NCBI GenBank assembly: GCA_023014335.1
Contig: JAECYW010000004.1
Span: 186,001 to 250,000, forward strand
Direction of reading: 5' to 3'
DNA: 64,000 bases
Source: Galerina marginata
Lineage: Eukaryota; Basidiomycota; Agaricomycetes; Agaricales; Galerinaceae
Translations under genes and position numbers: made by a program
Shown here: positions 1-64,000 of the stretch, in pieces
How the letters are laid out: every line of letters starts with the position of its first letter
Numbering within the stretch: the first letter of the stretch is position 1
Notes under the pieces: model-generated
What the model saw: only the letters and a program-made list of their open reading frames with translations
Databases searched by the model: none
What the model was told of the DNA's origin: nothing

Positions 1-2761
1 TCAAGTAGGATCCTGTTCGGGAAACCCTTTAGACTCGCTGGAATTTAAATAAGAAAACGGACTGACAATTCATATGTCGTCAAGGACGCGTTGAGATAGG
101 GGAGAGCAGACGATAGCGGAAGGAATTGAACGTTTTCCCAGACTTGCTTGGGCAAGTCGGAGACTCTTTGCAGCGTGCAACTGTCGACGCTTTCTCCCTA
201 GAGTAACCAGGGTGAGTCGCACCGAGCCAGTATAAAACCTCAACGGGATGCACTTGCCTTCATCGCCTGAACAACCTCCTCTGCTTTGGCCATAACTGCT
301 TTCATCCTGAACAGAAAATGAATCAACTCGTCCGGATGGTGGCCGGCTCCATCAAGTCGAAGGGCCGCGTTCGAAAAATTTGACTGTCGTGGAGGCGTAA
401 GCCTCCACGACGCTGAGGGCATCGCTTCAAAGTCTAGGGAATTGTGAAAGAACAGAATGAAGGACATTTGGTTTCCGCCACCTTTTTATAAACCCACATA
501 CACAGCCCTCTCGTGCTCCATGCTGCTCTACTCGGAATTCGATGATTTTGGAATACCTATGTCCGTGGCAGTGTAACGGGTGTTGATGCGGTGTTAATTT
601 CTCGCAATAGTCATCCACATATCCCCTGCAGAGAACCTACCACATTTAATTCTGAAAACATGATCAGTTCAAGTAGACTTTGCGGAGAAATTCATTCGAC
701 GATCGCACTGTTTCAGTTCCGCGTCCTATGCACCTCAGAATACGAAGGCTTAAATCAAAATCGTATAATAGTTGAATGGTTATTAATTAGGCGGTGACGG
801 GAGCCGCAGGGCAGTAAAAAGTTGATGCGCGAGTCGGCCAGACATTTGGAGGAATATTGACCGAGGCCGATGAGCCTCGTGAATGGTGGTCGGGTTATTT
901 TACGCAGAACGTCTGCGTTCAAAAGGAATCGAACCTTCCTCCAGAAAGAAAATGAATCATCATAAAACATTAGAGGGTAGGAAGGACCCGGGTATGTAGG
1001 ATACGTCTAACATAAATAATCAGCCACATTGCTTAAAAGGGGGAGAAGGAGGTTACGTACCTATTCCTACTGTCCAAAAACAGATCCTCGTCGCCCATAG
1101 CTCGCTCGGTTTTCTATGGCTCGGAGAGTTTTCTGCAGTCATGACGATACAGCACCAGTAGGCGACAGACGATTATGACGAATAACTACAGCGGATAGCA
1201 ATTATATAGAGAGAGTAGAGAAAAACATGGAAAGGGCTTACGCGACTCCGTACATTCAATTCGCGTGTACTTCGCGAAAGCTAAGACCGACGGGTATCTA
1301 GAATAGCGATGCTATAAGGCGGAGACGATCTCAAATTCAGATAACGGGCATAAGGGTAGAAGCTTGAAGACTTACATCAATATCTTGATTCGTGAGCGCC
1401 AACGCCGCGACTCATGGGGTCTTGCTAAAAACTAAGGCTTGGGTGACAAACGTGGCCCAGGACTTCCACATTGTGGTTGCATATATGAAGCTGACGGAAT
1501 TCAACTGCTTAAATTCGCGCATACAATCAACAAAAAACCGAAATTGGAATTACCTTGGACCATTACCGTGAATCCACTCAGTCGATGTCTATCGGAAGTC
1601 GTCAAATGCTTCTCCTGATTCAAGAGCGACACGATTGGATGCGTATATGCGCTTAGAACAAGCTAAAAACTTGCTGATCCTGCACTGGACCTGAGATGAG
1701 GTAGGCGATAGATGAACTGCCCAACCGATAGATATCAGCCATGCTCCGTCTCCTTGAAATACAAAGATAGGCAGCATACGTACCACTGTTAAGCCGTGTA
1801 ACTCTTTCGTGCTTCGCTTCAACAATTAGACGCGCGAACGAGCTAGTGGCGTTTCCTCCTCCTTCACCCGATGTCCTTGCGACGCCCGAGCTGGAAGTAG
1901 TTGGGCCGATAGCGTAGCATACCGCTGCTGAAAGTTTAACTAGACGCCAGTCGTCCTAGTCCTTCCGATATCCAGCGGGGGTTGGGGACGAGCTCCATCG
2001 TGGTTTCTGTAAAGCAGAACGTTTGAGACAGTGGGAGGCTACGAGAGCAGATAAGACATACACTAAAACCACGTCGTCAAAGGGTGGGCGGCTGGGCTTC
2101 GTAAAGCTTTCTGAAGAGCTTTTTTTCGTCGACGAACGATCCGTCGTGAGCTCTTCGTGAGCTCTTCGTGTGCTACTGGAAGGTTCTGAGTGGGACGCTG
2201 GAGATTATCGAAAAAATAGCGTGTTCTTCAAGTTCGCAGCCAATAATGGCTGACAACCATCGTGGTCGTAGTCGTAAGGCCGAACGGCAGCTTGTTGTTG
2301 GCTTCCTCGACGGGCTGCGAGACAAGGGATTTGGACAAGGAAGGATGGTGGAACCACGATGCCAAATAGCGAGGCAGGTGGGCGTGAAAACGGCGAGGAC
2401 AAAGTTTGCGTCGCCTGTCTTTTGTTGGCGGATCAAGGACTTGCGTTGCAAACATACATACACAACGCGTCGATTTCAGGGGTCGCGCCGATCCCATCCA
2501 AATCCCATTATTAGGCCGCCAGATTCTGGTCCATTCGTTGTGAAGGTGCAATAGGATCGCACTGTAGATTCTGACGTAGTGCTTAAACATTACATGTCGC
2601 CTTCACCAAGTTTACCTCTTGTCTACCTCTAAACTTTAAGCACCATTCAACTCGACATTTGTACGTTGGCTGGGGTATATTTTGAGGCACGCGCTCGTGC
2701 TAAACATGCCAGGGATTTCCCGCCTCATCAAAGCGGTGAATATTTGTTTGTGTACACAAAA
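1..2761. other. No gene that can be supported
   Basis: Only short overlapping open frames are present on both strands. The best of them is a minus-strand stretch at 240-467, an amphipathic Ala/Lys-rich C-terminus, which could be one exon of a small gene, but no partner exon or recognisable domain was found. An 11-mer GTGAGCTCTTC is repeated back to back near 2146-2170. Overlapping frames at 2168-2590 on both strands look like mutual shadows. Confidence 0.5.
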
Positions 2762-3642
2762 TCATAAGACCGAAAACCCCAAGGCTTCGGGAATTATCCA
2801 TACTCCCAGCACAAGCAGCGTAACTAGCAACACTGAAGCAGTTGGTTTATCTGCAACACTACTGGAATTTGCTGTGGAATTTGAAGCCGTGTAGCTGTAT
2901 GAAGAACATGTCAGCTCACGCCCGTAAAAATCAAATGACTGAAAGAAGAAAGAAAGTGGAAGGACCTCCCCAGTTCTATCCCCTGAACAATTAACGAAAA
3001 ATTCCAAATAAACTCACATAAAATCAATTAACGAAAACACCTGTAAAACTCCTGCCGGGTCCTCCGTCATGTTTCGATTAGGAGACGGTCCTTTTACGGA
3101 GAGTGTTACAGTGTGCTCGCTCGTGCTGAGACCGGTTTGGGAAAACAAGGTTGCGCAGGTGAAGCTGACAGAAGGCCGTACACCGTCGACGTCTGTGGAT
3201 TGACCGTCAAGCGTAACAGTGTAGACGGGAGAGACGTCGGTCAAGGCGGAGTTGATGTATATCGCGGAGCCTACGCTCAATTCTCGTTAGTCCGTATCAC
3301 ACGTACAGGCGAGATAGGACAAACCGTTAAACTTGAATGTTGCAGTCGCTTTATGATCCAAATTCTGGCTAATAGCGGCGCTCGAGGTGCAGTTGGTCGG
3401 GAAAAAGTAACATCCGGGTGGGCCGCTCAACATCCCAGCGTTGAATTGACATACCGCAGCGGGTCCCGTCCCGTTGCCTGCGTACTTAAAGGCAAGCGAC
3501 TAGCATAACGCGCCCATTCTCGATTATACAGAGCAAGGAGACGTACCACAATTGACGGGTCCGTGTCAGGCACAGTGACATTTGCCCCTTGTGTTAGGGC
3601 TGCAGCAACAAGAGGAATCAGGGATACGAGGAGCTTGTACAT
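2762..3642 (-). CDS. Secreted membrane- or GPI-anchored protein, LIDFIYT family
   Basis: The start is the ATG at 3642, which begins a clear signal peptide (MYKLLVSLIPLVAAALTQG). Joining four exons by GT-AG introns keeps one frame. Exon 1 ends after DTDPSIV. Exon 2 holds a Cys-containing N-terminal region. Exon 3 carries FNGSAIYINSALT, a YTVTLDG strand, an FTCATLF segment and a block reading SLIDFIYT across the last intron. A Ser/Thr/Asn-rich linker (STANSSS) then leads into a hydrophobic tail (VLLVTLLVLGVWII) just before the stop at 2762. This layout (signal peptide, beta-rich ectodomain with a DG motif, low-complexity linker, hydrophobic end) is common in basidiomycete cell-surface proteins of unknown function. 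The short cytoplasmic end makes a GPI anchor or a single TM helix equally possible. It diverges from the glycosidase-like gene at 4497. Confidence 0.7.
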
Positions 3643-4496
3643 GGATATCAATGATGAGCGTCGGCGCACCAGCTGCGGTTATAGCTGGTTAGGCGGACGA
3701 AGAAGTAAGTGGTTTATATTAGGCGGGCAGCAACATTGCCAGTCATCTACGTCGTCTGTGGGACCACGGTGAGTTTAAGGTGCGATGCTTGAAGATAAGG
3801 TAGGAATTGCTTGAAGGCTGTTTCCCTCGCATGCGAGGTTCCTTGGACTTCTTTCCCCCACACATGTTCCTACACTAAGTACATAAAATTTAAATCGTTA
3901 AAATTATCTCACAGACTTTCCGCGAGTTTCCCCTGGAACGTCTTTTCCTTCTTCACACGTGTATTTCTGGCAGCTAAATTGAGACAGCTGATGCAGCATT
4001 AATAGACCCGCATTCCAAAGGTGCCCAGTGCCTAGTCATAGATATCCGACCAGATTTACGAGAGGAAGGTAACAAAGTGAACGCACATTCAGACCGAGCG
4101 TTCGAAAGAGGAAAGACTTGATTTGGGCGTACATCAACGAAGTTCCAATGCGAGTCGAATTGGAGGCGCAGCCGCAGTGATCGAAACCGCGGACTTTCCC
4201 GGGCCCGTCAATATGCAGCTTTAGAGCTTGACGGAAGCTGCGAATTTAAACACGCTCGTGAGTGCGATTTTACTCGATTCATACCCTGTAACTGGCAGAT
4301 ATAATATAAATAGAGTCCAGGATATTTCAGTCCTTTGCTTTTATTTTAAGAACGTTATTAGAGGTGAGACGACCTTCACCGAGGCGTGGGTGGGACGTTC
4401 AAAACCATGAGCGTCGAGTCTTCTTTGTACACGGATCCTCCTCCACTGCGAATACTTATATCAAAGTAGACGTCCTGTTGTTATCTGCCTTCAGCT
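3643..4496. promoter_or_regulatory. Shared divergent intergenic region
   Basis: This 854-bp stretch separates the starts of the minus-strand surface-protein gene and the plus-strand glycosidase-like gene and must hold both promoters. Short open frames inside it (3811-4002, 4228-4410) have no recognisable content. Confidence 0.4.
4305..4312 (+). promoter_or_regulatory. Possible TATA box
   Basis: TATAAATA lies about 185 bp upstream of the ATG at 4497, in an AT-rich patch of the divergent intergenic region. The distance fits a TATA element with a 5' UTR of about 150 bp, but no transcript start can be seen from sequence. Confidence 0.3.
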
Positions 4497-6682
4497 ATGT
4501 GGAATTTACTTGCTCTTACGTATCTGGCGTTTGGCGCGTCGGCCCAGCAATTGACATGGTACGCGGTTCAAGGGCATGCTCGAATGTGAGCTAATATTTA
4601 ATCGGATTTATCAGGTGCGGGAAGAATTACGAAGCATCCGAGCCCGTTCTGCCTCCAGGAGGACTATTCGCGATGCCTGCCACCTCAACAACCCCTCTTC
4701 TTGCACTCCGTTGCTCACCAGCCATTCGGCCCTACATAGCGGAAGACGCGACGGCCACTTCAGACGATGTCGCGTTCTTGATCGACACCATCATCACCTT
4801 CTCTGAAATCGCTAACGCAAATCCAATTCGTCTCCCCGATGTTAAAGCGATCGCGTCAACCCCTGTATCTGTCACCGTTGAAGTGGACGGGAAAGCTCTA
4901 GCAACTGGCAATGTCCCATTGAACGTGACCAAACATGCACTATCGTTTAAATTGTCTTCGCTGCAGCCGAGAACACAAGCGTATAACATTACGTGCACCG
5001 CTACCGTTGATTCTCAGACTTTCCATGCTTCGGGCTCGTTGAGCTTTCTGCCTGACCCCCCATCTGACATTGGATCCGTTACTAAAATGGATTTGAGGAC
5101 CGGCGCTTTGTTAGCCAGACCAGCGGATGGAAAAGGTGGTCCTTTCGCTCCTGTGTTCCCAATGGGCTTCTATACATCATTTGGTGGCTTTCTCGATCAA
5201 AATCCTACCACGCTTCCCGCTCAAATTAAAGCGCAGGGGTAGGCCATCACTAATTGCCAATATTTCCTCACCACTAACGTATTATTCATAGACACACTTT
5301 GGCATGTTTTACATCTATGATAGATTTTCCTCTTTTCACATTTTTTAGATCCACCCAATTCCCACATTTGACAACCAAACGGCGCTTAAGCTACTGTTAG
5401 ATAGCACCCTGGAGGCCGGTCTTTATTTGGTGTACGATATGAGAAAGTGCGCGAAGATCTTATAAGTATTACTGCTATTCTAATCGCTTCAATTACAGCG
5501 TTTACCAGAATTCAACGGCGGTGACAGAACAAGTAAACCAGATCAAATCGCGTCCAAATTTGCTTCTCTGGTACACTGGTGACGAACCCGATGGGAATGG
5601 AGACCCTCTCAACGGCACGTTGATGTCTTCTAACCTTATCCAATCTCTGGACGGGGGTGATGGTCAAGGTGGCGCAGGCTACCATCCAGTTTCCCTTGTT
5701 CTCAACTGCGAGAATTACTTTTACAAGTGCGTCGAGTAATATTTTTTAATACCTTCACATTCTGACAAATTATTTCAGCGAGTACGCCGGCGGCGCGGAC
5801 ATAATCCTGCAGGACACGTATATGATTGGAATTAACGCGACCTTCTCAACGCAATTTGGCACACCCTGCACTCTAGATTTTGGTGATTGTGGGTCCGTAC
5901 CATCTTTTTCTACTGTGAACTTTCATTGATGTAAATTATCCTTTCAGCTGTGATAACTGCATTGGATCGTTTGAAGATATTTCCACGCGGATGGATGAAT
6001 TTAAAGCTCGAAACTTAGTCAACGGCTGGGAGCGCACAAAGGCGGTTTGGACAGTTCCTCAGGGCTTCATAAACAATACGTGCGTAATCCTTCCATGTGA
6101 ATGTGTTTTTGTCCAAGGATGTTAAATAATTGCAGATATTGGAATGTACGCTGTGCTCATCCGTTATGCGTCTCGCATCTTACTCACCGCAACTCCCCAT
6201 AAATTTAGAGAGACCCCACTGGCCAAGAGTTTGTCGTTCAGAGCGTAATTGGAATAAATCACGGTGCTTTAGGTGAAGTAGCTTTTGTTTTCTCATTGCA
6301 TATCGACTAAACTTGGGATATAAAATAAAAAGGCGTCACTTCGTGGATGCAGCCTACTACAGATGAAGTCCAGTCCTCAGCTTCAACTTTCGCCAAGTCA
6401 TTGCCCCAACTCACACCATTTATCTTAAATCCCTCTGCGACCTCGCGGCGGATTACAATCAATCGAACCGACGTCGGCTTATGGACTGTTAGCGGACAGA
6501 CACTAATTCTTGCCACTAATATGAACTCCTTCTCAGTGTCAGTGAGCTTGAAAGACCTTGGATTACCGTCCCCACAGCCTACCGCCAAGCAAATTTTGAA
6601 TATGGGCGTGCAGATGGATCCTTCTCGAGCACATCTTACGTTCAATTCTACTGGTACTGGGGCTTTTATAGTTAAATCTTGA
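4497..6682 (+). CDS. Secreted TIM-barrel glycoside hydrolase-like protein
   Basis: The ATG at 4497 opens a signal peptide (MWNLLALTYLAFGASAQQL). Splicing about eight exons gives roughly 600 residues. The mature N-terminus has a CGKNYEASEPVLPPGG segment, then a beta-rich region, then MGFYTSFGG and IHPIPTFDN, VYDMR, LLLWYTGDEPDG, LQDTYMIG, WTVPQGF and INHGALGVTSW blocks. These resemble the strands of a (beta/alpha)8 glycosidase, with the acidic pair in GDEPDG a plausible active-site element. Introns inferred: 4559-4614, 5239-5291, 5302-5348, and five more between 5450 and 6340. A 10-nt exon at 5292-5301, followed by a GC-AG intron, is needed to keep frame. I recognise the fold style, not a numbered GH family; the substrate is unknown. 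Likely secreted and wall- or polysaccharide-directed. Confidence 0.7.
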
Positions 6683-6802
6683 AGGCCAAATATCTATGTT
6701 ATTTTCGATCTGGAGCCAACTTGTGAAATTATGTCCCAATCGTTTATTTAACACCAGCCCGAGGAGCGTAGGGTTGCCCACAAATGAGAAAAGTAAGATT
6801 CC

Positions 6803-7653
6803 TTACCGGAAGCCCAATCGCGCACCTCGAATCCAGGAAGTTTTCGATAAAAAAGCACCATCTTTCACGTTCAATCCAATCTTCTGAAGGGAGGAGGGAC
6901 AGGCGACTACACCGTTTTTTTTTTGCAGCCTATCGAGGTAGTTGAGAGTTTGTGTGTTAGTATCCAAGTGTTCAATGGCGGTTAGGTCAGAAATAAATTC
7001 TGCAATGGATTCATTGTCTACTGAGGAGTCCGAGCTTTCAATCTCTAGGGACAATTTCTCGAGCTCGTCGATTCGATATTGGCTGTCTTTGAGGCAGGAT
7101 AGGAAAGTGGCAATAGTTTTCTCCTGCCAGCCTCCTGCGAGCCATAGATCGAAAAGAAGGAACTTTAATTAGATGGAAAGAATGCGATACGTTCGTTGGT
7201 GAGCCACACACCGGCGTTCATCACGGGTGCCAATCCTGCAGCACATCGTAGGTATTTTGGAAGAACGTTGCGGAGGATATCCAGACTGGCGTTGTCCGGG
7301 ACAATCTGATAACAAACAAAACGCAGGACACACACAACGCTAGGCGTGATATGCCCCAGCATGATTAGGACAAAGGCCGTTGACTCGGGAACAACTGGAG
7401 GACATGTAATCGACAAGAAATGATGGAAATCACCAAGGCTCAGTCGTTCATGCCTGTCACAAGGGCACCGCCCGTCGTTGCTGACAGCGAGCGCACATGA
7501 TCCACATGCCAATATAGGGTGGGAGCGAGTCCATTTGAGTAATAGAGCCTCTGTAGAGGTGATAGCGGTTGTTTGATCATGAGGGGGAAGTTTTACAAAC
7601 ACCCGCGACGTTGCCGATGAACACACTGAGATGCTTACCTGACCGAGAGACAT
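6803..7653 (-). CDS. Hypothetical protein
   Basis: Two open stretches on the minus strand join through a good intron (7116-7171, donor GTATCG, acceptor GCTCGCAG): the upstream part ends GVWLTNER and the downstream part continues GWQEKTIATFLSCL in the same frame. The C-terminal half is acidic and helical (LEKLSLEIESSDSS, then IAEFISDLTAIEHL). The upstream part holds several Cys residues (near GSCALAV and RCPCDRHE), but it may contain further introns: one could end just before VPDNASLDILRNV. The ATG at 7653 is uncertain. No family recognised. It lies downstream of, and in line with, the asparagine synthetase-like gene. Confidence 0.45.
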
Positions 7654-7879
7654 TTTGGTGGTTCAATAACCTTAACGGTGTAACTCTTTGAAACCGCTTT
7701 TACATTTTGAGCATTTGTGTCTTGCTGCCCATGTTGTTTGATGGCAGTTTGGCGGGAACGAATTCCGTTGAGACAAGGACTCCATACCCTTAAGTTTAAC
7801 TATAGCCAACAATCGAAATATATAATGCATATGGTCACATTATAAGTGGTGCTAATGGGATCGTACGAATTACTCTCGA

Positions 7880-10323
7880 TCAAATTTCAACTGTGGGCAC
7901 CATAAACTTCGCTTGTAGCACTATGTAACTTGCCACCGTAAGCAAGCGCTTGGCTCTCTGGTCCAAACCACCATCGGTTGGACTGTCCGGACTTTGAAGA
8001 TAGTCATCGAGAAGTCCCTTGATATTAGTCCAGTCTATAAATCCCAACGCATTCACCAGGTCAGCCGTAATTCGTTCCTTCAAGAAGACCTGTAAGGGGG
8101 TTAATTTCGTGGTATATCCACCCTCGTTTTGTGTCCGCTGAGGGATAGGCGAATTATACTGCTGCTTTTTACGCAAGTAAACTTCCTCTGTAATAAACGG
8201 CTTCACGGCTTGCCGGAGAATCCACTTCTCGGTGAAGAGCCATTTGCCGTTGTCCCCTTTGTGAGGCTTTATTTTCAGTGATCTGTAATAAAATATCAGT
8301 GAATAAGTATCTAGGCTAACAGGAAAAAGGCGTACGGCGGAACATTATTCATGTATTCGACTAGGTTTTGATCCAGGAATGGCTGGCGTCCTTCAACTGA
8401 GCTGCACATTTCGGCACGATCACCCGATTGATTCAATATTAAGGTCAACATTACAATGGCAGTCGTGTACTGCCGTTGTAAATTGTGAGAAGTAGAACAG
8501 ACGGGGAAAATAATTAAGGCGTACCAGGGCACCATGCAAAGGATGCCAATTTCCGGTGGCCATATTCGCTCGCGCCTCCGGTCGCAGGCCTTCAGCTATC
8601 GCCATGGTGGGATTAGCCACTTCCAATCCGTTCAAAACTCGAGGATGGAGCAGTTTCTCTGGAGTTGTCGTTGTTGCCCATAGACGTGGGGTGCTAATCC
8701 CGCCCAGCATGGACCGAGCCAACTCGTGATCAAAGTAGGACATGTCGCCGATAGATATATGGTTAGGGAACGGGGGTGCCCTTTCAATCTCCTGCAAGGC
8801 AGATGCCATTTCTGCCGGAGAAGGAAGGGGTATCCCAAGGGAATAACTGGCTGGATCTGGAGCACGAAGGTAGTCCGTTAAGAGGAAGGAATATCCTCCT
8901 TGAATTTCATCCGATCCTTCGCCTGTCAGGAGGACCTACAGGCGTATCAGATCAGTCAACTTTAGAGGTTATACGAAATTGAAGAACTTGACTTTATAGC
9001 CAGCCCGTCGGATATGATCTGAAAGTATACATTTTCCAGCGGCGTGGAAGGTATGAAGTGCCATCTCGCAATGATATACACTTTCTTCAAATTTCGCGAC
9101 GAGATCGGCTTCTGTAGGTGTTATCATATGGATTTCGGCCCCGATCTTCTCTGCCATACGCTTCGCGATCGGTCCTTCGTCGAGATCGCTACGGTCTTTT
9201 AACGTTACAGAAGGAGTTAATTTTCGAACTGTACAGATTATTCATCACGTACCAGGGAAGGCTAGAGTGAAAGTCACAACCCTTGCAGCTGGGTTCTTCT
9301 CCTTTAACAAGGCCGAAGCTATGCCAGCGACCGCGCAGCTATCAATCCCTCCGCTAAGAGAAACCGCGAGGGGGACATCTGAACGGAGACGCACTCGGAC
9401 AGCACTGACTAGATGCTCCCGCACGCCATTAATGATCTCTTCGATTGAGCGCGTCTCGGCTGAGTTTGAACTTTGATATGGCTGGTCCCAGTATGGCTGA
9501 ATCTTCAATTGGCCCATTTGCGTAAATATGAGCTGATGCGCCGGGGATAGCTGCGTCAAGTTGTTAGAATAATAAAATAAAGTTTTGAGATCAGAATCAA
9601 CCTTGAAAACACCCTTGAAGACCGTCCTATTGTCGTTGAAGTCACCGCCTTCACGGATGCTTTGAACATCCCACTCAGCCTTCCAACCGAATCCCAAAAG
9701 ACCTTTCATCTCGCTTGCTAGCAAGAGTCGACCGTTATTCAAGGTGTAGAAGAGGGGTTTGATGCCAAATCGATCCCTCGCTGCAAAAAGCACCTTCCGC
9801 CGAGAGTCGTAGAGCACAAAGGCAAACTCTCCCCGAAGGTAATGAACGAGGTTGAAGCCATAAACCTGGTAGCTGTTACGAAATATTAGTCAAGTTTTCA
9901 AACTGGCGACAGACATTTCTCGTACAGGTGAATTACCAATTCCGAGTCCGATAACGTTTGGAATGTTTGACCTTTACCCTCCAGCTCTTGACGTAGTTTT
10001 TCGTAGTCATAAAGTTCGCCATTAACCACTGCGTGTATATGGCCATCAGCGTCGTGAAGCGGTTGCTGCCCGCCTTCCACATCAATAATGGACAACCTGG
10101 TGTGTCCGAGACCTAGAAAACAGCTTTAGTTATGTGCGCAGCGCCCATCTGATACCAAGAAATATTGCTAACCTAGGCGACCATCTTCCGAAATGTATGT
10201 GCCAGTCGAATCTGGACCTCGATGAGCTAGGAGTGAAATGGACGCGCGGAGTTCAGATTCAAGTGCTGCAGTATCTAAAACTTTGTTGGGCGAAACACCA
10301 TAGCTAGCTGCGATGCCACACAT
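7880..10323 (-). CDS. Asparagine synthetase (glutamine-hydrolysing)-like protein
   Basis: Class II glutamine amidotransferase fused to an ATP-pyrophosphatase synthetase domain; the family makes amides (classically Asn from Asp) using ammonia from glutamine. The start at 10323 gives MCGIAAS, placing the catalytic Cys at position 2 as the family requires. Visible motifs: AHRGPDSTG, VVNGELYDYEKLR, RGEFAFVLYD, RDRFGIKPLFY, the PP-loop SGGIDS, GEGSDEIQGGYSF and SSVEGRQPFLDQNLVEYM. All key motifs are intact. Around seven exons; introns seen after DGRLG (about 10172), after YEKCL, and after LAFP (9252-9197). Estimated length is about 650 residues, a little longer than housekeeping asparagine synthetases, with a long segment between the GEGSDE and SVEGR motifs, so it may be a paralogue acting on another acid substrate. 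Cytosolic. Confidence 0.88.
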
Positions 10324-10574
10324 AGTAAGTAAATGTAAAACGATGGAGGGTTGTTTCCGTTCAAATAGCATCAAGACATCGTCGTTTATGAACCGACGAA
10401 CTCCAATAGATGTGTCACAACGGCCGTTTGCATCGCAATAGAAGCTACAGAAAGCGGAGTGTAAGTAAGAATGCGTGACGAACCCGCAAAAGTGCTAGCC
10501 GTAGCCCGCTGAGTGCCATGAACAGGTGATCTGATTCCTTTTCCCTCGGTGTCGGAACGGTCATTACCTGGGAA

Positions 10575-11600
10575 TTACTCCAGCAAGGGTAGGACTTTGG
10601 CTATGCGTGACGTTGGGGCGATGACACCTTCAGGCAAACAAAGTCCATTACAATTGCCGATTATCATCCGGATATGAGGAGCCAGTACCTGCACTGACGA
10701 CTAGGGCAGCACTTCCATTGCCGGTGTCGGATCTGGTTTTGACTCATTAAAGAAGACTTTGTGACTATGATTCCTCTGGACAAGACTTTGAAGGGGGACG
10801 TTGCATCAGCAAAATTCCATTCATCTGCCGGAAATGGTATTGAGCTCTCGATGTCACAGATATTGTGGACGCAGAATCTCTTCGGGAAACAGAAGCGCCT
10901 CATCTGTCAGAACTAGCAAAATTAGATTGTCAAATTTAAACGCGTTCATTGTGATGATTATTACCTGCGTACACCTGAAAAACCAGACTTCTTCCTTCTC
11001 GTCACGCCAGAACGCATAGAAGTGAATTGCATTTCAAAGTATAACGGTCATGAGCCACTCCACCTATCCCGATATCCCTGGACAGTCATACTGGGGATAC
11101 GAAGAAGTCACTTGTTTTGAAGGGAATGGCATATTCAGAGGATCGGAGGACGAGAACGTCGCAAGGCCGTTTGTCACGGACCCGGGATGGATAGCCCGTT
11201 TTGAGAATTCGTAGTTCAGTCGCTGCCAAAAGTATTCGATCGAAATCGGGGCAGGACAGAGCACATGATGGCGAGCGTAGGCAGGGCATGCATGAGGCGC
11301 CCATCGCCTCTAGTGAAGGCAGAGGTGAAGACAGCACGATAGGTAATCTTCTACCCGCCTGAGCTCGGGGTCGTTTGTCCAGTCGAATTCTCGTTTACCC
11401 GTGACACCAATCCCCAAGAATTGTCCACAATCGCGTTCAGCCACGCAGAATACTAGTAGTCGCTCCAGAACGGTAACCAGGCGAGCCTTCGAGAAAACGC
11501 CAACTTCGGCATCATGATTTCGCTGTAAGGAAAGAAAGAGAAGGAATTGAGTCGATGGAGGCCGCAGCCGCGAGACGTGGAACAAAGTATGTACAGAGTA
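10575..11600 (-). CDS. Multi-exon hypothetical protein
   Basis: Several minus-strand exon-like pieces lie in order: HDAEVGVFSKARLVTVLERL (about 11520-11340), FDRILLAATELRILKTGYPS with KRPCDVLVLRSSEYAIPF (11250-11090), FYAFWRDEKEEVWFFR (about 11020-10975), IPFPADEWNFADATSPFKVL (about 10850-10700), and a last exon PHIRMIIGNCNGLCLPEGVI ending in a stop at 10575. The last exon is preceded by a good acceptor (GTCAGTGCAG). The peptides look coding in composition, but the exact joins and the start were not settled, and no family is recognised. Its 3' end is about 250 bp from the start of the asparagine synthetase-like gene, on the same strand. Confidence 0.4.
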
Positions 11601-13339
11601 AAGATCATTTGGAAGATGTCGTTTATGAAGGCTGGAGAGGATAAAAACAAATGAACCGACGAATGATATGAGTTAGGCAGAGAGTGAAAACTTACACGTA
11701 TGTGAGATAGTCGGCCATAAGCATAGATGAGCCAAGTAATTTCGTTGTTTACACTGTTCAGGATTAAATAACCTCCAAATGTTTTGAAAATGAATCCAGA
11801 AAGCAGCCCAGAAACAGTTTGCTTCCAGCTGTGAATTAAAAAACCCCAAAAAGAACACCAAAATGTGCGCTAGATAAGTCAAAACAAAGTCCGATGTTCT
11901 GTTAGAGGCGGTTCACCCGGCAAAAGACTGACTGCATCGTAATAAGATCGTGAGTGGAGATGTGGAAAACGACATCAAGGTTGGATAGCGAGGAACGTAC
12001 ACATTTGAACAAATCTTCCTCCTGAACGCTGTGGCGGCAGGCAGGCAGGCAGGGCAGATCGACTCGAGCAATCCCATCGGAAAATCCCGGCGGCACTTAA
12101 GCAAAGTCGTGTCGAATGCGGTACATTATACATGAGAATCGACGTCTGGTAAGGGTTAGAGTAACTGACATAGTGGGCATTTAGTGGTATGAAGGACAGA
12201 AAAAGAACAGTAGGCTTACGATGACCTAAAGTCGATTCCACCCGAGACCTTGGAATATAATGATGAAAACCTAATAAGTCTGGTCATCATTTCGTACGAC
12301 GGTGGACATGATGAACGGAAGGTAGAGATGGGGCGATAGAAACCATAATGACGGTCACCAGAGGTGGTAGTAGTTTGATGAGGAAGAGCCTTCAAGCTTC
12401 AAGTTGAGTTGATAAAAGCTCGGGTGCTTTAGCACGAATCACAACGCGCACGTGACTAATTTCATGACGCGTCTGGACCCTTGACGCGCTGACAACCAGT
12501 TGTACTCTAAACCCAAGCGAATAACTAAGACTTGGTTTTCAGGCATATATCGAGTAAATTATATGATGTGGGTTTTAGAGAGGAAGAGCCGCTTTTGAGT
12601 TAAAAATGAACTAAATCCAAAGTAATCCCGTCAATTAAACAAAAGGAAACTTGCCAGATTGGGGTCGCCATTTCGTATACCGTGTTTACACATTTCTTCC
12701 CATCTTCTCTCCGCCTTGATTGTTTAATGCACGCTAGATGTCCCACCCTGAGGGTTGACCGCGTGAATTTCGAATCATGAACACTCTCGCGAGAAATTGC
12801 CCACCAGGGAAAATAAACATGGTATGCAGTAGAGATCGACCGCGACGACACCAATGAGGTGGTTGCCAGCTCTACAGTGGAGATGATTTGTCAATACCGT
12901 TCTCAAATAGAATTTGAAAGACACAAGGAGCACATAACGCTGATTTAGGTCATCTGCCGGCTGGAGACAGTAATAGGCTATGCAGGCTAAATAATTTTGT
13001 CGGTATCTTCTCTGAACACTGGTTTGGTCGATTCTGGATTCTGGATAGAACCATTCAACGATGCAATCAACTGTTTAGAACGGAACCAATGATATCGATG
13101 CATTGAAAATAGGTGGACATCCAACGTCATACGAAGTCACAGGCCCATGTTATCCATAAATATAACGGCAGGAATTTATCACACAGCTGACTTATTAGCG
13201 ATAACCTTATGCCGAACAAGTGATTCACTCCAAAAGACGGTCCAGGCTTGCAAGGTTCTTCCCGTGCCTCTATTTCATTGTGGTCCTTATAGGCATCTTC
13301 GTCAAGAAGCCCGCTAAACATTTTCTCATTGCTACCACC
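11601..13339. other. Intergenic, no gene recognised
   Basis: Only short frames on the minus strand, without recognisable motifs. A short run of repeated GCAG units (GGCAGGCAGGCAGG) is present near 12035. The last few hundred bases would hold the promoter of the P450 gene that starts at 13340. Confidence 0.4.
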
Positions 13340-15431
13340 ATGGACAAGGTCCCAGCAATTTCTCTCCTCCTTGGAAGCGCAATCGTCCTGTGGATCGTCC
13401 TAAAGCGATTTCCTAACCATCCGCCACTCCCTCCGGGGCCGCCTGCAGATCCTATTATAGGACACCTCCGGATAATGCCCACAGATGGCAACGACGTATT
13501 TTTCTACGAGCTCTCAAAGAAATATGGTGAGCACTGTAAGCCTCAATGTTGTTTCCGACTCTCACGACTTGTAATGTAGGAAAGGTTTCCCATCTCCGTA
13601 TCCCGGGGAGAACGATGGTCATACTCAATAGCGCACAAGCTGCTGTCGACCTTCTCGATAAACGAGGTGCCATCTATAGCGATAGAGCTCCCTCGGATGT
13701 GTTTATGCTGTATGTTGTCCCCTTTCGCTTCCCAATTTCGGGGAGGGTCGGTAATCTGAAGCTTTGACAGAATGGGATGGAACCAGAACATAGCCTTCTT
13801 CCCATATGGAAAACGCTTCCACAAGCACCGCAAGACACTCAATGAATATTTCAGTCGTGAGAAATGCGAGGATTATCTCCCGTTCCAAGCCTTAGAAGCT
13901 CGTAGGCTCGTTCAAAACCTACTTTCAACACCAGAGAAATTCAACGACCATTTAAACCGGTATGCACCTTATTTCGGAATTAACATTAGCTTAAGAATTG
14001 ATGAAATGTGTTTCACGGCTAGATTTTCTACTGCAATCATTCTCCGCATAGATTACGGACATGAGATCGAATCGAATAATGATCCCTACCTCAAGATCAT
14101 GTCAGACGTCGGATACTGCATTAGCAACTGTGCTGCTCCTGGGAGTAATTTAGTTGATCTGGTACCAATTAGTTACGTTGTTTTCTATTATATTCTTCCA
14201 ATAGACTAACTTGAGCGTAATAGTGAAATATCTTCCATCATGGTTCCCTGGAACATTCCCCGCAACTCAAGCACGCTCCTACCGGCCAATCGTCGACTTG
14301 ATGCATGACTATCCATTTGAAGATGTAAAGAAGAAAATGGTAAGTTCATCAGTCAGAAGACGTCCTTCCCTATCGACCTTGAGCTTTTTGTCTGGTAATA
14401 GGTTGAGGGGACGGCGAAAGATTCATTCCTTCTCACTCACCTTGAAGGCCTTCAACGCGATGGACCAGACTACGCATACACTGCCAGAGATATTAAGGGG
14501 GCTACAGGCGTGATTTACTCTGCGGGGGCAGATACAGTGTGTTCCTTCTCTTGCTTTATCAAAGATGTCAGTGTAATTACTAATCCTTATGGTTTCTGTC
14601 GCGCCAGACGTGGTCTACTCTTTCGATATTTATACTCGCTATGGTTCTATATCCCGCGGAGCAGGCACGAGCGCAGAGAGAAATTGACAAATTCATAGGA
14701 GGTGACCGACTGCCAGAGTTTAACGACCGACCAAATTTGCCATATCTCGAATGCATTGTACAGGAGACATACCGATGGAATAATGCTGTGCCCACAGGTA
14801 AATCACAAAATTTTCTCTCTTTATTCAGTTGCTTAGGAAATCGACGCTGAAAGGCGTACCTCATCGCTCAATGGAAGATGACGTCTACAATGGGATGTTC
14901 ATTCCAAAAGGATCCATCATCGTAGCTAACACGCGGTTTGTTGAGCTTTTTATGTAGATCCTTATCGTGCTATAGCTAATTGTGGGATTCCGATCAGCGG
15001 GATAACACTCGATGAGGACGTATACAAGGACCCGCATACCTTTCATCCATCACGCTACCTCGATGGAGAGCCTCATCCAGTAGGACAATTTGGTTTTGGC
15101 AGACGGTTTGTTATTCCAGATTACTCCCTTTCATTGCTAATGTATGTGACCAAATTATAGCATTTGTCCCGGACGCCATCTTGCTGATTCAAGTGTATGG
15201 ATAGCCATAGCCTCCATCCTCGCTGCTTTTGACATCTCTCCTGCGAAAGCGGCAGATGGAAGGCCGATCATACCTAAAGAAGAATTTTTGTCGGGGATTA
15301 CAAGGTATGAATGCGGCAACAATTACTTGATAAGACAAAATATTTACCAGTTTGGATTCAGTCATCCTAAACCCTTCAAATGTTCAATCGTTCCAAGAAA
15401 TAAGACGGCAGGAGGGATCATGGATATTTGA
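13340..15431 (+). CDS. Cytochrome P450 monooxygenase, microsomal
   Basis: Haem-thiolate monooxygenase. The ATG at 13340 gives an N-terminal membrane anchor (ISLLLGSAIVLWIVL) followed by the proline hinge PPLPPGPP. Further motifs: WNQNIAFFPYGKRFHKHRK (helix C region), the I-helix SAGADT, the K-helix ETYR (ExxR), and the haem loop FGFGRRICPGR, split by an intron before the Cys. About ten exons; introns inferred after KKYG (from 13527), 13955-14020, 14168-14210 and others. The last intron is best read with its acceptor at GGATTCAG, giving the C-terminus SHPKPFKCSIVPRNK and a stop at 15431; a longer frame to 15540 lacks this typical ending. All catalytic elements are present, so it is probably functional. 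It resembles the CYP64-like (O-methylsterigmatocystin oxidoreductase-type) P450s expanded in basidiomycetes; substrate unknown. Confidence 0.88.
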
Positions 15432-17841
15432 AGATCCGACCTGGAATGTTCAAGGGTCTTCTGCTCCCGTTAATTTCGCTAATTTTTTTGTACCTCTATG
15501 TATGCCGATCTTTCCTGTTAATCGAATAGTCGCATTCTAATTTGTGCTTTTGCATCTTCGGTGTTGGCTTTGCAGAGTAATGACCTCCATCCAAAGCACT
15601 TACTGCATCCTCCCGGACCAGAGATCTTAACAAGGAAAGTAGAATTTTAATACAGAATGAAGAAAAGTGGGTTGAGATGAATAAGGAGAAGCGGCGCCGA
15701 AGCGTATCCCTACCGAATGTAGTCTCGTACCAATATCGTCGAGATTTGATTGAGCCTACAGCCAAATGTGTAAATTCCCACGTCCACCAATTAGGTAGTC
15801 AGGTACCGTCACAAGATCAAAACCGTCATCAAATTATCGATCGTAACTGGTTCGCAACTGGTTCGCATTGAAAAATTCTGGGTCTCTCTTTCTTTCTACC
15901 CAAGCTCTCGCATTGGCCAATTTGAATACTACTCGACCCGTAACACTCAACCCAGTCGTCCAAGCTGATTGCCCCTGATCTGTGCGGCGTGACTATGTCC
16001 ATCATCTCAGCAGCCAAGTTGAGAGCACAAACTTCCGAGTCACAGCAAGCAAGAAGTACAGAGATTTTTGGCATTTGGCCCCTGCGAGGGTTGTATCAGC
16101 CAGCGACGTCGAGCTCTTTCGTTCTGAAAAGTAAGCTAGTTCCTACTTCTCGTACTTGCTTTCTCATCGTAACGTCAGTTTTTGAATTCTTTACAGCCTA
16201 ATTGAAGGTCCGGGCCTCGTAGGCTACGTCGCCTATTCCTGCATTCTTAATGCCAAAGTCGAAGTGAACCCAAATTCGAACTATGACAGCGCACACCACT
16301 TTCAACTCAACCTGGAACCCGAAAGCTCGAGAGGAGATTGAAGTCGTATAAGACGACCCAGGGGGAGTCGGAGGTTTGTTTACTTTGCCTATTTTCTGTC
16401 GACGCCAAACGGCTTAGCCAAGGGCTTAGCAGCCCCGTTCATAGTTGGCTCGAGTACTTCCTACAACACTCTCGATGAGATGTTCGGCATTCAACTACCT
16501 TCAGCTTAGGCTGAAGGGAAGGTCGAGAGCCAGAAGTCTATCCTTTAAGGGTAGCTTCAGTTATTTGAGTCTCATCAACATTTCGAAATCTCAACGTCAA
16601 CTTTGCCTCGGACACCTCAGGGACAGGTGGTCATGCGAGATGCGTGGACACAGATACGCAAATGGCTTAAGAGGTATGTTTCCCTCGATCTACACTACGT
16701 TATCGTTGACTTAAATTATCCACCGCAGCCCAAATTTTGGCTTGTCACGGTTCCTGCCAGCGCATCAAAATCGAACCTCACAATAAATTCAGGAGGTCCC
16801 TCCATTAACCGCAACCACTACCGGGTCTCACCCCGTCAATATCGACTCTGCGTTCCATTTTAACTGGTAGTGGCGCGGAGGAGGTATGAAAGTAGATGCT
16901 TTTCTTCGGTTTCAACGGGTTTTCAGGTAGCGAAAAGCTCCAAGGTTCGTTTCCTTTAGTTTACTTTGTGAATACGCTATTAACGACGGCTTTACGTGCA
17001 GTGTAAGGCTCGGTTACTCAACTCCATGCCCGACTGAACCTCCAACTTCAACCACTGACAGCTTCAATCATGTCGAAATCTTTAAATTGGGGCTCTGAGC
17101 TGCGCCAACCGATCACCACCATCCTGTGCTACGTCCCAGAACCCAGTTCTCCAAATTCGTTTGAAGCTCTGAGTCGCGAGTGGTGAGTTCGCCTTCATCT
17201 ATTGAACACTGTCCTTGTCGTTGACAAGGGCTATCTTGCAACTTGACCACAGCTGCGCCGTTGTTTAGCACCTGTGAGCTCGGGCTCAACGCATTCGGTA
17301 GCCAGTGATGTACGAGTTTAGAATATAACGTGCGCCGCTCTTCTCTGCCAACCATTGTCGTGGGTTGCCATCATCGAAGCTCAAGCTTATAAGCCCCTCC
17401 CTAGGTACGTCTGGGAAGGTGTAAAGGTTAGGTAGGGGTCGCCGTGGTTTGTCCTCTGTTGAAGTAGCCCCCACTGATTATCATCGTAGCTCGCCCTCTG
17501 GACAGTTCACAAAATCATCGACAACAAATCTAGTAAGTACATAGTCCCAAATTCAACCAGGGCCGGGGCGAGCTCGATGCGCTCAACATTCTATGTTTAT
17601 CACTCAGCGAGTCTCTCGATGTAATATCGTTTATCGTTCTCGCTGATCTGCCGCCCTCCTCAGCTAAATTCTTACCGCCATCTCGGTCATACGCACTGTC
17701 TCTTCCTTGATAAATCATTTTTCTCGTTTATTCGCCCTCGTATAAACCCTGTCGGAATCGGAATACGTAAGTAGAGAGGAATAAGTTAAACATACGCTGA
17801 CAACCGTTACTATTTTTTATATATTAGAGCTCTCCGGTCGG
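15432..17841. repeat. Non-coding stretch with a diverged TCAAC-rich repeat block
   Basis: No supportable gene. From about 16200 to 17110 the plus strand is rich in TCAAC/CAACCTC words and holds segments resembling the block at 23-27 kb. Examples are GTCTCATCAACATTTCGAAA near 16570, compared with a GTCTTATCGACGTTCGAAA-type word near 23660, and intron-like GTTCGTTTCC...CGTGCAG at about 16945-17002. It may be an older, isolated copy of the same unit. The rest (15432-16200 and 17110-17841) shows nothing recognisable. Confidence 0.35.
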
Positions 17842-18782
17842 TTAATTTCCTCTCTCGGAATTTAGGATGGTGCCAGTGCCACTATTACTGCCATCGCCCG
17901 TCGCCTGCCCTTGACGCTGCTGTGTGGCGCGCTCTTTCAGCGCAAACGCCGACCCCATGCGCTTACTGAGGCCCAGAACGTTGTTGACTACTTTTTTCCA
18001 GGCTAACGGGGACGACGGATGCATATCATTGGCGTCTGGTGGGTGAACGTCTGTGTTGCTGACACCTTCACTGCCATCGCCATTCGCGTTGAAATCTCCT
18101 GTAAAATCTGCGTCTGGTGAGTGGATTCCTGTCCTCGGTGTTGACGATAGCCTACCATGCGTGGAAGTGGCGTCTTCCCTGCCATCACCATTCAAATCGA
18201 TACTACCCATCAACTCGGCGTCTTGTGGGCGGAGTCCCTTCCCCGACATTGAGGATGGACCGCCGTCTGCGCGGGTTTCCCCTTCACTGCCATCGACATT
18301 GGGTTCGAAATACGCCTCTTGAGAACACCGCATTTCCTGCACGAAGTTCTCGATACTTCCAATTTCAGCGTCGTTGAAGACCGTCAAGGTAACTGGCAAG
18401 CCGAAGGGCTGAATAAAAATATTATCACAGGTCGATGGACGACATTTGTTGTGGCAAGGTATTCCCCGTTGATATAGGTTGTGAAGGCGGGATTATCTCC
18501 TTCGGTGAGTTTGTCTACTCTCACGACAAAGTTCACGTCCTCCTGGCTACCTTGGGGCTTCAACTTTGCTTTTTTGATTTGTTTAGTAGTCTTCGAATAG
18601 GTTGAGAAGTGGTCCGGGGGAAACGTGAATATCCAGTATAATTCCCTGCCGCAAGAGAGATGGATTGAGATACCCTTTTGGCAATAATCACTGTATGCCT
18701 TCATGGTCGTGGTGATCACAAAGCTAGTGCCATCGGAAATGGGTTGGTAACTTCGTCCAGCAATGAATCTGTACTGTTTCAT
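17842..18782 (-). CDS. Hypothetical protein with degenerate NGDG-containing repeats
   Basis: The N-terminal part (18782 to about 18430) begins MKQYRFIAGRSYQPISDG and carries a Lys-rich KQIKKAKLK patch and a YINGEYLAT end. A small intron (donor GTCGTC or GTGATA, acceptor ATTCAG near 18412) leads in frame to LPVTLTVFNDAEIGSIENF. The C-terminal half has three diverged repeats of about 35-37 residues, each with an acidic loop: EPNVDGSEGE, DLNGDGREDA and NANGDGSEG, separated by Ser/Thr/Pro-rich spacers with PQDAEL, SPDADF and PPDAND. DLNGDGRED fits the spacing of EF-hand or dockerin-type calcium loops (D-x-N-x-D-G-x-x-D), but flanking helices are not evident. No family recognised. Ends LNSERGN with the stop at 17842. 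Confidence 0.5.
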
Positions 18783-19400
18783 TGTACTAAATTATAATAC
18801 CGTCAGTAACCCAGAAAGTCGGTATTGACCAGAGCTTACCCTTAATAATTTATCTCTTCAGAGCGTAGGTGACTAAGAGTAATACTTACCAATGGTGGAT
18901 TAGATTCAAAATTCGAGGATGATGGGCAATCGATAGTCATCGATAAGGATTCACTGGATCATCGATGCGCTAGCCCCGTCAAATCGGCTTGTTCCTGGGC
19001 ATACGTACAACTTAAAATATAGGGATAAATTTAGAGACAAGAACTTCAAATCTGAGTGTTTACCCCCACCTTTCAGATCGATAGACTGTTTGATATGCAA
19101 TGTAGTCGGTAGGTGCCGGTATCGGAAATGAGCGGAATCATCGCACCCATCTCACTTCCCAGATCGTGCTATCCTTTCCGACTCCGACCTTAGCCAGGTC
19201 GATGAGCAACACTATATCAACGTCAAAGTATGTACCGCTTCTTCAGGCCCTTGACCTACCACCTAATCGACCACCAGCTCTCCGCAGTCAGAGGTGATGT
19301 GAGACTCAGCTTCACTGAATCACCCGTTTATTTCTACGCTAAATTACTGCATAGTAGATGCTACATCAGTGAGGAGACCGGTGAATCTTTCCGACAGATT
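18783..19400. other. Intergenic, upstream of the TPR-CHAT locus
   Basis: No convincing gene. An open frame from 19230 to 19490 on the plus strand may be partly 5' untranslated or first-exon sequence of the TPR-CHAT gene. Confidence 0.3.
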
Positions 19401-19434
19401 CCCGTTCTAAGCACCGGAATCTCTAGATATTGTG

Positions 19435-22400
19435 ATTCAGTACCCCCTCAACACCGAGGATGGCTCGACGCCGCCTGCAACGAGCTTTGAGGTCCTTAGT
19501 TCTGGACCGGACACTGGGGAAACTTTGCTTGTGGTGCAAACTTCTCCAAGTGAGTACCTTTATACCGATATCGTAGAGCTGTGAGTTTCCGTCTTTTGCC
19601 GTCATCATAATCGGAGTGCTTGATGTTGAATTACTTGTCAGGAAAACCGAAATAAATTTTGTTGCGACATGGAAAAGGACTGGAGACTCCTCGAAAATTA
19701 GCCTCAGACAAAGTGATCTTGAGGGGGGCTTGGAATCACGAAATCGTAAGCCGATTTCGATACGAAGAAACGATCCGTTTGTGGCTGAAGGATTGCATAC
19801 GTAGCGATAGCACGAGAATCTGTGAACGACCTAGATGGTCTTGCTTGGAGACTGAAGTTTCATGTCTACACCATTCGTCTAGACACGAATATTCGGGGCG
19901 GAGGAGACAACGATTTGCTGTTTTCGGGTACGTAGCGTCGCGACATAATCGCGAAATAACTACTCCATGAATTTAACCACTGTCCACATGATAGATTTGC
20001 AAGCTCTAATGGCGAAAGCGCCTGAAACGATATTCACTATGGTCAAACACCTCCCGGATGATCTTGCTAGTAAACCGCGTTGCCTATATGAATGTGGCGG
20101 TTATTTTCTAGAGACTCTCCGATCTAGTATGGAAGAAGCTAACATCAATAATTGTGTCCTTGCGTATCGCCTAGCTGTCCATCTAACTCCGGAGGGTCAC
20201 CCAGAAATGCCTATCCGATTGAACAACTTTGGAGTCTCACTCCGCCTTCGCTTTGAAAGAGCAGGGGATCTCACTGATCTCTTACAAGCAATAACATACG
20301 GGCAGCAGGCCGTTCATCTTACTCCAGACGGTCATGCAGACATGCCGATCAGGCTGGGCGAACTTGGATTTTCACTTCTACGCCGGTATGAACAGGTAAG
20401 GGATCTTGCTGACCTCTCGGAAGCAATCGCATACCAGCGAAAAGCAATTCATCTCGCTCCGGACGGCCATGCATCGACGCCTATGTGGCTGAACAACCTT
20501 GGACAGTCACTTCAAGACCGCTTTGAAGAACTGGGAGATCTCGCCGACCTTTCAGAAGCGATAGCATCCCAGCGGAAAGCGATTCACCTTACACTTGAAG
20601 GACATGCAGACATGCCTATTTTTCTTAGCACCCTTGGAAATTTACTTGGACGTCGCTTTGGACGAGTAGGAGATCTCACTGATCTGTCAGAAGCGATAAC
20701 ATCCCATCGGAAAGCCGTTCATCTTACTCCCGAGGGCCATGCGAATATGCCTATTTTCCTGAGCCACCTTGCGCATTCCCTTGAATTCTACTTCGAGCAA
20801 GGAGGGGATCTCGCCGACCTTTCGGAGTCAATAACACACCAACTTGAAGGTATTCGTCTTACTCCGGAAAACCATCCAGACATGCCTTTCAGACACCACC
20901 ATGTTGGATGTGCACTTCAATGTCGCTTTGAATTCACTGCCGATCCTGCCGATAATCAAAGTGCTACCTCACATTTTTGGAAGGCAGCTACTTACCCCAC
21001 AGGAGCGCCGTTCCGGAAGCTACTCGCTGCAGAGGCATGGATTCAGTACTCAGAAGATGCCCAATCCAGAGCAGCTTGTTAAAAGCTCACGAAATTGCGA
21101 TTACCCTCATTTCAGAAATCGCAGGTTTGGAGCAAACTATCGAAAAGCGACATAGCAATCTTCTTGATATCTCCAACCTATCTTGCTCGGCAGCGTCTGC
21201 TGCATTTCGGTTGGACCGCCACGATTTGGCGTTAGAATGGCTCGAACAAGGTCGATGTTCGGTTTGGAGTCAGCTTAATGACCTACGTGCTCCGATAGAC
21301 GCCCTGCAAGCTCATAATCCAGCGCTCGCCGAAAGTATTTTGGGAGTATCGCGTGCTCTGGAGACTGCGGGGTATCGAGAGTCATCGTCCGTAACCACCA
21401 CAGAACTTAGCATGGTGCAGAAGATTTCTCGTGAAGACGAGGTAATGACACACCGTCAAACTTGCACAGCAATGGGACCAGCTGCTATCGACCATTCACG
21501 CTATTCCGGAATTCGAAGATTTTCTTCGACCGCTATCTTACAACGACTTAGTCAAAAACCTGCCTGATTCGGGAACGGTCGTTGTGATTAATGTCTATCG
21601 GCACCGCGCCGACGCACTTGCCATTGGATCCAGCGGTAAAACCGCTCTTCATATTCCACTCCCTAGCTTTTCCTATTACAAAGCAGATGAGCTTCGTACA
21701 CAGTTAACAGCTCATCTTCATTCTTCTGGGGTTCGAATGCGTGCCTCTCATCCTGATAGCCGTGGAATGCGTTTGGAACGTGACGGCGAAAGCGGAAAGA
21801 TTGTCACCAATATCCTGAAGGATTTATGGAACCTCGTCGTCAAACCCATCCTCGATCGTCTTGGGTACAATGTGAGTATTTCTCCAAGATCTATTAGTAA
21901 AAGATAATTCATTATCTATTTACAGGAACCGCCATCCAAACTATTCAGGATTTGGTGGTGTACAACCGGCCCACTGGCATTCCTTCCTATACATGCAGCA
22001 GGTATATACGCCAACCCTACTGCAGAAACGAGTAAAGGGCCTACTCTCTCTGACTTTGCAATTTCGTCATACACACCCACGGTTAGGGTGCTCGTCGACA
22101 GAATAAAGGCTTTTCGCATCACAGAAGATAATAAAACGGGGCTCTTCCTCATCAGTCAACCGCACACCCCAAAGTTGCCTTCCATCCCGGGCACTACAAA
22201 GGAAGTTCGAGCAATTGGGCGGTTTCTTAAAACGAAAGAAATAAGAGCCCTGTGCCTAGAAAGCGAGGCCGCAACGGTTGATGAAGGAATTAAGAATATG
22301 GAAAATCACAGCTGTATTCATTTCGCATGCCATGCGCGTCAAGAGACCGACACACCGTTGAAGAGTGGGTTTTCCTTACACGACGGACAACTCGAACTTT

Positions 22401-22750
22401 CTAGGATTATAAAACAGCAATTACCGGGAGCTGATCTCGCCTTTTTATCAGCATGTCAGACAAGCACAGGGGATGAAAAGCTCTCAGAAGAAGCTGTTCA
22501 TCTCGCTGCAGGCATGCTGGCCGCTGGATATCGGGGCGTCGTAGCGACTATGTGGTCGATAAACGACAGTCATGCGCCAAAGGTCGCACAGGAATTCTAC
22601 GAAAACCTCATAGGAAAGCAAGAAAAAGAACTGAATGGTGATAATGCCGCGCGAGCACTTCATTTTGCTACACAGAATCTCCGAAGATCCTTAGGCGATT
22701 CGGAATCTTCTTTGATGGCATGGGTTCCATACGTTCATTTTGGAGTGTGA
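19435..22750 (+). pseudogene. TPR-CHAT protein gene with apparent frameshifts
   Basis: Caspase-like CHAT protease domain behind TPR-type repeats. The ATG at 19967 lies inside an intron (about 19929-19995): splicing joins an upstream exon ending NDLLFS to DLQALMAKAPET. Upstream exon candidates are at 19435-19550 (YPLNTEDGSTPPATSFEVL) and 19655-19925 (GAWNHEIVSRFRYEETIRLW), possibly a C2-like N-terminus. From 20100 to 20950 about five repeats of 51 residues (DLTDLSEAITSHRKAVHLTP type) form the TPR array. After an intron at about 21871-21926 comes the CHAT domain with the His motif HFACHAR and the Cys motif LSACQTSTGD, followed by GVVATMWSIND and MAWVPYVHFGV at the end. The frame slips near 21079, slips back near 21450, and probably also slips near 19797. 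Catalytic dyad intact. Either a decaying copy or sequencing errors. Confidence 0.75.
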
Positions 22751-23050
22751 GCAAAGTGTGAGGTTACTTTCGATGTAAATTTGTCCAGTCATTACGAAAT
22801 CCAGGAAGAAAAAAAAATGCAATTGTAACGGAGGGGTGGAGCATTGCTACCACTTTTTGTACCTTTCCCTTGAATAAAATATTCATCGAAAATGCTCTAC
22901 ACTAAAAAGCTAAATGTGCTCAGTGCTTTACTCCATCTTGCTTGAATACCAGTCTAATATGAAAGCAGGACGTGTCAAGCCACTGAGCTCATTTACCCTC
23001 TCCACTTTAGGATTTTCAGGCTACTGGTACTACGTATTGACTAAGTAATT
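22751..23050. other. 3' flank of the CHAT gene
   Basis: No gene seen. An A-rich run and an AATAAA-like word (AATAAAATATT near 22874) could serve polyadenylation of the CHAT gene. Confidence 0.3.
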
Positions 23051-26000
23051 CTACCGAAGCCCACCCGCTCCGCAGAGTGGAAATATGTACTCCAATAACT
23101 AACCCAAACCCACCAGACTCGTCCAAATGCATCTCGATCTTTATTACGATTATTCCCGCTCTGGCCTTCCTGGTTGACGCGACGCGTGAATTACGACACG
23201 TGCAGCGCGTGCAGAATCACGGGACCGTCAAATTCCACGCAATATTTAACAACCGATGCGATGCTTATATCTTGAACCCAACGTCGACGTAGTTCTACCA
23301 AACCTTGAGCGCTTCAGCTTTGGCGCTCGGCGTCTTATCCGCCTTGTCGACTACGCTTCACTATAGCGCCACATTCAGCCCCTGAAATCGAACTGGAGTT
23401 CGAACTGGGACCGTATAAACGTTGTTGAACCTCCTTCAACGGAGGAACTCAAAGGTACATGCACACGTCTTTATGCGTCTAGTCAACCTAGTAACACATC
23501 CGTTGACGCTGTTTTACCCCACAGATTGCTCAACTGCCCCAGCTACAAGGCAGATGCGACCTAGAGTATGGCCTGAGGATCGGTATTCGGCAAACTCTTC
23601 TCTGGCCAGAAGCTTTGATAGTCAGAAGGTTGCCGTTTGAGGAAGTCTTCACTTTCTGGGTCTTATCGACGTTCGAAATACTCAGCTGAACCTTAGACGG
23701 AAGCAGCTTGAAGGGCGCTCTCGTTCTTCACTTTCGGTTCGGCTGGCAAATAGCTCAGAGGTGCGTTTCTTCTCTTGTACTTGGAGCACGCGTCGTCAAT
23801 GATAGCTATATGACAGCCTAAGTTTCGGCGTGCCGACCGCATTTCCGACTGCACCTCGAACTTCAACCAAGTTCTTATCGCCTCGTCAGACCTCAGGCAT
23901 CAAGGATCGAAAGGGAGGGCTCCAATCTGCGACCACCGATCACCGTCGTCAATGTTTAACCTCCCAGCTTTCGTGGCTTCAACCTCATGTGGAGCTCGGG
24001 GCCGTGTGTTATGCAGAGTCGTACGTTTCTCTCCATTCGTCCGCTCTCAATGCTGTCGTTAACATCGGCGATCTTACAGCTTGCTCCCAAGACCATTTCC
24101 AGCAGGACCTACGACCTCAACACCAACACCAACACCGACTACAATCTACTCTGGCTCAATGGACGGTAATCGCAACCCAGCTATCAGCACAGCCGTCAGC
24201 GAAGTTTGGTATGACGTGGTATCCTTTTACGCCAACGTCATCATTATTGGCAACCTCTGCAGCTCAACCTCTTTCCCGTCGACAACGGCGAGTAGAACGA
24301 CCACCTTGATCGTGTTCCGCCTTGGGTCAAAGGACAACGTCAGAATTCCGAGGGTTCATGTAACGTCCAAATTCTGCGCTGATGTTTAAAGTGGTAATCT
24401 ATGAATACTGGGGGCATGAAAATATTCTTGGAGTACGTTCCTCTTTCTCAGGTTACTGCCCGTCATTGACGCGCATTATACTCGAGTAGTCGTAGCTGAC
24501 CTACTAGTGGTCCACGTCTCATCAACAACGGCTCCAGCACCACCGAATTCAACCATGTTCAACCCTAGCTTGAAGGAAGGGTGAAGCTAGATCTACTACC
24601 TTCGAAGTTCGACATCAGAAATCTGGTCAGCGTTGCTCGGAAGGTTGAGGACTGGTCTAAAGCTGAGGGTCCCGAAATTTGCAAACTGGGATGCCATTTT
24701 CCTTTTCGACCCATTCTCAATGTTAACACTGGCTATCATTGTCAGAATATAACCTCTGACCTTTCACAAGTTCTCAATGGTATTCCCCTAGTCCGACGCT
24801 CAACCACGTCATCCCAAACTCGAGAGTCAATGTTCAGGAGTAACGCAACTACCCTTCGTGAAGTTTCCGATTGCTCTTTTTCAAACTCGCTTACGGGCCT
24901 CACCGACCATCGCCTGAAGGGACGAACTTCAACCACGTTCGACTCCGACTCGAGAAACGATCTGTGGAAGCAGCCGCAGGGCAAAACAAGGATTATCAAA
25001 ATTCACCCTCAATCACGCCGACCTCGATTCCGAACCTGTCCTTAACGAAGTTACACTGGTCCAACGTCAACGCAAGACCCAGTTCGCGTCAACTAGGTGC
25101 TTCAACATCCCATCTTCGTGCATGCTACTTGTGCTAACTGGTTATTCGAGATGCCTCAGTCATCGTTGACCAAAATTCACTTCTCAGCTCGTTGTTTACA
25201 TGGCCCTCTCAAGCACAACAACCTTAAAAGCCTCCAGTCGACGATACAATAGCATTCGGAGGGCTTCAATCACCAGCGGCTCGACCTTTCTTCGACTGAT
25301 TGTCACATAGACAACATCCTCGGAGGTGCTTTTCTTTTCTTTTACTTGGTGCTGGCATCATTAGCGCTATATCCGCAATTTAAAGTTCTCTTACTCCGGT
25401 GCACCTTCAACTTCACCCTATCGGCTGATCTGACCTCAAGTGTCGAAAGTCACTCGGCCCCAGATCCATTAACAGGGATCGTCTTTGCCAGCATTTGAGA
25501 TTCCAACCCTTGCTGACTTTGCGTGAAGGGTACGTCCTTCATTAACCAGTGTCATGCTGGTTGTTAACATCGATTCTCGTTATAGAAAGTGCCAAGGTCC
25601 GCCGACAGCAGGGCGTACGGCTTGAACGTTGAACTTTAAGAACGTCATTCGAGCCTGGCTCGACAGATCGCATCCCCAACTCAGCTGTCAGCATCGCTTC
25701 ATAGTCAGTGGCCTGTGAAGTTTGTGTTCCGGAAGATGACGTGGTGTGTGCTCTTCTTCATTTACCCGCCAACGTCAACCTCAACGTCGACTATCACTGC
25801 AGCTCAACCCCTTGACTGCCCACAACAGCGAGTGCGACGACCACTTCGACCACATTCCGCCTTGGGTCAAAGGACGAGCATCAGAACTCCAAGAGTTTAT
25901 CCAACAACCGACAACCCTCGAGCTATATGGTTCCAATTCTGCCCTGATGTATGAGATGGCAATCTAAGAATGTTGGGAGAATGAACATATGCGTAGGGTA

Positions 26001-27000
26001 CATTCCTCTTTGTCAATTTACTGCCCGTCATTGACGCAATTTATATTCATAGCTTGTGCTCCACGACGAGTCAACAGCAGCTTCAACACAACCAAATTCA
26101 ACAATGTTCAACCTTCTGAAATCTCGTCGACTTAGCTAGGAAAATTGGGCAATGGTGTTAGGCTTGGGATTGCGAGGTGTACAGAAAGGTGCGCTCTTTT
26201 TCGTTCTTGCCACGTTGTCGTCTTTAACGTTAGCTATTCTGACAGCGTAACCTCTGAACGTTCACAAGATCATCAACGGTATATTATCTCCAGCAATCCG
26301 AAACTCAACCACGTCCATCCCAAACTCTGGAGTCGATAGGAGTAGTACGACTACGGCTGGAGAAGGTTCCGATCGCCACTCAGTCAACCTCGTTTGAAAG
26401 CCTCACGGACCATTGCCTGAAGGCATAAACGTCACACGTTCGGCCCCGACTCAAGAAACAATTTGCAGAAGCAGCCAAAGGGCAATTCGAGGATCGTCAA
26501 CATTTCACCCTCAACCACGCCGACGTCAATACCGAACCTGTCCCTGACGGGATTACACCTGTCCAGACTCAACGACGGACCCCGTCCGCGTCGCCTATGG
26601 TGCTTCAACCTCTTATCTTCGTGTCCGCTGCCTGGGTCAACCGGTTATTCGAGGCCAAGGGTTTCATTGTTCACTGAACTTCCTCTTCGTCATTGTGCTT
26701 CGCTGTCATCAAAATGATCACGTGATTCAAAAAAAAAAAAAAAAATCTGTGCTGCCTCAACGTTCAACATTCAGTTTTTAACACCACCTCAGGCGCTCTC
26801 TTCACGTTTGTCCGTCCTCTTCCCCGCCTTCGGAGGCCTCAACACGGAAGGCGACGTTATCGCGTCAACTGTAATACTCCAAAACTAATGCGGAGTCTTA
26901 GCGTCATGTTCTTTCTGCCTTGTCGACCTAAATTGCTCATAAGTACGACGAACTCCAACTTGTTGTCTCCGTTGTTTACATGAGCCCACACAGGTCTCAT
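23050..27000 (+). repeat. Diverged TCAAC-rich tandem block, period about 1.5 kb
   Basis: Two successive units (about 24060-25560 and 25600-27000) match in order along their length. The 18-mer ACTGCCCGTCATTGACGC occurs at 24455 and 26020; CCGCCTTGGGTCAAAGGAC is shared at about 24317 and 25857; TTCAACCATGTTCAACC near 24551 matches TTCAACAATGTTCAACC near 26095; and a Pro/Thr-encoding stretch ending CGAACCTGTCC recurs at about 25030 and 26535. Offsets are 1.50-1.57 kb. A more diverged third unit probably begins near 23300. Intron-like segments (GTACGT...TTAAC...CAG/TAG) recur, as if a multi-exon gene had been duplicated and then decayed. No single long frame survives. A run of 17 A lies at about 26730. 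Confidence 0.5.
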
Positions 27001-27880
27001 TTACATTATTTGCTGAACGTCAGATGAGAGACGCATCTCCGGTTATCAACTGTCATACACTTTCGGAATTCCACATCTTCAAAGTTGCGTGGCTAGTTGT
27101 TGAAGAGGATCAGTCGCTATTTAATTATTTCTCTATACCGGAGACATACCACGGCTCCGACATTATCCTCACGCATGACTGTTTCCCCAACCTTGCTCTA
27201 ATCGTAAATGTCGCTACCGTCTGGAGGCATTCAATGGTCATTCTAGCAAAATTTTGAGTTCTGTCCGCCTTGTATATTTCGTCTGTTCCAAGTCTAACCC
27301 CTGCTTTGAAACCGAAGCATATGACTGCGAACGTATCAAAACGGGGGCCATACCCGAGTATCCTACTTTTCTACCTTTTTTTTTTCATTTTTCAACCTTT
27401 ACTGTTTACCAGCTGCTGCTAGAGCGCACCGACAAGCTATCCATCGAAATACACCATTGCGGCTGCTGACATGCGGCCACCGTTACCACACCGCGAGCTC
27501 CAGAAATCCGTGCCAAATATAATTTGAAAGCGGCTCATCTCCCGCACGGAATTGCGCGCTGGCCCACGTAACTGTAAGACCCATACAGTGTCCAACCCTC
27601 GAAGGTCGCCCTTGCCACGGTCCCGAACGTCAATATGTTTGATGGGGTTCCGTTTTTCACTCCTCATCTTGAACAATTCAGACAAGTCTTTGACAAAGGA
27701 CTGATTAAGTCCGCGGCTGTAGACTTCGCGCTCAGCATCTTTTGAATTTCTATTATACTGATGCCCTGCGCTCATCTGAGCGGATCACATATGTATTATC
27801 GAACCGATATCAGTACAAATACAAGTGGTCGGTCGACTTTCTGAACATGGTCCGTTACTGGCCTTGGGAACTGGCGCAAT
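27001..27880. other. Intergenic, no gene supported
   Basis: A minus-strand frame of 112 codons (27437-27775, MSAGHQYNRNSKDAEREVYS) is present, but it has no recognisable domain and no partner exon. It lies downstream of the second P450 on the same strand. Confidence 0.3.
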
Positions 27881-30009
27881 CTAAATTCGCTTCCTAAACA
27901 TCACCTGCGCCGTCCTATCAGGAAGCCTAAGACCCAGCAGCCAAGTACTTTCTGGTCGAGGGCAATTATCGGGCAGTTTTACTTCATAGTTTAGTAAAAT
28001 GAACGCAACCATGGCCTTGATCTCATTAGCTGCGAAGAAACGGCCTGGACTATTCGCATTGCAAATTTCAAAACGAAGCATCAGCGTTATAGGAAGTAAA
28101 CACACCATGCATGTCGACCGGTGCCAAAGGTCAAGAAATCGGGCGTAAGGGAGACGAATTGATGTTTGATGCTCTCCCCCACTTCGTCTCGCATCTCTGC
28201 GAATCTGAATCCTTGGAATTCGGTAGGACAATCATAGTTTTGCTGGGTCAGATTGATGGTCAAAGGGATGTCTCGTAGAAGAGCTATTAGTGACATACAT
28301 TATCCATATGTGTCGAATAAGTCGCAGCTGCAATCTCAGTACCTGCTGGCACAGTGACACCGTTCGAAAAAGTGAAGTCCTTCACGACTTTACGATTCAG
28401 TGTTACTGGGGAAGGTAGCAAGGAGTCAATCAATCAATAGACATTTAATTCGGGATAGGATGAACTCACATGCTCCGATTGCAAGACGTTGGGATTCCTT
28501 GATGAAACTATCGACTTTCCGCATCTTCCCCATCGCACCTTTCGTCCACCCCTCGGATTCGATGACCGCCTCCACCTCCTCGCGCATTGGCGCAGCGTAC
28601 TGTGGGTATGCGGCCAGGTTATACAAGGCCTCTGTCAAGGCCTAGGTAGGCGACGTGTCAGCAACACAAATCGAAGAGTCAAATCAAAATACATGGACTT
28701 GCATTCGTCGACGTGTGTATGGCCGCGAAGTTGATGGTAAGAAGGCGGATGGCTAGGTCTTGAACGGTTCTTCGAGGCCCGTCGGCTTCATCTATTAACC
28801 AGGAGATCAAGTTGTTCTATACGGTAAAGCTCAGCGGCGACATTAAAAAAATTGACGGAAGGTTCCCTACCGGTTTATCTGGCCAGTTTTTCCCATATTT
28901 CTCTTCCTGCTCGAGTTGGTGTTCGATCAACGGTCCGACATGGAATACCGCGCGCTTGATGCTCGCGGGAACCTTGCTGAGATATCGACCTACGAGCCTA
29001 GGAAAATTGAACAGTCAATATTGAACCTTCCTTGAAAGAAGACGTAAAATATTCACGGTTTGAGTATTTTTGGAAACAAATTTATAAATTGGGCGCTCAT
29101 GAACACGTCAATCGTAAATTGTTCATTGAGTTCTCTGTAATCAGGGTTTCTACCTAGTTAGATATATGTTATTTCGGATTTGCGACAATGGCTGCATCGT
29201 TGTGCTCACATAATGGCGTCCCAACAAATAAGCGGTTGCTCGTCCTGCAGACAATCTTCATTATTGTTTTCATAGCTGGTACCGTCGTCCATTCTGATCC
29301 CAGCCTCAGTATAACTCGGACGAAAGCGGAAGCAGGGGGCGACATACCGTTCTTCTCCAGTGGGATCAAGTCGTTGAAAGCACAGGAAATTTCATCCGTG
29401 ATATCGTCGAAACGAATCGCCAAATTCCTAGTCAACGGCGTCCTTACAATCCCAATGTGGTACGTGTCAACACGAACTTGGCGACCAAGTGTATAATCTG
29501 TCTGAATTGTCTGCAAAGGCAGTCAGTAATCGTTCACATGCTAACGGATCCTAGATACATCTGCCGCTGCTGCTTCGAAAGACAATTGATCGTCACTTGC
29601 TTGCCGAATGTCGTCAATCATCTGCGGTCCACTAACGATGACTAGCCACTTCGACATGTTGGCGACTTTAAAAGCGGTACCGTAATACTTCGAATGTTAG
29701 GTTAGAATGAGACACATATTGGGGCATTTTACGTCAACTGAGTGGCTTAAATACCTTTTCATAGCCTTCCTGAATCATCTCATGTCCGTGACGGACAAAT
29801 CTGAAGGCATCCAAGTACGAGAAGATAACGCTCGATGAACCAATTGTAGGTATATGTTTCAACTATTACTGCGGTCATTAGCTTCCGTTCCATTTGCACA
29901 AAGCAGATCGAGCATTCACCTGGTGCGTCGAAGAGAGAAACCAGCTCGATATCAGGTAGACGGCGAATATGACTGCCACTGCAGGCCCAACGGTAGAGAG
30001 ATCAGGCAT
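27881..30009 (-). CDS. Cytochrome P450, CYP512/ent-kaurene-oxidase-like
   Basis: Second haem-thiolate monooxygenase. The ATG at 30009 gives MPDLSTVGPAVAVIFAVYLI, an N-terminal ER membrane anchor. Exons in order read RHGHEMIQEGYEKYYGTAFK, then DTYHIGIVRTPLTRNLA, LNEQFTIDVFMSAQFINLFP, GRYLSKVPASIKRAVFHVG, NLISWLIDEADGPRRTVQDL, INFAAIHTSTN (I-helix region, A-I-H-T-S in place of the usual A/G-G-x-D/E-T), TEALYNLAAYPQYAAPMREE, DSFIKESQR (ExxR), SPVTLNRKVVKDFTFSNG, and the haem loop FGTGRHACPGRFFAANEIK with an intron inside the Cys codon (about 28105-28050). The stop at 27881 follows VMFRKRI. About ten exons, roughly 500 residues. The C-terminus (YEVKLPD, RPESTW, VMFRKR) is typical of the CYP512 and ent-kaurene-oxidase-like fungal P450s that act on terpenoids. 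Confidence 0.85.
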
Positions 30010-31289
30010 GATGGGCGTGAGCAAGAAGACGATCAATAACGCAAATCCTTATGTGCAACAAATCACCACGAGAAGTCACAGGACTGAAGATGCACGATGG
30101 TGAGTTGCCTCTTTCGGCAATCGATTTCGATCAGGTCAGACGTCTGCGAGGGTGATTCTTTTTTTAAGCAAAGAGAAGCTCTATTCCTAGTCACAAAGCA
30201 GAAAACCAACGACGAGACATAGATAGATATCTCCATTGCGAAAGATTGAAGAGTCGCTCCCTGAAATACTTTCAGGCCTTGGTTTTTGAATCAGAAGAGA
30301 GCGAACCTTCAGAAGTGGACTCTCTGTGTGCGTGGACGCCGATTTTCCCCTATCTTCCCATGTATAATCTTCTCGGGACCCACCTATTGTGTAGTATTTT
30401 CTATCTTTTCGTGCATTAGCGTAGGATGATGACTGACCGGCCCAAACCTCCAGTATTTACCAGTGTAATGACAGTTGCTATTTTAGATACATATGTACCT
30501 AAAAACATCCCTTGAGAGACAGAAGATTTAAAAAACATGGTGCCTGGGCGACGAACAAGCGACGAAGCAACTTTAGTGACGGCTTGAGAAAGGAAGCGGC
30601 AGCCTAACCTTTGATTTTTCGACTTGTTGTGGGAGTGTACGTGTGTGAGGTACTATATAGCTGAGGTAAAAAATACATCCCTGGTGATGTAAACGTTTGT
30701 GGACGAGACTCAGCGCATAAGTAGCATGTGTCACGGAATTCATAACGCGCCCTCCAATTTCTGATGTTGCTCGCTGTGCGCTCTTGTTATTCTCACACCG
30801 TACATATGGCATATGAATGAATGAAGAGCAGAATCAGTTGTTCCTGCCCCATATTTTTCGCTAGATTTTGGCAATTCGGGCCCATCACACCAAAACTGCA
30901 CCCACCACCTTTGACGAAAACAATAAATTTAGTTCTGCTACTCCATGCTCTGAGGGGGGCATTGTAGTGTAGCACCACATTTCAGGCCCATACATAACCT
31001 CGTAGCTGGAAATGTGGGGCGTATTGTCCAAATTGGTCCAGCATCGTCTAAATGGGAATATGGTGCATTTTAACCGAATTGAAGCGCTCGGGAAAAAATT
31101 AGTGTCGGGACACGGATAGAAAAAAGGCCGAGAATTCCCGTCAGGGTTGCTATAAGCTACTTGTGCAATTCTTGTGAGGGTAGACAGAATCCAAATTTAG
31201 GCTCGAGTTGATGCTCGAAATTTTCAGTACATAGCCGCGACTTTGATCAATAATATTAAGGATTCGGTACCTTCGCACTTGGAATCACA
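30010..31289. other. Intergenic between P450 and the KDZ element
   Basis: No gene recognised. The first few hundred bases upstream of 30009 would hold the P450 promoter. The rest has short frames only. No clear sequence partner of this stretch is present beyond the right arm of the transposon. Confidence 0.4.
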
Positions 31290-31627
31290 GTGCGGAGGTA
31301 CACATTTTCGACGACTAAAGCAAAAGGATCAATAGCAACAAATCTTGGGTGCCGCGGTCAATTTAACTACACAGGCGCTTCATGATTCGGTGGAATTTCG
31401 ACCACATAGGGAATGGGGTCAATTTCCCGTCATTTATTCGCGTCGGTTCTCCTCCACTGTGGCCTAATCCAGTGCATCCCCACTGCAATTCCGTTGTCCA
31501 TAATCAAAATAGGTGTGCTTGCACCATAACCACTCGATCAAACTAGATCGAATGTCTATCCAGCCTACTGTGGAACTCGCAATCTGTGGGTATGCACTGG
31601 TTAAACTACTAGACCAGGGTTAATACG

Positions 31628-31639
31628 GTGAGTACTCAC
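31628..31639. repeat. Perfect palindrome at outer inversion junction
   Basis: GTGAGTACTCAC is self-complementary. To its left the arm reads in the inverted sense relative to the right arm; to its right it reads in the direct sense. It equals the left half of the element's motif GTGAGTACCCAC joined to its own complement. Confidence 0.75.
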
Positions 31640-32026
31640 TGGATTGAGTCCGAGACAGTAATTCTGGTGCAGGCCTACCGATTGTGACTGGGAACCGAAT
31701 CGATGCGAATAAATGGTGGTTACTCACTAGATTGAGTTAGAGACAGTAATTTTGGTGCAGGCTTACCGTTTGTGAATGGGAACCAGTGCGAGTTAGTGAA
31801 ATAGAATTGGTGGGTACTCTCTGAATTGTGTCCAGTCTAGTAGTTCCAGTGCCTGCCCACCGATTGCAAATTCACAAATACGGTATGTAGGTACTGGATC
31901 GAGTCTGATCGAGTAGTTCTGGAGCAGGCGCACCAATTGTGAATATCAGCAACGAAAAAACGGTGGGCATGAACTTAATTGATCCTCAGGGAAGGAGAAC
32001 CGACTCCACTAGATGAAAGGAAAAAT

Positions 32027-32040
32027 GGTGGGTACCCACC
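32027..32040. repeat. Perfect palindrome at inner inversion junction
   Basis: GGTGGGTACCCACC is self-complementary and marks the return from direct to inverted sense relative to the right arm. It equals the right half of the motif joined to its own complement, the reciprocal product of the junction at 31628. Confidence 0.75.
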
Positions 32041-32104
32041 GATTCTATTTCATTTATTCGTATTGGTTTCCATTCTTAATTGGTGGGCATGCACTGAAAC
32101 TATT

Positions 32105-32760
32105 GTCCCGGACTCAATCTAGTGAGTACCCACCGATTTTTCTTTTTTTATTTGCGTCGGTTCTTGTTTAAGTGAGGTTCAATCCTGTGCAGCCTCACCA
32201 CATACATTTGTTTAATTATCAAAATCGGTGTACCTGCACCGAAACTACTTAATCAGACTTGATTCAGTGTTCAGCCGCCGTATTTATAAATTCACAATCG
32301 GTGGGCGTGCACTGGAACTACTGTCTCGGACTCAAATCTAGTGAGTACCCACCAATTTATCTTTTTTTATTTGCGTCGGTTCTCGTTTAAGTGAGGTTCA
32401 ATCCTGTGCAGCCTCACCACATATATATGTTTAATTATCAAAATCGGTGTACCTGCACCGAAACTACTTAATCAGACTTGATTCAGTGTTCAGCCGCCGT
32501 ATTTATAAATTCGCAATCGGTGGGCGTGCACTGAAACTACTGTCTCGGACTCAATCCGGTGAGTACCCACCTATTTCTTGTCATTAATTCGCATGGGTTC
32601 CCACTGAATCCAGTGCCTCCTCACCAAATATTCTTCCTATATTCTCAATCGGTGTACTTGCACCGAAGCTACTTGATAAGATTTACCAGAATTTATCCTG
32701 TACCTCCGTACGCATATTTTCTTGCGTCTGTAATTTGTACCGCGCTTACTTATTGTAAAT
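32105..32760 (+). repeat. Subterminal tandem repeats, 218-bp period (left)
   Basis: Markers GTCYCGGACTC start at 32105, 32323 and 32542, giving periods of 218 and 219 bp. Each unit also contains GTGAGTACCCAC, a GCGTCGGTTCT word, an AGTGAGGTTCAATCCTGTGC block, a GGTGTACCTGCACCGAAACT block and a CAGCCGCCGTATTTATAAAT block. The first two units are nearly identical. Confidence 0.8.
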
Positions 32761-33218
32761 ACCCACCGCGTTTGCTCAACCGTGTCAAATTCAGTGTCTT
32801 CCAACAGCATATAAGCTTAAAACTGTACCTGTCCACTGAGTAATTTGATCAGACTCCTCCCCGCTTGTCCTCGGCAATTTCCCAGGCACATCAGACACGT
32901 GTGAATCTCGTCTTTCCCGGCGGCTCGGGTCAGTCCGACGGCTCGAGATCCAGGAATTTGGTTCGATCACTCCAGATTCATCGTCACAAAGATTAGGTGT
33001 ACATGCACCGTTTTGGATCACATTTCCAAATTTGTGGGAACACACAAAATGATGACGCCATAGCAATCCGGCGCCTCGGAACAGCATTTGACAAGTCTCA
33101 ATACGGTGTAAGGATACACAATTCACTGTATTGCATGTAAATTTTGTCCACACCAATACGCCAGTGAATTTTTATTTTTTCGCACCGCAGATTTACCAGA
33201 CGCTAATATTTATATCCC

Positions 33219-34243
33219 CTACACGTGAAGCAGTTCGGGCTCCTTCTTCTCCCATTGAAAAATATTAAACTCGCTTTCCCATGGTCCATCGTTTCCTCTC
33301 GCACACTCGACGTCCTCAAAGTCTTCCTTGAGGGTGGACAATGCCCATCCATCATCAATTCCCAGTTCACCGGTTAAAGCGGGTGGAGCCAGCCCCTTCC
33401 TAATTGGCTTCGACTTCTTGCCGCCGCTCAGGTAGAGCTCATAAGTGAGTTCTCTGAGTCCGATACAGTTTCGCAAGTAATCGGGCGGTTGGCCTCCTGG
33501 TCTGAAAATCAAAAGTCTTCGACGGTACTCACAGTTCAGTGGTACATGTGGATCGAGGTCCCTAAACGTGCCGCCTTCATGCCAAAACTGGATATTCACT
33601 GTCCTGTGGTTCAGGACGAGTTGTAATTCGGGGCAATCCACGTAGAAAAACTCCCTGTCGAACATTCGGAAATCAACGCGGATCGGAAGATGTGGTCCTT
33701 TCTGTCGCACCGTTAGCATTAGTATTGAAGTGAAGGATGTCTAAGAGTGTGTACCCAGTGATCTAAATAGAAATAACACGGAACAATTTCCGGTGTTTCA
33801 CATTTTGCCTGGCTCTTTCGCAACGTGTGCTCCCTCTCGACCAATGCCAATGATTCTTCATACTCGCGTTCATACTCGCCCGGCGGTTTAGCTCGGGTAA
33901 GGGCGAGTTCCTCAATACAACAGAACGATTTGAAGGGATCAGGACGCGCAGTTGGGTCGTGAAGGTAGCGGATGTAGTCGAGCTGATAGGAAGTAAAGCC
34001 TTGGTGCATGTAATTATAAGCCCAGTCTGGAGAGGAGGCTCGGGAAGCCAGCTCCTCGATGGATAAAGGCTTTGCTGAAGCAGTCGACGGCCGCTGACAG
34101 TATTGGACATAATCAAACTCGTCATGGGTTAAAGATGCCAACATTGGCGAGTAGCTTCGACCTCTAGTTGCTGAGCGATATCCATCGAGGTCTTGCAAAA
34201 GCTTGGCCATGAAGTTGGCTTCTTCTTCTGCTGTTGGAGCCAT
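33219..34243 (-). CDS. KDZ cargo protein, unknown function
   Basis: The ATG at 34243 opens MAPTAEEEANFMAKLLQDLD; two exons join at an intron of about 60 bp (donor GTACAC after YFYLDHW, acceptor GTGCGACAG before KGPHLPIRVDFRMF), giving roughly 320 residues and a stop at 33219. The first half has two similar segments built around DEFDYVQYCQRPSTA and YQLDYIRYLHDPTA (pattern D-Y-[VI]-[QR]-Y). The second half is beta-like (FFYVDCPELQLVLNH, VNIQFWHEGGTF) and ends in an acidic region. No family recognised. It is the first gene inside the left arm. Downstream of, and on the same strand as, the micro-exon gene, about 250 bp away. Confidence 0.55.
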
Positions 34244-34490
34244 GGGGGAAAAATCGCCGCAGTAAGAAAGTTGGGGCATAAGCAAAGAGCAAGTACGGCC
34301 TAAAAGCATTTTATAACAAATTTTTCCTTGGTAATTCAGACTTAAGACGACCAAATTTTCGTGGACACAAAACCAGTGCTCCAGGCACAGGATTACAGCG
34401 TGGAATTACAAATTCTACATAACGTGAGTCCCAAAAAAGCCTCCGTACAATTGGCTATCGATTTCCGCACTCCTGCCGTCGCAACATCGT

Positions 34491-37400
34491 CTACATCCCA
34501 TCCTCTCCGCCGAGCAACTCCTGGAAGCGCCTCTCCCCTGCATGAGGTGTAGAAGTGATTATAACGCTATACCCCAACATGTTCAGCCTCTCAACTTGCC
34601 TAGCGATAGATACTGCGGCGAGTCGCGGAATCCAGCCACCAGATTCGTTGTCATCGCCATATATATCGTCGACGGTGAGGCAGGTCACCTCCATCCAATG
34701 CTGGACCCAAAAGCGACGAATTTTGGCTGGAACTATATCGTTGTCCGTCATGTACTCTCTGTGGGCGGATAATTTCGGGTTCGTCGAGAACGACTTGAAG
34801 GTCTTCCACACAAAAAATTCTACCAGGACGTCGTCAACGGCGCACCCGCAATTCATATGTCCAAGCTGTGGTTCCCTGTATCCTGCGGCCTTGGACGACA
34901 TCGCCTTCTTATATCCTACACCCGTAAGTTCACCACCAGCGGAGTCGTGCTGATGATGCCCACGATTGCGCTGGTGGTAGCGACAAACGTAGTTCTTGGA
35001 ACTGGTGTAGTGAACGATTTTCGCTACTTCCTTCCTTCGGTAACTACTCTCGGGCAGAAATTCCTGAACGTCGCGAGTCGCCTTACGAATGCCGACCTCG
35101 ATATTATTCAATGCCTTCTTCTGAGATGCAGCCGATGTCGCTTTGCAGTACTTTTCTATGAGTTCCTGACCGCGTACTGAAAGTATAGTAAGACATTAGA
35201 TTCTTGGAAAGTGGTAAGCAAGTTTCGACGGTACCTTCCAAATCTTGATGACCGGTTTCGGTGAGCTTGTAATATCTGGCGCAATTCTCTGCTGGGTCGT
35301 CGTCGTCCTTGTCTTTGGTCTTCTTCGCTTCCTCTTTGGCTTTGGTCTTCTTCGTAGAGGTCTTCTTCTTCTTTTCACCTTTCGCCCTATCCTCTTCGTT
35401 CGTCTGGACCAACAGCTCCAATTCATCCTCTTTCGCCACAAGTTCGTCGCGTAAAGCCTGGAGCGAGTCGGGGCCAATGGTTCTAAACGATTTCTTTAAA
35501 TCAGAAACCTCTTTCCGTAAGGCTACTTCTCGCTGGATGTTCGCATAGACAGTGAAGTGGCGCTGGTATTCTTTTTGGGAAGTATCGGCGGCAATTTTCT
35601 TCTGGGCCAATAGGTCGTCCATATTCTTCATCCATCGCTTTATTTCGTCCAACTTGTTGGCGCCAACTCTCCCTTTAATGACACCTTCCTCGAAGAGGCG
35701 ATCGACCGCATCGTGTACAGATTGCAGGTCATCTCGCTGTCGTTGTGCGTCTGCGAGTTCGTACTTTTTGACATGTAGGTCGGCGCGTGCGTCTCCGTTG
35801 TGCCTAGGTTCGCCTTCGAATCTTGGAGCCGTGGGGATCGATTGACAGTCCCACTCGACAGGCTCGTAAACAAAACTGAAAGCCATCAGGTCGTCAGGAC
35901 TCGAAGGAATCACGAAGTTGGCATTTGAGGCAAAGCTATAATTCTAAGGGTGAGTTTGGCCGTCTCAGAGATAAAATAAATTGGAGCTCTCACGTCCAAA
36001 GATTCTGCCACATATCAATTTCATCTGGCAAGGCTTTCACGTTAGGTGACGTGGTATCTTCTTTGAGCACGTTGTCTCCGGGCGGTACGTGGTCCATAAA
36101 ACTGTGTGATATCGGTGAGCTGACGATTCAATTATTCCACGACAGCACTCACGTATCAACTCCGCTTTCTTCCTCTTTGCCTTCGTGAGTTGTTCCAGTA
36201 GCAATGTTCGCGTCATGGTTGATTCTAGTTCAACAGACTAGTGTCAGCCCTCGAATACTAACAATGTTTGCAACAAAATGACTGCTCACTGTGACGAACT
36301 GCCTACAGTTGAATCGTGAGCATTCCCTGCACCCATCTGTATATCTGACCTGAAGAAGTGCGCAGAGATGAGCTTTCAATTCGTTTTAATGGCGTTAAAT
36401 TGAAAACATACCCAGGGTGAGTCAAGTTTATATCTCCTACGGAGGCGTTAACATTTATTTTCTCTAGCCTTGTGAGCGGGAACGTGAGCTTCGCAATCAT
36501 AAGGTCGAACGATAAGTAAGTGCTATACCCAATAGGCGCGCCATTGACAGATTTAGTAACATTATCGACCTCCATTTCTATGTCAACCCTAACACATTAA
36601 TGGGAAGGCGTGAGCGTCGAGGTTATCAGGAGCAAGTTTATCGAGTGGGGACTTACCCTGCCTGAGCGCTTCCAGACATCTTATCGACGTCCATTTCCAT
36701 ATTGCTTCTAGCAATACTGGGAGAGGTGAGCATTCGAATTCTAAAGGATTCATTCTAAGTAAATTAACTTGCCTGTTATGTTCTTCACAGTCAGTCCTTT
36801 CTTCACGTTTGACTTCCATTTCATGGTCGTTCCTTTCGTATTGTTCGCTAATGAGTTTCTTGAGAAATAGAAAGATTAAGCTTGGCCTACCCAACGCTCC
36901 CGTCATTAATTCCCGTCTGCGCGATGCTGGAAAAATGCGGGTGAGCTATATAATAATTGCTTTCAAGACAGGGATCGCATACAGCGTGATGGCGCTGAAG
37001 CTTTTGCGCCCAATGAAGCGAACATTCTCGGGAAGGCTGGAAAGGAAGGTGAGCTATCGCAAATACGGTAATAAAAATTTCACATACAGGTTAACATGAA
37101 CTACGTTTGCACCTGCCGAAAATCCTTCATCGTTTGGTTCCTTCTCAATACTAAATAAGATAAGTCCAAGTCAGTCGCACTAAATAACCAGAACATAATT
37201 AACTCGACGTACAGGGAGATATTATTTTTCTCTACCCCAAGGCTAGTTTCTACGCCCTCAGAACCATCTGAAGAAGTCCTTGTGTTTAAGGCCAGACTGG
37301 AAATAAAAATAAGGTCGGCGTTCACCTCTTTTTCGATTGAAAAATCAAACTTCACTTACTCATTGGGAATCGTTTCCTCTAGACCTTTCACAGCCGGAGA

Positions 37401-37735
37401 ATTTGGGAACGATGTGGTTGAAGAAACGCTTCCCATCCGGCCTAGTCTAATAGAAGCTCGATTAAGTCCAGGATTAAATTTATTACGAATGAACTTACCC
37501 ATTTTTCCCGTTCTGTTCTGTATCAGATAGGGCCGCCTTGTCTCTTAACGCCAGGAGCTCATCCAGACGGTTCCGAGCAAGGACTTTGTCTTCTACACGT
37601 TCATGGTTAGTCAAATTTGCGAGCAAAGGCCAAGACATGATATATACCTGGAAACTCCTTGTTTGCATTCCGTTTCTTGAACTTCACTTTCTCGTAGGCG
37701 ATGCGCGCGGCTTCAATTTCGTCGCTTAAATCCAT
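34491..37735 (-). CDS. KDZ cargo gene of many small exons, coiled-coil protein
   Basis: A chain of short exons keeps frame through GT-AG introns: MDLSDEIEAARIAYEKVKFK (37735), VEDKVLARNRLDELLALRDK, SSTTSFPNSPAVKGLEETIP, TRTSSDGSEGVETSLGVEKN, EPNDEGFSAGANVVHVN, EQYERNDHEMEVKREERTDC, ARSNMEMDVDKMSGSAQAG, EMEVDNVTKSVNGAPIG, LEKINVNASVGDINLTHPG, INHDANIATGTTHEGKEEES, and FMDHVPPGDNVLKEDTTSPN ending DEIDMWQNLW. A large exon follows, with a coiled coil and a KKKKTSTKKTKAKEEAKK nuclear-type signal, then the last exon (KYCKATSAASQKKALNNIEV to the stop at 34491). About 700 residues. A further 5' exon (PHREKNPVLVFKKICRK) may precede 37735. No family recognised; a DNA-associated or nuclear role is only inferred. 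Confidence 0.5.
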
Positions 37736-38526
37736 TAAAGACACTATACAGTCGGGTGAGCTTCTATGGGAAGTGGTGGTAATAAGCGAAATACCTGTTT
37801 TACGGCAAATTTTCTTGAAAACGAGCACTGGATTTTTTTCGCGATGAGGGACTGTAAGGTGAGAGTGGAAGGTTTGAGAGTACGGGGCTGTTTGACCCCC
37901 AAATTTCCCGTCTCGTCACACCATCCATCACGCTTACCGCCTATCTCTCCAGTACCGCCTATCTTTCCAGCAGGGGGATCACAGCAAATGCAATTGATCT
38001 CCGTCGGAGCATGTACAAATCTGAATATCGGGAGAAGCTTTGAATTGCTTTGTATTTCCGCCCGCTTCACCAAATATCTACGCAAATCAGGAGTGCAGGG
38101 TACAATTAGAAACCAATGATATTCTCCGGTACTACTGAATCCTGATCCCTATCTTTATACAGTATTGACACCCATAGAACAGTTAATTATTGTAGAGGAG
38201 AAGGCCAAGAACGACAAAATACTAGAAAGAAGATTCGGGCAGCCTTCAAGTCGGCATCCACGGAACGGTTTTCGAGGATTCCTGCACAAGGAAGAACAAT
38301 GGTAAACCGAAATGGGGAAAATGAATTCTCATGGATAGCGTCCGTGTGGCACTTCAGAAATCTCGATGATCGTTAATTGTTTTTATTTTGGTTCGACCAA
38401 ATGGAGCCGATTCTATCTTTGGACCAGGGACTATTCTGCGTGTCCTAATCTGGCTGTGGACCGGTGAAACAGCCCAGTTATGCAAAACAGTGCCCGGACG
38501 ACAAGTTAGATTACTATCGATAATGA

Positions 38527-39233
38527 CTATTCAGCTAAGGCAACGAGGATGGCATGGTTGCTGTCGGAATACTCTGGATAGCGATAAGTAAAATTTACGA
38601 TCCGCCCAGACCCGTCCAATATGATCTCGCCCTTAGTAGGAATCTTCCACTGCTCCCGCAACTTGAATATTCGGTCGGTAGTTTCCGCATTGCTATATTC
38701 TTGGTCGTGGCCTATCTGTCGCAGGATAGGCACGACCTCTTTGACGAAGTTCTCCACACTGGATTTCAGTACCAAAAAATCGTCATAGTAGGCCAGCTTG
38801 AGCATTTCCTTGGTATAGAGACGCGACTGCACTGGAGATAGAACGTCAACTTGTTAAGGAAGAAGAAAAAAGCTAAGCGTAATGTTCAGTACCTATCTCA
38901 CCGGTGACCTCTGGGGTTTGTATCAGCGGCAAGGAAAAATTTAATACACCGAAAACGCCACGTACGAGATCTCTTGTAAAAACCGCCTGCTGGGCCAGAG
39001 ACCCATCCTCGAAGGATCTTGATTTGGCAGTAAACCGCTATATCCTCGTCGCTGGGAGACGAAATTAACTCGATATAGGTTCGGCGCGCATTGAACTCGT
39101 CGATATCTTGGGGATTGGAAAGCGATAGAAATATTTCCCTGGTAACGCGTTCAACATCTAAGTGGTCGATGTTCTGGGCATTTTCGAAATATGTGGAGAC
39201 GGCCTGCTTGATACGCTCGTCAAGTTCAGACAT
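38527..39233 (-). CDS. KDZ cargo protein, unknown function
   Basis: The ATG at 39233 begins MSELDERIKQAVSTYFENAQ. The second part reads LYTKEMLKLAYYDDFLVLKS, then VKEVVPILRQIGHDQEYSNA and ends HAILVALAE with the stop at 38527. The joins need an intron at about 38910-38840 (after PEVT) and either a very short 28-nt intron or a frameshift near 39020. About 200 residues, mostly helical. No family recognised. It diverges from the viroplasmin-like gene, with 264 bp between the two starts, a likely shared promoter. Confidence 0.45.
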
Positions 39234-39497
39234 GGTGTACTGAGGGGAAGTGGGTATGTTCACAAATATAATTATTCGTACTTCTGCACCAAGATAACGG
39301 ATTCCTACGACTGCAAGTTTCGGTCCAATTCAACAACATGTGTCCCCATTTATTCCCGAAACAGATGACCTCAGGCTGGGCAATCGAGATCGATTGCCTT
39401 TTTAATCGTTCAGGACATGAGCTCAAATACTCAAAGGTCATTCGTCTTCCCCAAATTCTTAACGCCTTTTCACATTTGTACTTCTCACAATTCTCCG

Positions 39498-40346
39498 ATG
39501 TCTCAACTCTCCGAGTCTGCCACTTCGCCAGAGTTTACCACGTCTCCGGAGTCTGCCACTTCTCAAGAGAAGCCTTTCGGTCATTCTGCCTCGGACGGTA
39601 CTCCCATCCAGACCAGACGACCTCGTAAGCTCGTCTTGATGTTTATAGTCATACCAATTTGACGATACCGCTCAGTACTTGCCTTGAGCACAGAAGAAAA
39701 TCTTCCTTTCTGGTATGCCATCATAATTGGTCGAGACCCTAAAGTTGCCTTTGGATCGTACGTTCGTCAATTCTGACAGTGCACTTTGGTTTACTAACCC
39801 TGTGGCTAGTGACGGCGTCGCAGAGAACATTGAGCACGTCCCTGGTGCGCATGCTGCCCGATTCAAGACTGAAGCCGACGCAACGGAGTATTTTAACGCT
39901 GCTCTGGACTTGGAGCTCGTTACCAAGTTCACCATCATCTATGAGCGCAAAAAACTCGACGGATCCTCCCCAGGTATTCCTGGAATTCCGGGTAAGCTGA
40001 ACGAACAAGCGAACACAATTCCACCTGCTCATGTCATTTCTCCCAGCTAACTCAGGTATAGATCTTACCTTGAATAAGTATATCGCAATTTTCATCGGGA
40101 GGACTCCAGGCATAATCGCTGGGCGGTGAGTGTTAAGATACCGCTTTAATGTGTAAATCTAACGTCGTTTTTTTTAGCGGGAACACGGCTTTGAACTTGT
40201 TGGACATCCCCAATGCTAGGGCTAGGAGGTACGGTAACTATGCAGACGCCTTTGCAGCGTTTGACACCGCTCTCAATGCTGGTGGAGTAGAACGTGTTGT
40301 TTTTAAACGTACCTCCGTCGTCCTTACTCGGGCTGATTTTGCGTAA
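39498..40346 (+). CDS. Protein with two viroplasmin/RNase H1-N-like domains
   Basis: The ATG at 39498 opens a Ser/Thr/Pro/Glu-rich N-tail (MSQLSESATSPEFTTSPESA). An intron (donor GTAAGC at 39626, acceptor GCACAG) leads to domain 1: LPFWYAIIIGRDPKVAFGS, a 52-bp intron, then HVPGAHAARFKTEADATEYF. A Gly/Pro spacer (SSPGIPGIPG) is followed by an intron and domain 2: KYIAIFIGRTPGIIAGRGNT with ARARRYGNYADAFAAFDTAL. Both halves follow the caulimovirus viroplasmin / RNase H1 N-terminal pattern (WY-x-V/I-x-x-G-R-x-P-x-[IV], then a G-A-x-x-[KR]-x-[FY] strand and A-x-x-[FA]-F helix), a small fold that binds RNA/DNA hybrids in RNase H1. No RNase H catalytic domain follows. About 220 residues, ending RTSVVLTRADFA. 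Confidence 0.65.
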
Positions 40347-40577
40347 ATTGTATCTTGGACAGTACTCCCTTTCCCAACTGCTTGCTATGCGCCTTGTTAC
40401 TGCTGTAATTTGTCTGTACCTTTGAATATGACGCCGTACTCGTAATCTGCCTATGCATTGAGTTTACAAACTTGAGATTTGACGTGCTTTTCAAAAATTA
40501 GTATAAACGGCCGTCCAATTATTCATGTTGTGATTCGACGCTCTACCCTGTAACTACGTCTATCCTCCTACAGTAAT

Positions 40578-41563
40578 ATGTCGCAAGCTGGTGCTCCACC
40601 ACAGAGCAAGTATAAAAAATATTATGAGAAGTACATTTTCGCTTGGCCTTTATTATCCATATATTAACGAGGATGAACCAGAAACAAGGAGGCAATAAAG
40701 GTAAAAAACGCAGAAATAAATCGCCGACGTCGTAGTGAGAAGTACGAACAATTTCAGTCTTTGGAGGCTCTACTCATATATTCATACAGAAGCTCCCAAT
40801 CGGTTCAAATTGGTACTGGAATCGAGAGTCAAAGCCAAGAATTGCGTGAATAGTACGTTGTTTATGGCGAACACCCATTTAAACTCACAGCTAAATTCTT
40901 CGTAGCATCACCACAGGAGTACAGACTGACCCAGTCGACGACTCTCTGGAAAAAATCATGGAGGAATACTGGCAATCCCCAGCCTATCCGGATTTTGAGG
41001 ACCTTTTTTCCGTTATGAAGACAAAGGTCGTCCGTCCATCGAGAAACTTCACGGCCCCTCTGAGTGCGTTGGAAGAAATCGAACCGCAGTTTCCACAATA
41101 CGAATCTTTTATTAAACTTAGAGCAAAGGTACAGAAATGGAGCAGTCCGTGGGGGGGTATCTCATCCTGGCCAGATACCTTTGAAATCCTGCTGGATCGA
41201 TCAATTGACCGTGGACCTGAACGTATATCACAGTTCATCGAAAGGCTCTGGGTACACGAACTGGCGGGAAAACAACTTTTGCGCAGCCTACAAGCAATAG
41301 AGGGTTACCTCCCAAATAACCACCCTGCCGTCAAGATCCTGTGGGCATACCAACAAGAGCAACTTATCGAAGTCGTTCAAGGTTTGACTATAATCCAAAC
41401 CAGACTCCCAATTATACGCCGTAGTTTGTACAGCATCGGCAGTTCAACGGCCAACTTCCACAGTATTATTCAACGTTCGTTTGACGCCGAACCTGTCATC
41501 GCAGACATGGACCAGGAACTAGAAGAAGAGGAGCTAATTCAACAGGCGCTTGTTGAGTCATAA
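40578..41563 (+). CDS. KDZ cargo protein, helical, unknown function
   Basis: Start at 40578 (MSQAGAPPQSKYKKYYE); introns at about 40629-40671, 40702-40736 and 40857-40918 keep frame into the long last exon, which runs VQTDPVDDSLEKIMEEYWQS to the stop at 41563. About 270 residues; basic N-terminus, then helical segments (FIERLWVHELAGKQLLRSLQ, QEQLIEVVQGLTIIQTRLP) and a strongly acidic tail (DQELEEEELIQQAL). No family recognised. It follows the viroplasmin-like gene on the same strand at 230 bp. Its last codons and 3' flank are duplicated downstream. Confidence 0.55.
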
Positions 41564-42050
41564 TACAAGACAGGTGTTTTATTTAATTGAAACTTTGAGA
41601 TTACTGCTGTACTTCACTTGCTCTGCTTTAAACATCTTTACATCTTTTACCACTTCGGTCCTGGACAAGCCAAAAATCTTCAGGTACGGCCAATTCCTAA
41701 GTCGTTTAAGCAGCTAGTTCAACGGGCGCTTGTTGAATCGTAATATGAGACAGGTGTTTTATTTAGTTGATACTTTGAGATACGCTACTGAATTATCGGA
41801 TCGAGTCTCCCTAAATCTTTGGTTCTTCTCCGAGTGCGCTGGTAAGTTGTGAACCGCTTGTTTAGAGGACAAATATATATCGGTTGGATATATTTTACAG
41901 TGCGGATTACAAGTGCAACTTGTTCACTTAAAACCTGATTGCTCTGCTTGAATATTTTTACATCTGTAAACACTTCGATCTTTGACAAGCTAAGAGTCTT
42001 CGAGTAGTACAAGTACAGCCAATTTCCAAGTCGTTTAAGCTTTGTTTAAG
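41540..42050 (+). repeat. Diverged duplications of the 3' end of the 40578-41563 gene
   Basis: The end of the coding region and 3' flank at about 41540-41605 (GCGCTTGTTGAGTC, then AGACAGGTGTTTTATTTA) recurs at about 41718-41783. The following segment with ACAAGCCAAAAATCTTC and CCAATTCCTAAGTCGTTTAAGC at about 41668-41710 recurs in diverged form at about 41988-42040. These are tandem duplications of about 180 and 325 bp without a repeated gene body. Confidence 0.6.
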
Positions 42051-42126
42051 CTTCATGTCGAATATCTCTTCTTTTAAATGAGGGTTACGGACAATTCCTC
42101 CATAATGTCGTCCGGTGTATGACCAA

Positions 42127-42286
42127 TTTGCTACCCGTTTGCTACTTTGTACTAAATATTGTACCGTTCCACCACATTCACATATACTCAGCGCTAAGAT
42201 AAAGGTGACTTAGATCCAAATAAACCTCGATGTTTGCTACTCGTATTTGCTACCAACGTGGACATGGTTTGCTACTTATTTGCTAC
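42127..42286 (+). repeat. Six copies of TTTGCTAC in three close pairs
   Basis: TTTGCTAC occurs at 42127, 42138, 42233, 42246, 42268 and 42279. Two pairs have starts 11 bp apart and one pair 13 bp, about one helical turn. It lies in the gap between two cargo genes and could be a cluster of protein-binding sites. No function can be assigned. Confidence 0.6.
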
Positions 42287-42589
42287 CCACTGCTTTACTG
42301 GTTAGATGGACCGGATTTCCCTCACCAGTCGTCGAGTCGAGGAAACCCAAGTGGATCACGACAAACATTTCCCGCGCGTTTAGGCTCAAACCCTCAATGT
42401 AGGTACAAGCCAATGAAAAATCCATGTTCATTTCAAGTAGGACTCAGAAACGTTGATTCGTGCTGCAAGACGCGTTGTAAGCCCAACTTTGCATGAACTG
42501 TGAATGAGCCTGCACCTTCATCACCTCCTGTGGGACCTACCAAGACGGCTTCCATGCCGAGCTAGGCTGTTACTTCATTGGGCCTGTGT

Positions 42590-43304
42590 GGCAGAATCAC
42601 CTTCCTAAAGCGATCACTGAACTTCGCACCATTATCGGCCCGACAGGTCGGACAAGAAACCGAAGTGACTTCAAAAGTGTGGGGTTGCCGATTTGCCGAA
42701 GAGAGTGGCGGTGTTCATGTGACAGGAAATGCCCCTCTTTCGGCAACCTCCTCAGCGCGCATCAAAAACTCTGTGCCTTGCGCGTCAAAACAGACAATCC
42801 TGACGACATGTTGCACGAAATTTCCTAAAACACGGTATATAGTATCATCTCTGTTTCTAAAAGCTCAATCCAGCTGTCTTTTGGTTTTTTTCTACATCCT
42901 AAGTTAATTTTATCCACCCAGTCATCAAAACGGTGAGACGCGCCCAAACCGCTGGGATTCTGAGAATAGCCAGATTGCTCATTAGTGTTCTGAAGGGGTG
43001 AATTTTCGTACTCCACCGCCACCGATTCCTTTGTTCTTTCGATCACAGCAGTCTCCCATTTTCCCAGTGCCTCGCATTTCCTATCGCCGTTAGTGCAAGG
43101 AAGAGGATACAAATCCGAGTTCCAATTCTTATCTTCCCGAATATTAACCAACCTACCAAAATGACAAGCGGCGTGAAAGGGTAAACTCCCAGAGGTTCTC
43201 TGAGGACCCGAATTACTGGGACTGATAGTCATATCCCTGTACAAGCGGTGTGAGAGAGGCTTGTAGGCATCGATACCGGAATTAAGATTTTCTATCACTG
43301 ACAA
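42590..43304 (-). CDS. Possible KDZ cargo gene fragment with CPTC motif
   Basis: A 159-codon minus frame (43304-42825, MSVIENLNSGIDAYKPLSHR) is followed on the same strand by coding-looking pieces RIVCFDAQGTEFLMRAEEVA (about 42800-42720) and TSVSCPTCRADNGAKFSDRF (about 42640). They could be joined by an intron around 42840-42820 and another near 42715. The CPTC pair suggests a small metal-binding end. Splice joins were not settled and no family is recognised. Confidence 0.25.
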
Positions 43305-43354
43305 GCGACGGGAAAAGCGAAAGGTCGTGCGTCCATGACCCGGATTATCGGTAC

Positions 43355-43394
43355 ACGTATCTGCTTATCACCTCACGTATCTGCTTATCACCTC
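43355..43394 (+). repeat. 20-bp perfect tandem duplication
   Basis: The word ACGTATCTGCTTATCACCTC occurs twice with no spacer. It lies between two cargo genes. Confidence 0.9.
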
Positions 43395-43659
43395 ATGTCT
43401 CGTATCGGAAAGGCGCCACAAAACGCCAAGTTCCTGAGGTCCTATCTCATCTCATCGATTTCTGGCCCCCGAGTAAGTGTGAGACTGACAAAGGGAGAAT
43501 TAAAACGCTCCACATATGTCCAGGTGACCATTTTCCAAAACCCGAGAACTCGGAAATGTAGACAAACGAAGCCAAGCGGACGATAAATTAACAAATAGAA
43601 AACAAGACAGGTGATGATTGCATAATGTGTGTGATCTACATCCGGCGTCGAGTGAGAGG

Positions 43660-44973
43660 TTACTCCGAGCGCGCCTCGAGTTCATCTGCTCCGATTCCCA
43701 GCCTGGTCGCATAGAGTTCTAGTAGCCTCTCCTGGTTCGTGAGTCTCTCTCGTAGCCCGTTCGCCTGCTTGAGCGCCTCCTCCTTTGCTGTTTCGACCTT
43801 TAGGAGTTTCATAGTCAATTCCAAGGCTTCCGTTCGACGAGCTTGAAGTAAATTTGTCATGAGAACATGGAAGTCGTTGGCGACATCGTTCATTTGTTCG
43901 CCCGCGTCACGTATGAGTCGTGGAGAGGTGTAATGCAGAGTGGCACCAACACCGCTGCAGTGTTGTGCTCCGATGAATAACCAGCAGCCAGTTGTAGCGG
44001 CTAGATCATCGCACTACAAAATATAGATTAAACTAGGATTAACAAACGCAGAAATATGCTTACTCTCTCGATTAACCGGTTCATGTTCTCCAGGAACCTC
44101 TTACTTGCAACTTTCGCATCATATATGCCCTGCTGTCGAGCGTGCTTTCGAACTATGTCTAAATGAGAGGCGGTTAAGTTCAGAGGTAAGAGAAATAAAA
44201 TAAAGAACGGACCATGACGAGCGGCACCCCTCATAGCCCGCACAAATCCATGCTTCGGGTTGGCCTTCGTAGCCCGAGAATAATCCGACTTTATTTCTGA
44301 TGAAGTGAGCGATGTTGGAAGGTCGTCGGCCTGAGGGGGGACTGGAAGGGATGATGGCATTTCGGCAATTCCATCACCTTGAGGAGATGAGGAAAGCATT
44401 GGGACATAACAATCGCTTGGTTGAGGTGATAACGGATCCGGAATGGGGAGGATTGAGTCAGCATTGGAACCAGCAGATTGATCTCCGGGGAACTCGAGAG
44501 GACTGTCACCCGGATCGCCAGATGTATCAGGAGGACCATCGACAGCAGTCGTACTGGTCGCAGTCGAAAGCTCCTGGAGAATAAATAGCTAATGAATACC
44601 CTAGCAACTAAGGTATAGTTAATGACTTACTGCGAGGATCTGCGCTTCTTGAAGATAGATTCTGCCCAGGCGCGTGTGAACACACTGGGAACGGAGCGGT
44701 CTTCCATCACACGAATTGCACCTTGGGGATGACCTTACGCCCTTCTTTGGCTTTTCAGCAGACTTGGTTAAACGAGTTAGATGCCTTAACAAAATACTAG
44801 AGGTGAATTCGTACCTCGGCTCGAAGCTTGATCATGGCGCGACCTGCTTCCGTGTGTATGCACTCAGTGCGCAGTGGCCTGCCGGTGCATTTATTACAGT
44901 GCATTGGCCCCCTGGCTTTCGAAGGTGAGGTCCGAATGTTGCCTCGACGAGCATTGGTCGTTTCCTTGGGCAT
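43660..44973 (-). CDS. KDZ cargo protein with two tandem C-X2-C-X8-C-X-H motifs
   Basis: Five exons, all phase-compatible. The ATG at 44973 gives MPKETTNARRGNIRTS, a basic N-tail, then HCNKCTGRPLRTECIHTEAG. Exon 2 repeats the motif as CNSCDGRPLRSQCVHTRLG. Both copies share C-x2-C-x-G-R-P-L-R-x-x-C-[IV]-H-T, so each can bind one metal ion. Exon 3 is Ser/Pro/Asp-rich (TSGDPGDSPLEFPGDQSAGS). Exon 4 reads IVRKHARQQGIYDAKVASKR, and exon 5 has CDDLAATTGCWLFIGAQHCS, then a long coiled coil (ELTMKLLKVETAKEEALKQA) ending IGADELEARSE at 43660. About 370 residues. The layout, paired zinc motifs plus coiled coil, suggests a dimeric nucleic-acid-binding protein, but this is inference. Confidence 0.6.
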
Positions 44974-45963
44974 TACTCAAGGAGATGGGGGTGAGCGACG
45001 CGTGGGTGATGGTGGTAAAAGAACAAGGACGTTTGGGACAACATAAGGCGGATGATTTAAAAAGAGAATATTTGGGCGAGGCTCACCAAATTTGTCTCTG
45101 GTCCCAATCAAATTCGGTTCCTTTGCACTGAATTTCTTGCTTTGGTATGTGTCTTATTGACTTATATTATTAAGTCGTTTGAAAGCGAATCTTGTTTTGC
45201 AATTACCACATTCCAATCGTGGAACTTAATCTTGTTTATGGTTACCAAATTCCCACCGGAGGATCCAATCTTGTGGGTATGAACAAGATTCTGTCATAAG
45301 ATCAAATCGGTAGAACGACACTTCTTTAGCCCGATATACCTATTTGCTGAGGGAATCACAATTCTAGCGCCCAATCTTAAATCGTTCAACACAACCGGTC
45401 TATATGACGCATATCTCCGATAGAAAGCGCATCCGGTAAGACCATCGAGAGGGAACCAACCCGACCTGCTGGTGACTATATTAGATTAGATAGAGTCCGT
45501 AGTGTAGGCGTTTGTGTGGTGTTTTTGTGCGAGCGCGCCATCCCATCGCAGAGTTGGAACCGACCAAATTCAGTGCCAGGTCAGCGAGCATCCACACCGC
45601 ATTTCCATAACTTCGTCAAAGTCATTCATTCACTTCAGCTCTTTTCTCGGCACCTTCAGGACCGTTTTACGATTGCAGAATGTAAAAATTTCTGTTGAAA
45701 TGTCTTGTTTTAAGGTAACTACAAAGGAGCCGCTCTTTTAGGTTAGGTCTTAACTGAAGCCTCTGTTTCTGAAACTTCTTTACATAGTCTTCAACCGTAC
45801 CTTCTTAAAAAGACAATGCACTTAATTTAATGGTTGTAGCACGAGATCTCACGAAACTGTCGTGCTCATGATGTGTCTTGTCAGAATTTCGAGAATTTTT
45901 GATTTGGGATCAAATTTCGGGTCGCCAACAATTCCAGAGATGGCAATCACTTTTCAACGGATG
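44974..45963. other. Gap between zinc-motif gene and transposase
   Basis: Short frames only, no recognisable gene. Contains scattered AATCTTGTTT / AATCTTGTGG words near 45190-45280 but no regular repeat. Confidence 0.4.
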
Positions 45964-48900
45964 CTATGAGCTAACTACAAGGTCTCTGATGCGTAATCTA
46001 TTCCAAATTGACAGAAATACTTTGGTGAAGATAATAGCGTGTCCTTGATTCATGTAGCTGACCGACTTCCTAATCCTCGCCAGCCCACCATTTCCACACT
46101 CTCCAGCACTGGAATTCACCAGAGCTAGTCGCGAGTCCGTCTGGGCATATGTGGATAGGAATGATGAAGGACAACATTTGGTATGGTCTGGAGCATGGAA
46201 CTGGTCTATCGCAAATAGTGTGTCTTGGAAGAATGCAGGTTCCCGGAGCATACAGTATGGCTGAAGGGCGCAAGCGAAATCGTATAGAATTATCTTCGGG
46301 GGCTTCTCCCACCTTGTATAGAGTGCTGAGAATACATCATTTCGACCTTCGGAAATGGGTATACAGTGGAATCCATAAGCGATGCTGTGGGTACACCATG
46401 GGACCATGATACCTCCAGTAAGTTTTCGAGGGCTATATTTCGAAAAATACTTCCTGCAACCGCCAACTTTCTCCATGCCTCGGTCAGGGGTTTTGTCTTC
46501 GTGTAGATTTGGATACAGAGGTCTATATCTTATCTGCGGCATCTCATAAAAACAACCTGTCTGTGCGCATGGAAAATAAGTTCTTTTACATTTATAAACT
46601 GGCAATGGCTCACCTTTTGCCATTCAAAAATTCCCTCAGCTATAGGCGGACTGGGGGGTTCAGTTTCATGGACTAGAAGCGCACGACGCACTGTTTCAGC
46701 GCGGATATAGAGCCATTTGCAAACTCCGTGGGTTTCTGGGGAGATCCCGCTGAATGTTGATCGCGAGGTTTCAAACATTAGAACCTTATAAAGTGCGGGT
46801 ATATGGATGAGATGAGAAAGGGCTTCTTCGGTTGGTGATGTAACAAAAATTTTGAGGCGCTCCAGAGAAGGGCGATTTATCATTTGGAGGGAGGACTCCT
46901 CGGCGCTTATCTGCGTATATTGAGCAAACGATTCTGACTAGAGATGGATGCAGCTTACCTGAATAAACAAAGAACGATAAACATCCGGGGCGACCGCCTT
47001 ATTGACTACTGCACCAGGTCCGAACCAGCGATCGAAGAGGTCTCCAAGCGCTGAATTAATGAGCTTTAGGCTCGCAACTACACCCGGGATCAGCTTGACC
47101 CTTGCTAACAGTGCTTGTCGCTTTCGCTCTTTCGCCGCTTCTCTTCGTAAACTATTGCGTTTTTGTATTTCCTCGTCCTGCGAGGAACCTGACTCCACTG
47201 ATTCGTAGCCGGCCAAGTCAAGATACGAGAATTCAAGTGAAATCTCCTGGTTCACAGAAGAGACGTCAGCCGCGTTGAGGGATGGACCAGAAATGATTCG
47301 TCTAATATCCTTGCGTATGGCGGTATCTAGGATGAACTGCAAACCTCGGGTTCGGACTGTATCTTGCCGAGCGAGAGATTTAGTCGGGTGGATTTTGGTT
47401 GGGGGTTCCAAGGACGAAAGTAGGTTCCGTTGGTTAAATGATAAAGAGACGCCGTCAAATATTATTGCATCGGGGGTCGGTCCACATGTGGGGCATTTCA
47501 TATCTCCGTGAAGTTCGACGAGTCGTGCATAGGAAAACCAGATTGCCCCAAACGGAGTGTGTTTCAAGAAAGGTATAGATTCAAGCGACTGATAGCGTCG
47601 AGCCATGACATTTACCCAGGCCGTGATTGGTGTCTCCGATGCTGTGAACGCATTGACGTAGTCTTCTAATAGCTGCTGCGTAACCAAAATACGGTTATTC
47701 CAGTTAAAAATCCCAAGTTCTCGGCAATCAGGTCCGACGTATCTCTTACATCCGGAACAGGGCTGGACCTCGATTGTTGACATCCAAGCTCCAACTAATC
47801 CATAGATAATGCATGGTCTAGTTTCGGTAGGGACAAAGGGATTGTACCCTAGTCTAACAGGTTTGCAGCAGCACGACGCAGTGCTTGGATTGAGTGGGAT
47901 TATTTCAGGCGCGTTGTTGAGTGGGTGAATAAGAGGAGCCGGAGAATCTGAAGGAATTCTGGCCCACATTGGCGGGGGGATCGGGAGATGCGACACTGAT
48001 TCATTCATGTGGCTGGTAGCCTGTCGAGGCGATGGACCTTCGGAAGCAAGTAATGAAAAAATAGATAGAATATCCAAAAACCTTCGACTTACTGATATAA
48101 TACATGCGGTTAGAACTTGCACTTGGATCAGTTGCATCCACGTCGGCCTGGATATGCTTCTGAAGTGAGTGCCGGGCGTCAACGACATGCGGGCAGTTTA
48201 CTAGGTTTGGGTCTCTGTTGCATCTCCATAGCCCAGAGCCATCATTCGCACCCACATGCTTGACGACGGCTCGGTTTTTAATTGTTGGATTTATAGCTGC
48301 CTGAATAGAAAAGAGAGTTTTGTATATATTGTCATCGGCTTGATATCGAGAAAAAATGATCACTCCGGTGTCGAGAGCTAGCAACAGTAAGTGAATATCT
48401 CTGAAGAAAAAATTCTGCTGCCCACCTGGTACGTCTTCTCCTGGTGGAAAACGCTCTTCTCCATAATCTAGCATGAACTGAGTATGGAAACAAGACTTTT
48501 TTGCTCGTCCTGTTGGGCACATACACACAGGAATTTTATCCAATCCGACTGTCATGAGGTCGAGATGGTACCAATGTGTCTGAGCAACAACTGAGCGTCA
48601 TAATTTTTGAGTAATAAGTATTAGATATTAGACTTACAGTAATATTTCTCGACGAGGCGTTCCATCCGTTGACTACAAAGATTTGTCGTGACAATTGAGA
48701 AATAACGCACTCTGCAGCAAATACCGCCTCGACAAAGTACTGGTATTCGCTTATTTGGCCTGCATCCCGAGCATCTACCACTGACATAAACTCCGTATCC
48801 TCGTTATTCAAATCTAGGCCATCAGCTGGGCACTGCTCAGGCTTGTGTGGTGAAGCGAGAGGGTGGGCGGAAGCATTTCCAGGGGTGTCAGTCGATTGGA

Positions 48901-49117
48901 TTGGCACTGGTTGACCGGCTGTTGTTGACCTGGGGGTGAGCACCTCTGAATTAGGAGTTTCATGGCGTGATTTGAGACGTTTTTTCGCCCTTGTGGTGGT
49001 TTTTGAATGCCTAACTGGAGTAACAATGACAGAATCATCGTGCTGGAGTAGATTGATTTTCCGAGGAGGCGAGTTAGATTCAGGAAGCAAGATAATGCGA
49101 CGGTGCTCATCGGCCAT
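45964..49117 (-). CDS. KDZ family transposase with CxC clusters
   Basis: Transposase of the Kyakuja-Dileera-Zisupton class. The ATG at 49117 gives MADEHRRIILLPESNSPPRK. Five exons: introns after SRNIT, after NRMYYIS, after SLFIQ and after FEWQK (each with GTAAGT/GTGAGC-type donors). Domains: a basic, Pro/Ser-rich N-tail; a SWIM-like cluster CMCPTGRAKKSCFH (C-x-C-x8-C-x-H); a second cluster with SCCCKPVRLGYNPF, RPCIIYG and QPCSGCKRYVGP; a third with CPTCGPTPDAIIFDGVSLSF; then the catalytic region GGIMVPWCTHSIAYGFHCIP, YDFACALQPYCMLREP, FAIDQFHAPDHTKC and NSSAGECGNGGLARIRKSVS, ending IWNRLRIRDLVVSS at 45964. About 990 residues. No stop or frameshift seen, so it may be active. Confidence 0.85.
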
Positions 49118-49494
49118 TTGACCATGGGAGGAAAGAGAAAAACGAGTGGACAAAGGAAATATAATCACAAACAATGAGTACGCGTTGGAATGACTTAATT
49201 CAAGCTCAACTCACGGAGTGGAACCTTAATTTTTCTGTGTAGCTTGACCATTTCTCCAAGTGGTGATGGCAGGATGCAATGTTGAGAAAGACGTGAACAA
49301 TACGGTAGACCCAGGCCATATTTAAATATTGGTGTGCTAGTGCGAAGTGCGAAGTGAGAAGGACACTATTGAAGTACATTATAAGTGAAGATACTACATA
49401 CAGACATATGCATTGTCTCGCAAGTTGAGTTGGGTGGGACAAGGCAGCTTTCACGCGTATTTGATGCGCTTTGGAAATTGCCGAGAAGGCCACT

Positions 49495-51880
49495 TGACCC
49501 GAGCTGGCGGGAAAGAGGAGACTCACACGTCTCTGATGCGCTTGGGAAATTGCCGAGAACAAGCGGGAGGAAGTCTGATTAAATCACTCAGTGGACGGGT
49601 ACAGTTTTAAGCTTATATGCTGTTGGAAGACACCGAATTTGACACGGTTGAGCAAACGCGGTGGGTATTTACAATAAGTAAGCACGGTACAAATTACAGA
49701 CGCAAGAAAATATGCGTACGGAGGGACAGGATAAATTCTGGTAAATCTTATCAAGTAGCTTCGGTGCAGGTACACCGATTGAGAATATAGAAAGAATATT
49801 TGGTGAGGAGGCACTGGATTCAGTGGGAACCCATGCAAATTAATGACAAGAAATAGGTGGGTACTCACCGGATTGAGTCCGAGACAGTAGTTCCAGTGCA
49901 CGCCCACCGATTGCGAATTTATAAATACGGCGGCTGAACACTGAATCAAGTCTGATTAAGTAGTTTCGGTGCAGGTACACCGATTTTGATAATTAAACAT
50001 ATAGATGGGGTGAGGCTGCACAGGATTGAACCTCACTTAAACGAGAACCGACGCAATAAAAAAAGATAAATCGGTGGGTACTCACTAGATTTGAGTCCGA
50101 GACAGTAGTTCCAGTGCACGCCCGCCGATTGCGAATTTATAAATACGGCGGCTGAACACTGAATCAAGTCTGATTAAGCAGTTTCGGTGCAGGTACACCG
50201 ATTTTGATAATTAAACAAATATATGTGGTGAGGCTGCACAGGATTGAACCTCACTTAAACAAGAACCGACGCAAAAAAAAAAAGAAAAATTGGTGGGTAC
50301 TCACTAGATTGAGTCCGAGACAATAGTTTCAGTGCATGCCCACCAATTAAGAATGGAAACCAATACGAATAAATGAAATAGAATCGGTGGGTACTCACTG
50401 GATTGAGTCCGAGACAGTAATTCTGGTGCAGGCCTACCGTTTGTGACTGGGAACCAGTGCGAGTTGGTGAAGTAGAATTAGTGGGTACTCACTGGATTGT
50501 GCCCGGAGGCCCACCAATTAAGAATGGAAACCAATATGAATAAATGAAATAGAATCGGCGGGTACTCACTGGATTGAGTCCGAGACAGTAATTCTAGTGC
50601 AGGCCTACCGTTTGTGACTGGAGCCGAATTGATGCGAATATATGAAAGAAAATTGGTGCCCACTGACTAGATCGGGGCCGAGACAGTAATTTTGGTGCAG
50701 GCCAACAGAATGTGAATTCAAAAATATGGCGGATAAACACTGTATTATTATCAAGTAGCTTCGGTGAAGGTACACTGATTGTGAATATGGAAAGAATATA
50801 TGGTGGAAATGCACTGGATTAAACCTCGACGAATGGTAACCAACGTGAATAAATGGAAACAATTTGGTAGGTACTCACTGGATTGTGCCCAGTCTAGTAG
50901 CTCCAGTGCATGCCCACCGATTTTGAATCAAAGAATACACTCCGTAGACACTAGATCAAGTCTGATCGAGTAGTTTTGGTGCAGAGACACCGAATGTGAA
51001 TGAGAAAACAATTAGTAGAAAAGAGCCGATACGAATAAATGAAAGGAAATTGGTGGGTATTCACCGGATTGAGCCTGGGCTAGTAGTTCCAGTGTCTGCC
51101 CACTGATTGCAAATTCACAAATACGGGATGTAGGTACTGGATCAAATGTGATCGAGTAGTTCCAGTGCAGGCGCACTAATTGTGAATATGACCAACGAAA
51201 ACACGGTGGGCATGGACTTAATTGATCCTCAGTGAAGGAGGACCAACAAAAATAGATGAAAGGAAATTGGTGGGTACTCACCAGATTGGCCGCGGTGGAG
51301 GAGAACCGACGCAAATAAATGAAAGAAAATTTGCGGGTGCCCACTGGATTGAGTATAGTCCAGTAGTTCCTGTGCTTTTCCACCAAATTTTACATCTGTA
51401 AGCAAATCGAAGTCTCGGGACGCCAACTGGATTGATATTTGCACAGGGTTGGGTCCCGCCTCGGTCCTGAAGAAAATCCTGTTTCAATGCATCTGATTTC
51501 AAGTGTTTTTCTCGAATATGGTGGGCCTGCGCCTAAGTCTGGGAGCTACATTACCCATAATACGGTTGAAACTGCCCAGATTAAGAGTACGGCCCGATCA
51601 AAAATTGTTTTGAGGAGGACAGCGCTTTATATATGCGAAGAAACGATTTTTGATCAGGAAAACAGTATCTATAACTACAGCCTGTGAACCATGGTAATCC
51701 GGTATGTTTGAAGAGTAAAAGCTAGCAGTAAATCGATACAATTTAATTACCTATGTGGTGGAAATTCAACAGAATCGTGAAGCACCAGTGTAGTCAAATT
51801 GGTCGGAGCACCCAAGATTGGTTAGTATTGTTTCCCTCTTCTCTTAGTCGTGAGGAAGGTGTGCCTACTCACCATAATTT
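49495..51880 (-). repeat. Right inverted arm of the KDZ element
   Basis: Inverse counterpart of the left arm, about 0.7 kb longer because it holds more subrepeat copies. The word GAGTCCGAGAC occurs at 49875, 50093, 50311, 50405 and 50576, and the near-palindrome GTGGGTACTCAC at 49857, 50074, 50293, 50387 and 50481, plus diverged copies out to about 51270. Confidence 0.75.
49857..50520 (-). repeat. Subterminal tandem repeats, 218-bp period (right)
   Basis: Inverse counterparts of the left units: GAGTCCGAGAC at 49875, 50093 and 50311 gives exact 218-bp spacing. Further partial units follow at shorter spacing (50405, 50576). Confidence 0.8.
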
Positions 51881-52694
51881 CGCAGGTCCTTGACGAAGAT
51901 CCAGCCAAGGACATAGATGCAGTGGCCACAAGCAGCATTTTCTCGCGAACGGAGCGCCAAAAGCGGTTCCTGTTGTCCAAAGTCGGGTTGTAAGAAAGCG
52001 CTTTCTTGTTTGCCAGAACGGAAACCCTACCTAAAGTTCCATGTAAGGCGCGTTCATGCCTCAACGCAGGGTGCGATTTTTGCTTATCGCACGGTGTGTT
52101 TTGCTTTCGACTGACACCCTTACCTGCCCCAGACTCAGAGAGGTTCAAGTCGAACCTCCACGTTTTTCCTTGATCACGCGATCACGGGTAAGAACGGTCC
52201 GCCTTTGCCGGCCTGAAATAGGTTTTCAACCCTTTGTTGCTTCAGCCGATCGCGACGATTTAACCTCGAGAAGAAAGGACGCAGGAAGCGAGGCCTCACT
52301 AGGCCACACTGATTCATTGTACCCTCAGCGACAGGGCAAACTCGGGAGACTGAAGTTAGTTGGGTGATGTGTCTTTCTCTCTTCGTAATCGAGTGGCTGC
52401 AGTAATCCGTGTTCTTTTCCACTTTGAATGATAGCCTTTAAAATAGTTTCATAGTTTCTGAACCTATCTTGTTGCAGTGAACAGTAGCCTTTAGCGATAT
52501 TTCTAAGTCTAGTCTCAACTTTCATTTGCTCCTCTCACTTCTTCCACCGCGCACTGCTCTGATATTAACAATCAGATCACCAAACAATTTCTCAATAGAC
52601 CGCGGTAAGACTATTCTGATCAAATTTATAAAACTATTTATTGAGTAAAGTATGCATAAATGGCGCACGGAATAAGTTATTCTGGTTTCACGAA
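51881..52694. other. Gap between KDZ element and F-box remnant
   Basis: Overlapping short frames on both strands (51822-52148 minus, 51917-52114 plus, 52056-52367 plus) without recognisable domains. No supportable gene. Confidence 0.4.
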
Positions 52695-53223
52695 TCAATC
52701 AACGTACTTAGGGTTCCGGAATATAAGCCGCTCTGGGTTGCCACTGCCGCACAAATACCTTCCCGCACCATTCTTCCATCCGACCTCAAGCCCCGTGAAT
52801 CGATCGAAGTGAGAAAGATCATAGTGAACGTCCTCCCCCATCGGTGGCATGGGCAATAGAATACTGTTGAGTACTAGTCCTATTTCCCATCTCCATTCGA
52901 GAAATGAGAACATGTTGCCGAATTCAACCACCCCGTCTCTAGAATCGTCATCAAGAACAAGTATACGCAGCTGAGGTAAAATTGTTGAGCTGGTGTCGTT
53001 ACGGAGTCTGAGGAGAAAAGGAAACATATGACGGGTGGTAGTTAGGACCTCCGCATTCTCGAAGATGGAAAGAAAATGCTGTAAATTCTGGTCGGAGAAG
53101 AATGTCTCTGCAAATAGAGGGGGACTGGCGAGGTCGACGCTAAAGAAAAAGCTGGGATCACCGCGACCAGCCTCGATCTTGAAAATACCACGTCCTCTAT
53201 TGTTGAAGTAAAGTGAAGGATTC
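52695..53223 (-). pseudogene. F-box/LRR-like protein gene, 3' fragment cut by a retrotransposon
   Basis: A minus-strand frame open from the LTR edge to the stop at 52695: NNRGRGIFKIEAGRGDPSFF, then FFSDQNLQHFLSIFENAEVL, LPQLRILVLDDDSRDGVVEF, FGNMFSFLEWRW, and a tail around SHFDRFTGLEVGWKN. The leucine-rich LPQLRILVLD step followed by a Trp/Arg-containing helix and a final L-x-x-[LF]-x-x-x-G-L-E-V segment is the usual end of the large basidiomycete F-box family. The N-terminal F-box is missing, because the sequence switches to LTR at 53224. The missing half should lie beyond the right edge of the window. Confidence 0.6.
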
Positions 53224-53665
53224 TGTCAGGGATGGTTCGGGGACGTCTCACGAGGCAGCCAGACGGACTGAGGTGTGAAGACCCACAGTCGCACGTAGTC
53301 GGTCGAGAATCCTAGATTCTGTTTACCAGAAGTTCGGAGATCTCCGCACTCAAGGTTATCCTCGAGTTGCGTCGACGAGGTACGACTCGGATCACCTCAC
53401 TCTCAGTACTGAGGAACGGTTGGTAGTACAACCGACTCACTCAAGTCACTAAAAGATGAAGGTAATTGTAAAGAGTAAGTAATCCTCGAGGCATACATGA
53501 GGTATAATACATGAAGCTGACTAATCAGAATCTTCGGAGACTTTCCGTATCGAGTAAACAAAATAAACGAAGCTAGTGACTGGAAATTATCTACGTGAAG
53601 TGGAGTAATTGCCTATCGATCTTCGAAGCTAAATCCACGAGCTGAAATATAATACATACGTTACA
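53224..53665 (-). repeat. 3' LTR of the chromovirus, 442 bp
   Basis: In element sense it begins TGTAACGTATG, directly after a purine-rich tract, and ends CCATCCCTGACA, so it has TG...CA ends with short TGT/ACA inverse matches. Its outer border coincides with the break in the F-box-like frame. The second LTR is outside the window, so the identity of the two cannot be checked here. Confidence 0.65.
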
Positions 53666-53683
53666 AAGCCCTCCCAGTTTCCA
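53666..53683 (-). other. Polypurine tract of the retrotransposon
   Basis: In element sense GGAAACTGGGAGGGCTT lies immediately upstream of the LTR start TGTAACG. It is the expected plus-strand primer for reverse transcription. Confidence 0.6.
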
Positions 53684-53696
53684 GGTGCATAGCTTC

Positions 53697-56369
53697 TCAG
53701 TCAACGCTTTCGGGCAGGAAGATGTTTGAAAGGTGCGTGTGATCCCAGGTGCGAGGCAAACCGACTTTTTCGATTCCCTTAAATATATCGGTGACGTCGG
53801 AAGTGGTGAGTATGTAGCTGGGCGCTAGAGGACCTCGGTTGTAAGTCCGGAGAAAGATTTTCCATCCGCCTCGAGATTTTGGTTCAATTTCTGGAGGCGA
53901 AGCCTTGACGCGATGGGAAATGTAAGTGAAGATAGACTCTAGACCCGCGTTCCATTCTCCAGTCCAATGATCGCAGAATTCTTCGAGGATATGCGGCGGC
54001 GGGAATAGCCAGCGGTCTTGGCGGTGGTCGGTGGGATGTGGAACGTGGCCGAAGAGATATGAAATTTCTTGCGCTGTAACCTTGTCCCAATGCACTCCGA
54101 AAGGTCGTTCGTATCGTACGTCGCTCATTCCCGCTCCGTGAATAGTGGTTTGTATAGACGGCCCCCGCATAAGTTGATCGATGAGATAATCCCCTCCCCA
54201 GTAGTGCGCTAGCCAGCTGCTGGGGCCTCCTAAGGCGATGAAAACCATAGCGTGCGGACGTTGTAAGATATCCGTTATTGTTCCGAGGTAGGTAGCTATA
54301 AAGGACGTCAAGTTGGTAAAGGTTAGAGGAGCCTCTATAAAGTCGGGATCGTATAAGGTAGCCGTTCGAATTCGTTCTAGATGAGAAACGTTACGAGGAG
54401 CGAATCTTTCAAACATAGATGAAGGAATGCCGATGCGGAAGGACCAACGATGTTCGATAGCGATTTGGAGTAAGGAGCTTAGAAAGCGAGCTTCCGGCAC
54501 GCAGTTGGCAAAATATCGCATCCGTACTTCCACGCGAGGATCGGGTAACATCAGCACTCCATGTTCGAAGAGGAGGTGATTCCATCGTCCGGGATCAGCG
54601 ACCGAAAATAAGGAGGTTCGATAAGTCAACCGACTTCCCAGTTCCCGTAAATGGTGCGTAAAGAGAGTCGCGGGACGCTGCTCTGGCGCAACATGCCCTG
54701 AAAGCGTCGGCCTCGGGGATGCGGAACGCCTCCTGAGGGCCAGAATAGGTCGCGGAAGATTGCTTTCAGCGTTTGCGATTCTTCGGCTGACGTTACGCCA
54801 AGAGGTTATATTCGAGATGGAGTCGTTACTCGTGATGTATGGCGATTCTTCAACGTTCGCTAATCTTAGACGGTCGAGGAGCGAGGGGGCAGCGAGAGAT
54901 TCGATTGGAACTGAACTCATCTCGACGTCTGATTCACTAGGGGGACTTTCGCTATCCTGTTCGCTAGTGCCCTGGTACTCGCCTGTAAGATTCGTGCGAG
55001 AGGGTCCTCTAGCGGCGTCGATAGAGTCGTCGTCGTCGTCGTCGTCGGTCGGCCGGCCAGTCTCTGAGTCGTACTTACGATCCTGTGTAGGGGCCAGAGT
55101 AAATTTATACATCTCTCTGATAACTCGCTCGCTTTCCGAATAGAGGACTTCGTTTTCTTCAAGCGCCGAAGATAATGCCGCTAGGGAATTGGTTTTCTTC
55201 CTCCATCGCCAAAAGGTCACGACGGTCTGATCACCTTCTGAATCCACTCAAAAGTCGAAAGCCGCTTTATACCGATCGGAGTCTGCCCTTGGATGAAGAG
55301 GACGTCGCTTCCACCCTTCGAAATCGATAACGTAGAAAATTGCGTCCAATTCGTAGCTTTCGTGACTAACGTTCGTCGTTGAAATTCGTGGTTGGAAATA
55401 GTCATCGAATTTTGTCGAATTTCTCGCAGCCCGTTCCCAAGCTTCGTCCCGCTCTAAGTCGAATATTATTACGCGATCTTCCTGAGGGGCTAAGGCTATC
55501 AGATTGGGATTTAATTTGGATAGTCGTTCCTCCATCCGTTCCTCAAGGCCCCATATATAGTATACCGGGATGTTGTGACTAAGAAGAAACGCGATGTTGA
55601 TCTCGGACCAATCTCTGGTTAACTCCAGAATGACGCCTCTGGAGGGTAGAGACGAGTTACAGAAGAATTCGAAGGTCGTTGCCATCCTCGGTTCCAGTTT
55701 GGCGATCAAGTTTGGGAAGACTGCGTGTAGCCAGCGCAGCCATCCAGCATGGTCGAGAATGGCGCGTTTAACATCCGCGGCGGCTCTTTGTAGAAGTTCT
55801 TCGGAGCGAAAGCCCTCATCCAGGACGAAAGGGATAATATCGGGAGGTATTCCACAGGGTGCTCGCTGTAGAACTGTAGCCAGAATATCCTCTACTAGTC
55901 CTCGGATACTCTGGTAGGTTCTTTGGTACATTCTAGCCGCTTCGCGCTCGACGAAAAACCGTTGATTAGGGCCTATTGGGTTCGAACCGCTATTATGCAC
56001 GGGTATACCTTCGTCCATTTTAGTGTACCAAGGGGCGTTCGCGACGGTTCCATCGTCTATAGGGATGAAGCCGCGCCAGTGATGATTGTGCCTATACCAG
56101 TCTGGTTCCGCTCCCCAGTCCAATTCGAGATATCGGCCAGAATTAGAGATTGGTTCAGCGGCCCATTTCCTGTCCTCGAAATTCTTGAAGATCCGAGCTT
56201 CGGTGGGCACTTTATCGACGTCGCAGTTCAAGGCTATCCAATCAGTCCAGTCATGACCTAGAGTAGCAATGTTGGGAATTTTTCCTTGATCGTCCCGAAT
56301 GAGATCGGGTCCTAGTCTTTGGAGAAGGGGCGTCCCCTGATCGTTGCGCAGAGTCAAAGGGGTAGCCAT
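53697..56369 (-). CDS. Third ORF of the chromovirus, in the env position, with one in-frame TGA
   Basis: The start is the ATG at 56369 (MATPLTLRNDQGTPLLQRLG). One reading frame of about 890 codons is interrupted only by a TGA at 55248-55250; the next codon is GTG and the frame stays open to 53697. First part: LGHDWTDWIALNCDVDKVPT, ELDWGAEPDWYRHNHHWRGF, VILELTRDWSEINIAFLLSH, AIFYVIDFEGWKRR. After the TGA: an acidic run (seven Asp near TDDDDDDDS), then PGRWNHLLFEHGVLMLPDPR, MVFIALGGPSSWLAHYWGGD, FCDHWTGEWNAGLESIFTYI. Trp-rich, globular, no signal peptide or membrane span, so not a classical envelope protein. No family recognised. The gap to pol is about 450 bp. The TGA may be a mutation in a dying copy. 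Confidence 0.7.
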
Positions 56370-56820
56370 CGCTCGGAGTATCCTCTCGAGTTAGGCCTCT
56401 CGCGTTGAATCGACCAGGTATCCCTGGGGATCAATCTGAGGGGAAGAAAGAAGTGGGAGGAAAGAATGGGGTTCGCTTCTCCAACGGCCCTCTTAACTGA
56501 CACGCTTTGACCTGCGTGTTTTCCTTTTAAGGCGTTGAAACTCAGCAAACTCTTCGAATGCGTCTCGAAGCCATCTGCGGGGGATATGAGCTGAGTTAGT
56601 GGCTGCGTAATAAACATAGAAAGGGAAATAATGGTGCATATCTTTGGCTCCGTGGCCAGGTGTCCTTTGAGGGGCATATGTTATAATATCTTTGGAGGTA
56701 CGGCTTATGGTGATTGTCGAGATGAGCGCAGAAGGAAAAGAGTCGTCGGGATCGGATGGAAGCGAGTATCTGGCTTGGTGATCTCCGGTTAAACGAGCCA
56801 GCAGTCGCGGAGGGAGGATA
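56370..56820. other. Spacer between pol and the third ORF
   Basis: No open frame of substance in the element's sense. It could hold a subgenomic promoter or splice acceptor for the third ORF, but none is obvious. Confidence 0.3.
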
Positions 56821-59088
56821 CTATAGATTATTTTGCGACTTGTATTCGCGCAGAAGATCTGGCGAGTTCTTCAAGTCACGTGCCGTAATCCATTGGTCGA
56901 ATTGCGGTCCATATCCTTCCCATCTGACCAAGAACTTCAGTGTCTTGTTCTTGCCAACTCGTTTGTGAGCTAGGATGCGTTCTACGTCAAACTCTTCCGA
57001 TTGTTCTTTCCTCTTCGGGTCTGATGGCAGCTGTGTTCTCTCCTCCCCGTTGCCTGGTTCCATGTACTTCTTAAGGTGTTCAACGTTGAAGACTGGACTA
57101 CCCGGGTAACTGTCTGGGAGCCGAAGACGAAAAACGTTAGGATTTATCTTGTCCATTACTTCGAATGGTCCGATCCACCGTGCGCTGAGTTTAGATCCTT
57201 CGCCTTTTGATTCTATCCAATCTAGAGAGTGTGGATTGACTAGTACTCGGTCGCCCATTTCGATCATCGGCTCCTTTCTTCTTGAATTGTACTGCAATGC
57301 TTGCTGATGCTGTGCGTACGCTATTGCTAATCGTGCGTTTTCTCTGTGCATGTCCATCGCTTTCAAGAAGTCTGCTGATTCTCTTTTTATGTTCAATTCC
57401 TCCCCGGGTGCCGGTTTCGGAAGAAAGTCGACCGTTGACCTTGGTTTAAAACCAAGTAATAGGTCGAATGGTGCCGTCCCTGTCGAAGAATGAATTGTGG
57501 AATTGTACGCGAATTCCAAAAGGTAAATCCAGTACGCCCAGTCGTCTTTCTCACTATTGACGTATGCTCTCAACATCGTGGCTAGGAGTTTGTTGACTAT
57601 TTCAGTTTGCCCGTCCATCTGAGGGTGATGTGAAGACGACAAGACCATCGCAATTTTCATGGCTTGTGCGACTCCTTTCCAGAAATCGGATACCCATCGC
57701 GGGTCCCTATCAGTGATTATGCTTTCTGGTATTCCATATCGACTGATTACTTTTCTAGTGAATAGATGTCCGAAATCTTCCGCGTTAAGGCCTGTTGTCG
57801 TCGGTACAAAGTTCGCATGTTTTGTTAAGCGATCGACGGTGACGAAAATAGCGTTGTGGCCATTCGACATTGGTAGGTTTACTATGAAATCCATCGATAT
57901 GGATGCGTATGGGCGATGGGGAATCGGATTAGGTATGAGGTATCCCCATCGGTTAAACGTTGATGGTTTGGTCTTTTGGCAGATATCGCATGTACGGCAG
58001 AATCGGACGATGTCGGCCTTCATTCGTTTCCAATAAAAACGCGGGGTCAGTTTTTGCCATAATTTCTCTGGGCTGCAATGGGCGGTTTCACTCGCTGTTT
58101 CGTGCGCCGTTGTCAAGAGTTTCTGCTGAAACGATTCTGGGACGCATAGACGAGGGTTATAGTCGGCGTCCTTGAAGTACAAAAGGTTATCTTTGTCTCT
58201 AATGAACCTGTAACCTGGGGTCCAATCTTCTCCCGATGAACGGATGTCTGTCCAAATGTTTTTGAAAGATTTGCTCGTTTCGTATGCTGATACCCATTGT
58301 TGCAGTATCTCCGGGTTCATTCGCACGTGGAGGTGATTTGTGGTTGTCATGTTCAGTACGTCCTTGTCGTCTTTCGTGTTCTTTCGATCATTCTGATGTT
58401 TGTGCGACCCCTTTTTAGTTCTCGTCTTGCTGTTGACAAAAGCCTGCCTTGGCGGGTAATCTTCCAATGTATCTTCGATGTTCCAAGCTATGAATGATAC
58501 TTTGTGAGATGGTGACGAGTGCTTCTCTGTACCTAGAGTTGCAGGCATCACAATCGGGGCTATGTCGTCGCATGGCGGCGATGTGTGAGCGGGAGGAGTT
58601 CGAGGCATGCGTGATAATGGGTCGACATTAGAGTGAGCTCGTCCCGGTCTGTGGATAACCTCTAATCCTGGTGCGTAAGCCGAAAATACTGCGCCCCACG
58701 CTGCTAATCGTCGGTTTGAATTTTCGTATGTTCGGGCCCATTGAAGTGCAGCATGATCAGTTACTAGGAGAATCACCTCGCCTTCGATGAAGGGTTGGAA
58801 GCGTACTAAGCCTTCCTTGGCGGCTAACGCTTCTCTTTCTGTTGCTGAGTAGCGTAATTCTGCCGATTTAAAGGTTCGCGACCAATAAGCTATCACTCTC
58901 TCGATGAGTATTTCAGTCTCTTCTACCGGGTTTGCCCAACTTATTTCGCTTTTGTCGTCTCTCGTCTTTTGGGATAAGATAATGGGAAGCTTTCCAACAC
59001 TGCTTTTACTTTTTCCAAATGAGTGGATAATCCCAAACGAGACACCTTGTGTCCAAGTAGGAGAATGGACCCATAGAACAAGTGGCAC
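56821..59088 (-). pseudogene. Pol, 3' part: RNase H remnant, integrase, chromodomain
   Basis: Downstream part of Pol, in a different frame from the upstream part. RNase H is present only from about ILSQKTRDDKSEISW onward: AYWSRTFKSAELRYSATERE holds the catalytic Glu and LLVTDHAALQWAR the second Asp, while the strand with the first Asp is gone. Integrase: zinc region HETASETAH with CRTCDICQKTK; catalytic core DFIVNLPMSNGHNAIFVTVD, ITDRDPRWVSDFW and HPQMDGQTEIVNK give the D-D-E residues. Then the C-terminal SH3-like part (RWIGPFEVMDKINPNVFRLR) and a chromodomain (ILAHKRVGKNKTLKFLVRWE, GPQFDQWITARDL), which in chromoviruses targets integration to modified histones. Stop at 56821. The nominal ATG at 59088 lies inside the frameshifted overlap and is not a real start. 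Confidence 0.85.
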
Positions 59089-62000
59089 TTGGTAGGAGAT
59101 AGCGTGATTCCGGATTTTTCAATAATTGACAGTACTTTATCCAGATGAATAATGTGATCTTCATACGTCTTCGAGTACACGACTATGTCATCGATGTAGA
59201 CCAAGCAGAAAATCCAGAGGTATGGGGACAGGATGTTTTGCATTATACGTTGGAATATCGCCGGTCCATTTCTTAATCCAAATGGCATTCGTTTGAATTG
59301 GAATAACCCACGATGGCTCCGAAATGCTGTCTTCTCCTTGTGTTCCTCATCCATTTCTAGTTGCGTAAATCCGGAAAGGGCATCCAGACAGGAAAGGACG
59401 TTAGCCCCAGAAAGTGAGGCTAGGATTTCGGACTGTCGAGGTAAGGGAAATTCGTCTGGAGTAGTGACAGCGTTTAACTTTCTGTAGTCGATGCAGAAGC
59501 GAGGTTTTCCATTCCGGTACGCAATCACGACAGGTGCGCCCCAAGGGCTATTTGACGCTTCTATTACTTCCTGCTCAAACCATTTGTCAATCTGCTCGTT
59601 TATGATTTTCCTTTTCGCAGGCGACGTTCCGTACATCGGGAGGGTGATTGGCTTCTGATTCTCTTTTGTCCTTATAGAGACTTTTCCTGGGTAATGTCCA
59701 AGTCTACCATCGAATCCGAAAGCGTTAACATGGGACCGTAGCATTTTCCAAGCAGATTCTTTAAGATGATCCGGTAAGTCGCCTACATCGAGTAACTCCT
59801 CCATTTTCTCCGAAGGATAGATCGTTAAGTCTGGTAAAGCAGCAGTCTTCGGTCCTGTCACATCGTCGTCTGGATCATCATCGTGGTTGGTTGCGTTCTC
59901 CTCCTGGTGAGTGTTTGGAGGTCTTTCCTCCTCTTTAGGAGGGAGATCCGCTTTATCCCTGATAATAGCTGAATACGCTGATGCCCTGCCTTCCATGTTA
60001 CGCTGTTCAACTGAGGATGTAGCTCTGTCAAAGTACTCTTCCGGGTCTGTCAACTGGCCAATGATATCTCCTTTTCTTACGATCCTCGGTTTGGTCGACG
60101 TGTTTGCTAGAGGGATATAGGGATTTGAAGAGTGGAACAAGAGGTTCGGGGCTACTAAAAAGCTGTCTGCCGATGACACTACGATTTCTCTTTCGAAAAA
60201 CCATTCCTTGTCCGTTTCGAAATACCCCATCACTGGAACTCGTTTGCACTCATCTGGCCGGATTTTGATGTCACTGGCGGCGCGTATGATCAGCTTATCT
60301 CGTTGGAAGCGAGCTTTAGCTTCTCGGCGTTTCTTCTTATTTTTACGATGGATCTTGTTTCTGGTGAAGGAGGCCGCTAAGTACGCGCTTTGTCTCATAC
60401 GGTCGAAATCGGTAGTCCTGTCAACGGGAGTTCCGGCGACTGAATACGGTGTGCCTTTGAAGTGTATGACCGTTCCTTTTGAAACTGATCTTTCTATCAA
60501 GAGCTCATACATCGTTTGGAAATCCTCCCCCAGTAAAATAGGAACTGTCATTCTAGGTACGATGTAAGCCTCGGCCTCGAGTTCGAGGATGACTCCGTCG
60601 CCTTCCTTAATGAGGACTGGTATTCTGACGTATCCCTTGATCTCGCAGTCTTTGTCGGTGAGTTGCCACAACCTCATACGCATTCCCTTTTCTATCTTCG
60701 GCTTGTCCAGGAGTGAGTTGAAGAAATCTTCCGAGATGAGCGTCACGTCAGCGCAAGAGTCTAGCCGAAGGTCAACTTCTTGGTTCCTTTGGGAAGCTAG
60801 CTTCCCTCGAATAGAGACCACTGATATTCCTGCGGACGATAAACCGGGCTTAGCTTCTCTGGCTTTTGGAATACGCACACGCCGAGTCTGTTCTGGTTTC
60901 TCCGCATTTCGACTCTTATCTGAGGATGTTTTCGTTGTACTGTGTGCTTCCTTAGGAGGTGGAGGTTCTGGACCTTTCAGAGGATCTATATCCTGTAATA
61001 GAACATTGTCGCTTGCTTTTGGTTTCTGCTTAGCTGCGACTTCGTCCTCATCTTCGATTTCTTCGACAGTTGCGCTGGTTCTTGATTTACTTGAAGCGCG
61101 GAAGGTCTTACGCTCCGTCGCGATGAAAGCCTCTGCGGCTCTCAGAGCTTCGTTTGCTGCCTCATAAAAATCCTGTTTCGGGGAGTAGTCATCCTCGTTT
61201 TGTAGCTGCTCTGCTATTCTACTGTTCATGAGGATGGAATATGCGCAAGTGTACTGCTTTTCAGTCTCGTCGTCGTCGTCTGTCGACCAAGCGACGTTAG
61301 CCGTTCGCTTCCTCCTTTCCAGGTATGTATGCCAATCTGGGCATTCCTTATCCCAATGGTTAGCGCTGCCACAGCATTTACATGGTGATGGGGGGGCCTT
61401 TCCCATTTTCGTTGTAACGTGATCGTTTTTGGAAAAGGGGTATCCTCCTTTAGGCGGGGGTCGTTGTCGTTGCTTCAGCACTTGGTATACTTCCTTTAAA
61501 ACCATTTCGTCGGCGTTATTCCCCATGTCTGCGGAATTTACGATTTCTTCGTCTGGTTTGAGGTCAGGAATTACGACTTCTCCTTCTCCTAAGTGCGCGC
61601 GTCTATCTCTGGCTGGGAATGATCGTCTTTCGGAAGGCGTTTGAACTGTCAACCCTAGTTTCTTCATCGTGTAAATCAAATTATCAGGCGTTAGTATATT
61701 GCTCTGATTCCTCTCTACTTGGCTTGCGTAGATGAGAGATTTCTCGTGTTCTGTGACCTTAGCATAGAGCGCACTGGAATTTGTTATGCTGTCGATGTTG
61801 ATAACTGGTCCCCACGATATCGGCGCTCGTTGCATAACGAGGAATACTTCTCTGGGCCCTCCATTATCGCTTCGCACTAGCATGCGGGTATACATGATGC
61901 GTCTAGCTACGAATCTAGCTGGCGATTCGTGCTCGTGACCGTATTGTCTGAAGTATTGATTCTCGTAAGTCTTGTTCATCTTTAATTGCCAAACACGGCC

Positions 62001-64000
62001 CAGATAGCCTTCTTTGATTCCCGTTAGGTATGCGAGATAATGACTTCTCATGTACTCTTGCTGATTGGGTGGAAGCATGGCGAACCAGATTTGAATGGTA
62101 CTTCCTTCTTTAAGGTTGAGCCATAACCAGTAACCTAGGGCTTCCGGTATGTACCCTCCTAGAGCTGCTAATTGCTGAACTTTCCAGAAATACTCAATTG
62201 CTGTTTCGTGGTTCCCGTCCCAGGAGGGCAAATGCTCTTGTTTTAACTCTGCTTTGATTGTAGGGATGAAATTTCCGTACGCCGGAGGAACTTGAGGGGG
62301 GTTTGGTATCATAAATCCTCCTCCCCCAGGTCCTGGTCCTCCGCCTCCACCTCCTCCGCCACCTGGGCCTCCACCCCCACCTCCTCCGCCACCCCCGTAT
62401 GGCGGTTGTGGTGGTGGTAACGGTTGTGATGGTAGTGGATTTGGATTTGGTGTTCCCGAAGGACCTCCAGGATTTCCTCCTCCGCCTCCTCCCCCACCGC
62501 CTCCTCCCCCGTTTCCTCCACCTCCGTTAGGATTGTTAGGAGGTGGATTAGGTGGCGGCTGGCTTGGATTCGTCGGAGGATTCGGTGAGGTGTTTCCTTT
62601 GTTATCTTTTCTATCCCCACTGAAAGTGTAGGTCGTATAAGAATTCGTACGCGGAGGTTGCGATGGCGTTTCAGCCGAAGGCAGTTGTCCATGAAAGAAC
62701 GAATTGTCGTTGACTCGCCGGTTTCTCCAATTTTCGCGGTCGGATCCTCTTTCAGGCGCTGCTTGCTGCATCCAGTTCGAAGTTGCCGAGGCTGGCGGAT
62801 TAAAGTATCTACTTGTCGGGTGAGGAGTCGAGGTAGCCGTAGTTAAGGGTTTGCTCGATTGAAATCCACTTAGACCTTGAGGAGAGGCTAAACCTATGAG
62901 TACATTAGGTACAAAACCTTCATAACTGTCCCCTGATCCTGGATTCGGAGGAAATCCTTTGCTTGGACCTCCTTGACTCCCTTCGAAAAAGGCTTTTTGT
63001 GTTTTAAAAGGAGTTCCTACTCCCATTAACGGCTCTCCAGTCGGCATGGTGTCGTCGTCTCGAGCCATAGTTGTTTCGACAAACGAAACGTGCCTTTCTT
63101 TGTCGGGGGACGGCTCGTCATGGAGAGAGTCGTCTTTTGTCTCATATTGGGCTCGTCCTCGTTCGATGCTATCGTCGTTAAAGTCGATAGACTTTTTGCT
63201 CGCATCGTGTAGATTCTCTGGCGTTGAAGTATCGTCTGTACTCGCTTCCGACTCCAGGAGTTTGTCTATCCATGGTGGGGTCTTCATGACCTCATCCCAT
63301 GGCTTACCTTCGAGCAACCCTTGACGGCTTTGAGGTCCTATAGAAGAGAGGTGACGCGGGAATTTAGATTGCATTAAGCGTAGCTTAGAATCTATTCCCT
63401 CAGTGCTACGTAGTTCTTCATACAAAGTCGGCGCCGTTGAAGCTGGCGAGCTTGGGGCATTACCTTGGTTGTACTCTTCTACGTATTTCAAAGCGAACCT
63501 ATGAGCCGTTTCCATGCGTTTAGCCAACATAGACCAGGCGGCTTGTAGTTGGGCTGCGCTTTGACATCCTGTAAGTGTCGAATGTATTATCTCGTCGGGG
63601 TCTACCACGAAATAAGAAGTACGGTCCGGTATTAGACTCGACATCTTCTGCATGAACACGTCGATCTCCGTCGTTGTACGTTGAGCAAGCTCGAGTAGTT
63701 TTTCCGAGACGGCGTATCGATGATAAGAAACACTAGCGTCAGTTCCTTTATCCATAACATCGTCCGGTACGAGGCTGACCTTGGTTGCCAAGAAAGCTGC
63801 TCGGGACGCGGTTGATGAGGATAACCCATCTTCAGAGTACTCGAGGAAAAGTTTTTCGATTCGGTTGGGGTCCTTTCTCATTGTTCCTCCTTTCGTCGCT
63901 AACTTTGGAGAATTCGGGTCGGCTGGTGATTCTGAAACAACGGGCGTTTCGATTGGCGGAGCGAGAGGAGCTTCAGGTGAAGCAGGACGAGTCGGGTTTG
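58941..64000 (-). pseudogene. Gag-Pol, 5' part: Gag, CCHC knuckle, protease, RT (5' end outside window)
   Basis: An open frame enters from the right edge (a Pro/Ala/Glu-rich stretch precedes the ATG at 63881, so the true start is probably outside). Gag: helical region, a Gly/Pro-rich low-complexity stretch (about 62600-62290, long Gly runs), a capsid-like segment (NFIPTIKAELKQEHLPSWDG, FRQYGHEHESPARFVARRIM), and the knuckle CKCCGSANHWDKEC (C-X2-C-X4-H-X4-C, about 61386-61344). Protease: LRLDSCADVTLISEDFF (about 60775-60725) with DSC where DSG/DTG is usual. RT: FCIDYRKLNAVTTPDEFPLP, LSCLDALSGFTQLEMDEEHK, RMPFGLRNGPAIFQR and the catalytic CLVYIDDIVVYSK (about 59180). It ends in RT at KCHLFYGSILLLGHKVS and KVKAVLES, then runs out of frame to a stop at 58941. 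Confidence 0.88.
59000..59045 (-). other. Deletion and frameshift junction in pol
   Basis: RT sequence KVKAVLES is followed almost at once by RNase H sequence from a point near SQKTRDDKS. Intact Ty3/gypsy elements have about 120-130 residues here (RT thumb/connection, the LRSFLG-type and TDAS-type blocks), so roughly 0.35-0.4 kb is missing and the frame shifts by one. Confidence 0.7.

Follow-up and report, generated by a model that had tools for sequence, protein, structure and literature searches.

A giant KDZ-type transposon of the CxC4 lineage with a recurring set of companion genes in Galerina marginata

The window analyzed here, a stretch of 64,000 nucleotides from Galerina marginata (C34:186001-250000 of the 69.3-Mb genome), contains a transposon insertion with exact ends and target duplications. 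We read it, with a probability of roughly three in four, as a giant cut-and-paste transposon of the KDZ superfamily (CxC4 lineage), in which gene F encodes the DDE transposase, six cargo genes (A, B, C, D1, D2, and E) are the element's own, and the products of E and B are likely partner proteins. The superfamily itself was reportedly defined by Iyer et al. in 2014. Because KDZ elements, giant elements, and TET/JBP-bearing elements have already been published, we regard the present one as a variant; what is new is a KDZ element of the CxC4 lineage in which a conserved set of genes recurs and one partner gene is regularly present.

The element occupies positions 30714..52130 (21,417 bp, no strand assigned), starts with CGCATAAGTAGCATGTGT, and finishes with ACCTGCCCC. 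Its ends were set by comparison with a second full copy, C42:368345-390011, which is 98% identical, has the same ends, and is flanked by a different target-site duplication (TSD), GTATTTGG. In the window, perfect 8-bp copies of AGACTCAG lie at 30706..30713 and 52131..52138; a TSD of 7 or 8 bp is expected of the KDZ superfamily. Three diverged relatives (C20, C17, and C3) have the same kind of ends and the octamers GTCTGTGC, AGAAATGG, and AACGAACA, respectively, so that a perfect 8-bp TSD, distinct each time, is found in all five copies read end to end. The left terminal sequence (30714..30987, + strand) and the right one (51883..52130, + strand) are kept in relatives, with 61% identity to C20:343700-343965 and 60% to C20:370038-370288; at the extreme ends of the window element, no terminal inverted repeat (TIR) rose above shuffles. 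Two empty sites match the joined window flanks at 80-81% identity across the junction and contain a single AGACTCAG without the element, both being paralogous because the target is itself a repeat. The original prediction, which named TSDs, further full copies, and empty sites as checks, was right that an element is present; its span of 31290-51880 misses 576 bp at the left end and 250 bp at the right, and the TSDs sit at the outer positions given here.

Long inverted arms lie inside these ends, at 31421..32932 on the left (core 32028-32932) and 49495..51390 on the right (core 49495-50398), neither with an assigned strand. The cores are complementary at 96-97%, and the arms as a whole (31.4-32.9 and 49.5-51.4 kb) are arrays of degenerate units of approximately 71-94 nt. 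Such arms might be taken for the trace of an inverted segmental duplication or of an assembly artefact, a reading that is refuted by the two single-octamer empty sites and the distinct TSDs of all five copies and to which we assign practically no weight; the TSDs and empty sites, together with the second full copy, likewise dispose of the arms as an unrelated inverted duplication. The arms had been predicted to be the element termini. They do exist, but they are subterminal, the true ends lying farther out, and C17 and C20, two of the five copies read, showed no such arms on either side of the gene cassette; the C3 copy has inverted arms too, of 338 bp. The arm repeat motif was counted 11 times in the window and 12 times in C42 vs 0, 0, and 1 times in C20, C17, and C3, and for this reason the idea that the repeats are conserved transposase-binding arrays finds no support as a trait of the family. 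Relative to both ends, the gene cassette of C20 and C17 runs opposite to that of the window, C42, and C3, which share one orientation; recombination between arms of this kind could flip the cassette.

Gene F (45964..49117, - strand) has six exons and encodes a protein of 956 aa with a putative catalytic triad of D494, D852, and E912. The CxC4 zinc domain is clear in Pfam (PF18717, E 2e-43), and the KDZ domain (PF18758) scores 20.3-22.4 bits (E 1e-4 to 5e-4), under the Pfam cut-off of 26.6. In the alignment of F homologues, CxC4 is present in 21 of 22 members, the remaining one being the window's last exon alone, and KDZ reaches E<=0.01 in 13 of 22. The predicted intact-looking KDZ transposase is therefore borne out as a KDZ-type gene with a clear CxC4 domain, with the reservation that its KDZ score stays below the cut-off. 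Conserved acids and a DDE-type fold predicted from homologues agree with a DDE/RNase H-type catalytic core, and F is accordingly modeled as a putative DDE enzyme with three catalytic acids; Foldseek with the F model returned no match at E<=0.001 in the PDB or among viral models. The closest homologue in the protein search is from Galerina marginata itself (75%). The ISCth4 transposase (PDB 6xg8, 6xgx), which we take to belong to a bacterial single-gene element of the IS256 family, differs from F in having neither a CxC4 module nor cargo and shares 8% identity with it. A tyrosine recombinase captain, as in Starships, was absent from the Pfam matches of the seven gene models. The F transposase would bind the ends of the element, excise it, probably as double-stranded DNA, and insert it through an 8-bp staggered cut in the target.

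The remaining genes were modeled in a splice-aware manner guided by conservation with C20, C17, and C3, so that the models are open by construction. There are six cargo models, hence seven genes including the transposase; the prediction of a cargo-bearing element stands, and its count of about seven cargo genes is lowered by one. Gene A (33219..34279, - strand; two exons, 335 aa) and gene D2 (40578..41563, + strand; three exons, 293 aa) have no known domain. Gene B (34491..36013, - strand; three exons, 473 aa), a core gene, appears by eye to be coiled-coil-like in its N-terminal half and conserved in its C-terminal half. Gene C (37495..39233, - strand; 317 aa) is modeled with nine exons including, as in the original prediction, micro-exons, and the exons beyond the second are uncertain. 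Gene D1 (39639..40346, + strand; approximately 167 aa, first exon uncertain) encodes the predicted double viroplasmin-like protein: its RNase H1 N-terminal type domain is over the Pfam cut-off (PF01693, E 5.2e-5 in the window), and in the C3 relative it reaches E 1.1e-10 with two stretches. The second core gene, E (43660..44973, - strand; six exons, 345 aa), encodes tandem CxxCxGRPLRxxCxHT motifs and a long C-terminal helix. Two of these zinc-type motifs stand in tandem in the window protein, as predicted, vs one in 12 homologues from other fungi, in which the three cysteines of the motif are invariant.

Comparison with known proteins added little to these assignments. No Pfam family rose over its cut-off in the other five cargo models (A, B, C, D2, and E), in keeping with the expectation that the cargo lies outside familiar families, and the same search of the gene models gave no TET/JBP domain, the original prediction likewise having noted no such gene. 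PDB sequence searches with the E, D2, and B profiles had no match; with the D1 profile there were weak rows only, the best being a tau chain at 0.006 without a stretch of its own, and RNase H1 at 0.5. A structure model of an E homologue is confident in the motif region (pLDDT 93-95, residues 31-60), contains the long C-terminal helix, and is of moderate confidence overall; Foldseek with the E model gave no match in the PDB at E<=0.001.

Protein sequence is conserved in all seven genes in the comparison of the window with C20 and C17, with dN/dS of 0.07-0.22 where synonymous sites are unsaturated (dS 1.5-2.8, protein identity 51-80%, stretches with local identity <30% left out). Saturation excludes from this range all comparisons with C3 as well as those of B and D1 with C17. 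The transposase gives 0.07-0.08 against C20 and C17, and the cargo genes follow: 0.084 for B (C20), 0.08-0.10 for E (C20, C17), 0.12 for D2 (C20, C17), 0.13-0.16 for A (C20, C17), 0.18 for D1 (C20), and 0.19-0.22 for C (C20, C17). C20 against C17 gives 0.18-0.36, and the window and C42 differ by too few changes for dN/dS to be weighed. A wrong-frame translation of gene A, since discarded, yielded 1.03-1.07 against C20, C17, and C3 and served as an accidental control. When the models were projected onto the C42 copy, six of the seven were open and D2 had one premature stop; the window exons projected onto C20, C17, and C3 showed many frame breaks, so these copies may be partly decayed or their exon edges may differ.

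The genome contains 22 CxC4 loci, which form 15 groups at 95% identity and 13 at 80%. With the C3 protein as query, a match to E lies within 5.3 kb of every one of them, against 0.29 expected by uniform placement, and every locus also has a match to B at no more than 48 kb, a distance that is at most approximately 20 kb for 20 of them. Matches to A, C, and D1 are each near 11 loci, and those to D2 near 10; some of the distant matches are weak. In the other direction, matches without a CxC4 gene within 60 kb number 5/46 for E, 4/30 for B, 1/12 for A, 1/13 for C, 0/11 for D1, and 0/10 for D2; the matches entered, secondary exon rows being omitted, were 46 of 70 for E, 30 of 42 for B, 12 of 19 for A, 13 of 25 for C, 11 of 21 for D1, and 10 of 14 for D2. 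Of the listed KDZ matches, 93 have no CxC4 inside 10 kb, and none of these has E inside that distance either, in a comparison of 97 of the 135 KDZ rows with 26 rows for E. The full order F>E>D2<D1<C>B>A> recurs in the same orientation at 7 of the 22 loci and the shorter order F>E>D1<B>A> at 4, and E and B are upstream of F at 11, as read from shorter lists (26 rows for E, 28 for B, 11 each for A, C, and D1, and 10 for D2). As far as one genome allows, the gene set thus recurs with KDZ transposases, and together with the TSDs and empty sites this recurrence supports the central claim of the original prediction, a cargo-bearing giant KDZ transposon. Cargo relatives without an adjacent CxC4 gene were seen at C25:405020-406604 (E), C40:356914-370516 (E and B), and C4:1957245-1960771 (B and A); they may be decayed or non-autonomous elements, or orphan cargo.

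It might be argued that unrelated mobile elements have nested in a KDZ element and that their genes have been mistaken for cargo. Nesting does occur, given that C20 contains an additional segment between inverted repeats of 88%, but at seven loci the six cargo genes have matches that are ordered and oriented alike, in some cases at a divergence that saturates synonymous sites, and this makes a composite origin very improbable. The segment itself, C20:358084-363046 inside the C20 element, has inverted repeats of approximately 740 bp and no window match and is a probable nested insertion.

Another possibility is that the cargo consists of captured host or host-benefit genes, passive or advantageous to the fungus, as in Starship or Pack-MULE elements. 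Variation among lineages, with A, C, D1, and D2 at only 10-11 of 22 loci, is what exchangeable cargo would display, and some cargo matches do lie away from any CxC4 gene. Against this stand the colinear order at seven loci, the presence of E and B matches at every CxC4 locus, cargo dN/dS values that approach those of the transposase, and a linkage of E with F that reaches other genera; we consider host capture unlikely. The last point comes from an E profile search of proteins, which found 12 homologues, in genera recognized as agarics. Homologues of E and F bear consecutive locus tags in Psilocybe cubensis, Agrocybe chaxingu, and Coprinellus aureogranulatus; three further E homologues are on contigs equally long as those of the F homologue of the same species, and the other six have no such partner among the best 120 of 136 F homologues. 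A protein search with full-length B gave no homologue and is uninformative on the spread of B, since candidates were probably swamped by lysine-rich words.

We therefore return to the reading in which A, B, C, D1, D2, and E would be the element's own genes rather than captured ones, with roles that we propose from linkage, conservation, and domain type. Linkage and conservation suggest that E and B most likely act as partners within the transposition complex; E, with its zinc-type motif module and long helix, may bind DNA or the transposase in the manner of the second protein of multi-protein transposons. Such transposons include En/Spm with TnpA and TnpD, Harbinger with a Myb-like partner, and Tn7; the likeness would lie in a division of labor between a DDE transposase and a partner protein, as proposed here for E and B, and not in sequence relation. 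RNase H1 N-terminal domains bind RNA/DNA hybrids and double-stranded RNA, and at a guess from domain type, D1 may blunt RNA-based silencing. Related copies have retained the companion genes over long evolutionary time, and transposition may therefore depend on several proteins acting together instead of on a single one.

A partly overlapping explanation, which differs on E and B, holds that the cargo genes are selfish anti-silencing genes in the role that TET/JBP plays in other KDZ elements, and not transposition machinery. Its supporters could point to the RNase H1 N-terminal type domains of D1 and to the distribution of TET/JBP: a by-eye comparison of the lists placed no Tet_JBP match closer than 60 kb to a CxC4 locus, vs three at 4-5 kb from other KDZ matches. 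On the other side, E and B match no chromatin or methylation enzyme in the Pfam and PDB sequence searches, which is weak evidence, and a partner role accounts at least as well for the regular occurrence of E beside F. We hold this explanation to be possible, if on balance not probable. Of the 18 TET/JBP matches in the genome, none is on contig C34; the three strongest (C3:1336006-1340571, C10:915502-920041, and C39:263804-269172) are those beside non-CxC4 KDZ matches, an arrangement already described in TET-bearing elements of the superfamily.

It is customary to regard the DNA transposons of eukaryotes as systems of one or two proteins; in this genome, a match to E lies beside all 22 loci of one transposase lineage, and E is linked to the transposase in several other genera as well. 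One could go further and suppose that the CxC4-KDZ elements of agarics are ancient multi-subunit DNA transposons that need at least three element proteins (F, E, and B) plus the lineage-specific auxiliaries A, C, D1, and D2, including a viroplasmin-like suppressor of RNA silencing, and that they are a eukaryotic counterpart of Tn7-type systems. This generalization is tentative, and we think it rather doubtful as a whole. The linkage nevertheless places new protein families that lack a match to known folds in a functional context, and it makes testable the idea that giant elements need protein teams for moving large DNA or for escaping silencing.

Several published systems resemble the element in part. 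In Cryptococcus, active KDZ elements (KDZ1-3) have a KDZ-type transposase with a CxC zinc domain, and the TSD is 8 bp in KDZ1, as here, and 4-8 bp in KDZ2 and KDZ3; they differ in length (approximately 9-11 kb), in having CxC1 rather than CxC4, in TIRs of 139-241 bp, and, in the accessible text of that study, in lacking a described cargo set (PMC12810828). The original prediction held that KDZ elements are known chiefly for the transposase and sometimes TET/JBP genes; this needs amending, as giant KDZ elements with accessory genes have been published for other groups, namely brown and green algae, reaching 30.3 kb in Ectocarpus and 31.7 kb in Chlamydomonas, with additional genes in many of the giant Ectocarpus families (PMC12477816). 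They are similar in size to the present element, but the accessory genes are mostly of unknown function and no conserved multi-gene set is described in the part of that paper available to us (PMC12477816). Among fungi, the Kyakuja, Dileera, and Zisupton elements that bear TET/JBP likewise combine KDZ membership with an element-borne extra gene, whereas the window element has another gene set and no TET/JBP gene; according to the available portion of that report, Kyakuja has a 7-bp TSD and CA..TG ends, as opposed to 8 bp and CG..CC here, Zisupton shares the 8-bp TSD but has the TIR that the extreme ends of the window element lack above shuffles, and Dileera is likened by its 8-bp TSD alone (PMC12730594). 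Intact KDZ elements of Pleurotus carry CxC2, as stated in the accessible text (PMC7641404). We found no paper in the open-access literature that contains both CxC4 and KDZ, and we did not find the gene set of the window element there.

Several observations concern other arrays and the surroundings of the element. At C23:2791967-2870203, five Tet_JBP matches are 19,462-19,468 bases apart and apparently mark units of approximately 19.46 kb arranged in tandem; the matched frame of each contains a TAG. At C40:2749519-2832370, KDZ matches approximately 20.2-21.9 kb apart may form a tandem KDZ array. In the window, an asparagine synthase / glutamine amidotransferase exon lies at 9245-9889 (- strand), and a TPR-CHAT type protein at 19949-22750 (+ strand), in which weak TPR matches precede a CHAT domain (E 3.7e-37). 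A retrotransposon at 56821-63998 (- strand), with reverse transcriptase, RNase H, integrase zinc, and chromo domains, starts approximately 4.7 kb from the element and is, in our reading, Ty3/Gypsy-like.
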